From a virus, in IMG/VR virus record IMGVR_UViG_3300035698_005646, positions 1-36,626 of that record: 36,626 nucleotides of DNA, one strand, 5' to 3'. Shown in pieces: positions 1 to 36,626 of the stretch. A model generated the notes under the pieces. It was not told the DNA's origin. It searched no databases and saw only the letters and a list, made by a program, of their open reading frames with translations. Numbering within the stretch: the first letter of the stretch is position 1; each line of letters begins with the position of its first letter. Made by a program: the position numbers and the translations under genes.

Positions 1-1346
1 GGAGGGGCCATCGACTGGAGCTGGATATATAGATCGTCCGCGTCGGCGGCACCGCGAGAGATAAGGACCTGCCCGCCGTATGTGTCCTCGTGGAGTCGAG
101 CTATGGGCGCGTTGCCCCCGAAGTTTGACCCGTCGTCAAGCGTGATGACGTTGGCGCCTGCCTCATTATACACCCGTACTGTATTGTCCGATACATCGAG
201 TTCGACTCGCTTATAATGCCCCGCCGCACCTGTATCCGTCCGCACAAGTCGCCCCGTGAGCGTCCCCGTGTCAATGTTGTCGCATGACACAAGCCCTGTC
301 TTGATGTAGCCGCCAGTGATGACCGTGGTGCCGAGCTGTGCGATTTCCACCAGTGACAGCGTCGCCAGCGCCCCCTGCCCCGTGATGTTCGCCGCCGTGT
401 TCGCGCCTGTCTGGTCCGCAAGAGCGTCGGTACACTTAGCCTCTGTGCGGGCCACTACAAGAGTACCCGTGGTTATCTTAGTCGCGTCCACATTAGCGAT
501 TTTCGCGTTGGTGATGGTGGCGTTGGCGATCTTGGCGTCGGTCACGGCAAGGTTGGCAATGAACGCTGTCCCAATCACCATGTTGGCTGAGGAGTTCCAC
601 ACAAGCGTGTGGGTGCCCGCGGTGTTAATGGCGATCATGAAGGCCGTGGTGCCGAGCGCCGGGTGGGTGGCCGAGGCTGAATAGGTGGCCGCCCCGATAG
701 TCCAGTACACATAGGCCAACGCCGTGTTGCCCGCGGTGATGGGGTAGGACGCGCCCCCATAGACTATGCTATGGGCATTCCACGCAATGGACCCCGCGCC
801 CGGCGAGTTGTTGGTCCAAGCGTCCCCAGTGAGCACCACGGTGTTTGTGAATTGCTTGGTGGCAGTCACGGCGAAGTCCGCGATATCCGTAGCCTCCACG
901 CCTACTGAACGTCCGCTAATACCGGCGGTAATACTGGGGTAGAACGCGGAGGCCACGTCTGAGGTATTGATCGCCTTGATCCAGTAGTAGCGGGTGGAGT
1001 TGGGCACGCCTATCACGTCGAGATACGCCAGCCCCTTCACCTCGGCTATCTTGCTCGCCCCGGACACGTTGTTGTTCGTGGAGCTCCATACCTCCACATG
1101 CTTCAGGTCGTAGTCGGCAGGATTGGTCCAGCTCAGGGCGATCGCGTTGAAGTAGCCTGTGGTGGCCAACCCCGTGGGCGGACTGGGCGCAGCCTGCTTG
1201 CCGTGAATCACAATGCTATTGCGGGCCGCGCTCTCTATCGGCTCCTGGGTGCCATCCGGCCCCATGGCTCTCACCACTACCTCATACTCATGCCCCACCA
1301 CGAAGTCATAGGTGAGGGAGGTGCGCTTGTCATTGCTCGTGATCAT
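1..1346 (-). CDS. Central tail fibre / distal part of J-like tail protein (partial, C-terminus beyond left edge)
   Basis: The frame is open from the ATG at 1346 to the left edge (448 codons seen). The start overlaps the preceding stop as ATGA. The first ~60 residues read like the second half of an fnIII domain (YDFVVGHEYEVVVRA). A complete fnIII domain follows (~55-150; PPTGL...ALSWTNPADYDL...VEVWSSTNN). Next come a beta-rich region and a short repeat with the pattern DAKIANATITNAKI (~270-290), common in phage fibres just before a DUF1983-type C-terminal region. The family acts at the tail tip in host recognition. Because it starts in mid-domain, it looks like the downstream half of a divided J protein (see 1782-4985). 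Identification as a tail fibre is firm; its exact end is not visible. Confidence 0.8.
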   Translation of the reverse strand, partial: MITSNDKRTSLTYDFVVGHEYEVVVRAMGPDGTQEPIESAARNSIVIHGKQAAPSPPTGLATTGYFNAIALSWTNPADYDLKHVEVWSSTNNNVSGASKIAEVKGLAYLDVIGVPNSTRYYWIKAINTSDVASAFYPSITAGISGRSVGVEATDIADFAVTATKQFTNTVVLTGDAWTNNSPGAGSIAWNAHSIVYGGASYPITAGNTALAYVYWTIGAATYSASATHPALGTTAFMIAINTAGTHTLVWNSSANMVIGTAFIANLAVTDAKIANATITNAKIANVDATKITTGTLVVARTEAKCTDALADQTGANTAANITGQGALATLSLVEIAQLGTTVITGGYIKTGLVSCDNIDTGTLTGRLVRTDTGAAGHYKRVELDVSDNTVRVYNEAGANVITLDDGSNFGGNAPIARLHEDTYGGQVLISRGAADADDLYIQLQSMAP

Positions 1347-1558
1347 AGCATTGGCTCCTGATACAGCCGTCTCCACGCCTCGGGGGACGTGGTGGGGGTG
1401 TTCCCCACATTATGGGTGATCTTGCTTAGGAACGCATGCCAGGCACCATCACTGGCGCTCCGGTAGAGCACGGCGTCATCCACCTCGTAGGAGGCAGTGG
1501 TATCCCATTCCCCTTTCCAATCAAGCGTCTCGTCAACAACAACCCACGGTGTGGCCAT
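1343..1558 (-). CDS. Small CBM5/12-like carbohydrate-binding module protein
   Basis: This 71-residue protein is essentially one small module: aromatic W-K-G-E-W at the start, Y-E-V-D-D-A-V, then an N-T-P stretch and a final W-R-R-L-Y. This is the pattern of chitin-binding-like CBM5/12 modules found in phage tail proteins. The same pattern occurs, cut short, at the C-terminus of the large tail protein at 1782-4985. The start at 1558 is preferred over a TTG at 1594 because AGGGGG lies at the right distance upstream. The stop overlaps the next start as ATGA, so the two are probably translated together. Sugar binding at the tail tip is inferred. It may be a detached piece of the J protein. Confidence 0.6.
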   Translation of the reverse strand: MATPWVVVDETLDWKGEWDTTASYEVDDAVLYRSASDGAWHAFLSKITHNVGNTPTTSPEAWRRLYQEPML

Positions 1559-1568
1559 ACCCGTCCCC

Positions 1569-1778
1569 CTACTCCGAACTGAGGAGCTTGTCAAGCTTCA
1601 GGTTGATGGTCACGAGCTGCCTCTCAATAAGCTCCACCTTCACCCGATTGGTGATGATGTCAGCCCTGAGCCGCTCGGTCTGCACCTGCATACCCATCAG
1701 GAACCCGATCACGGTCAGCATCACGTAGATTGTGTAACGATACATGGTAGTCTTATCCTTCTCATCTGGGTTCGGCAT
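1569..1778 (-). CDS. Small single-span membrane protein with coiled-coil tail
   Basis: This 69-residue protein has one clear hydrophobic segment at about residues 15-32 (TIYVMLTVIGFLMG) followed by a charged amphipathic helix rich in Leu, Ile, Lys and Glu (~35-69). Its ATG follows the TAG stop of the J-like gene by three bases, in the same reading frame, with GGGGAG upstream. Single-span proteins of this size in phages include holins and accessory membrane proteins, but nothing here identifies a family. Its position inside the tail-tip genes is unusual for a holin. I do not assign a function; a membrane location is the only solid prediction. Confidence 0.55.
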   Translation of the reverse strand: MPNPDEKDKTTMYRYTIYVMLTVIGFLMGMQVQTERLRADIITNRVKVELIERQLVTINLKLDKLLSSE

Positions 1779-1781
1779 ACC

Positions 1782-4700
1782 CTAACTCCCCGGTGTCGTT
1801 GTGTTTGCGTCCCCAAGGCTGATATAGGTCTTGCCATCGTGCTCCACCTTGTCCCCGAAGCTGTAGCCGTCTGATACGGTTTCCCATGCCCCTTGCCAAT
1901 CGACGTCGCTCACATCCACATCCCGGAAGTACACTTCCCACGACCCCCGCGGATCGCCCTGCACCGTATCCCATGATACTTGGATAGATGACTCATACTC
2001 CCCCGTCACCCTGTTGCGCGACAGTATCTCTCGGAGCTGCACATTGGAGGCGAAGTTGAGTAGGTTGGCGAGCTCCTCAGTGGACTCGTTGGAGATGGCG
2101 ATCTTGCTACTCACATATTGCCCGTAGGCGTCACCGGGTGGATCGTCCCCTGGTGCGAATGCCTCGTAGAGGGCGGCGTCGTACTGGACCAGAGTGAGAG
2201 TGCGCATAAGCTCGTTGGTGCGGCCAATCTTGGTCACACGATACTGCTTGGTGGCGAAGGCTGCCTCCCCAAATGCATACACCTCGTAGGCTGCGGGAGT
2301 GGTATCCCACGACCACCCGATAGCGGGATCAAACACCAGTGTGTTGGAGCTTGTGGGGCTCGTGTAGCCATTCTGTACCTCTCTGGTGCCGTTGCCGTGG
2401 TAGACGGTGAAGGTGTACTGGGTGCCAGCCACCATAGTCAGAGTGCGATCCACCACCACGGTGATCACGCCCGCCACATCCGTCACGCTCACGATACGAC
2501 CGCCTTGGCCAGAGGTGAGGATGTCGTGTTGTACTTCCACCACATCCCCAGCCTTCACCCCAATGGCCTCCACATCCACCCCAAAGCTCACCATGTTGTC
2601 GAGCAGGAGGTTGGAGGTGAGAAGGTACTGGGTGATGCTCACGGCTTGGTCAAAGCTATTGGTGCCATAGAGCGTGATGGCCGTGGGTGAGTTCAGGTCA
2701 GTGCCCGTGTCCCAGTCCGCAGTGCGCACGGCAATCGTGGTGCGCTCATAGTTCCGGTCGGCGTCCCAGTAGGCGGCCTCGATCATGCTCATGCGGTTCT
2801 TGCGATCAAGGTACTGCTGCACGAAGGTGTCGAGGTGGATGTTGCCTATGGTGAAGACTTGGCTCACACTGGCGGCCATATCTGCGAAAGCATAAATGGT
2901 GGTGCCGATGGGATAGACCATGCCATGGCCTTCTTGGCATAGACGCAATATGGCGTCCCATGCGCTCATGAAGGTGTCGTACACGATGTTGACGGTATAG
3001 CCGAGGGTGGTGCTGTCCACATCCCGAGACCCCTCATAGCCGATGTGCTCCGCCCACACCTTGAATGAGCGGTAGTCGAGGCGGCGGTGGTCCACACCGC
3101 ATCCGTATATGGCATCGGCATCGTCATTGCCATAGTCAGGGTAGGCCGGGTGATCGGGATGGCCGTTGGCGAGAATATCATAGACCGCCCATGCGTAGTT
3201 GGTTGCGTCCCCCGTCACCCACTCCTTCTTGTTACTATTGTACACCCACACATCACTCCGCTCCACATCCACCTGCACGTCGAGGTCGCTGTTGATCTGG
3301 CTTGAGGCGAGGGCTTTGATGCCCAGCAGCGGCTCTCCGGGATAGGTGAAGCCAGGCCAGTCCCCATCGGAATTGTCAGAGCCAAACACGATCCCCATCA
3401 CACTCACCAGCTTCACCACACACGGCGAGCTGGCCGACACCCGGATGTCGTAGGACTCTTCGGGATCAAGCAAGCCCAAAGGGTAATCGTCTGGGAGTGC
3501 CCGCAGCGATAAGGCGAACGGCTGTGTGGTAGCACGGATGATGGTGCGGTTATCAATGTCGGTTCCGTGGGTGGGCAGGCCGGAGTAGCGGTCATTCCTC
3601 CGTACATCCGGGTCGGGTACGAAGTTGCCACTACGGGGTATGGAGGCGGGATAGTCCTCGAAATCGGTCCATGTGTCTGCGCCATGCAGACGGTATTGGG
3701 CAAACAGGCGGCATGCGGCCGACCGCAGACCCCCCTCGGGCTTCTGTCCATAGAGGCCATAGGGGAGCTCAAACACCACCTCCAGATTGTGGGCGTTGGT
3801 GATCTCAGTGACCGGGTAGACCCAATCAGCCGTCTCCGGACACGCCATGTCGTTGGCCAGGAAGGGGCTCTTGGCGTAGGCGGTATTGTGGGTGGCCACG
3901 ATGTGCTTGGTGGACCCGCTTGGCGCCGTCGTGTGCTGCACTTGGTAGTCCGCTTCGCTCACTGCCGTGTCGAGGTAGAGGTAATTGACCTTGCCGATGG
4001 TGTACTCCGCGTTGTTTGCGGGTATGGTGTAGGCGGTGCCGCGGATCAACAGGGTGTGGGTATGCCATATAAATTTGGGACGGGATGGATTTATGAATCC
4101 AAGTGAGAGCTGCAGCTCCTTGGGATTGACCTCGGCTACATCCATATACACAGCAAGGTCTTGGGTGTAGGTGGCGTAGGCCGCCTCGAACCCCAATATC
4201 ACCATCTGCTCTGGCAGTCCCGGTCGCGTCTCCCACTGCACCTCTGCCCCGAAATCCCCGATGGCACGTCCGTTGATGATGATGTCCTCTGCGAAGGATG
4301 CGGTGCCGTGGCCATACGGCGTCTCCCCCTCGTTGAGGAAGGTGACTCCGGGCATGGAGCCGTCCGCCAGGGTATACTCGGCGCCGTACTCCAACGAGTC
4401 CAGATCATCATCGGTAGGGAGGTCGCGTTCATCCACGCGATGTGCCGCCAGCCCGTAGAGCGCATAGAGATACTGCTTATCCCCCTCAATCTTGATGTAG
4501 CGGTTCTTGAGCGTGGGGCGTACCCGCACCTTGCCATATACGATCGGCATGGGCTTGCCCTGAGCCGCATTGGGGCTGCTCTGGTAGTGCCACGCATATG
4601 ATGCCGACTGTGAGCGGTCCTGTGGCTCCTTGTCCCGGAGGAAGAGCCTGATGGCATTGCCCCCGACAAAGCCGAGCCATGCCTTACCTGCAACTCCGGC

Positions 4701-4985
4701 CCAACCCGCAGGGGTGGCGAAGAGTGCTCCGGCAAGCGCGATGTTGGCCACGTTGCGCCACATGGTACGGTCTCCCCCCTCCGGCACCATCACCACGGTA
4801 TACTCTTCCTTACGCGCTGGGAAGATGGCATCCAGCGCCTCGGCCAGCATCTCCCCATTGCATGCCACAATAGCCTCACCCGCGTACTCCAGATACTCGG
4901 CCAGAGGTTTCCCCGACTCCCACGCATACTCCTCAGTGGTAGACCCGCCCGTGAGTGGATTGAGGATGTTAGTGATTCGGAACAT
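1782..4985 (-). CDS. Tail tip / host-specificity protein, lambda J-like (N-terminal and central part)
   Basis: This 1067-residue protein follows the K-like peptidase, where J stands in lambda. The start at 4985 overlaps the previous gene by 17 bases and has GGAAGG upstream. Early residues hold helices and a hydrophobic patch (~70-95), then PMPIVYGKVRVRPT, a stretch typical of phage tail-tip hub proteins. The central part resembles the J hub (baseplate-hub fold). Near the end is half an fnIII domain (SIQVSWDTV...SWEVYFRDV). The last ~45 residues look like a CBM5/12 module (DWQGAWETVSDGYSFGDKV) that stops, at TTTPGS and a TAG codon, before its expected closing tryptophan. Role: tail-tip assembly and receptor contact. 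J assignment is good; division into several frames is discussed in the findings. Confidence 0.85.
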   Translation of the reverse strand: MFRITNILNPLTGGSTTEEYAWESGKPLAEYLEYAGEAIVACNGEMLAEALDAIFPARKEEYTVVMVPEGGDRTMWRNVANIALAGALFATPAGWAGVAGKAWLGFVGGNAIRLFLRDKEPQDRSQSASYAWHYQSSPNAAQGKPMPIVYGKVRVRPTLKNRYIKIEGDKQYLYALYGLAAHRVDERDLPTDDDLDSLEYGAEYTLADGSMPGVTFLNEGETPYGHGTASFAEDIIINGRAIGDFGAEVQWETRPGLPEQMVILGFEAAYATYTQDLAVYMDVAEVNPKELQLSLGFINPSRPKFIWHTHTLLIRGTAYTIPANNAEYTIGKVNYLYLDTAVSEADYQVQHTTAPSGSTKHIVATHNTAYAKSPFLANDMACPETADWVYPVTEITNAHNLEVVFELPYGLYGQKPEGGLRSAACRLFAQYRLHGADTWTDFEDYPASIPRSGNFVPDPDVRRNDRYSGLPTHGTDIDNRTIIRATTQPFALSLRALPDDYPLGLLDPEESYDIRVSASSPCVVKLVSVMGIVFGSDNSDGDWPGFTYPGEPLLGIKALASSQINSDLDVQVDVERSDVWVYNSNKKEWVTGDATNYAWAVYDILANGHPDHPAYPDYGNDDADAIYGCGVDHRRLDYRSFKVWAEHIGYEGSRDVDSTTLGYTVNIVYDTFMSAWDAILRLCQEGHGMVYPIGTTIYAFADMAASVSQVFTIGNIHLDTFVQQYLDRKNRMSMIEAAYWDADRNYERTTIAVRTADWDTGTDLNSPTAITLYGTNSFDQAVSITQYLLTSNLLLDNMVSFGVDVEAIGVKAGDVVEVQHDILTSGQGGRIVSVTDVAGVITVVVDRTLTMVAGTQYTFTVYHGNGTREVQNGYTSPTSSNTLVFDPAIGWSWDTTPAAYEVYAFGEAAFATKQYRVTKIGRTNELMRTLTLVQYDAALYEAFAPGDDPPGDAYGQYVSSKIAISNESTEELANLLNFASNVQLREILSRNRVTGEYESSIQVSWDTVQGDPRGSWEVYFRDVDVSDVDWQGAWETVSDGYSFGDKVEHDGKTYISLGDANTTTPGS

Positions 4986-5415
4986 ACCGGTAGTACCCTT
5001 CCATAGCCCCCTGGAGCATCTCCATGGGCGTGATGACCACATTGGTAGCCTCAGTAGTGTGCATGATCCTCCCGTTGCCTACGAACACTCCGGCGTGCGT
5101 GATGTAATGCCGGTGCATCCGCATCAGCACCACCAGTGGCATATCATAGTCCATTGGTTCGAGGATGCGGGTCCACGTCAGGGATCGCTTCTGCTGGTCG
5201 GCCAGCACCGCAATCGTGGCGTAGGAGAATGCTCCCACGGTGAAGTCGGGGAAAGTCAGCCCATACCGCTTCCCCACAGCCATCACTAGCCCCCAGCAGT
5301 CCAGCCCCACAGCCGGGTTCCGCCCCCCATCCACAAAGGGAATACCCACGAGCCCCTTCAGCTTATCCGTATACCCCGCCCGCAATGCCAGGGCTTCCTC
5401 CAAAGTTCTGTGCAT
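4969..5415 (-). CDS. NlpC/P60 tail peptidase, lambda K-like
   Basis: This 148-residue cysteine peptidase domain belongs to the NlpC/P60 superfamily. The catalytic cysteine is Cys40 in GLDCWGL and the histidine is His107 in ITHAGVFVGNG, with GRIMHT following, as in phage tail-assembly peptidases. The start at 5415 is chosen because the domain begins there and AGGA lies upstream; it overlaps the L-like gene by 53 bases. Lambda K has an extra N-terminal JAMM domain; this protein has only the NlpC part. In the virion the family sits at the tail tip and is thought to cut peptidoglycan or process tail proteins during assembly. No separate lambda I homologue lies between this gene and J. Confidence 0.85.
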   Translation of the reverse strand: MHRTLEEALALRAGYTDKLKGLVGIPFVDGGRNPAVGLDCWGLVMAVGKRYGLTFPDFTVGAFSYATIAVLADQQKRSLTWTRILEPMDYDMPLVVLMRMHRHYITHAGVFVGNGRIMHTTEATNVVITPMEMLQGAMEGYYRYVPNH

Positions 5416-6775
5416 TGTCTCGATTCCTGCATGCTTTGAGTGTATGGTCGCATCCACTGTAGCCAAGCTGTATGGTGACCGATTCCCCTGCGGACTCCGC
5501 AGTGAAGGTCTCATCCTCCACCACGAACGCATCCACATAGGAGTCATCCACGGGATAGTAGTTATCTGCCAGGTAGAAGCCGTCATTGTGCGCCGAGCCG
5601 CTGATGGTGAATCCTGCATTGGCATCAAGGTTGCGGCGAGTGAAGTCTCCAGCTACCGCGCCCTCCACCACGCACACCCCGTCGAAGTAAGCCCACCCGA
5701 TCCCCAGGAGCTTTATCGTGAGAATGGATGTGAATGCGGACACTGTAGTGATCGTGAGCCGTTCCCAAGCTCCGATGGTAGTAGCCTTGGCTGTAACTGA
5801 CCAAGGACCCCCGGCATATACCCGCATACGGATACCGTCGCTGGCAGTCGTGGAATCAGTCCACACCCAACAACTCACGGAATAGACTGTACCTACACTC
5901 ACGGAGATATCCTGTTGGAGACCCTGTTCCGGGTCACTTCCCAGGTTCAAGCCATGATAGTAGGAATAAGCCCCATACTTGACGTGGGTTTGGCTCCATC
6001 GGCGTCCACACGTCAGCTTAGACCGGAGATCATAGAGTTCCCAGCCAGTGGCATGGCTCCCATACGCCCACCCGCTCACGCTCCCTTGTTCCCCATCCGC
6101 AAATCCCCCATTGACGGTGAGGTTGCCAGGGCATGTGCGGATTCCGGGGGCCAAATCAAACACACCATCCAGCAGCCCGCCACCAGCCATTGATATACGA
6201 TTATACGCCGCACCCGGCACAAACGATATCAGGCTACTCGTGAGCGATGCCCCTGCCCCCGTGGGTTGGCGGTATCTGCACATGGCCCCGCCAAATCGAT
6301 GCCGACAAAAGCTCGGGGTGTAGCGGTCACGTGGAAAGCGTCGGCTCAACAGGCTTGGTATCCCCACGGTTAGTACTATGGCTTGAGTGGTCACCTCACA
6401 CGCCAGCACCTCGGCGGTTTCATCCACGGCTGCCGATGGTAGCTCCAGATGGTCAGAGTGGACAATGCGGAGGCGGATTTCACTCTCCACCAACCCCCTG
6501 GTAGCCGCCACCCTCTGCCGCAACCCACCCGCCGTATCCACTTCATAGATATATATCTTGTATTCGGGAAATTCCCCGCTGGTGCTCACCTGCACGTCAT
6601 CCACGGTGAAGGGCATGGCTTCATAGACCGGCCCATCGGGATCGGGCCACACCACGTCCTCATTGTTATTGGTATACCGCAGATTACCATACCCCGTGGT
6701 TCCTATCTCCAGCAGGGATATCCACGCTCCGCCGGCGGCGATCTTGTTGGCCTCAGTGGTGTAGGCGGCGTTCAT
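5363..6775 (-). CDS. Minor tail protein L-like, Fe-S type, with inserted jelly-roll domain
   Basis: This 470-residue protein lies between the M-like and K-like genes, as L does in lambda. It has the four-cysteine pattern of the L family: Cys157-X8-Cys166 (FCRHRFGGAMC) and Cys442-X6-Cys449 (CDHTLKAC), then the family's NFGG-x-PGI ending. In lambda L these cysteines bind an iron-sulfur cluster. Between the two pairs, where lambda has a short loop, about 275 residues are inserted. Residues ~218-372 look like a carbohydrate-binding jelly-roll (CBM4/9-like: LTVNGGFADG... LQQDISVSVGTVYSVSCWVW...GAWERLTIT). The start at 6775 overlaps the upstream stop as ATGA. Role: tail-tip complex; the insert probably adds surface binding. 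Confidence 0.85.
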   Translation of the reverse strand: MNAAYTTEANKIAAGGAWISLLEIGTTGYGNLRYTNNNEDVVWPDPDGPVYEAMPFTVDDVQVSTSGEFPEYKIYIYEVDTAGGLRQRVAATRGLVESEIRLRIVHSDHLELPSAAVDETAEVLACEVTTQAIVLTVGIPSLLSRRFPRDRYTPSFCRHRFGGAMCRYRQPTGAGASLTSSLISFVPGAAYNRISMAGGGLLDGVFDLAPGIRTCPGNLTVNGGFADGEQGSVSGWAYGSHATGWELYDLRSKLTCGRRWSQTHVKYGAYSYYHGLNLGSDPEQGLQQDISVSVGTVYSVSCWVWTDSTTASDGIRMRVYAGGPWSVTAKATTIGAWERLTITTVSAFTSILTIKLLGIGWAYFDGVCVVEGAVAGDFTRRNLDANAGFTISGSAHNDGFYLADNYYPVDDSYVDAFVVEDETFTAESAGESVTIQLGYSGCDHTLKACRNRDNAQNFGGSPGIAGGVYG

Positions 6776-7152
6776 ACTGCCTCCAGCCCAAACTCCGCTT
6801 GCCAGAATAGGAAATTGGTCTTCGGGTGTGGGGTGAAGTGCATCAGGCTGGATAGGCGCACGGTGTAGGAGGTGGAGTCGAGAGGATTGGTCCATGTGAA
6901 GGAGTTTGATCCCCCCACTACCGTATCACTCTCGAAGTCCAGCAGAGCGTCCTTATTGGCCGTTGTGAGCCACTCGTAGCGCAAGGCAGGCCATGACCGC
7001 GTTATCCGGGTGAAACGCGCTCTCGTGGTGATATAGCCCCCGTCTGACTGGCTCCGTATTGTGGGGTTATGGGCTATCACGTTCTTGAGCGACTCGCCAG
7101 TGGGGTTATGCACCGTTGTACCATAGCGGTATATGACTGGGAATGCGGCCAT
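6772..7152 (-). CDS. Minor tail protein M-like
   Basis: This 126-residue protein lies directly after the tape measure gene (2-base gap) and before the L-like gene, the position of lambda M. The sequence has the family's general form: basic and aromatic beta strands (TTRARFTRITRSWPALRYEWLT), a loop, then FTWTNPLDSTSYTVRL and a final FWQAEFGLEAV. M proteins form part of the tail-tip complex that joins the tape-measure-filled tube to L and J. Assignment rests on order, length and strand pattern rather than on any catalytic motif. Confidence 0.75.
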   Translation of the reverse strand: MAAFPVIYRYGTTVHNPTGESLKNVIAHNPTIRSQSDGGYITTRARFTRITRSWPALRYEWLTTANKDALLDFESDTVVGGSNSFTWTNPLDSTSYTVRLSSLMHFTPHPKTNFLFWQAEFGLEAV

Positions 7153-7154
7153 AC

Positions 7155-9587
7155 TTACCTCCCGAACCTGTCACGGAAATTGGGGTCTGTGTCAAGGCGG
7201 TTCAGAACCACACCCACCACCCACTCCTCACCATTCCATACAGGGGCACCCGCGGTCTTGCCCACAGCCTCCACCCCTGTCTCATTCCGTATATCCACCG
7301 TGACCGCCACGGGCTTCTGGGTTCCGAGTAGCGGATTGCCTATCTGCAATATGGATTCTGGTGTCTGGGGAAGCGTATCTATCAGTGGCTCGTAGACGCC
7401 CCTAGTCTTCGTCTTGCCGATCACCGATCCCAAGCCGGTATCCACACCCGGTCCAAATAGCCACAGCTTCACCTTGTCCCAGAAGGGGAGATTACTCTTG
7501 CCAGCCCCAGCCCCCCGCTTGCCCAGCATGGCGTAGAGCAGATTGTTCGCCGCTACCTCTGCCACGAGCTGATTGAAATTGCGCAGTATATCCGAGAACA
7601 TCTGGTCGAGGAAGTTCTTCATGTTGCCGCCGTTGTTCATGAAGCTCTCCATCGTGGTAGCCCAATCTGACTGTATCCCCTTGAGGGCTGTGGTGATGCC
7701 GTCGTGTATCTTGAGGGAGTCCTGGAACACGGCCTTGACCGCATTGTCCCACCGCCCCCGCCACGTATCCAGCGCTTTCGGGCTGTAGAAGGCATCCAGC
7801 CGCTCCTTGGCCGTATCCATCCATGCCAGGAACTCCTTGTTCTCCACGGTCAGGGTAGGCAATTGCAATCCACCCTTGATGGGCTCCTTCATGAACAGGT
7901 CCTTCATCTCCTGTATCATGTCGAGAAGCATCTGGAATCCGGGAACCAATCCCTCCAGCTTACCTATGGAGAAATCCAATCCACCACCGAAGTCGGTCTT
8001 CATCTGGGCGGTTACGGCTGCGTAAGCCTCATCCCATACCACGCCGAGATCCAGTATGGCACTCTCTCCCTTTGCCTCCAGCTCCTCAAATGCTTCCTTG
8101 GCTTTGAGCGACCGCCATATGCCGAGTCCGACGCCGCCAACTGCAGCTACTCCGATTCCAACCGGACCAAACCCCAATAAAGAGGCCAATATAGCCGACG
8201 CACCGCCACCACTAATAGCCATACCGCCCGGCCCAATCTGCTTGTACGCGGTGATCTCAATGGCTTTCGCGGTCTCTGCTAATATTTCCTTGTTCGTGTT
8301 CTTCCATACCGCCCGGAGCACATAGAGCGATGCAATGAGAGCCACGAACGGATTGGCTATTACGAGGGCGAGCGCCGTCATCTGTCCCACGAGGCTGGTA
8401 ATGATCATCAACAGGGGTGCCCCTACCACCAACACCCCTCCGATGAGCGCAACCCATTTCAGCGCGTTCGCTATTGCTGCCGCGTTGGCCTCCACATACT
8501 CCCGGAACGCCGCAGTATTGGTTCTCACCCGATCCGATACCCTCTCCAGCGCCGGAGCAAGTGTACCACCGACCACAATCGCTACCCTCTGCACCTCCCG
8601 CCACAACTGCCCCAGTATCTCGGTGAACGCCCTCATCTGCTTCCCCGCCACACGCGCCGTGGTGCCCGCAGAGTTCTTGATCTCATCCGCATACCGCCTG
8701 AGGGCCACCGACCCCTTATTGAATAGCACAATCTGACCAGCAATAGCCCGACGCCCAAACAGTACCTCGAATACCATGTTCTTGTACTCATCAGTGGCCG
8801 TGGTGAGCTGGTCGCTGATCTCCCCCATAATATTGATGAATGGCTTCATGCGCCCTGAGGCATCATAGATGTTCAGCCCAAGGTCATAGATAAGCTCCGC
8901 CATGTCGCCAGTGGGGCTCATGAGATTGGTCATGGCACGCCTGAGCACGGTACCAGCCATCGAGCCCTTGATACCGGCATTGGCCATAACACCGAGCATA
9001 GCGGTGGTTTCTGCCAGCGTGTTATTGGTGAGCCTCGCTGTCGAGGCGGCATAGGTCATTGCTTGATCGAGTGTGCGGAATTGCTGATTGCTACTGATGA
9101 CGGTCTTCGTGAGCTGATCGGCTATCTCTGAGACATTGGCAAACTCCAGCCCGAACGCCCTCACGATATCCACCACACCCTCAACGGTCTGGCCAAGCTC
9201 ACTCCCCATGGCGCGGGAGAGCATCACGGTGTCGTTGAATGCTGCCAATTGCTCTGACACTGTGAGGCCGGCCGACCCGAGGAAGTAGAAGGCTTGGGCA
9301 GTACTGGCCGCCGCCTTGTTCCACCTCACCGAGGCATCCAGCGCCATCATGGACATCTGCTCAAACTGCTCGTTGGTGGTCTCGCTTACCGAGGTGGCGT
9401 GGCGAATGGCCTTATCGAACTTGCCGAACTCCCGCTCAATAAGAAACAAGGAGCCCACGGCTACGGCCCCGAACCTGGCAAAGGTGCGAGAGAGTGCTTG
9501 AAGTGAAGCACCGGCTTGCCCCATACTCCGGTCCCACCCCTTGGTATCGAGCTTCAGATACCCCTGTACCGCCCCAACATTAAACAC
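7155..9587 (-). CDS. Tape measure protein
   Basis: The longest tail-tube gene here (810 residues from the GTG at 9587), directly after the frameshifted chaperone pair, as H in lambda. Residues ~60-300 match the TP901-type tape measure core, with repeated helices (MALDASVRWNKAAASTAQ, YAASTARLTNNTLAET, AMLGVMANAGIKGS). A hydrophobic region at ~377-428 and a Gly/Ala-rich one at ~465-500 could cross the host membrane during DNA entry. The GTG is preferred to a TTG at 9608 because GGAGG lies 8 bases before it; it overlaps the upstream stop by 8 bases. Using the usual ~0.15 nm per residue, the tail would be roughly 120 nm long, which is an inference. Confidence 0.9.
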   Translation of the reverse strand: MFNVGAVQGYLKLDTKGWDRSMGQAGASLQALSRTFARFGAVAVGSLFLIEREFGKFDKAIRHATSVSETTNEQFEQMSMMALDASVRWNKAAASTAQAFYFLGSAGLTVSEQLAAFNDTVMLSRAMGSELGQTVEGVVDIVRAFGLEFANVSEIADQLTKTVISSNQQFRTLDQAMTYAASTARLTNNTLAETTAMLGVMANAGIKGSMAGTVLRRAMTNLMSPTGDMAELIYDLGLNIYDASGRMKPFINIMGEISDQLTTATDEYKNMVFEVLFGRRAIAGQIVLFNKGSVALRRYADEIKNSAGTTARVAGKQMRAFTEILGQLWREVQRVAIVVGGTLAPALERVSDRVRTNTAAFREYVEANAAAIANALKWVALIGGVLVVGAPLLMIITSLVGQMTALALVIANPFVALIASLYVLRAVWKNTNKEILAETAKAIEITAYKQIGPGGMAISGGGASAILASLLGFGPVGIGVAAVGGVGLGIWRSLKAKEAFEELEAKGESAILDLGVVWDEAYAAVTAQMKTDFGGGLDFSIGKLEGLVPGFQMLLDMIQEMKDLFMKEPIKGGLQLPTLTVENKEFLAWMDTAKERLDAFYSPKALDTWRGRWDNAVKAVFQDSLKIHDGITTALKGIQSDWATTMESFMNNGGNMKNFLDQMFSDILRNFNQLVAEVAANNLLYAMLGKRGAGAGKSNLPFWDKVKLWLFGPGVDTGLGSVIGKTKTRGVYEPLIDTLPQTPESILQIGNPLLGTQKPVAVTVDIRNETGVEAVGKTAGAPVWNGEEWVVGVVLNRLDTDPNFRDRFGR

Positions 9588-10193
9588 TCTTCCCGCCTCC
9601 AATCGCAACCAGCATATCCCATGTTGCCTGAGACCGCTGCGCCTTGCTCTCTTTCTCGGTCACTGCCAACTCAAGCGCATCCACCGCCCTTTGGCATCCC
9701 TCTACATCCCCGGCCATGCCAATATTGACTGCGTGAGCGATCAACGCAATGTTCTGTCTACTCAGGGCGTCCGCTTGGCGTATCCAGTAGGCTTGCTGCC
9801 TCACGCCCATATCGAGTAGTTCCTCCCACGTAAACATGCCGGGGAAGGCCGCCGCTATAATGGCTATTTCCGAGCAGCGACCTTTGGGGAGTTTTTTCCT
9901 TCGATCTCCGCACTGATCTCACCCATTACGCCAGTGATGAGCGCGAGGAGCTTCCGCATACCAAGGGCGGCGATGGCTTCCGGTTTTGCCCCCAGTATCT
10001 CCGCGAGCACTGCGGCCATTTCGTCGGTGCTGGTATCCTCCGTATCGCCAGCCTCTTCCGCTTTCTTTGCCTTGACCCCGATGGCGTTCATGCGCTTCGC
10101 GGTGGCCTGCGGAATATCCTCAATGGTGTAAGTTTTCCCACCAACTACCACCTCAATGGGCTTGACTAATTCATCAATGTTAATCTTTGGCAC
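9580..10193 (-). CDS. Tail assembly chaperone, frameshifted long form (G-T-like fusion)
   Basis: A -1 shift at the A-AAA-AAC site (9891-9897) joins the first 101 codons of the short chaperone to a second frame ending at 9580, giving about 204 residues. The second frame is open from the slip site through IAIIAAAFPGMF and TWEELLDMGVRQQAYWIRQAD, then a helical C-terminus. The frame before the internal ATG at 9837 is stop-free and protein-like, which argues that the T part is made mainly by frameshifting. In lambda, the G and GT proteins keep the tape measure soluble and recruit tube subunits. The location directly before the tape measure gene matches. Confidence 0.85.
9864..10193 (-). CDS. Tail assembly chaperone, short form (lambda G-like)
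   Basis: This 109-residue acidic/helical protein starts at a GTG with AAGGAG upstream. It begins with a beta strand pair (VKPIEVVVGGKTYTIEDI) and continues as helices (MAAVLAEILGAKPEAIAAL). It is the zero-frame product of the region and ends at TAG 9864, 27 bases after the slippery site. Encoded between the tube protein and the tape measure, it matches the tail assembly chaperone position. Its C-terminal ~8 residues differ from the long form because of the frameshift. Confidence 0.85.
   Translation of the reverse strand: MPKINIDELVKPIEVVVGGKTYTIEDIPQATAKRMNAIGVKAKKAEEAGDTEDTSTDEMAAVLAEILGAKPEAIAALGMRKLLALITGVMGEISAEIEGKNSPKVAARK
9891..9897 (-). promoter_or_regulatory. Programmed -1 ribosomal frameshift site (A AAA AAC)
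   Basis: On the minus strand the chaperone frame reads GGA AAA AAC, so the heptamer A-AAA-AAC is correctly placed for tandem slippage. After a one-base backward shift, reading continues without a stop to 9580. An A-rich heptamer of this kind is among the most efficient bacterial slippery sequences. A GC-rich stretch follows but I did not establish a stimulatory hairpin or pseudoknot. Confidence 0.85.
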
Positions 10194-10204
10194 TGTAATT
10201 CTCC

Positions 10205-10732
10205 TTACGTGTAGGATGCTGCGGTGGCTACCTCACCCGCGGACCACAGCAGTGCGCTGGTCTCATCCGGGTGAGCCTTGAATGTGAGCCCGTACACCCG
10301 CTGATCACGCAGGTTGAAGCCCACGTCGAAATTCGCTACGGGATAGGTGCGCTCAAGCCGTAGCCAGCGGCCATTGTCCACCGCCACACCATCCACGATG
10401 GGCTTGATGAACAGGGGTAGCCCGTTCTCGTACTGGGATGTACCTACGGAGAGTCCCGGTTTCACCCCCACATACTCGCTGTTGGGGTAGGTGCCGCCAG
10501 GCAGTAGCGTGGCCAACGCGGTGAGTGTGATGCGGGTTGCCGGAACGGTGACGCTGCATGCCGAATACCCGAGGTGGATGGTGTCCACAGGGGTAGCGCC
10601 GAACACTGCCTCAAACACCTCGGCGTCCTCCCCAGTGCATGTCCACCTGATATCGTCGAAGGTTTCATCGATCGAGGTTGCCCCCCATACAGCTATGGCG
10701 GGTCCCAAATCTCTGGTCGGTCCGAATCCCAT
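10205..10732 (-). CDS. Major tail tube protein
   Basis: This 175-residue, strand-rich protein starts with MGFGPTRDLGPAIAVWG and has the length and look of siphophage tube proteins (an early GP..AIAVWG segment, a central PGGTYPNSEYVG loop, FKAHPD near the end). It lies between the terminator-like gene and the chaperone pair, the position of lambda V. AAAGGAG stands 8 bases before the ATG, an excellent site for a protein made in large amounts. Function follows from gene order and fold pattern; no catalytic motif is expected. Confidence 0.8.
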   Translation of the reverse strand: MGFGPTRDLGPAIAVWGATSIDETFDDIRWTCTGEDAEVFEAVFGATPVDTIHLGYSACSVTVPATRITLTALATLLPGGTYPNSEYVGVKPGLSVGTSQYENGLPLFIKPIVDGVAVDNGRWLRLERTYPVANFDVGFNLRDQRVYGLTFKAHPDETSALLWSAGEVATAASYT

Positions 10733-10747
10733 GATCTTACTCCTTTG

Positions 10748-11146
10748 TTAGGTAATATTGGTCACTGTAACATCAATTGGCATAACATAGGTGTAGCGGC
10801 GTCCTGCTTCGTCCAGACCGATGAAATAGGGTGTCCCACACTCGATATTACACGTGTAAGTTGAGCCGCCACTCACTACTGGCAGCGCTATCTGCTGTTT
10901 CCCGTGCAGCAGGGTAAACAGGGTATAGGCATTATCCCTCGCGGTATAGTGCGTGGTTCCTTTCGAGTACGCCGTGAGGGGAACTTGTCTGAGGTCAGTG
11001 AGGATACCGTTCGCCAGACCAGGAGCGGTTTCTGCTATGACCACGCATGTGTCCACCGGATCGGAGTCCTCCCCGATGTCGAAGAGGGTGGTGCCGATGG
11101 TGAACGATGTATTGTTTGCGATGTGGGTGGTGAACTCTTTAATCAT
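10748..11146 (-). CDS. Tail terminator-like / minor tail protein
   Basis: This 132-residue protein begins MIKEFTTHIANNTSFTIG and resembles the phage minor capsid/tail terminator group, with the pattern of an N-terminal helix, TTLFDIGEDSDPVDTCVVI, and a final PIDVTVTNIT strand. Its start overlaps the preceding stop as ATGA and it is followed by the tube gene with a 15-base gap. Tail terminators such as lambda U cap the tube and contact the head connector; this is exactly where they are encoded. The family call rests on position and general pattern. Confidence 0.65.
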   Translation of the reverse strand: MIKEFTTHIANNTSFTIGTTLFDIGEDSDPVDTCVVIAETAPGLANGILTDLRQVPLTAYSKGTTHYTARDNAYTLFTLLHGKQQIALPVVSGGSTYTCNIECGTPYFIGLDEAGRRYTYVMPIDVTVTNIT

Positions 11147-11682
11147 AACCGCACCGCCTCTGCTACAATGCCAATATATTCGATAGCGTGACCGTAGAGC
11201 TTGGTGGAGAGGTAACGCATACCCGCGCCCGGCTCCGTCTTGCTGGGCCATTGCTCATGCTGCTCGGCGGCGTAGGGCGCGTTGAACACAATGCACGCCT
11301 CGTGGGAGCCCGGCAGAATGGGGGCACCCCCATACGCAAATGGCTGATAGCGTCCTGTGGCAAATTCACCGCGCCGCACCGTAGTGCGCTTCTTAACGCC
11401 ATCCACAAACAGCGCGCCAGAGGCCCTCAGCTCGCCCGCTACGCGATTATCAAATGAATTGCGGGTAAAGGTGGGGCCATACTCACTCGTGCCCCAGGAA
11501 CCACCATAACCACCACGCTTGATGGGTGCGGTAGGCTCCTCGACCACGGTGGCCACCATGAGGCGATTACCAGCGATGGTAAGGCCACGTCGTATCCGGC
11601 CGGGCAGTATCCGCAGATTCAGGTCTGCCATGCGGCGCTTCACCTCACTCATATCCAACACCATCTCCCGATTACGCAACAT
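11143..11682 (-). CDS. HK97 gp10-like tail completion / head-tail joining protein
   Basis: This 179-residue protein starts at ATG 11682 with GGAGGTG just upstream and overlaps the previous gene by 11 bases. Its C-terminal half carries the HK97-gp10 type signature: AP-Y-A--QHE (residues ~137-145) and EPGAGMRYLSTKL (~150-163). The basic N-terminal helix (RRMADLNLRILPGRIRRGL) also fits. Proteins of this group complete the tail or neck during head-tail joining. The order, connector then gp10-like then terminator then tube, is the standard one. Confidence 0.7.
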   Translation of the reverse strand: MLRNREMVLDMSEVKRRMADLNLRILPGRIRRGLTIAGNRLMVATVVEEPTAPIKRGGYGGSWGTSEYGPTFTRNSFDNRVAGELRASGALFVDGVKKRTTVRRGEFATGRYQPFAYGGAPILPGSHEACIVFNAPYAAEQHEQWPSKTEPGAGMRYLSTKLYGHAIEYIGIVAEAVRL

Positions 11683-12007
11683 ACACCTCCAATGACCTCA
11701 CCGAGAAATCCCTCAGCTTGCTGATTCGCATGATCGCATGGGTCTCCCCGTCAAATACGATCGTGTCCTTGTAGCTGATGGTATTGGCCGCCCTGGTGGA
11801 GTATCCGCTGTTGATGATGGTGCGCGGACGCATAAGCACCTTCGCCATACTCACCACCAACTCCCCCGCGGCATTCTGTATCATCCTCTCGCCATACTGC
11901 ACGAACGCTTTCACCGCCTCGTCTGTGGCTGCCACGGGTTCCCGCCACTCGTCAGCCCCATTGTGCTTCCGAAGCGTGATACTATCCACCAGATACGCAC
12001 CGATCAC
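11672..12007 (-). CDS. Head-tail connector / head closure protein
   Basis: A 111-residue beta-rich protein (VDSITLRKHNGADEWREPV ... SYKDTIVFDGETHAIMRI). The layout of a strand-rich core with one central helix (ATDEAVKAFVQYGERMI) is that of siphophage head-closure or stopper proteins (SPP1 gp16 / HK97 gp7 type). It is followed by the gp10-like gene with an 11-base overlap. It would seal the portal opening after packaging and provide the tail docking surface. Assignment is from length, strand pattern and gene order. Confidence 0.6.
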   Translation of the reverse strand: MIGAYLVDSITLRKHNGADEWREPVAATDEAVKAFVQYGERMIQNAAGELVVSMAKVLMRPRTIINSGYSTRAANTISYKDTIVFDGETHAIMRISKLRDFSVRSLEVYVA

Positions 12008-12010
12008 GGG

Positions 12011-12226
12011 TTATCCCTTCAGCATGTTGTCGCAGAAGTCATTGGCCATCTGCTTGGCATCGGCCAGTGTAAGGGCGGTCCATGGCCCACGCTCAGGCTT
12101 ATACGCACAAGACCCGGCAGGCACCGATGAGCCAATCCCGTACCGATTGGTATGGCCGCCCGCTGTGGCCACATATACGCCGTCTTTCTTCAACAGTCTC
12201 ACACTCCGCTTCGCTTTCCGTGCCAT
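12011..12226 (-). CDS. Small basic hypothetical protein in the connector region
   Basis: A 71-residue basic protein beginning MARKAKRSVRLLKKDGVY, with a Gly-rich middle (ATAGGHTNRYGIGSSVPAG) and a C-terminal helix (LADAKQMANDFCDNMLKG). The start at 12226 is fixed by a perfect AAGGAGG 7 bases upstream, just after the stop of the previous gene. It lies 3 bases before the connector gene. I do not recognise the family. Its place suggests a minor structural or assembly role. Confidence 0.65.
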   Translation of the reverse strand: MARKAKRSVRLLKKDGVYVATAGGHTNRYGIGSSVPAGSCAYKPERGPWTALTLADAKQMANDFCDNMLKG

Positions 12227-12236
12227 GTCATCCTCC

Positions 12237-12722
12237 TTAGTCTGCTGCTTCATCTGTGAGCAAATTGCCCCATGCATTATAATCCGCATCCTCTTCCTCA
12301 TTCCGCTCCAAGGTCACAAGGCCGATGGGGCTATCGGTGTCGTATGCAGACAAGAGCTGCTGTACGATCAGCGGCATGGGAAGCTCTATACTGCCGTCGT
12401 TGCGATACTTCTCCTTCACGACCCCTGCTGCCACCACTCCCTGCGCCTGCAACCCCATACGGAGGTCGAGGTCGGGCTGGTGCTGGAGTAGGAACAGTGC
12501 CATCTCACATTGGGCATCCTTAATGGCCTGTGCCGCGGTCGCAGAAGCACTCAGGGAGAATCTGCCGGCCATGAGCCAGTTGTAGGCAGTAATGAGCGCA
12601 GGGATGTTGTCAGAAGCCGCGTCGGTCCAGTAGTCGCTCCCCTTGATGCGGGCGGCCATGTAGGTGTCGGCTTGGGCCTCGGTCACCCAGCTATTCGTGC
12701 CTACTGTTATCGTCGCTGCCAC
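12237..12722 (-). CDS. Head-tail adaptor protein (DnaT-like / gp6-type family)
   Basis: This 161-residue protein starts with a GTG at 12722 (AAGGTGG upstream). It opens ITVGTNSWVTEAQADTYM and continues with helices (PALITAYNWLMAGRF, AAQAIKDAQCEMALFLLQ) and a central Gly/Val linker (VVAAGVVKEKYRNDG). This is the pattern of the small helical head-tail adaptor family that databases often label DnaT-like ssDNA-binding protein. In virions such proteins form a ring below the portal. Database names suggesting DNA binding are probably misleading here, given its place among connector genes. Confidence 0.7.
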   Translation of the reverse strand: MAATITVGTNSWVTEAQADTYMAARIKGSDYWTDAASDNIPALITAYNWLMAGRFSLSASATAAQAIKDAQCEMALFLLQHQPDLDLRMGLQAQGVVAAGVVKEKYRNDGSIELPMPLIVQQLLSAYDTDSPIGLVTLERNEEEDADYNAWGNLLTDEAAD

Positions 12723-12735
12723 GGCTTACCACCTT

Positions 12736-13089
12736 TCAATCATAAGGCCAACAGAGTTCGGATTCCTTGCTGGGGTCAATATCAACATGGAAGAAGTCGT
12801 CTCCCTCCCCGATGCGCTCAAAGCCTGCCTTGAATAGTCCATAGAGAATACGGAATCTCTCATGCGATGTGACAGCGGCTATGTCTACCGCCAACCCCCT
12901 GAGATGCGCGGAGTCCGGTGAGCCACTGACAGCCTGGTTATGCTCGGCACACCGATACCCACTGGTGATGACAAAGGGGATACCAGCGAAGTGCCGAGCC
13001 ACGTTGAGCATGTCCACTAGGCGCTCAGACACTCCCTGCTCGCTGCATCCGCATTGGCAATAGAACTCAGCAGGCTTAAAATAGCTCAT
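12736..13089 (-). CDS. M15-family peptidase (D-Ala-D-Ala carboxypeptidase-like)
   Basis: A 117-residue single-domain metallopeptidase. It shows the M15 zinc-site pattern: S60-A-H62-L-R-G-L-A-V-D69 and F-H101-V-D103, with VITSGYRC (40-47) just before. An N-terminal Cys cluster (C11, C13, C15) is of the kind seen in many phage M15_3 proteins. The family cuts peptidoglycan peptide bonds and serves as endolysin or virion hydrolase. Its start overlaps the LamG gene stop as ATGA. Lying between structural genes rather than beside a clear holin, it may act either in lysis or in DNA entry; the sequence does not decide. Confidence 0.85.
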   Translation of the reverse strand: MSYFKPAEFYCQCGCSEQGVSERLVDMLNVARHFAGIPFVITSGYRCAEHNQAVSGSPDSAHLRGLAVDIAAVTSHERFRILYGLFKAGFERIGEGDDFFHVDIDPSKESELCWPYD

Positions 13090-13739
13090 ATAAGGGCCTT
13101 CCCATAGAGCAGTGCGCTCTCGTTATAGCGGGCAACGGCGAAGGTGGTGGGTGCTGCCGGGATATAGGAGTAGACGGTGAGGTCGTCGATGTAGCCGGGG
13201 AATGGTCGGTCTCCTCCGGTAATGTTACCAATAAATATATTTGTGGTTCCGATTGCAGGTGTTCCAGTAGCTCCTGACTCCACCAATACCCCATCGGAAT
13301 AGATTGCACCGGTGCCGGAAATGCTTCTTGTGATGAAAAGATTGTACCACATGCGGGCACGCCACGATTCATTATAATCACTCTGGATAGAAGTCCCACC
13401 CCTATCAGATGACACGTTTAATCTTCCGCTACTTATTATATTGATAATGAACTGCCCATTCTCAAGGATACGAACATTATTAACCGAAGAGTCCCCATCA
13501 ACATAAAACCAGCAACCGATGGAGTATTCTCTGTCCCCTATCCAATCACTCCCCGTATCCACCTTCGTATCCGCGCCATCAAACGTCGGCACCCACAGGC
13601 CGCTCGGCAGCTCTGTATAATCCAGTGCCGTGGGCGTACAGGTGTGGTGGTTCCGACTCACGTCGTTGTACGCCGTACCCGGATCGGTCACGAACTGTTC
13701 CTGCTTGAATATGATGCCGCTGCTCCTGCGTGTAGGCAT
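13086..13739 (-). CDS. LamG / concanavalin A-like lectin-fold structural protein
   Basis: A 217-residue protein with a LamG-type beta sandwich at ~50-200: FDGADTKVDTGSDW, EYSIGCWFYVDG, RMWYNLFITRS, IYSDGVLVES, and FPGYIDDLTVYS, which is the typical closing motif. In phages such domains decorate heads, tails or fibres and bind glycans. The start overlaps the upstream TGA by one base (TGATG) and the stop overlaps the M15 gene as ATGA. Base composition drops here (one 60-base line in the middle is 40% G+C against well over 50% around it), suggesting separate acquisition. Confidence 0.8.
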   Translation of the reverse strand: MPTRRSSGIIFKQEQFVTDPGTAYNDVSRNHHTCTPTALDYTELPSGLWVPTFDGADTKVDTGSDWIGDREYSIGCWFYVDGDSSVNNVRILENGQFIINIISSGRLNVSSDRGGTSIQSDYNESWRARMWYNLFITRSISGTGAIYSDGVLVESGATGTPAIGTTNIFIGNITGGDRPFPGYIDDLTVYSYIPAAPTTFAVARYNESALLYGKALI

Positions 13740-13945
13740 CAGACTGGCTCCTCTACCACTGGAGTAGGTTCCGCTATGTCGGTCTCAAGCGACTCATAGT
13801 CCACCCCCAGTGCATCCCTCTGCTCCGTAAGGGCGGTCTTGCGTACCTCCAGCGCAACAAGTTCACGCTCCACCTGATCCCGCTGGCTCCCCAACTGCGA
13901 CTTCAGCAGACTCACTATCCGTTTTGTGTTATCGCTAATAACCAT
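13739..13945 (-). CDS. Small coiled-coil protein
   Basis: A 68-residue protein that is almost entirely one amphipathic coiled coil (RIVSLLKSQLGSQRDQVERE to about residue 56) followed by a Pro/Glu tail (EPTPVVEEPV). AAGGAGG lies 9 bases before the ATG. It is encoded one base before the LamG gene. It may oligomerise a neighbour or serve as an assembly factor. No family is recognised. Confidence 0.6.
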   Translation of the reverse strand: MVISDNTKRIVSLLKSQLGSQRDQVERELVALEVRKTALTEQRDALGVDYESLETDIAEPTPVVEEPV

Positions 13946-13985
13946 CTTATTGCCTCCTTATGCGTGTAGATGGTATCGGAAATGC

Positions 13986-14867
13986 TTACCCTCCGGCCTT
14001 GCTGTCATATGCCTCAAACGCCAGCGTGTTCCATCCGCCACCGACCGCCGCCTGCGTAGCCGTGATCTTGACCCCGTAGGTGTTGGCGAATTTGGCGGGG
14101 GCGCAATCCGTGGTGGTGTTGCGCGGGACAGGCACCAGTAGCGGCGAGGGCAGTGCGGCGTTGAGGAACGTCTCCTCATAGTTCTGCACCCACGCGCCGC
14201 CGTCCTCAATCTTGGCATACCCCTTGATCGTGGTATCCACACCAGCACCAGACTGTAATCCAGTCCAGTCGATAAACCCACCCTCGAACATGAACGCGGT
14301 GGTGTCCAACTCCTCGTACAACGTGATCTCGCTCCCGTCCATCACGTAGTCGCCGGAGTCACCCGCACGGGCGAGGTCCAGCACTGCCTCCAACTCGGTC
14401 ATGGCAGTGGAGAGGTTGTCTGCGGCGTCCGGTTGGATGAGGTCTGCCTTATCCCTGATCGCCTCAAGCGAGTCCGTGTTATCGTCGAAGTCACTCACAT
14501 CCCCATCGACGGCGAGAATATGAGCAATCACCGTGTCATTGATAACCGTAGCGAGAGTGGCGTCGGCTACCGTCGTGAGATGGTCCAGCCCTTCGGCCAC
14601 GAGCGCATCATTGCACTGGAGTTCGATGGCGGCCAACGCTGTGGCATTCCATGAAAGGGTGCCGGTGGATGCAGGGATAAGGTCTGCCACCCCATCCACC
14701 ACCGTTACCTGAGCCGCTATTGCCGTGTTCTGGGCCGCTACCGCAGTCACCTGGGTCCCCACCGTCGTTACATCGGCAATCCTCGCCGTGCTGTAGGCAA
14801 TGAGGGCGTCCTCCACCTCAGCCTCTATCTGGGCTTGGTTCCACTCTTTGTCCGTTAGGTTTATCAT
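13986..14867 (-). CDS. Fibre-like structural protein (helical stalk plus beta C-terminal domain)
   Basis: A 293-residue protein in two parts. Residues ~1-165 are Ala/Val/Thr/Asp-rich with repeated short units (VTTVGTQVTAVAAQNTAIA), consistent with a trimeric helical stalk. Residues ~170-293 are Gly- and strand-rich (MFEGGFIDWTGLQSGAGVD, GGGWNTLAFEAYDS), consistent with a beta-sandwich head. This resembles phage head fibres or spikes, but I recognise no specific family. The ATG overlaps the previous TGA and has GGGAGGG upstream. The nearby sugar cassette and LamG protein support a surface-exposed location. Confidence 0.6.
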   Translation of the reverse strand: MINLTDKEWNQAQIEAEVEDALIAYSTARIADVTTVGTQVTAVAAQNTAIAAQVTVVDGVADLIPASTGTLSWNATALAAIELQCNDALVAEGLDHLTTVADATLATVINDTVIAHILAVDGDVSDFDDNTDSLEAIRDKADLIQPDAADNLSTAMTELEAVLDLARAGDSGDYVMDGSEITLYEELDTTAFMFEGGFIDWTGLQSGAGVDTTIKGYAKIEDGGAWVQNYEETFLNAALPSPLLVPVPRNTTTDCAPAKFANTYGVKITATQAAVGGGWNTLAFEAYDSKAGG

Positions 14868-15232
14868 GACACCCTCCCGAAGAACGCCTTGCAGCCCACA
14901 ACCGCTGGGGCGTTAGAGAGTCCTGACACCCTCACATAGGGCGTCACACTGCCGGGGAAGTAGAGGAGCGTAGTGCCGTTCGAGGATATGGTCGTGGAGG
15001 CGTCATTCGCATCCAGATTATCCCAGTTCGAGTTATCCAAGCCCCCCTCCGCGGTAACTACAAGCGTATTCACACTACTGAGCCCTGTAGCCACTATTTG
15101 GATGAACATGTCCCCGCACCATGGGCAGTACATCACCTCGGTCACTCCCCCCGTGATATCCAGCTCGATCGCTGCGTAGGTCGTGGGGTTCTCATATGAC
15201 TGCCCGCCATAAGTCAAGCCAACATTAATCAT
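14864..15232 (-). CDS. Strand-rich accessory structural protein, probable decoration protein
   Basis: A 122-residue protein with alternating strands and many Thr, Ser, Asn and Gly residues (LDITGGVTEVMYCPWCGDMF, VRVSGLSNAPAVVGCKAFFG). This composition is typical of virion decoration proteins. A single CPWC pair is present but there is no second pair to complete a zinc site. It overlaps both neighbours as ATGA, so it is coupled to the last sugar gene and to the fibre-like gene. Function is inferred from composition and place only. Confidence 0.5.
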   Translation of the reverse strand: MINVGLTYGGQSYENPTTYAAIELDITGGVTEVMYCPWCGDMFIQIVATGLSSVNTLVVTAEGGLDNSNWDNLDANDASTTISSNGTTLLYFPGSVTPYVRVSGLSNAPAVVGCKAFFGRVS

Positions 15233-16194
15233 GCTGCACCTCCTTCTGCATCAATCATTTCCGCTACCAAGTCGAAAAATCTTATCTGTGGTTTCCACCC
15301 GAGTACCGTCTTTGCTTTCGTCGCATCCCCACGAAGCTCCTGCACCTCGCTGGGCCGTTTGAACTCATCACTCACCGTCACATATTTCTGCCAGTCCAGA
15401 CCCACGCGGCCAAACGCTGCCCGGCAGAAGTCCTTTATCGAATGCATCTCGCCCGTGGCCACCACGTAGTCATCCGGCTGATCCGCTTGCAGCATCATCC
15501 ACATCGCCCTTACGAAGTCCCTGCTATGTCCCCAATCACGTTTGGCATCCAGATTACCCAGAGCCAGCTCCTTGGCCCGTCCTGCCTTGATCGCTGCTAC
15601 CCCGCGGGTGATCTTGCGTGTCACGAACTCCATGCCACGGCGGGGGCTTTCATGGTTGAACAGAATGCCTGAGCAGGCAAACATCCCATAGGCTTCCCGG
15701 AAGTGCCGTGTAAGCCCATATCCGGCCACCTTACTGACTCCATAGGGTGAGCGTGGGTGGAAGGGCGTTCGCTCGTTCTGGGGGCTCTCAGCCACCTTCC
15801 CGAACATCTCTGAGCTGGCCGCGAAGTAGAACTTGCACTTGGGAACCAGATCACGCATGGCCATAAGCATGTTGAGCGTCCCCACGATGTTGGTATCGAG
15901 CGTGGTGTGGGGGTCCTCAAAGCTATCCATCACGAAGCTCTGGGCGGCCAGATGGTAGCACTCATCGGGCTGCACCCCCTGTACCATACGCACAACGCTC
16001 CCGTAGTCCTGCACCGACCCGGCGTGGAGCGTGATGCGGTCGAGGAGATGGACGATACGGGCCAACCTCACCCGCCTATCCTGGAGTGCCACGCGCCTCA
16101 CCATCCCATGCACCTCATACCCCTTGTCCAGCAACAGCTCCGCCAGATAACTCCCGTCCTGTCCCGTAATCCCTGTGATGAGTGCTTTCAGCAT
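15229..16194 (-). CDS. gmd: GDP-mannose 4,6-dehydratase
   Basis: A 321-residue short-chain dehydrogenase/reductase of the extended type. The NAD(P)-binding motif is ITGITGQDGSYLAELL (6-21). The active site includes SSEMFG (127-132) and Tyr151-GVS-Lys155 in PRSPYGVSK. GILFNHESPRRGMEFVTRKI and LGNLDAKRDWGHSRDFV are hallmark Gmd blocks. The enzyme converts GDP-D-mannose to GDP-4-dehydro-6-deoxy-D-mannose, the precursor of GDP-rhamnose, GDP-fucose and others. The start at 16194 overlaps the reductase gene by 7 bases. It is slightly shorter than bacterial Gmd (about 340-370 residues), but all the key blocks are present. Confidence 0.92.
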   Translation of the reverse strand: MLKALITGITGQDGSYLAELLLDKGYEVHGMVRRVALQDRRVRLARIVHLLDRITLHAGSVQDYGSVVRMVQGVQPDECYHLAAQSFVMDSFEDPHTTLDTNIVGTLNMLMAMRDLVPKCKFYFAASSEMFGKVAESPQNERTPFHPRSPYGVSKVAGYGLTRHFREAYGMFACSGILFNHESPRRGMEFVTRKITRGVAAIKAGRAKELALGNLDAKRDWGHSRDFVRAMWMMLQADQPDDYVVATGEMHSIKDFCRAAFGRVGLDWQKYVTVSDEFKRPSEVQELRGDATKAKTVLGWKPQIRFFDLVAEMIDAEGGAA

Positions 16195-17171
16195 ATGATC
16201 TTCCTGTCCCAGTAGGCCAAAAGGTCCGTGAGTGTCTGCTCCATGGGGATTTCCGGCTTCCATCCAGTGAGCTCCCGGAGCTTGGTGCTGTCCGGTATCT
16301 GCACGGGGATGTCGATGGGGCGCACAAAGGGCGGGTACACCTCGGTGGTGATACTGAGCCCGGCGATATCCACCATGGCATTCAGCCAATCCCCCATGGA
16401 CCCGATCTCGTCCCCACCCACGTTATAGCTCTCGCCGGCAGTAGCCTTCTGCATCAGCAGCGCATATGCCCTCACGCAATCCCGTACATCCATCACCACG
16501 CGCTTGCTAGCGAGCGTCCCCACCTTCACCACAGGACTTTGCAGCCCCTTCTTGATCCTGATGAGCTGGTAGGCATCCCCGGAGATGGAGAACGTGTAAC
16601 CGCGTCGGGGACCCGTGTGGGAGAATGCCCGGCTGTTGAATATCAGGAGGCCACGATGTCTCGCCCGCTCGGTCGCGTAGAGGTCGGCGGCGGCCTTGCT
16701 CACACCATACGGATTCACGGGGGCTATCGGATGGTTCTCGGTGATTGGCTGCTTGCCCTCATCCACAGCCCCATACACCTCGCTCGTGGAGCAGTTCAGC
16801 ATCATACAGTCTGGGCAGAACTGGTGCATCAACGTAATCAGGTTCACCGTGCCAAGCGCGTTGGTCACGAAGGTGCCCTGCGGGTCCTTGAAGCTCGTGG
16901 GAGGATGCGACTGTGCTCCCAGATGGTATATCTGATCGAAGCCCCTCTCCTTGAACACGCGGCGCATAGACTCCAGATCGTCCAGATTCCCATAGGCCCA
17001 CTTGAGCTCCCGGTACACGGCATCTGGCACAATATCGCGGATGTCATTCTGCCGCCCGTTCGATGCCCTTACCAGCCCATATATGCGTAGGCCGGGGGTG
17101 CGCTCCAGCAGATGGTTGGCCAGATGCGGTCCGGCGAATCCCGTCAGCCCCGTAATCAGCACATTTTTCAC
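16188..17171 (-). CDS. GDP-6-deoxy-D-mannose reductase-like (Rmd-type) NAD-dependent epimerase
   Basis: A 327-residue extended SDR protein. The nucleotide-binding motif is TGLTGFAG (7-14), and the active site has CSTSEVYG (127-134) and Tyr155-GVS-Lys159. The blocks NSRAFSHTGPRRG and KRVVMDVRDCVRAYALL are typical of Rmd-like reductases acting after Gmd. The expected reaction is reduction of GDP-4-dehydro-6-deoxymannose to GDP-D-rhamnose. It overlaps Gmd by 7 bases and the small gene upstream as ATGA. A second Gmd-like or epimerase role is possible, but pairing with Gmd makes Rmd the simplest reading. Confidence 0.82.
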   Translation of the reverse strand: MKNVLITGLTGFAGPHLANHLLERTPGLRIYGLVRASNGRQNDIRDIVPDAVYRELKWAYGNLDDLESMRRVFKERGFDQIYHLGAQSHPPTSFKDPQGTFVTNALGTVNLITLMHQFCPDCMMLNCSTSEVYGAVDEGKQPITENHPIAPVNPYGVSKAAADLYATERARHRGLLIFNSRAFSHTGPRRGYTFSISGDAYQLIRIKKGLQSPVVKVGTLASKRVVMDVRDCVRAYALLMQKATAGESYNVGGDEIGSMGDWLNAMVDIAGLSITTEVYPPFVRPIDIPVQIPDSTKLRELTGWKPEIPMEQTLTDLLAYWDRKIIC

Positions 17172-17503
17172 TTCGTATCCCTCTCTACCAGTTGGTCGAT
17201 CAGCTTGCTCATCCGCACGCGGATATCATTGAACTTCCGCACCCTGAGTGCCAATACACCCGCTATCACTGGGTCGCCATCCATCTTACCGCTGTGGATA
17301 GGTGCCTCATAATCCCAAATGGTGTTGTTGATCGTATACACCATATCCACCAGCTCGTCCCATGGGAGCTTCGGATGGGCGCGTCTCAGCTCGGACAGCC
17401 CAGCATTATACTTTCCAACCGCCACCATGTCCCCGTTATCCCGTGCCACATACAGCTTGGCTATTGTGAACTTATCTACCAAATCTCCAGGTGTCATGTG
17501 CAT
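17168..17503 (-). CDS. Small conserved protein of sugar-modification clusters
   Basis: A 111-residue helical protein beginning near MTPGDLVDKFTIAKLYVAR. The PG-[ED]-L-V-D-[RK] opening is one I associate with a small family found beside glycosyltransferases and sugar-nucleotide genes; no reaction is known to me. The start at 17503 is chosen because AGGGGG lies 6 bases upstream; 17497 is the alternative and gives an ATGA overlap. No membrane span or catalytic motif is visible. A regulatory or chaperone role for one of the neighbouring enzymes is possible but unsupported. Confidence 0.6.
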   Translation of the reverse strand: MHMTPGDLVDKFTIAKLYVARDNGDMVAVGKYNAGLSELRRAHPKLPWDELVDMVYTINNTIWDYEAPIHSGKMDGDPVIAGVLALRVRKFNDIRVRMSKLIDQLVERDTK

Positions 17504-18366
17504 GCCAATCCCCCTACCGCAAGCGCACTCCATAGTCCATCATAGTTCGTCACGGGTATGTGCCCGTAATAGCTTCCAGGGGAGCAATTCACGATCTCTA
17601 TCTTGTCGGGCTGGTACGTGAAATTCTTATTGAACCTCACTGTGCCAACACCCACCCCCGTGGCCCTGCGCTCGTTCTTAAAGAACTCTGGGTCATAGTA
17701 GGTGGCCAACATCTCCTGCTGGCTCCACCGAATGATCTCCTCCTCGGTCTTCCCCTCCATGGCCGGGTGCAGATAGCCATCGGCGCCGAACAGTATGAGC
17801 TTCTCCACCTTGGCCTTAATCAGCTCGTCCACAATCACCTCAAGCGAGATGGGGTAGGCGGGTCGGCAGAGGAGCCGCGGCATGAGGTAGAGCTGCTCCC
17901 CGTGGAAATCAATAAGCCATTCCCGGTCCACCGCATCCAACCATGTGAAGGCACACAACGTGGTCATGAGAAGGTGCTTGGCATCACGCGATACAAACTC
18001 CTTGAGGTCGGGGATACGCTTCGGGATATCCTGCTCGCTCATGCAGAATATGATATCGAAGCTGTTATCTATCTTGCCCAGGATACGCTTCTCGATCTGG
18101 CTGAACCTGTTCATCCCCATCCAGCACAGATCAAACTGGGCGAAGTCCTCAATCCGCTCCTCCAGCCCCTTAATCGACCCGCCATTGAGGCAGAGAGCCA
18201 CTGTACGGCCCCCAATCGTGTCTGTAAGCCTCTCGGTGCCCTCATCGCTCTCGCGTCCCGCACGCTTGGCCATGACCGCTATGGCGTCGTGATCTATGGG
18301 ATAAGTCCATGCTTCCGGCTTATTCATATTGGGCGTCACGAGAAAGTCTGTTGCTATCCGGCTCAT
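17494..18366 (-). CDS. DUF115-like putative glycan-related protein
   Basis: A 290-residue alpha/beta protein. Its glycine-rich loop ALCLNGGSIKGLEERI (~62-77), followed by LCWMGMNRF and later KLILFGADGYLHP, resembles the DUF115/MptE-like fold, also seen in the first domain of the fusion at 21734-23809. Such domains occur in capsule, LPS and flagellin glycosylation loci, and some may transfer sugars from nucleotide donors. The start at 18366 overlaps the radical SAM stop as ATGA. It could also be a distant glycosyltransferase. Reaction unknown; family placement is moderate. Confidence 0.6.
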   Translation of the reverse strand: MSRIATDFLVTPNMNKPEAWTYPIDHDAIAVMAKRAGRESDEGTERLTDTIGGRTVALCLNGGSIKGLEERIEDFAQFDLCWMGMNRFSQIEKRILGKIDNSFDIIFCMSEQDIPKRIPDLKEFVSRDAKHLLMTTLCAFTWLDAVDREWLIDFHGEQLYLMPRLLCRPAYPISLEVIVDELIKAKVEKLILFGADGYLHPAMEGKTEEEIIRWSQQEMLATYYDPEFFKNERRATGVGVGTVRFNKNFTYQPDKIEIVNCSPGSYYGHIPVTNYDGLWSALAVGGLACT

Positions 18367-19442
18367 GGATACCTCGCACACATGGGGTCATCATCGCTCA
18401 CGAATAGTCTCTCACACAATATACAGTGGTCCCCGATGCAGCACCGGGTAGTGCAGCGGCTCGGGGTGTCCCCATACAGTAGCTTCTTGTGGCCTTCCCC
18501 GCCCCAGAACTCCAATATCTCCGCGGGCCGCGGGCTGTGGGTGCCGAGCTTATACCGCTCCTGATAGTACTGGTCATCGCAGAAGTACACATTCCCATCC
18601 GTGGCGATGTGAATCCGGAGAGGGGCTCCATAGCACTGACTGAAATCCTTACTGTGCCCCATGTCCTCGTCAAATTTATGCGTGACCGTATAGACGTGGA
18701 AATCATCACTCTCCAGCCCATGGCACAACTCGAACTGCCGAAGCATCTGGTCCACGTTGAAGTCGGCCACGTCGAAGTGCTTCCCGGCCATGCCTTGGTG
18801 CTGCGTATCCATGGGGCGGGCCACAAAATCGTGCGCTCCCGCTTCCCTCGCCAGAATGCACGCCGTCATGAGCTCATGCTGATTATCAGGTGTGATGAGG
18901 AACTTGTACCCCACGTTGCAGCGCCCATCCTGAATGGCCATAGTGTGAATGTTATCCAGCACCTTATCGAAAGCATCTGCCCCCTTGAGGGCCTTGTAGG
19001 TGCGAGCGGTCCCCGCATCCACACTGATACCCGCCCACCGGCAAAGCTGGCCGATCTGCTCTGCGGTAGCACCATCACACACCCCGTTGGACAAGATGGC
19101 GGCATCCATGCCGAGGAGCGCATTGTACTGGAGCATCTCGGTGAAACGCGGATGAAATGTGGGCTCGCCACCGCCCGCCCATACCACTGCCTGCACCCCC
19201 CACTCCTTCAGGAACCGCAACACGTCCATCACATGTTCCGTAGTTAGCTCATGACCAGCCTTGCGATATCGGGCAGAGTTGCACCATTCACAGTTCAAGG
19301 GGCACTTGAGCGTCGGGTCTATCCGGGCCTGCACCGGCACCGGCACTATCCCCGCGGCGATCTGCTTGAACTGCTCCGTATACAGCAGCCCCTTCCACGG
19401 ATTGAAGCTGTTGAATGCGTTATTGTCAGCCCATTCCTTCAT
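18363..19442 (-). CDS. Radical SAM protein
   Basis: A 359-residue radical SAM enzyme. The [4Fe-4S]-binding motif is Cys47-PLN-Cys51-EW-Cys54. GGGEPT (90-95) is the SAM-binding GGE-type motif. The C-terminal part has further cysteines (SQCYGAP, VYFC, then C330, C334, C335, C340, C343, C355) that suggest a SPASM/twitch-like extra cluster. The family carries out radical chemistry such as methylation, epimerisation or peptide modification. Within this cassette it may change a sugar or a protein side chain. Starts and stops overlap neighbours as ATGA. The substrate cannot be read from the sequence. Confidence 0.88.
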   Translation of the reverse strand: MKEWADNNAFNSFNPWKGLLYTEQFKQIAAGIVPVPVQARIDPTLKCPLNCEWCNSARYRKAGHELTTEHVMDVLRFLKEWGVQAVVWAGGGEPTFHPRFTEMLQYNALLGMDAAILSNGVCDGATAEQIGQLCRWAGISVDAGTARTYKALKGADAFDKVLDNIHTMAIQDGRCNVGYKFLITPDNQHELMTACILAREAGAHDFVARPMDTQHQGMAGKHFDVADFNVDQMLRQFELCHGLESDDFHVYTVTHKFDEDMGHSKDFSQCYGAPLRIHIATDGNVYFCDDQYYQERYKLGTHSPRPAEILEFWGGEGHKKLLYGDTPSRCTTRCCIGDHCILCERLFVSDDDPMCARYP

Positions 19443-20065
19443 GCCGTATCCCCCGAATCATATGCTTCCTGCGCAGTGATGTGCATAAGTATTTTGAACT
19501 TATCAGGAGCAAATAGCCCCGTCTCTATCCCCTCAGTGTTCCCTGCGGCGAATTGCGCCTTCCACCATTTGATCGGCTTAACAGTCTTGTGAGCTTCCAC
19601 ATACATAGGGTCGTCCTCCACACTTATACAGTGGAGCATCTTCCCCTTGGTGACCCGATACAGCTCACGTATGGATGCCTCCACCGCTTCCGTGGGGATG
19701 TGCTCCATTACGTCGAACGAGAAGGTGTAGTCAAACTCATTGTCCTCAAAGGGCATATCCCAGATAGGCGCTTCCGTGAACGAGCAAGTGGGGAGAAATT
19801 CATCATACTCGCTGCCCGTTTTCCGCTGGGACCCCAGACCCGCCAATGAAATGTCCACCCCGACACAATTCCGATCCAGACTGCATAATAGCCGTGTTGG
19901 GTCACCATGCCCACACCCGATATCGAGCAACTTATCCTTAGGTTGTGACGTGGCCGCGATATACCCAGCTATTTCGCGCCAATACCCCGTCGTATCACAG
20001 CAACGGCCATCATATAGCCGATCATAAAGCTCTTTTTCCGCCGTGGCAATCGCCTTAATGCTCAT
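19439..20065 (-). CDS. Class I SAM-dependent methyltransferase (third paralogue)
   Basis: A 208-residue Rossmann methyltransferase with motif I LLDIGCGHG (~45-53), GVDISLAGL, then AP-WDMPFEDNEFDYTFSFDV and MEHIPTE. The blocks MPF-D--FD, EH-P-E, YRVTK and TVKP--WW are shared with the domains at 20639-21403 and in the C-terminus of 21734-23809, so the three are paralogues. An N-terminal segment (ELYDRLYD...TTGYW) is also shared. Likely role: O- or N-methylation of a sugar. It is coupled to both neighbours by ATGA overlaps. Confidence 0.85.
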   Translation of the reverse strand: MSIKAIATAEKELYDRLYDGRCCDTTGYWREIAGYIAATSQPKDKLLDIGCGHGDPTRLLCSLDRNCVGVDISLAGLGSQRKTGSEYDEFLPTCSFTEAPIWDMPFEDNEFDYTFSFDVMEHIPTEAVEASIRELYRVTKGKMLHCISVEDDPMYVEAHKTVKPIKWWKAQFAAGNTEGIETGLFAPDKFKILMHITAQEAYDSGDTA

Positions 20066-20775
20066 CGTATCCCCACAGTCTCAGTGGTAACCCCCCACAA
20101 ATAGCCAGCTTTCTGTCGGGCCTTCCATATCTCGTTATCCCATATCTGCTTCTCACCGCGGTTGGCATAATGTGTCTCGTCCAGCGTACCACCGGGAGCG
20201 TTGGGGTGGAAGTGCTGCATCCGGCAGTTCTCGGCATATCGGAACCGTCCCACCTTCTTCGCATACAGCCCCATCTCCGTATCCACGTAGAAGCGGTAGT
20301 ATTCAGGGCAATATGCTTGTCCGGGCGGGAATCTCAGATGGAACTTCCTGCCCACAAATCGGAATCCCATCTGGGTGATCTTCTCCGGCCAGCTTGGGGG
20401 GTAGTTGGTGACATTGAACCCCAACAGCCCATCGCCATCAGGAAACTCCCTCCGCATTATATCCACGGCATTCGTGAGGCAGTCAGGGTCGAGGCTCGTG
20501 TCATCACACAGGAACAGCAGATAGTCCCCTTCGCTCTTGGCCACGAAGCTATTCCAACACGTACTCACCTTGCTGTAATCCGTTATCTCACAGCGTACCC
20601 GGCCGTCACCCTCCCACTGCTTCGCATACCGGAACAGCTCATTCTGGTCCGTGCAGAGAATGAACACTCTTACGTTTCCGTAGCTTCCGTTTAGCAGTGA
20701 TTCCACGCACACCTTGAGCTTTTCTGGACGGTGCCACGTGGGGATTGCCACGTCGATTCGTGGGCTTGCTTTCAC
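20062..20775 (-). CDS. GT2-family glycosyltransferase
   Basis: A 237-residue GT-A glycosyltransferase. It opens with the GT2 pattern IDVAIPTWHRPEKLKVCVES (residues 7-26) and has the metal/nucleotide motif LFLCDDTSLDPDC (~86-98), then YVDTEMGLYAKKVGRF. It would transfer a sugar from a nucleotide donor, plausibly the GDP-deoxyhexose made by the Gmd/Rmd pair. The start is a GTG at 20775 with GGGG 6 bases upstream; it lies 137 bases inside the upstream methyltransferase gene. The stop overlaps the next start as ATGA. Donor and acceptor are unknown. Confidence 0.85.
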   Translation of the reverse strand: MKASPRIDVAIPTWHRPEKLKVCVESLLNGSYGNVRVFILCTDQNELFRYAKQWEGDGRVRCEITDYSKVSTCWNSFVAKSEGDYLLFLCDDTSLDPDCLTNAVDIMRREFPDGDGLLGFNVTNYPPSWPEKITQMGFRFVGRKFHLRFPPGQAYCPEYYRFYVDTEMGLYAKKVGRFRYAENCRMQHFHPNAPGGTLDETHYANRGEKQIWDNEIWKARQKAGYLWGVTTETVGIR

Positions 20776-21403
20776 GCATTACCCCTTTCATAATGTGCTT
20801 CAGTTCTCCGTGATATCCGAGGAACTCTTGGGCTGTGACTATCATGCACCAAATCCCCCGCGAATTGTACTTCTCGAATTTCTTCCGCCACCACCACATG
20901 GGCTTCACGACCAGATGCAGCCCCTTCTCCCACTTGCTCTCCTGAGTGCTGACCACATGAACCATCCGATCCCGCGTAACCCTGAACATCTCCTTGATCG
21001 TGGCGTCCAGCATCTCCGGCGGCAGATGCTCCATAACATCCGAGGACATTGAGGTGTGGAATGCTCGATCCACGAATGGCATACGCCACAGAGGAGCTTT
21101 CTTGAAATGATCTGGGTCTATGGGGATCCATATAGGGTCTTCCTGTCGCGGGAGGAATTTGGTGGCACATCCCGCCAACGTAATATCCACACCCACTGCA
21201 TCCCGCTTCTTGAGCAGGAGACGCTTGACGGCCACTCCACACCCGCAGCCCATATCCAGTATCCGGTCCTGCTCCGGCGTTATCCATTCCGCCACCTCGC
21301 TGAACTGAGTCTGGTACCCCGTGGACCCATAATTCCGGGTGAATAGTTCGGTGTATTTCTCACGTTCCCTCTCCTCAATCGCTTTTATCCGTGCGGAGTC
21401 CAC
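20639..21403 (-). CDS. Class I SAM-dependent methyltransferase (second paralogue) with basic C-terminal tail
   Basis: A 254-residue methyltransferase: motif I ILDMGCGCG, GVDITLAG, APLWRMPFVDRAF, SSDVMEHLPPE and FRVTRD match the paralogues in this cassette. The start is a GTG at 21403 with GGAGG 7 bases upstream, inside the end of the cupin gene. After the domain ends (~residue 210) the frame runs on as a very basic tail (KAQGVRGITAKRKLRKRKSV) that overlaps the GT2 gene for 137 bases. The tail may be a by-product of a lost stop codon or a real binding segment. Confidence 0.82.
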   Translation of the reverse strand: MDSARIKAIEEREREKYTELFTRNYGSTGYQTQFSEVAEWITPEQDRILDMGCGCGVAVKRLLLKKRDAVGVDITLAGCATKFLPRQEDPIWIPIDPDHFKKAPLWRMPFVDRAFHTSMSSDVMEHLPPEMLDATIKEMFRVTRDRMVHVVSTQESKWEKGLHLVVKPMWWWRKKFEKYNSRGIWCMIVTAQEFLGYHGELKHIMKGVMRESKPTNRRGNPHVAPSRKAQGVRGITAKRKLRKRKSVHSLHGPE

Positions 21404-21737
21404 CCGAGACCCTCCGTTCTATGTCCACCCCATAATAGCGGTAATCGTATATCTCGATGCATTTGGTGTCTACCATCGCCTCAAACGAGTGCCAGATACC
21501 AACAGATATTGCTGTATCATCCCCAGCGAATAGGGTAAGGCCGTGCTCATGCCCATCAATATCCCACCAAGTAACCCTGAGCTCCCCCTCGATGACGTAG
21601 AAGACGTTCTCCTTGTGCTCATGGCGATGCTCCGAGCAGAATCCACCCGCTTTCACCTCGATGTAATGCGTGGAGGCAGCCCCATTTGCAAACAACTCAA
21701 TCGTGGTTCCCCACACTTTCTGCTCGGGCGGTTTCAT
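21375..21737 (-). CDS. Cupin-fold protein
   Basis: A 120-residue single cupin. Motif 1 is EHRHEHKENVFYVIEGEL, with His37, His39, His41 and Glu43 placed to bind a metal; motif 2 includes GIWHSFEA with His83. Cupins of this size in sugar clusters can isomerise sugars or bind sugar nucleotides, and the pattern is near that of the C-terminal domain of mannose-6-phosphate isomerase / GDP-mannose pyrophosphorylase. It could help supply the mannose precursor used by Gmd. It overlaps the fusion gene stop as ATGA. The exact substrate is not shown. Confidence 0.8.
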   Translation of the reverse strand: MKPPEQKVWGTTIELFANGAASTHYIEVKAGGFCSEHRHEHKENVFYVIEGELRVTWWDIDGHEHGLTLFAGDDTAISVGIWHSFEAMVDTKCIEIYDYRYYGVDIERRVSGGLRTDKSD

Positions 21738-23809
21738 TTGCCAACTCCCTCCATGAATATATTCCGTGGCATCACCTGTACCGCCAGCCCTTTGTGTGGT
21801 ATCCGATCAAATTGCTGGGTCCACCACTCCATGGGCTTCACGGTCATATGTAGGATCACGCCATTCCTGATCCCATCAAACAGCGCCACCACATGGAAAC
21901 TCTGGCGCTTCGTCACCCGATATATTTCAATGAGAGCCTTGGGTATCATCTCGGTAGGCACATGCTCCAGAACGTCCGTGCTCACCGTGTAATCGAACTG
22001 ATTGTCCTTGAAGGGCATATTCCACACAGGGGCCTCGACTATGCCCTGCATGTTATCCGGGATAGCAGCGAGCGTTATATCCACCCCCGTGGCATCCACA
22101 CCAGCCGCCCGCAGACCACGCACCGTATGGCCGTCTCCGCAACCAATATCGAGCACCTTGTCCCCCGGCTTCATCGTCTTGAGCACGGCGTTAATGAGGG
22201 GCTCTGCACATGCTGATTTGCTATACCCAATGCTATCCGTCCAACAATCATCGTATTTCCGCTTCTCTGTGACGGCGATCGGATCGGATGGGCCTGCCAC
22301 ATCACCCTGGTAGCGCCTACTCGCCTGTCTCTGCTCGATCACGGGATACCCCTCCTCTGCCATCGTGTCAAATATCTGGCAGTAACTCGCGGGAATATTA
22401 TGGAACCGCAGCTTCGCCTTCCAAGGCGCCAATACCCGCGCCATGGTCTGCATCTCGATGTGGTCCGGGTGCGCCTCATTCTCCGCAATCCACGCCCGTA
22501 CAAACGCCCTCACCGGCTCACAATTACGCAAATAGATTACTGCGTTGGCGAGCTGGTGGTCTCGGCGGTTGCCCTGCCCGTACTTGCTCCAATCAATCTC
22601 ATGCACCCCCAAGTCAAAGTCCGCATTATCAAACACCTCCGGGTACTGGTAGATGGAACTATCCACGTCCAGCCAAAGGATATTGCGGTCTGGGTACTTG
22701 AGCATCATGTCATGGATAAAGCGTGCCTTATACTGGGTATTGGCCTGCCACGAGCCAAGGGTGTCCATGGGCTGTATATCATGCTCCATGCCGAAGAGGT
22801 GGAGCTCACGTATGAGCCGCTCTGCCTCAGTCTGGTAGCCCGTGTTCTTGGTGAAGAAGCTCACCACCATAGGGCGGTCTGCCCTCCCAGTCAATGCCGT
22901 TCTGAGGTCTCCGAACGGGAAACACTTTAACGCCGACTTGGGGTTCAGATTCACAACACTGATTCCAGCAGACTTCAGTGTGGGCGCAAACCCTGTAATG
23001 GCTTCAATATACCGCTTGTAGATGCGTCCCCCGTAATCGTTGGGGTAACCCGGATGCCACCAATTCTGCTTACCACTCTTGGTCCCCCGCATATCAAATC
23101 CGAGGAGGTATATGGGGTTGGCCCCGAGGGCCGCCGCCAGATTGATCGCACCGTAGCCGGAGTTGTTCTTGAACGCCAGCCTGTCCGTGGTGCCAATGTC
23201 GAAACGGGAGGAGGCATCAATATTGATGAGGTAGAAATCCTCCGGGTACATCTTATGCACAGCCATCCACGCCTTATACCCCTTATACCCAGTGAAGCAG
23301 GCCTTCGCCCTATCCCCGAGTGTGCCCTGTTCCGCCCACCCGAAGAGCTGGCTATCCACGCCGTAGAGGATACTGGGGTCCACTGCCTCACACGCCCTGT
23401 TGATACCGATTACAAGCTCGCCATGGAGTCCATTGAGGTCTCTCCGGCGCAAACTGGGACCACCGCCGATAATGAAACATCGCCTGCCACTCCATACGCC
23501 ATCCGGTACATAGCTGGAGAACATCTTGGGGCCAAACTCGGGTGGGCGCGGAGCCACCGGCGATCCCGGTGTAAATCCTCTCCTGGCGACAATCTCAGAG
23601 CGTCTGCCTCGATGTCGCTCTGATGCTTTCCTGGGTCGGAGGTCAGATAGTGTGAGTATCTTGTTCTCCTGTCCCGGAGGAGCATCTCGTAGCTGACGAG
23701 GGCGCTTGTGGCGCGGCCCTATCTGGGACATCGTGAGGGGCTGTGTCGGCTCGTCGGACTCCACTGTAACCTTCTGCTTGCCTCTTTGCACATCACGCAT
23801 ACTGAGCAC
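21734..23809 (-). CDS. Three-domain fusion: DUF115-like + glycosyltransferase + methyltransferase
   Basis: A 691-residue protein and first gene of the sugar cassette. Residues 1-105 are Arg/Pro-rich and probably disordered. Residues ~108-300 are DUF115/MptE-like (CFIIGGGPSLRRRDLNG, VIGINRAC, IYLLGFDMRG). Residues ~313-500 look like a GT-A type transferase with a D-V-D motif at 381-383 (NILWLDVDSSIY). Residues ~515-691 are a class I methyltransferase with LDIGCGDG (553-560), paralogous to two stand-alone enzymes downstream. The GTG start has AAGGAGG 7 bases upstream. One protein could thus add and methylate a sugar. Domain calls are good; the reaction order is inference. Confidence 0.82.
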   Translation of the reverse strand: MLSMRDVQRGKQKVTVESDEPTQPLTMSQIGPRHKRPRQLRDAPPGQENKILTLSDLRPRKASERHRGRRSEIVARRGFTPGSPVAPRPPEFGPKMFSSYVPDGVWSGRRCFIIGGGPSLRRRDLNGLHGELVIGINRACEAVDPSILYGVDSQLFGWAEQGTLGDRAKACFTGYKGYKAWMAVHKMYPEDFYLINIDASSRFDIGTTDRLAFKNNSGYGAINLAAALGANPIYLLGFDMRGTKSGKQNWWHPGYPNDYGGRIYKRYIEAITGFAPTLKSAGISVVNLNPKSALKCFPFGDLRTALTGRADRPMVVSFFTKNTGYQTEAERLIRELHLFGMEHDIQPMDTLGSWQANTQYKARFIHDMMLKYPDRNILWLDVDSSIYQYPEVFDNADFDLGVHEIDWSKYGQGNRRDHQLANAVIYLRNCEPVRAFVRAWIAENEAHPDHIEMQTMARVLAPWKAKLRFHNIPASYCQIFDTMAEEGYPVIEQRQASRRYQGDVAGPSDPIAVTEKRKYDDCWTDSIGYSKSACAEPLINAVLKTMKPGDKVLDIGCGDGHTVRGLRAAGVDATGVDITLAAIPDNMQGIVEAPVWNMPFKDNQFDYTVSTDVLEHVPTEMIPKALIEIYRVTKRQSFHVVALFDGIRNGVILHMTVKPMEWWTQQFDRIPHKGLAVQVMPRNIFMEGVGK

Positions 23810-23829
23810 TCTCTTGCCTCCTTATTAAA

Positions 23830-23858
23830 CAGGGGGGCTGGCGGCGACAACCCCCCTG
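23830..23858 (-). terminator. Terminator-like hairpin after the major capsid gene
   Basis: On the minus strand, CAGGGGGG and CCCCCCTG form a perfect 8-bp GC-rich stem around a 13-base loop, followed by TGTTTAAT-like sequence with only a short run of T. It lies 27 bases after the capsid stop and just before the ribosome binding site of the sugar cassette. It may be a partial terminator that reduces transcription into the cassette relative to the capsid gene; the short T run argues for a weak one. Confidence 0.6.
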
Positions 23859-23884
23859 CCGGGCGTTACGCAATCACCACACGA

Positions 23885-24940
23885 TTATGCTGTGGCGCAG
23901 CGTACCAACTGTTTGAGTTCACCGACTGCACCGCCATACCGTTGCCATCCAACGGCAATATCGGAGTAGGCTTCGATGTCGAAATCGGAGAACACGGTGA
24001 GATCCATGCGATTCGCCCCCTTGAGCTTGTTCTTGGGGAAGATCACATAATAGACCGAGGACGAGGATAGCATGAGCGAGTAGAGTACACGCACATTGTA
24101 ATTGAGCTGCGACGTACTCGAAGCAAACGGCTGTTGCACCATGCCGAGCGCACGAGCGATCCTACCCTTGAGCTGGATTGGGGCGAGAAGGATAAACTCG
24201 CTCTGGGGTGTCACTCCCATACCCAGGTCCTGGAGCGCAATCAGGATGTTCTCACATGCCTTGTTGATCGTGTTGATATCCCGGATCGGCACGTAGTTCT
24301 CATTGGTGTTGGGAATCGCACCGGCAATCGCCTGCCATGCCAGATTATAGGTGGCGGCAGTCGCATCAAGCAGGTCGTAGAAGTCCTGCGCCTTGCTCTC
24401 ATACGCTTTGTTGCGGAACTCGAACGCATTGTCCTCGATGGTCCAGTATTCCTTGTCATCGAAGAGCCTCCGAGACCAGCCGAGACCAGCACCATACATA
24501 TCAAGCGTGACGCTGACCTTCACACCGGACATCTTGTAAATCTTGGCCTTCATGCCTTCAGGCACAAGGGCAAAGGTGAGGCCAGAGATCACATCGAGAA
24601 TATCGAACCCGTTACGGTTCGACGCTCTCATGTCCATCATGTTGAAGATTTGCTCGTATGCGGTGTCGAAGTAGAGAGCCTGATGGTACTTGTCGAGCAC
24701 CTCGATCACGCTGGCAGGGAAATCACCAGAAGTGGCGAATGCTTGTACCATCGCGGTACGTGCCGCCTCAGGGCTTCCGGTGGAAGTGAATGCCTGCGCC
24801 GCTGCTTGGAACGGAGCAGAGTTTGGCTGGGTCAGGAAGGAATTGAGCGCCCCCCTCACCAAGCCACGAGCTTGCGGGTTATCAATGCCACCCATACGCT
24901 CAACGAGTCCCCAGTCGGAGACAATGCTGCCTTTATACAT
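23885..24940 (-). CDS. Major capsid protein (HK97 fold)
   Basis: A 351-residue protein following the DUF2190-like gene with a 12-base gap; AAAGGAG lies 8 bases before the ATG. Length and order (portal, protease/scaffold, decoration, capsid) are those of lambda-like heads (lambda E is 341 residues). The sequence has a helical N-terminal arm region (FQAAAQAFTSTGSPEAARTA), a central domain (WQAIAGAIPNTNENYVPIRD) and a late strand-rich domain (SSSVYYVIFPKNKLKGANRM, SDFDIEAYSDIAVGWQRYGG). Assignment is by position, length and fold-like pattern. Confidence 0.85.
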   Translation of the reverse strand: MYKGSIVSDWGLVERMGGIDNPQARGLVRGALNSFLTQPNSAPFQAAAQAFTSTGSPEAARTAMVQAFATSGDFPASVIEVLDKYHQALYFDTAYEQIFNMMDMRASNRNGFDILDVISGLTFALVPEGMKAKIYKMSGVKVSVTLDMYGAGLGWSRRLFDDKEYWTIEDNAFEFRNKAYESKAQDFYDLLDATAATYNLAWQAIAGAIPNTNENYVPIRDINTINKACENILIALQDLGMGVTPQSEFILLAPIQLKGRIARALGMVQQPFASSTSQLNYNVRVLYSLMLSSSSVYYVIFPKNKLKGANRMDLTVFSDFDIEAYSDIAVGWQRYGGAVGELKQLVRCATA

Positions 24941-24952
24941 GACCAGTCTCCT

Positions 24953-25342
24953 TTAGGCTACGATGCCGAGCATGCCATCAAGGTGGATTTCGACCGTCGT
25001 GGCGGCCAATGCAGGCTGCACGGTCACGATACCGCAGAGGGTGTTGTTGGTGTCCACGTTCACATTCGCGTCGGTCGCATCAAAGTATATCTTGCAGCCT
25101 TCGTTCATGTTGGCGAGGTTGGCGGTCGTCACGACCTGACATGGTACGATGATCTTGGCGGCCCAATACACGAGCACTGCCTGATCTCCGATTGCTGCCG
25201 CATTCACCACCACGCAGACCGTATCCTCATACAAGACCATCTGGCCCGCGGTATACGCCACCGTAGCCGTGATCTCAAACGATGCATACGGGTCGTTGTT
25301 GGTGGAACACCGCAGCTTGAAGTCTGTTCCTCCGAGTGTCAC
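24953..25342 (-). CDS. DUF2190-like capsid decoration / cement protein
   Basis: A 129-residue strand-rich protein. The series of G-Q-M-V-L-Y-E-D-T-V, A-A-I-G-D-Q-A-V-L-V, G-C-K-I-Y-F-D and C-G-I-V segments, ending in VEIHLDGML, follows the DUF2190 pattern. In phages it commonly sits between scaffold and capsid genes and forms spikes or cement on the head. The start is a GTG with AAAGGAG well placed upstream. It matches lambda D by position but not by sequence. Confidence 0.75.
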   Translation of the reverse strand: MTLGGTDFKLRCSTNNDPYASFEITATVAYTAGQMVLYEDTVCVVVNAAAIGDQAVLVYWAAKIIVPCQVVTTANLANMNEGCKIYFDATDANVNVDTNNTLCGIVTVQPALAATTVEIHLDGMLGIVA

Positions 25343-25357
25343 AGTATACTCCTTTGG

Positions 25358-26020
25358 CTATGTCTTCTGTGCCTCGGCAGCAGCTTTACCGCCCGGTATG
25401 AGCGGGTTGAGGGTCGGGTCCATTTCGGCGCTCAGGACTTCCTGGCGGGAAGGTGGGATAGTGGCAGGAGCATTATCACCAAGGGTTGTCACCGGCGGTG
25501 TAGTGCCCGTCAGGAGCCCTGGAGGTAGCTTGAACTGGTTGGGATCACCTGGGGTGTTCTGCTCCCCTTGGGCCACGCCAAACACGTCCTTCGCCAACTC
25601 CGTATACTCCTGCGTTGTCACATCCACAAACTTCCCGAGATCGGTCTTGAGGGCAGTCTCGTCGGCGGCTTCAGTGGAGAAGTTCTTGAGACTGCGCTTG
25701 ATAAACGTCTTCGCTTTCTCGTCGAGCTTCCGTTCCGGGTCTGCAAGGAGTGCATCCAAAGCCGGCCCGCTCTGGGACCGTAGCTCAAGCTGCTTCACCT
25801 TTGTGTCACTCGTGGCCTTTGCGTTTTCCAACTCCGCAACACGCTCACGAGCACCGTCCACTTCGCCTTTCCAACGGTCGGCGGCCTGCTGCAACGTACT
25901 CTTGGCCTCCTTAACCCTATCCACCACCACAGTGTCGGCCATAATGGTATCAGCCCCAAACACCTGCGATGGAGATAATCCGAGTTCTTTCACTGCTGCT
26001 TTCACATCTGACAAGTTCAT
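25358..26020 (-). CDS. Nested scaffolding protein from internal start
   Basis: Inside the protease/scaffold gene an ATG at 26020 is preceded by AAAGGA with a 7-base spacing to the start, as good as any independent gene here. The 220-residue product (MNLSDVKAAVKELGLSPSQV onwards) is helical, with a coiled coil at ~35-80 (ADRWKGEVDGARERVAELEN) and a Pro/Gly-rich end. This copies the lambda arrangement in which Nu3 scaffold starts inside the C protease gene. Separate production of the scaffold is inferred from the ribosome binding site. Confidence 0.7.
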   Translation of the reverse strand: MNLSDVKAAVKELGLSPSQVFGADTIMADTVVVDRVKEAKSTLQQAADRWKGEVDGARERVAELENAKATSDTKVKQLELRSQSGPALDALLADPERKLDEKAKTFIKRSLKNFSTEAADETALKTDLGKFVDVTTQEYTELAKDVFGVAQGEQNTPGDPNQFKLPPGLLTGTTPPVTTLGDNAPATIPPSRQEVLSAEMDPTLNPLIPGGKAAAEAQKT

Positions 26021-26605
26021 GTTATCTTCCTTTAGGTCTCCTCCGAACGCTTGCACATACGCCTGCACCGCGCCCAGAAGGGTTGCTCCGGGAAAACCCG
26101 GGGAGTCTATGTCGGAATTGCTCAATGCAATCCCTGACACGTTTTGTATCCGAGTAGGCCATGCTTGTTCACCGTCGTGGTCATACTCGATTTCTGCCTC
26201 AATACTCGCCACATCAAGTGGTCTGGACTTGTACTGCGGAAAAATGTGAATTGCGGCCAGTGTGTTGAGGCGATTTCCTATTTGTTTCGTTGCCTTGCCT
26301 ATTACCTCTCCTATCTGCACTCTCCCTTCGTGTGAATTTGTTGAGGGATCATGGCGGTCAAATACGGCCGTACCAAGGCGTAATGCCCCCGCTATAGCCT
26401 TCACCGCCGCCTGTATCCATGTGAATGTCTTTTTACCAATGCCTGGTAGATGGAGATCGGAGGTGCCCTCATGGCCTATCGAGTACACCCGGATGTCCGG
26501 GTCTGGGTCGCGCTCCTTCACACCCCGGAGCACGATGGGCTCAATCAGATTGTCCAGTTCCAGCTGACTGAGCGCTTGTATCGTTGCGCTTAGGTATTGT
26601 TTCAT
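25358..26605 (-). CDS. Head maturation protease-scaffold fusion
   Basis: A 415-residue protein. Residues ~1-195 form a domain of the kind found in phage prohead proteases fused to scaffolds: AVFDRHDP with a candidate catalytic His (~80-87), LDVASIEAEIEYDHDG (~130-145), then IALSNSDIDSPGFPGATLL. The rest is helical scaffold with a coiled coil (~230-275) and a Pro-rich tail. It starts 65 bases inside the portal gene, with AGGA 5 bases before the ATG. It should shape the procapsid and then cut scaffold and itself. Catalytic residues are tentative. Confidence 0.75.
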   Translation of the reverse strand: MKQYLSATIQALSQLELDNLIEPIVLRGVKERDPDPDIRVYSIGHEGTSDLHLPGIGKKTFTWIQAAVKAIAGALRLGTAVFDRHDPSTNSHEGRVQIGEVIGKATKQIGNRLNTLAAIHIFPQYKSRPLDVASIEAEIEYDHDGEQAWPTRIQNVSGIALSNSDIDSPGFPGATLLGAVQAYVQAFGGDLKEDNMNLSDVKAAVKELGLSPSQVFGADTIMADTVVVDRVKEAKSTLQQAADRWKGEVDGARERVAELENAKATSDTKVKQLELRSQSGPALDALLADPERKLDEKAKTFIKRSLKNFSTEAADETALKTDLGKFVDVTTQEYTELAKDVFGVAQGEQNTPGDPNQFKLPPGLLTGTTPPVTTLGDNAPATIPPSRQEVLSAEMDPTLNPLIPGGKAAAEAQKT

Positions 26606-27806
26606 TCGTGTCCTCTGGGAGCGTCTCCATGAGTTTGGTTTCTTCTATGGTTACGTCGATTGCTTGCGGATTGAGGGAGGTGTTAAACGCAGTGTTGTAG
26701 ATAACCATGGCCTTCTGGATAAGCTCCTCGTAGGCGCCTATCCATGTGCGGCGTTCTTTGCTGGTGGAGAGGGACATGAGTTCGATGAGATTCTCGGCGG
26801 TGTCGCGGTTGCTGAGGAGTTCCGGGTAGCCGAGGAAGTGTACGGGTACACCCGTGGTGCCAGAGATAGTCTTGGCGAGTGCCTGTATCTCTTCCTTGAG
26901 CGTGGTGTAGCCGTCCCCTTGCCATCCCACGAGCTTATAGTCCACACCCTCGCCGCCAAGCACAATAGCCTTCCCGATACGCCAGTTTATCGTGTCGAGC
27001 ATTGCGAGTATCTCTTTGGCCGTCTGCTTGTCGGAGCCGATGAATACAGGGGTGGGGGAACCGAACAGGCGGTTCACCTTGCGCCAGTCCCATAGCGCCT
27101 TATCAATGTCCTCTATCTCACGGAGCACAAAGGCCGTCTTGGGCGGCGTGGAATTGATCTCGCTGGAGAGGCCCCCAAACCGCTTATACACGAAGAGGGG
27201 GGCGGCCAGATCAAATTTCAGATTGGGTTCCCCGCTCCCGGTATATTCGGCCCGGATGTAATCGAAGTAGTCATAGTCGGGGGAGTAGATAGTGTAGTTG
27301 TACTTGCGCCATGAGACGTGGATGACCCGGATGGCCCGTGCCGCCTCGTCCACGCGGAACCGCCACAGCACCTTGCCCTCGATCTCGGCCTCCTTCGCAT
27401 ACTCCTGAGGCATCTCTTCATCGAGGTTGTTCTGTCGCATGAACTCTTTGGCCCACTCAAGCTCCTGCTCGGCAGACCCTTTGAACCCCTCCCGTTTCGT
27501 CACCTTCAGGCCCTCACCCACACTGAACGCCGTCCGCACGTCGATGACATTCTTCGCTATGGGGCAGCCCCAATCCGCCGTGTTGCCGTAGAGTGCACCG
27601 AGGGCAGCTACCTGTCGTGCGTAATCACTATACTTGGTGGGGGTGCCTACATAGGCGCGGGTGGAGGTGGAGTCTGTGTTGGTGGTTATATCAGTGGCGG
27701 CCTGGAGATTACCAAGCTGCCGTGTGAGGGTCACCACCTGCTTGGATAGAGCCCTATGTTCCTTGTTTCTTTGAACCAGATTAAAGAATACCGAGGGCAT
27801 ATTCAT
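26541..27806 (-). CDS. Portal protein
   Basis: A 421-residue portal. It comes after the terminase and first after the promoter. Features include an N-terminal helix (MNMPSVFFNLVQRNKEHRAL), NVIDVRTAFSVGEGL (wing region), the helical stem region (WRIGKAIVLGGEGVDYKLVG), and VPVHFLGYPELLSNRDTAEN, a block typical of siphophage portals. Twelve copies form the DNA entry ring of the head. The start at 27806 has GGAG 8 bases upstream and is preferred over a GTG at 27839. The stop lies 65 bases inside the protease gene. Confidence 0.85.
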   Translation of the reverse strand: MNMPSVFFNLVQRNKEHRALSKQVVTLTRQLGNLQAATDITTNTDSTSTRAYVGTPTKYSDYARQVAALGALYGNTADWGCPIAKNVIDVRTAFSVGEGLKVTKREGFKGSAEQELEWAKEFMRQNNLDEEMPQEYAKEAEIEGKVLWRFRVDEAARAIRVIHVSWRKYNYTIYSPDYDYFDYIRAEYTGSGEPNLKFDLAAPLFVYKRFGGLSSEINSTPPKTAFVLREIEDIDKALWDWRKVNRLFGSPTPVFIGSDKQTAKEILAMLDTINWRIGKAIVLGGEGVDYKLVGWQGDGYTTLKEEIQALAKTISGTTGVPVHFLGYPELLSNRDTAENLIELMSLSTSKERRTWIGAYEELIQKAMVIYNTAFNTSLNPQAIDVTIEETKLMETLPEDTNETIPKRNDTSAQSAGTGQSD

Positions 27807-27847
27807 GCTTGGGTCTCCGCGTGTCGCAAAATGCAACACTCATGCGG

Positions 27848-27876
27848 AGTATATGCACTCAGTAGGGGTCTGTCAA
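27848..27876 (-). promoter_or_regulatory. Consensus sigma-70-type promoter for the head operon
   Basis: On the minus strand, TTGACA (27871-27876) and TATACT (27848-27853) are separated by exactly 17 bases, an almost perfect sigma-70 pair. It lies in one of the few real gaps, 42 bases before the portal start, with transcription expected to begin near 27841. It would drive portal, protease/scaffold, decoration and capsid genes up to the hairpin at 23830. No obvious operator repeat is visible around it. Confidence 0.85.
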
Positions 27877-27913
27877 GGAAAATCTTCTACATAGTGTGGA
27901 GTGCAATACAGAA

Positions 27914-28162
27914 TCACCCTGCTGGGATAGCGTAATCCAGGAAAGCTCCGGACTCATCTTTCCGCTGTGCTTTACTCCCACTATTGATAAAGAATGTACC
28001 CTTTCCGCTCAGACGGAACCTGTGGGGGTATGGGTGCTTGCCCTTGCCAAAAATCCTGGCGTTCAGATAGCCATAGCCCTCCGCGATAACCTCATATTCG
28101 TCTGGCCGCAGAACCACGAACTTATGGGGTATCCGTGGTTTCAATTGGTAATCGTGTCGCAT
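27914..28162 (-). CDS. Small hypothetical protein between terminase and portal
   Basis: An 82-residue basic protein (start 28162, AGGGG 5 bases upstream; 28165 is also possible). It is strand-rich (HKFVVLRPDEYEVIAEGYGY, HRFRLSGKGTFFI) with an aromatic pattern like a small beta-barrel. It begins 8 bases after the large terminase stop and is the last gene before the promoter gap. I do not recognise it. Small genes at this site in other phages are variable. Confidence 0.6.
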   Translation of the reverse strand: MRHDYQLKPRIPHKFVVLRPDEYEVIAEGYGYLNARIFGKGKHPYPHRFRLSGKGTFFINSGSKAQRKDESGAFLDYAIPAG

Positions 28163-28170
28163 CATATCCC

Positions 28171-29661
28171 CTATTCTGGCGCCGTATCTTGTTTGGGCGT
28201 CCCAACAAACACCCCGCCGATCTCCGCCAACTTCGCCATCACGAAGTACCGAGTCTCGTCACACGTATGATTATTCTTATCCACCGGCTTGTCATTCTTC
28301 ACCGCGTACATCAGTATCTCCTGCCGGAAGTGTAGGCAGATGCGGTTCACCAATATCTTGGGTGCCCCCAACACTGGCTTGAGCGCACTCTTCACCCGTT
28401 CTATCCCCTCGTCGATGGTCTTTTTGTCCATGATCGTCATGGCGGCGTGGGGGAACGCTTCCCGCCACTCCTGAATGAGATCGGGCCGCGAGTTATCCGG
28501 TATAATCTCCTTGACGAGCCGCGCCCACGGGGCCTTCTTCGCCCGTTCAATTACGCGGGTGTTGGTGGTGGATTCCTCCGCTGACTGCATATAGAGCTCA
28601 GTCACCCGTATCCATGTGCCAGCTCCCCCAAGCTCATCCGGCGCTTGCTGCCACACCCCCACGCTGAACGGGTCCACCCCGCCGAAGTCCACACTCAGCA
28701 CCACGGGGGTATCCCGCAGGTCCACGCTCACCAGATGCACGTCCTCGTCCCATTCCTGCTCATACACGGTGTCCCCAAGCCCCACCTTGATGCAGAGCCA
28801 GTCGCGGGAGAGCATGGACATGGAGAGGGTGTGGAGCTTCTGGATGAAGTCATCCACCGTATAGTACCCGTCCGCCCCCTTCATCTGCTCACCGGGGCAT
28901 ATTGAGGTGAGGGGGCATGTGGAGCAGGAATAGTCCCTGCACGACGCCATGCATTCCCAGATGCAGTAGCGGTATATGCTGTGGCCGCGGGATTCCGCAT
29001 TGGCTATTGCCCGGTCCATCTGGCCCATGACATGGTGGTTGGTGGAGAACATGCCCAGCACCGCCTTGTGGCCAAACTTACTCGTGGGCTGGGAGAGCGC
29101 ATCCTGATAGATTTGCTCGTCGATCTCATCCACCTCGTCGAGCTTAAGGGCTTGGGGATGGGGTCCGCGCACCGAGGTGCGGCTAGCGGTCAGGATGCTC
29201 ACTTCGCTCTTGTTCAGGAACTCCGCCCGGCTCTGCATGATGTCGCGGGTGAGGCGGGTATTGAGTGGGTCGGTCTCATCCCGGAATATCTTCATGGCCT
29301 GATAGCTCAGGAGGGACTGATCCCTACTGCCACCGAGGATTTTGGTCTCATACCGTGCCTTGGAGCAGCTCTTGACCCACGCATCAAGGCCGCCGTACAG
29401 GAACGTCTTGCTCCCGGACCGGCATGCCCAAATGATGTAATACTGCACCACGTCCCTGAGGACATCGGAGACGGCCCGGAACTGGCTGCAATGGTCTGGG
29501 TTACCACAGAGGCGCTTGGTGCCCACTATGGCCACCTGAAGGGCCGCTAAGAACTCCAGCACATCGAGATCAGTCAGCATCCCCTCGTTCAGGAACTTCT
29601 GTAAAATCTGCTTCCTCACTGCCTCCCGCAACCGGCCTATCTCCTCCAGGGTCATTGCCAC
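28171..29661 (-). CDS. Terminase large subunit
   Basis: A 496-residue packaging ATPase/nuclease. Walker A variant ACRSGSKTF (79-87), Walker B LKLDEVDE (173-180), coupling-type STNH (206-209), and a nuclease domain starting VLSVDFGGVDP with Asp325, then DETRYFVMAKL near the end. An unusual cysteine cluster lies between them (C237, C241, C246, C249, C255). The start is a GTG at 29661 with AAAGGA 7 bases upstream; it overlaps the small subunit by 92 bases. ATG 29655 or 29580 are alternatives. It cuts and pumps genome DNA into the prohead. Confidence 0.9.
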   Translation of the reverse strand: MAMTLEEIGRLREAVRKQILQKFLNEGMLTDLDVLEFLAALQVAIVGTKRLCGNPDHCSQFRAVSDVLRDVVQYYIIWACRSGSKTFLYGGLDAWVKSCSKARYETKILGGSRDQSLLSYQAMKIFRDETDPLNTRLTRDIMQSRAEFLNKSEVSILTASRTSVRGPHPQALKLDEVDEIDEQIYQDALSQPTSKFGHKAVLGMFSTNHHVMGQMDRAIANAESRGHSIYRYCIWECMASCRDYSCSTCPLTSICPGEQMKGADGYYTVDDFIQKLHTLSMSMLSRDWLCIKVGLGDTVYEQEWDEDVHLVSVDLRDTPVVLSVDFGGVDPFSVGVWQQAPDELGGAGTWIRVTELYMQSAEESTTNTRVIERAKKAPWARLVKEIIPDNSRPDLIQEWREAFPHAAMTIMDKKTIDEGIERVKSALKPVLGAPKILVNRICLHFRQEILMYAVKNDKPVDKNNHTCDETRYFVMAKLAEIGGVFVGTPKQDTAPE

Positions 29662-30184
29662 CAGTCAGTCCTTTCATCATGGCGATACGCTCTTCCTGAG
29701 ACATGCCGCCCATATACATGTTGAACTCTTTGATGCTAGTGCCTTGATCCTTGCGGGAGGCACTAGGCCCATTCTCGCCCACGAGCTTGCCGTAGGTTTC
29801 CATGAATTTACGGTAGGCTTCCACGAACTTGGTGAGCTGGTCGAGGTCTTTCACCTTCACCGTGGGAGTGAACTTGCCCCCTTTGCCCTCGGTGAATGCG
29901 CTGTCGATGAGGGACTCCATCTGGAGTAAGACCCTGAGCATCTTGCGACCTACGGGGGTATCCACCCGAACCATAGTGCCCTCCTCCTTCAATTGGGCTA
30001 TTCCCCCCTCGTGGTCCTGCACCCGCTCCTCCCACTTGAAGTTCTTGGCCCAACGCGCCACGGAATCCGGTGATGCCCCCACACGCCGTGCCACCTCCCG
30101 ATATGTGCGGCCAAAGCCAAGGTCGCGGTATTCCTCAAAGGCTTCCAGATGTCGTTGGCGTTCAATTTGTGGTTGATGGCTCAT
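29570..30184 (-). CDS. Terminase small subunit
   Basis: A 204-residue protein with an N-terminal helix-turn-helix (YREVARRVGASPDSVARWAK, ~28-47), a central helical oligomerisation part (LLQMESLIDSAF, VEAYRKFMETYGKLVGE) and a Gly/Glu/Asp-rich acidic tail. This is the usual layout of DNA-recognising small terminase subunits, and it is directly followed by the large subunit. Its start overlaps the polymerase stop as ATGA, so packaging and replication genes are coupled. Recognition of the packaging site is the expected role. Confidence 0.82.
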   Translation of the reverse strand: MSHQPQIERQRHLEAFEEYRDLGFGRTYREVARRVGASPDSVARWAKNFKWEERVQDHEGGIAQLKEEGTMVRVDTPVGRKMLRVLLQMESLIDSAFTEGKGGKFTPTVKVKDLDQLTKFVEAYRKFMETYGKLVGENGPSASRKDQGTSIKEFNMYMGGMSQEERIAMMKGLTGGNDPGGDRPVAGGSEEADFTEVPERGDAD

Positions 30185-30933
30185 GCTGCCCCCTCATATG
30201 CGTGTAAATCCTTCCAGTTCTTCCCCACCTCGCAGTCCACCTTCACCGGCACCGTAAGCTCCACTGCGGTCTCCATAATCCCCCGGAACTGGGGCGCGAT
30301 CACCGGCAACCATTCATCCTCCACCTCGAAGATCAGCTCATCGTGAATTTGAAGCAATGGGCGGCACACAACGCCAAAATCGTTCTGCCATTGGTTTACG
30401 ACTGGGGTGAGCCGCACCATCGCCTCTTTCAGTATCCCACCCGCGCCACTCTGGATGGGCGCATTCACTGCCTGTCTGATCCCGGCCTCACGGATATAGG
30501 AGAGCGCTGAGTTCAACTCCGGAACCCAACGTGGTCGCCCAAACATATCCCTTACCATGCCGGTGCGCCGCGCTTCCGCCTTGATCTCCTCCACCCAGTC
30601 AAAGAACCCTGGATAGTTCTGCCGCCAGCTATCGAGGAATGCTTGGCAGTCCCGTTCGGTGAACTCCGTGAGGCCCTCATGCTGGAATGCTGCCACCAGC
30701 CCCTTGGCGCTTATCAGGTAGATGGTGCCAAAGTTCGTGGTCTTGGCTGGCCGCCTATGCGCCTTGTCATCTATCTCCCCCTCGGGCAACCCAAACATCG
30801 CCATCGCCGTCTCCATATGAATATCGCCATCGTTATGGTAGATGTCAAGCATACGCGGGTCCTGCGACTCGTGGGCGGCTACACGCAGCTCGATCTGGCT
30901 ATAATCAAGGGCGAGGAAGGAGCACTCAATCAC
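30181..30933 (-). CDS. Family A DNA polymerase, C-terminal part (palm/fingers catalytic half)
   Basis: A 250-residue protein holding the catalytic core. Motif A is LALDYSQIELR (Asp10), motif B is RRPAKTTNFGTIY (Arg60, Lys64, Phe68), and motif C is LQIHDEL (His197, Asp198, Glu199). All catalytic residues are kept. It begins with a GTG overlapping the previous stop as GTGA, with GGGGAG 6 bases before it. It lacks the thumb and exonuclease, which are encoded at 31160-32377. The two products together cover a normal polymerase I Klenow-type sequence, so a two-chain active enzyme is expected. No trace of an intein or intron was seen. Confidence 0.93.
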   Translation of the reverse strand: MIECSFLALDYSQIELRVAAHESQDPRMLDIYHNDGDIHMETAMAMFGLPEGEIDDKAHRRPAKTTNFGTIYLISAKGLVAAFQHEGLTEFTERDCQAFLDSWRQNYPGFFDWVEEIKAEARRTGMVRDMFGRPRWVPELNSALSYIREAGIRQAVNAPIQSGAGGILKEAMVRLTPVVNQWQNDFGVVCRPLLQIHDELIFEVEDEWLPVIAPQFRGIMETAVELTVPVKVDCEVGKNWKDLHAYEGAA

Positions 30934-31163
30934 GATGGTCTCCCCGGATTCAGTGGTGGTGTTGGCGTCGCTTGGGCAAAGTGCCGTTGCAGCTCAGGAG
31001 AGAACTGATCATATCCTACTTGAGGCGCCGCAATCCTCAAGGTCTGGAGCAGTTCCACCACCTCGGCCAGCGTGATATCATCCTCTGGTATAAACACGTA
31101 CATCTTGGGCTGATTGATGGCGAGCCTATCGCCTTGCGGTAACATGATGCGCTTGCCTGTCAT
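30930..31163 (-). CDS. Unknown 77-residue protein between the two polymerase halves
   Basis: A small protein with MYVFIPEDDITLAEVVELLQ (21-40; a strand then an acidic helix) and a Pro-rich C-terminus (ATPTPPLNPGRPS). It starts as ATGA over the stop of the exonuclease half, with AGGAG upstream, and ends as GTGA over the start of the catalytic half. It has no HNH, GIY-YIG or LAGLIDADG motif and does not resemble polymerase sequence. Coupling suggests equal production with the two polymerase chains, so it could be a bridging or processivity partner; that is inference only. Confidence 0.75.
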   Translation of the reverse strand: MTGKRIMLPQGDRLAINQPKMYVFIPEDDITLAEVVELLQTLRIAAPQVGYDQFSPELQRHFAQATPTPPLNPGRPS

Positions 31164-32377
31164 CCCTCACTCCTCTCGCTTACAAATGCCTGTCGTATCC
31201 GTCTCCCCAACTCAGTCCGCACCGGAATGTTCTGCTCGTTTGGATTGCTGCTGGCCAGCCTCCCGGTCTCGGTGCGTGTCGTGGAGAGCGTCGTGTGTAT
31301 ACGTCCATCACTGCCGATCTTCTTCATGAGGCCGCGCACATAGGTGGACTGGAGCTTCGTGTACGCCCGGTAGTCCTGTATCCGGCCCACAATGGGATGG
31401 GTGCGGTACTGATCGAGCACGGAGGCATCGGTGGAGGTCTCCATGTCTGTGTATATCCCTTTGTCCTGAAGCAGCGCCACCACCTGCTGGCTGCTCCGCG
31501 GGTTCACATACTGCCCGGCGAGGTAATTGATATCCGCTTGGGTGTTTTTGGTCAGCTCGTCCAAGTCCTGCCCCAACTCCTCCAGCACCGCAAGGTCCAC
31601 CAGCACCCCATTATCCTCCATCGCCATGATCATGGGGAGCACCCCCATATCGCGCTCCAGCGTCTCCTGTAGGCCCAACTCGGCAATTCGGGTGTGCAGA
31701 TAGGGGTAGATGGCAAACGTGGCATCAGCATCGAGGCAGGCGTACTCCTCGGCCACTACCGGGTCCACCTCATCAAGGTATGCGCGGTCCAGCCTGCCGA
31801 GGGTTGCATCGGCTCCCCCGTCCATGCCATCCGCCACCCACTTCTTCCATGCCGCATAGAGATCAGCGAAGGGGTCGCCTATGTGCCTGAGTAGCAACTT
31901 CTCCACCTTGCCTGTAATGTTCTTGGGGAAGGAGAACTTGACCTCGCCGGCCGCATCGATGAGCATGATGGGGTCTGGGTCGGGCCAGTCGTTCGCCACC
32001 ACCTTCAGCAGAAAAGCGTAGGCTTTAGCCTGTGTGGCATCGTGGGTCACCTCAGCGAACGTGCGCATCTCGATACCGGCGATGCGGTAGGCCAACACCT
32101 TCAGGCTGAGGGCGGGCTCCCCCAAGAGGTAAGCCATCTGCATAGTGCATTCGGAATGGGCTGGGTGGATACCACATTGCCCGAGCACCCGGAGGTCGAA
32201 CTTGGCATTGTGGAGAATGGTGAGGGTGTCCGGGGCTTCCAGTAGCCCGCATACGGCAAGCGTATCATCTTGGTTGTCGCAGTACCATATCGCCCCACGC
32301 GGATGATCCTCGTCGGCTGTCTGGATGCTCCATGGCTCCCCCCTCACGGTCTCGGTATCGACAGCAATCACCCGCAT
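31160..32377 (-). CDS. Family A DNA polymerase, N-terminal part (3'-5' exonuclease and thumb)
   Basis: A 405-residue protein. The proofreading exonuclease has Exo I VDTET (Asp7, Glu9), Exo II HNAKFDL (Asp61) and Exo III YACLDAD (Tyr212, Asp216). The thumb/early palm region follows (NPRSSQQVVALL ~292-303; YTKLQSTYVRG; TTRTETGRLASSNPNEQNIP ~366-385). It stops at GRRIRQAFVSERSEG, immediately before the motif A strand of an intact enzyme. AGGAG lies 6 bases before the ATG. It is the upstream half of a polymerase continued at 30181-30933. Confidence 0.93.
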   Translation of the reverse strand: MRVIAVDTETVRGEPWSIQTADEDHPRGAIWYCDNQDDTLAVCGLLEAPDTLTILHNAKFDLRVLGQCGIHPAHSECTMQMAYLLGEPALSLKVLAYRIAGIEMRTFAEVTHDATQAKAYAFLLKVVANDWPDPDPIMLIDAAGEVKFSFPKNITGKVEKLLLRHIGDPFADLYAAWKKWVADGMDGGADATLGRLDRAYLDEVDPVVAEEYACLDADATFAIYPYLHTRIAELGLQETLERDMGVLPMIMAMEDNGVLVDLAVLEELGQDLDELTKNTQADINYLAGQYVNPRSSQQVVALLQDKGIYTDMETSTDASVLDQYRTHPIVGRIQDYRAYTKLQSTYVRGLMKKIGSDGRIHTTLSTTRTETGRLASSNPNEQNIPVRTELGRRIRQAFVSERSEG

Positions 32378-32613
32378 CGCGCACTCCTCTTGATCTCCCT
32401 TACGGCCATGCGGAACGGCCTACCCATATTGACCTGCACTACTACACGACCCACGAAACCCCCAATGCCGAGCTCATGGCAAGCACACCACGCCTCAATC
32501 CCCGGCATAGCTTGCCGTAGCCACTCCTCACGTATACGGCCATCCACGAGTGCTTGCTGTATGAGTTCCTCCGTTGATCCGATGAAATACTGATAGCCGG
32601 CGTAATCCATCAT
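32368..32613 (-). CDS. Small hypothetical protein between UDG and polymerase
   Basis: An 81-residue protein, MMDYAGYQYFIGSTEELIQQ onwards, with a helical centre (EEWLRQAMPGIEAWCACHEL) and a strand-like, basic C-terminus (GRVVVQVNMGRPFRMAVREI). The start at 32613 overlaps the UDG stop, with GGAGG 8 bases upstream; the stop overlaps the polymerase start by 10 bases. I do not recognise it. Its place suggests a role in replication or repair. Confidence 0.65.
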   Translation of the reverse strand: MMDYAGYQYFIGSTEELIQQALVDGRIREEWLRQAMPGIEAWCACHELGIGGFVGRVVVQVNMGRPFRMAVREIKRSARCG

Positions 32614-33188
32614 CGTCTCTCCCTCCACATCACACTCTCATCCCCCCTCACCATCTGCCCGAAGTGCTCGAAGTCGTCCATCACGTGCAGCATCATTGCG
32701 GTGTTATGCAAGGCGTAAGCTGGATGGTAGAGTGGCATCACCAGGTAATCCAACCACTCATAGCCGAACCCATGCACCTTCTCCATGCGCACATCCGGCC
32801 CCAGCACCCACCGGGTGGCAATGCTCCCGATCAGCCCCAGATACCGCGGCTGCACCGCCGCCAGCTCCGCCCACAGCAATCCGCTACACGCAGCTATCTC
32901 GGCCACCGTGGGATCCCGGTCCTTCTCATTGGTGCGGCATTTCACCACATTGGTCACATACACGTTCTCCCGATACACTCGGGCAGACCGCTTGAGGTAA
33001 TTGCGATCGAGCTCCACCCCGCTTTTGCCACAGAACGGCTTCCCCTTCTTGTCCTCGGTCTCACCAGGGGCTTCCCCTATGAACATAATGGAGCAGGGGA
33101 CGGGGCCATTCCCCTCCACCCGGTTCAGGCGGGTCATTGGGCATCCGAGGCGCTGGTGGTCGGGGCATCCTCTGAGCTTACGGTTCAT
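32610..33188 (-). CDS. Uracil-DNA glycosylase, family 4/5-like (Fe-S type)
   Basis: A 192-residue UDG-superfamily protein. Motif 1 is IGEAPGETED (38-47) with GKPFCGKSG after it, and motif 2 is LYHPAY (153-158). Cysteines 8, 16, 84 and 101 can form the [4Fe-4S] site seen in family 4 enzymes, though the first pair is spaced wider than the usual C-X2-C. It removes uracil from DNA, or acts as a related domain in replication; some phage polymerases (SPO1 type) carry such a domain fused. Here it is separate, two genes before the polymerase. Start overlaps the upstream stop as ATGA. Confidence 0.88.
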   Translation of the reverse strand: MNRKLRGCPDHQRLGCPMTRLNRVEGNGPVPCSIMFIGEAPGETEDKKGKPFCGKSGVELDRNYLKRSARVYRENVYVTNVVKCRTNEKDRDPTVAEIAACSGLLWAELAAVQPRYLGLIGSIATRWVLGPDVRMEKVHGFGYEWLDYLVMPLYHPAYALHNTAMMLHVMDDFEHFGQMVRGDESVMWRERR

Positions 33189-33349
33189 GGCTTATCCTCC
33201 ACGATCTGGAAGCGCACCGGCAGGTCGCGGTATGCCACCTCGACGCGATGAGTGAACTTGTTCCAGTAACTCTCCCCCGCCTTGGGGTAGTCGAAGCGCA
33301 ACACCTTGGCGATGGGTTCCGGGTCCTTGTATTGGCTATCGTGTGCCAT
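33185..33349 (-). CDS. 54-residue hypothetical protein
   Basis: A very short gene: ATG at 33349 with a perfect AAAGGAGG 7 bases upstream and a TGA overlapping the UDG start as ATGA. The protein starts MAHDSQYKDPEPIAKVLRFD and ends VRFQIVEDKP; it is strand-rich with aromatic residues (ESYWNKFTHRVEVAYRDLP). Such a protein could bind a nucleic acid or a partner, but no family is recognised. Coupling to UDG on one side and the coiled-coil gene on the other supports real expression. Confidence 0.8.
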   Translation of the reverse strand: MAHDSQYKDPEPIAKVLRFDYPKAGESYWNKFTHRVEVAYRDLPVRFQIVEDKP

Positions 33350-33944
33350 CGGTTGCCTCCTTTACACGAGCTATCTTTACCTTGGCAACTGCCGTCCGCA
33401 GTTCGGTTAGTTCTTTGAATTGATCGGTGGGATCAGGATTATCTCCAAGCTCCATACAGACAGTAGCGGCTTTCCCGAACACTTCCCGCAACCACTCATT
33501 CTCCTCCTGCATCGCCTGATACTTATCTTCCATATTCCCTGGCCAGCGGTCGGAGTAGTCCTTGAGCACGGCAATCTCCGTCTGGGCATTCATAAGCGCC
33601 TCTTCGGTTGCCATGAGTGCAGAGAATAATTCTGGGTATGATGCAGTGGTTGCTTTGCGCAGCCGGGCGATCTCCTCTTGCGCCACCCCAAGCCCGAAGC
33701 CAGCCAAACCACGTAATACCTGTAACCGGGCGATCTCAGTATCCTTCTCGGTGATTGTTTCATGGAGAGCCGCGTTCCTCTTTAACGCCGGCGCGGCATG
33801 GCGGGCGATGATCTCCGCGTACACGATAACTTCTTGCTCGCTTTCGGGATGTTCTTTTGCACCTGGGTAGATAAAGTAAACTATCTCCCTTGCCGCAGCT
33901 TCCATCCACTGTTCCACTTTCGGTTCAACCTTCGGTGTGGTCAC
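33336..33944 (-). CDS. Helical/coiled-coil hypothetical protein
   Basis: A 202-residue protein, mostly helix: AALHETITEKDTEIARLQVL (~58-77), then MATEEALMNAQTEIAVLKDY and DKYQAMQEENEWLREVFGKA. The N-terminus holds EAAAREIVYFIYPGAKEHPE, a pattern of small phage accessory proteins that contain the sequence A-[RK]-E-I. The start is a GTG with AAAGGAG 7 bases upstream. It overlaps the neighbour downstream by 14 bases. No function is assigned. Confidence 0.7.
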   Translation of the reverse strand: MTTPKVEPKVEQWMEAAAREIVYFIYPGAKEHPESEQEVIVYAEIIARHAAPALKRNAALHETITEKDTEIARLQVLRGLAGFGLGVAQEEIARLRKATTASYPELFSALMATEEALMNAQTEIAVLKDYSDRWPGNMEDKYQAMQEENEWLREVFGKAATVCMELGDNPDPTDQFKELTELRTAVAKVKIARVKEATDGTR

Positions 33945-34191
33945 AGTCAGTCTCCTTTACGCGGGCGAGAAGGTCGGTGAGTACTTTATGCGTTTCCTTG
34001 TTATATGTACCGTCACGGAAGTACTCAAGGTGCTCCACAATTTCCTCCCACATCAGGGCGAAGTTGTGATCGGCGATGAAGCGAGGCATGCTGCCATAAG
34101 ACAGCGGTATCTCTGAACCATCTTCCGAAACTATACCCGGCCATTGAGCGCTATCGCTTTCTTCCCACTTCTGCTCCATCGGCTCTGTCAT
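33925..34191 (-). CDS. PMEQKW-family small protein, copy A
   Basis: An 88-residue acidic protein and the last of three tandem paralogues. The shared start is M-T-E-PMEQKW (1-9), the middle motif IADHNFALMWEEI (~39-51), and the end LLARVKETD resembles LLARIEEIG of copy C. AAGGAGG lies before the ATG at 34191. No catalytic or membrane motif is seen. The family is not recognised; the conserved EQKW and HNFAL segments may form a binding surface. Confidence 0.75.
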   Translation of the reverse strand: MTEPMEQKWEESDSAQWPGIVSEDGSEIPLSYGSMPRFIADHNFALMWEEIVEHLEYFRDGTYNKETHKVLTDLLARVKETDCDHTEG

Positions 34192-34192
34192 A

Positions 34193-34299
34193 TCATCCCT
34201 CCTTGTATCCCTCGACATCCCGTCGAATCAGCTTGCGGGCGCTGATTTCTATTGCCCACGCTTTCGCGCCCCCACCTGTTCCCGCGTGATCTTACTCAT
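34193..34299 (-). pseudogene. Possible broken 35-residue gene (one-base frame disruption)
   Basis: The 100-base gap between copies A and B contains an ATG (34299) overlapping the stop of copy B, giving MSKITREQVGARKRGQ before a TAG. If one base were added to the G5 run (minus strand, 34269-34273), the frame would read on through AKAWAIEISARKLIRRDVEG to a TGA that ends just before the copy A start, exactly 35 residues. This may be a decayed gene, a sequencing error in the G-run, or a slippage site. Low confidence. Confidence 0.35.
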
Positions 34300-34654
34300 C
34301 GGTGTCCTCCTCATCTGGGAATCGCTTGTCGAACTCCCGTTGTATACTCTCATGTGTTGAGAAGTCTGGCCCACCCTGCAACCGCTCATTCTCCGCAGTG
34401 AGTGCAACGATCTCGGCTTGCAAACTGGCGATCTGATCCTTGTGGGCCGCAATTACCTTCCCCTGCACACCGATCTTGATGTCCTTCCCGGCTATCTCCA
34501 GCGCGGCGTGGCGGGCGAAGTTGTGGTCGGCACAGATGCGGTCAAGAATTTCCTCTGGTGCATATGGGATCGTTAATAAAAGCATAATGCCCGTAGTTCC
34601 GCACCAAATTTCTTGCCCCATCCTGAACCACTTTTGTTCCATTGGCTCATTCAT
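34292..34654 (-). CDS. PMEQKW-family small protein, copy B
   Basis: A 120-residue protein. It shares the MNEPMEQKW start and the ICADHNFARHAALE segment with its neighbours, then has its own coiled-coil extension (IAAHKDQIASLQAEIVALTA) and an acidic end (DEEDTDE). Overlap with copy C is 8 bases. The extension sets it apart from copies A and C, so the paralogues have diverged. Function unknown. Confidence 0.75.
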   Translation of the reverse strand: MNEPMEQKWFRMGQEIWCGTTGIMLLLTIPYAPEEILDRICADHNFARHAALEIAGKDIKIGVQGKVIAAHKDQIASLQAEIVALTAENERLQGGPDFSTHESIQREFDKRFPDEEDTDE

Positions 34655-34910
34655 GGCCTATCTCCTCTATCCGTGCGAGGAGGCGTCGAGTATGGTTTGA
34701 ATAATCGGGAGTTACATTCTGTTGTAAGCGCTCCAACCGCTTTACTGCGTCCATGATCTCATCCTTCAACAGTGCGAAGTTGAGGTCATTGACAATATCT
34801 TGTTTTGCCCACTTGACATATTCATAAGACAGCGTACATACTGGGGTGTTGCCCATATATAACGACTGTCCCTTAAAGTGCCACTTCTGTTCCATCGGCT
34901 TGTCAGTCAT
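34647..34910 (-). CDS. PMEQKW-family small protein, copy C
   Basis: An 87-residue protein starting MTDKPMEQKWHFKGQS (start 34910, inside the end of the previous gene). The middle motif is VNDLNFALLKDEI and the end is RRLLARIEEIGHE, close to copy A. The N-terminal and middle motifs are thus held in all three tandem genes while the linkers vary. Function unknown. Confidence 0.75.
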   Translation of the reverse strand: MTDKPMEQKWHFKGQSLYMGNTPVCTLSYEYVKWAKQDIVNDLNFALLKDEIMDAVKRLERLQQNVTPDYSNHTRRLLARIEEIGHE

Positions 34911-35124
34911 AATCGGCCTCAATTCCGAGTAGTTTCTTGAATTGTGCATTCTCTTGCTTGAGTTTGACGACGTTCAACCTCCATTCAGTAGGCACCACCT
35001 TGGGCAGCAGATACGCATCTGGCCCCTTCTGAAGCTCAGTTCGATACGAGTCAATAAGGGATTCATTCCACTGGATCGCAAGCCAGAGCGCATTTTGGAG
35101 CACCTTGTTCCTGATGGGACGCAT
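34903..35124 (-). CDS. Small helical hypothetical protein
   Basis: A 73-residue protein, MRPIRNKVLQNALWLAIQWN onwards, basic at the start and with an amphipathic helix near the end (RLNVVKLKQENAQFKKLLGI). AAAGGAGG precedes the start (ATG 35124; GTG 35127 is also possible). It begins 62 bases inside the previous gene and its stop overlaps copy C by 8 bases. It may bind nucleic acid by its basic helix but no family is recognised. Confidence 0.65.
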   Translation of the reverse strand: MRPIRNKVLQNALWLAIQWNESLIDSYRTELQKGPDAYLLPKVVPTEWRLNVVKLKQENAQFKKLLGIEADYD

Positions 35125-35794
35125 CACCCCTCCTTTCCAGTGTCACGAGTTCAACATACTCGTTGCGCTCCCACGCGCCAGGATAATCCCTCTTGTATTG
35201 GAATATAGCGTCGAGGACATGTGCATAGTTGGGGGCATTGGACACCCACTCCTCCGCAGTCACATCCTGCACTTGGCACACCCACACATCAGTCACAATG
35301 GCGGTGCAGACAGGGACTTCCCGTATATCCTCGATAAAGTCTCCCCACGGCTGTTGGCCGCCTGTATCGTATGTCTCAGGTGTGAATACTTCCACCGTCG
35401 CGTGCTTGGAATAGGGAAGGTCAATAATACCACCGGGAACAAAGTGAACGTGGTCATCTTCCCAATGTGAGCCGAGCAGTACTCCCTCCGGCGGCTGATC
35501 CATCTTCGCAACGACCTTGACCAGGCCGTCCATGATCTCAGCGGCTTGCTCTGCGGTGACTGTGATCTGTTTGGTCATGGGGGTGGCCTCGTAAATTGCT
35601 ACCTGAAACTCTTTGTCCACAAAGCCCACTTGCATCGCGGTTCGTGGGTATGCCTGTAGATGCATATAGTCGGACTCATATAATACGCATTCGACACCCC
35701 ATCCTTTAATTATTTTGTAGATTTTTCGTATCTTCTCCTTGTCCACTTCCTTTTCAGGCCAGAGTTTTAACTTAAAGGTACGCTCTATTCGCAT
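35063..35794 (-). CDS. Hypothetical protein, possibly two fused units
   Basis: A 243-residue protein with AAAAGGAGG before the ATG. Residues 1-70 are basic, alpha/beta (RIERTFKLKLWPEKEVDKEK, VECVLYESDYMHLQAY). After ATPMTKQITVT (~70-80) comes a distinct part: TAEQAAEIMDGLVKVVAKMD, VFTPETYDTGGQQPWGDFIE and AIFQYKRDYPGAW. A Met at 35578 with GAGG upstream could start this second part separately. The last ~20 residues overlap the next gene. No family is recognised. Confidence 0.65.
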   Translation of the reverse strand: MRIERTFKLKLWPEKEVDKEKIRKIYKIIKGWGVECVLYESDYMHLQAYPRTAMQVGFVDKEFQVAIYEATPMTKQITVTAEQAAEIMDGLVKVVAKMDQPPEGVLLGSHWEDDHVHFVPGGIIDLPYSKHATVEVFTPETYDTGGQQPWGDFIEDIREVPVCTAIVTDVWVCQVQDVTAEEWVSNAPNYAHVLDAIFQYKRDYPGAWERNEYVELVTLERRGDASHQEQGAPKCALACDPVE

Positions 35795-35891
35795 TTTACT
35801 CCTCCTTTTAAAAGCGCGGATGGCCCCGGTAACTCCACTACCTGTTGACTCACCGTGTTTGTTGAGTGAAAGGCCACCCACGCATGTCTGG
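35795..35891 (-). other. Intergenic gap with a short repeat
   Basis: This 97-base gap holds the AAAAGGAGG site of the downstream gene and a 6-base direct repeat (TGTTGA on the plus strand at 35843-35848 and 35860-35865, 17 bases apart), partly overlapped by a 5-base inverted repeat (ACTCA/TGAGT). I see no clear -35/-10 pair. It could hold a protein-binding site, but the repeats are short enough to occur by chance. Confidence 0.3.
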
Positions 35892-36626
35892 TTACTTCTG
35901 CGCCTGCAACCAGTCCCACTGTGCCCTGGATATTACGCGGCGGGCACCCCAGAAGAAGGGGAAGATTTTCTTGCCCTGACCACTTACTACCATCACATTC
36001 TTGTTGTCAGTGATCCGTATATTGCCATAATTATCCTCATACGCCAAATACTGCACGCCATCCACGGTGTAGGCGAGGTCATCGAGTTTTGGGGGACGAT
36101 ATTCTGCCAAATATTTAATGTGCGCCCATTCTCCACCACGGGTGCTCACTTGATACATGCGTCCGTCGGAGTCAAACACCACCCACCAACCGTCTTGCCA
36201 CCACTCAGGCGGCGTCGGCTCCTCTGCTTTCGGTGTAACAAGACGGAGAATCCATTTCTTTCGCCTTGAACTCATACTCACATGTGGCGTCTGGGTTTCT
36301 GGAAGTATTGTACCTGCATCACCGGGCGCAGTTTCATACGCATCATCCCCTGGCTTACGAAACTCACCCGTATATTCATACTTGTCGGAGAGAAAGCATT
36401 TCTTGCCATGATGCCACATATAAACTGGCTTATTGAATGTTTCCCCACTATAATGCTCTTCTGCTTTCGCCTTGAACTCGTGCTCGCAGGCGTCACATGA
36501 GGGCGTCTCAGACTTATCAGGCACGACCATGAGGATTTCACGATGGTCAGTTCTAAAATTAAAAGATGGATTGAACGCTTCTCCACTGTCATACTCAGCC
36601 CAGGTAATGTTTCCTTTCGTGTCAAA
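35892..36626 (-). CDS. Hypothetical protein with internal repeats (partial, N-terminus beyond right edge)
   Basis: The frame is open to the right edge (244 residues seen). An imperfect repeat occurs twice: EYDSGEAFNPSFNF (~11-24) with DHREIL after it, and EHYSGETFNKPVYM (~57-70) with HGKKCFL after it, followed by a shorter EYTGEFRKPG (~84-93). Between the first two is CDACEHEF, a C-X2-C pair. The C-terminal half is aromatic-rich (EWWQDGWWVVFDSDGRMYQV) and ends FFWGARRVISRAQWDWLQAQ. Function unknown; a zinc-binding or binding-module role is possible. An in-frame Met at 36530 is not needed as start. Confidence 0.65.
   Translation of the reverse strand, partial: FDTKGNITWAEYDSGEAFNPSFNFRTDHREILMVVPDKSETPSCDACEHEFKAKAEEHYSGETFNKPVYMWHHGKKCFLSDKYEYTGEFRKPGDDAYETAPGDAGTILPETQTPHVSMSSRRKKWILRLVTPKAEEPTPPEWWQDGWWVVFDSDGRMYQVSTRGGEWAHIKYLAEYRPPKLDDLAYTVDGVQYLAYEDNYGNIRITDNKNVMVVSGQGKKIFPFFWGARRVISRAQWDWLQAQK

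What the first reader, a model, noticed from the sequence alone, without database searches (positions are those of the whole stretch)
30181..32377. Family A DNA polymerase divided into two coupled genes just before motif A
The first gene ends GRRIRQAFVSERSEG* and the second begins with the strand leading to LALDYSQIELR. In E. coli Pol I the matching stretch is continuous (RRIRQAF...DYSQIELR). The break thus lies inside the polymerase domain, not at the usual exonuclease/polymerase border, yet all Exo I-III and A, B, C catalytic residues remain. Both junctions have good Shine-Dalgarno sequences and 4-base overlaps, so this looks settled and functional, not a recent mutation. A polymerase assembled from two chains, split next to the active site, would be noteworthy.
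Basis: partly seen in the sequence, partly recalled or inferred. Interest (0 to 1): 0.88.

Follow-up and report, generated by a model that had tools for sequence, protein, structure and literature searches.

The report
Phage DNA polymerase split in two
This phage makes its DNA-copying enzyme as two separate proteins cut right beside the active site, with a small unrelated gene lying between them; its relatives share the cut but carry different genes there, and a second phage lineage has evolved the same cut independently.

Summary
On the minus strand, a family A DNA polymerase is encoded by an N-terminal gene (32377..31160, 405 aa) and a C-terminal gene (30933..30181, 250 aa). A 77-aa gene (31163..30930) lies between them and overlaps each by 4 bases. 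The halves match complementary parts of the Pfam model (3-149 and 152-381 of 381), so no piece is missing. The cut falls in the turn before motif A, near Taq 600/601. It is not a sequencing error: five relatives from other metagenomes (76-78% identical C-halves) are cut at the same place. Their middle genes differ from the window's and mostly from each other. Both halves are under purifying selection (dN/dS about 0.03-0.19). More distant relatives carry one intact ORF that also includes the neighbouring uracil-DNA glycosylase domain. An unrelated lineage, the published OM43 phages MEP401/402 and kin, has the same cut; all 76 loci examined are split, and 14 have nothing between the halves. A tree gives two independent origins. 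Most likely this is a stable two-chain polymerase, originally broken by an inserted mobile gene and now used as a slot for small cargo genes. Split phage polymerases are known, so this is a new variant of a known kind. Activity is inferred, not shown.

The parts
31160..32377 (-). Polymerase N-half, 405 aa: 3'-5' exonuclease, thumb and first part of the palm, ending GRRIRQAFVSERSEG
   Evidence: PF01612 E 7e-13 and PF00476 positions 3-149, E 4e-35; dN/dS 0.10-0.19 where computable
30930..31163 (-). 77-aa cargo gene between the halves, function unknown
   Evidence: No Pfam or PHROG match; homologue only in the same slot of L002 (40% over 65 aa, E 3e-12)
30181..30933 (-). Polymerase C-half, 250 aa: motif A onwards (fingers and rest of palm, motifs A, B, C); GTG start
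   Evidence: PF00476 positions 152-381, E 1e-64; model aligns from residue 1 to Bst 644-863 (Z 20.2) and Taq 601-818
31160..31174 (-). Junction 1: AGGAG ribosome site (31174-31170) and ATGA stop/start overlap (31163-31160)
30930..30943 (-). Junction 2: GGAG ribosome site (30943-30940) and GTGA stop/start overlap (30933-30930)
32610..33188 (-). Uracil-DNA glycosylase gene, 192 aa; fused to the polymerase in intact relatives
   Evidence: PF03167 E 1e-28; fused in L007, L019, L020, L021
32368..32628 (-). 86-aa cargo gene between glycosylase gene and N-half: a second slot; overlaps the N-half start
   Evidence: No informative family hit; different genes in this slot in relatives
29570..30184 (-). 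Terminase small subunit, overlaps the C-half stop by 4 bases
   Evidence: phrog_6299 E 1e-12
28171..29661 (-). Terminase large subunit
   Evidence: phrog_10250 E 3e-12

Best explanation
The phage's family A DNA polymerase is a two-chain enzyme. The N-chain (exonuclease, thumb, start of palm) and the C-chain (motif A onwards) are translated one after another from one mRNA by stop-start coupling through the small gene between them. They fold together without a covalent link at an exposed turn just before the strand that carries the motif A aspartate. The chains would share one active site: the metal-binding aspartates and the O-helix come from the C-chain, and the arginine of TGRL plus the thumb come from the N-chain, so neither chain should polymerise alone. 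The break probably arose when a mobile gene of homing-endonuclease type inserted at this conserved site. Once the split was tolerated, the gap became a gene junction in which small cargo genes come and go. Shown: the gene structure, the shared break, changing cargo, selection on both halves, two independent origins, and split forms with no insert in the other lineage. Inferred: assembly, activity, and the homing-endonuclease origin.
For: Complementary Pfam coverage with no missing segment. Same break in L001-L005 and L009+L002, with cargo that is mostly unrelated between loci. Low dN/dS on both halves with saturated synonymous sites. In all six cases the last cargo stop overlaps the C-half start by 4-8 bases, whatever the cargo. 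Breaks align in one turn, near Taq 600/601. Tree: split needs two changes in all bootstraps; the window clade is nested among intact UDG-polymerase fusions, the MEP401 clade is sister to intact HMO-2011-type polymerases. 76 of 76 MEP401-lineage loci are split, 14 with no insert; Alcaligenes phage QDWS535 also has none, TAATG. Mobile-gene origin: one relative carries an endonuclease in the slot (phrog_3322, E 8e-29); the small HTH cargos of L003-L005 rank the C-terminal part of an HNH endonuclease family first (E 2e-7 to 1e-5); L004 keeps a duplicated start of the C-half beside its cargo. Known analogues with activity shown: split gp43 of Aeromonas phage 25 and split NrdA of phage Aeh1 (PMC2988022).
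Against: No biochemical data. AlphaFold models of the separate halves are of middling to low confidence (pLDDT 69 and 65, shallow alignments), and no two-chain model could be run. The no-insert forms are in the other lineage; every member of the window clade has an insert. The HTH cargo match to endonucleases is weak, and such domains are common.
Confidence: 0.82

Rival explanations
1. The insert is a self-splicing intron (group I), and the mature mRNA encodes one continuous polymerase. This was suggested for MEP401/402 by their authors.
For: Phage polymerase genes often carry group I introns. A SPO1-like phage (Goe26) has its polymerase interrupted near this site, about 30-40 codons upstream, with an endonuclease ORF in the gap. 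The Rfam scan found nothing there either, so a negative Rfam result is weak evidence.
Against: No Rfam intron in the window or relatives. Slot DNAs share no common core, only short junction matches and the HTH coding similarity. Inserts are almost fully coding, with stops and starts overlapping both halves and ribosome sites at the starts. In the other lineage the same split exists with a 1-base overlap and no insert, or with 26-52 nt, too short for an intron.
Confidence: 0.07
2. Programmed ribosomal frameshifting or bypassing joins the two frames into one protein.
For: Known in phages in principle (T4 gene 60 bypass; own knowledge).
Against: The frame relation of N- and C-half differs between close relatives: offset 1 in the window and L011, 0 in L010 and L012 (coordinates), and all three offsets occur in the other lineage. 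Inserts range from none to more than 600 nt. Each C-half has its own start codon; ribosome sites vary in strength.
Confidence: 0.03
3. The halves are joined after translation by a split intein.
For: A relative (L010) has an intein, but in the neighbouring glycosylase gene.
Against: The N-half stops within a few residues of the last alignable polymerase residue, and the C-half starts a few residues before the next one; there is no room for intein halves.
Confidence: 0.01
4. The polymerase is a decaying pseudogene, or the split is an assembly error.
For: The record is a metagenomic virus contig with no isolate.
Against: Same break in contigs from five other samples; dN/dS about 0.03-0.19; all catalytic residues kept.
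Confidence: 0.02
5. The middle gene product is itself a polymerase subunit that holds the halves together.
For: It is co-translated with both halves; MEP401 and 402 also have a 77-aa gene in the slot, in a family found in 41 ORFs of that lineage.
Against: In the window clade the middle genes are mostly unrelated between relatives; in the other lineage the insert can be absent. So a middle protein cannot be generally required.
Confidence: 0.06

Closest known systems
Split family A polymerase of OM43 phages MEP401/MEP402 (PMC10580990; OP830906, OP830907)
   Same: Exonuclease plus N part of PF00476 in one gene, C part in another, a 77-aa unknown gene between, break in the same turn before motif A.
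   Different: A separate polymerase clade with its own origin of the split; middle protein not detectably related to the window's; no glycosylase neighbour reported; the authors suggested an intron, and the passages read do not mention the no-insert forms found here.
Split PolB gp43 (43A/43B) of Aeromonas phages 25 and 44RR (cited in PMC2988022)
   Same: Replicative phage polymerase in two genes with an endonuclease gene or spacer between; the two chains of phage 25 co-purify and are active.
   Different: Family B, unrelated polymerase and break.
Genes-in-pieces NrdA of phage Aeh1 split by mobE (PMC2988022)
   Same: Essential enzyme split by a homing endonuclease at a functionally critical region; activity retained.
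   Different: Ribonucleotide reductase, not a polymerase.
LUZ24-type polymerase parts (NC_010325, PMC3890496)
   Same: Family A polymerase divided into genes with several small ORFs between.
   Different: First break separates the exonuclease from the polymerase (510-nt exonuclease gene), not before motif A.
Group I intron-interrupted polymerases of SPO1-like phages
   Same: Interruption by an endonuclease-bearing element close to motif A (Goe26).
   Different: Known there as a spliced intron (own knowledge); site about 30-40 codons upstream; here no spliced intron is indicated.

Membership tests
Family A DNA polymerase (PF00476) | Whole polymerase domain present | tested here: met
   Positions 3-149 in the N-half and 152-381 in the C-half of a 381-position model
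Family A DNA polymerase (PF00476) | Motifs A, B, C and exonuclease residues conserved | tested here: met
   Invariant in alignments A1 and A2 apart from the exo I strand and some motif positions, all read directly in the window sequence
Family A DNA polymerase (PF00476) | Polymerase activity | not testable with these tools
   Needs co-expression and assay
Genes-in-pieces phage enzymes | Intact homologue in relatives, split into separately translated, conserved ORFs | tested here: met
   Intact in L007, L019, L020, L021; split in the window and its close relatives
Genes-in-pieces phage enzymes | Homing endonuclease at or near the break | tested here: inconclusive
   Absent in the window; HTH cargos weakly like HNH endonuclease C-terminus; an endonuclease in the slot of one locus of the other lineage
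Genes-in-pieces phage enzymes | Fragments assemble into active enzyme | not testable with these tools
MEP401-type split polymerase | Break in the turn before motif A | tested here: met
   Alignment
MEP401-type split polymerase | Common descent of the split | tested here: not met
   Two separate starred clades, each with intact nearest neighbours
Group I intron | Conserved RNA core matching a known family | tested here: inconclusive
   No Rfam match, but the same search also found nothing in the Goe26 polymerase gap
Split intein | Intein halves at the ends of the two chains | tested here: not met
   Chains end and begin within a few residues of alignable polymerase

The most novel reading that the evidence does not exclude
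The turn before motif A is a recurrent break point at which family A polymerases tolerate division into two chains. Phages of unrelated lineages exploit it as a permanent cargo slot: small, quickly exchanged genes (possibly host take-over or counter-defence genes) are guaranteed co-expression with, and physical linkage to, the replicative polymerase.
Probability: 0.3. Interest if true: 0.78.

Novelty: new variant of a known kind. Interest (0 to 1): 0.62.

Why it matters
If the two chains assemble, this is a natural two-subunit version of the Pol I fold cut next to its active site, evolved at least twice at the same turn. It identifies a cut that the most studied polymerase fold tolerates, useful for making split or switchable polymerases. 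It also offers a direct test of how homing-type insertions turn an essential gene into a stable split gene. The exchangeable genes in the gap are candidates for short phage proteins that must be made together with the replication machinery. It is a warning for annotation too: phages with this layout can look as if they lack a complete polymerase.

Tried and rejected
Group I or II intron: Rfam on the window and 13 loci, negative; a check on the SPO1-like phage Goe26 showed the search is not sensitive enough to exclude one, so the case rests on insert-free and short-insert relatives and on coding inserts. Frameshift or bypass: frame offsets differ among relatives. Split intein: no room. Assembly error or pseudogene: contradicted by relatives and dN/dS. 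Identifying the 77-aa protein: no Pfam, PHROG or convincing phage hit; the best phage tblastn hits had E 0.2-1. AlphaFold of the N-half was too uncertain to use (pLDDT 65, pTM 0.34). The TerL search found one relative (L058) whose stretch upstream of TerS holds no polymerase gene. A scan with the QDWS535 C-half found nothing more. No nucleotide-level relative among deposited phages. The genome-contig scan gave only intact bacterial-type polymerases at 39% identity or less among the loci looked at.

Full report
OBSERVATION. The polymerase is on the minus strand. The N-half (32377..31160, 405 aa) ends GRRIRQAFVSERSEG*. A 77-aa ORF (31163..30930) follows with a 4-base ATGA overlap, then the C-half (30933..30181, 250 aa, GTG start) with a 4-base GTGA overlap. 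AGGAG and GGAG ribosome sites lie 6 nt before the two downstream starts. Pfam DNA_pol_A matches positions 3-149 in the N-half (E 4e-35) and 152-381 in the C-half (E 1e-64) of a 381-position model, so nothing is missing. Exonuclease residues D7/E9, D61, Y212/D216 and polymerase residues D10 (motif A), R60/K64/F68/Y72 (motif B) and H197/D198/E199 (motif C) are present. PDB sequence alignments put the end of the N-half at Taq 602 and residue 6 of the C-half at Taq 606. The structural alignment of the C-half model starts at Taq 601 and Bst 644, with Z up to 20.2 and rmsd 3.8 over 220 residues. The break is therefore in the turn before the strand carrying the motif A aspartate.

CLOSE RELATIVES. 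The window is an IMG/VR virus record. Seven loci encode relatives of the C-half. L001-L005 (76-78% identical) come from five other metagenome samples. They have the same break wherever both sides are held, and every C-half starts as a separate ORF. L009 and L002 are two contigs of one sample whose ends share the same ~100 bases. The gap contents differ: L001/L010 a 96-aa gene; L002 a homologue of the window's 77-aa protein (40% over 65 aa, E 3e-12) plus a 69-aa gene; L003 an HTH ORF plus a cysteine-rich 120-aa gene; L004 an HTH ORF, a remnant and a 121-aa gene; L005 a 60-aa gene and an HTH ORF. In all six loci including the window, the last cargo stop overlaps the C-half start, by 4 bases in the window and 8 in the others. 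Synonymous sites are saturated or nearly so; dN/dS is 0.03-0.14 for the C-half and 0.10-0.19 for the N-half where it can be computed. Both halves have been under purifying selection for a long time since the split.

A THREE-PIECE GENE. In more distant relatives (L007, L019, L020, L021; 44-49% in the C-half) one ORF of about 870-907 aa carries a glycosylase domain, the exonuclease and the whole polymerase. In the window clade the glycosylase is a separate gene (32610-33188). A second variable slot (here the 86-aa gene 32368-32628) lies between it and the N-half. L006 (57-58%) is split at another place, about 50 codons upstream, with a DNA methyltransferase gene in the gap, so that cut is a separate event or a moved one.

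A SECOND LINEAGE. The OM43 phages MEP401 and MEP402 were reported with a polymerase in two genes around a 77-aa ORF, and an intron was suggested (PMC10580990). Their break (..KTLFLSRYGE* / MILNADAKALEW) aligns with the window's. A scan for that C-half gave 80 loci. In the 76 with both halves, all are split: 10 by a 1-base TAATG overlap and 4 by a 17-base overlap with no insert, 8 with 1-60 nt, 10 with 61-150, 39 with 151-300 and 5 with more than 300 nt between (the script's 'intact' flag for four loci was a frame artefact of the 17-base overlap, since the halves are in different frames there). Alcaligenes phage QDWS535 likewise has two polymerase genes joined by TAATG with no insert. One locus, L137, has an endonuclease gene in the slot (phrog_3322, E 8e-29). 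Because split forms exist with nothing between the halves, an intron cannot explain the split in that lineage.

PHYLOGENY. A 35-row maximum-likelihood tree (415 columns) needs two changes between split and intact, in all 200 bootstrap trees tested. The window clade plus L006 (96/93) is nested with intact glycosylase-polymerase fusions (95/90). The MEP401/QDWS535 clade (100/99) is sister to intact HTVC033P, HMO-2011 and CRP-1 (100/100). The same turn was thus broken at least twice.

MECHANISM. Shown: gene order, overlaps, ribosome sites, shared break, changing cargo, selection, two origins. Inferred from the fold: motif A, motif C and O-helix residues come from the C-chain, while the TGRL arginine and thumb come from the N-chain, so both are needed for one active site. 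Inferred: assembly without a covalent bond. Known parallels with activity shown are the split gp43 of Aeromonas phage 25 and the split NrdA of Aeh1, the latter caused by homing endonuclease insertion (PMC2988022). For a mobile-gene origin here there are three hints: the endonuclease in L137; HTH ORFs in three relatives whose best PHROG match is the C-terminal region of an HNH endonuclease family (E 2e-7 to 1e-5); and L004, where a 45-nt copy of the C-half start is left between two cargo genes. That copy is closer to L003's C-half start (38/45) than to L004's own (34/45), which suggests exchange between phages.

RIVALS. Intron: no Rfam match, but the same method found nothing in the Goe26 polymerase gap, so this is weak; the stronger points are the coding inserts with overlaps at both ends and the insert-free forms. 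Frameshift: frame offset is 1 in the window and L011 but 0 in L010 and L012 (coordinates). Split intein: no sequence for it. Middle protein as subunit: not generally possible, since it changes or is absent.

NOVELTY. Split phage polymerases, including one at this very site, are published. New here, as far as the papers searched show, are an independent case in another polymerase clade, the convergence on one turn, insert-free forms, and the exchangeable cargo. I therefore call it a new variant of a known kind. Function of the assembled enzyme remains to be tested.

Noticed in passing
L010:3799-5409: The separate uracil-DNA glycosylase gene of this relative contains an in-frame intein with a LAGLIDADG endonuclease (Pfam LAGLIDADG_2 E 1e-15, Intein_splicing E 2e-9), inserted after NLVKC.
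   Followed up: partly
L006:2911-5747: Polymerase split at a different place (thumb, about 50 codons upstream of the window's break) with an N6/N4 DNA methyltransferase gene in the gap.
   Followed up: partly
L004:1795-1850: A duplicated, truncated start of the C-half (MINCSLLALDYSQIE..) remains between two cargo genes, apparently the trace of an insertion.
   Followed up: partly
window 31160-31176 and 32375-32390; L010 7217, L011 7202, L002 293, L003 139, L058 5853: A near-identical 16-nt junction (A[AG]AGGAGTGA[AG]TGATG or close), combining ribosome site, stop and start, recurs at cargo junctions and is rare elsewhere in these loci (pattern chosen after seeing the sites). It explains why N-halves end in SERSE.
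   Followed up: partly
L010:9558-9890, L003:152-511, L011:7215-7394: The same cysteine-rich small protein family sits in the polymerase slot of L003, apparently truncated in L011 (weak match, E 0.004), and downstream of the C-half in L010, so cargo seems to move between slots.
   Followed up: partly
window 14000-24000, minus strand: A cluster of probable glycosylation genes in a phage: nucleotide-sugar epimerase (15229-16389), radical SAM protein (18363-19442), and a 691-aa protein with a sialyltransferase-like and a methyltransferase domain (21734-23809).
   Followed up: no
PHROG families 12241, 2573: Known phage protein families that end or begin within about 20 residues of this break, suggesting further split or interrupted polymerases.
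   Followed up: no
L153 3527-4378 (Bacillus phage Goe26): The polymerase gene gap with an endonuclease ORF, where SPO1 relatives carry a group I intron (own knowledge), gives no Rfam match at E 0.01: a negative Rfam result is weak evidence against phage introns.
   Followed up: partly
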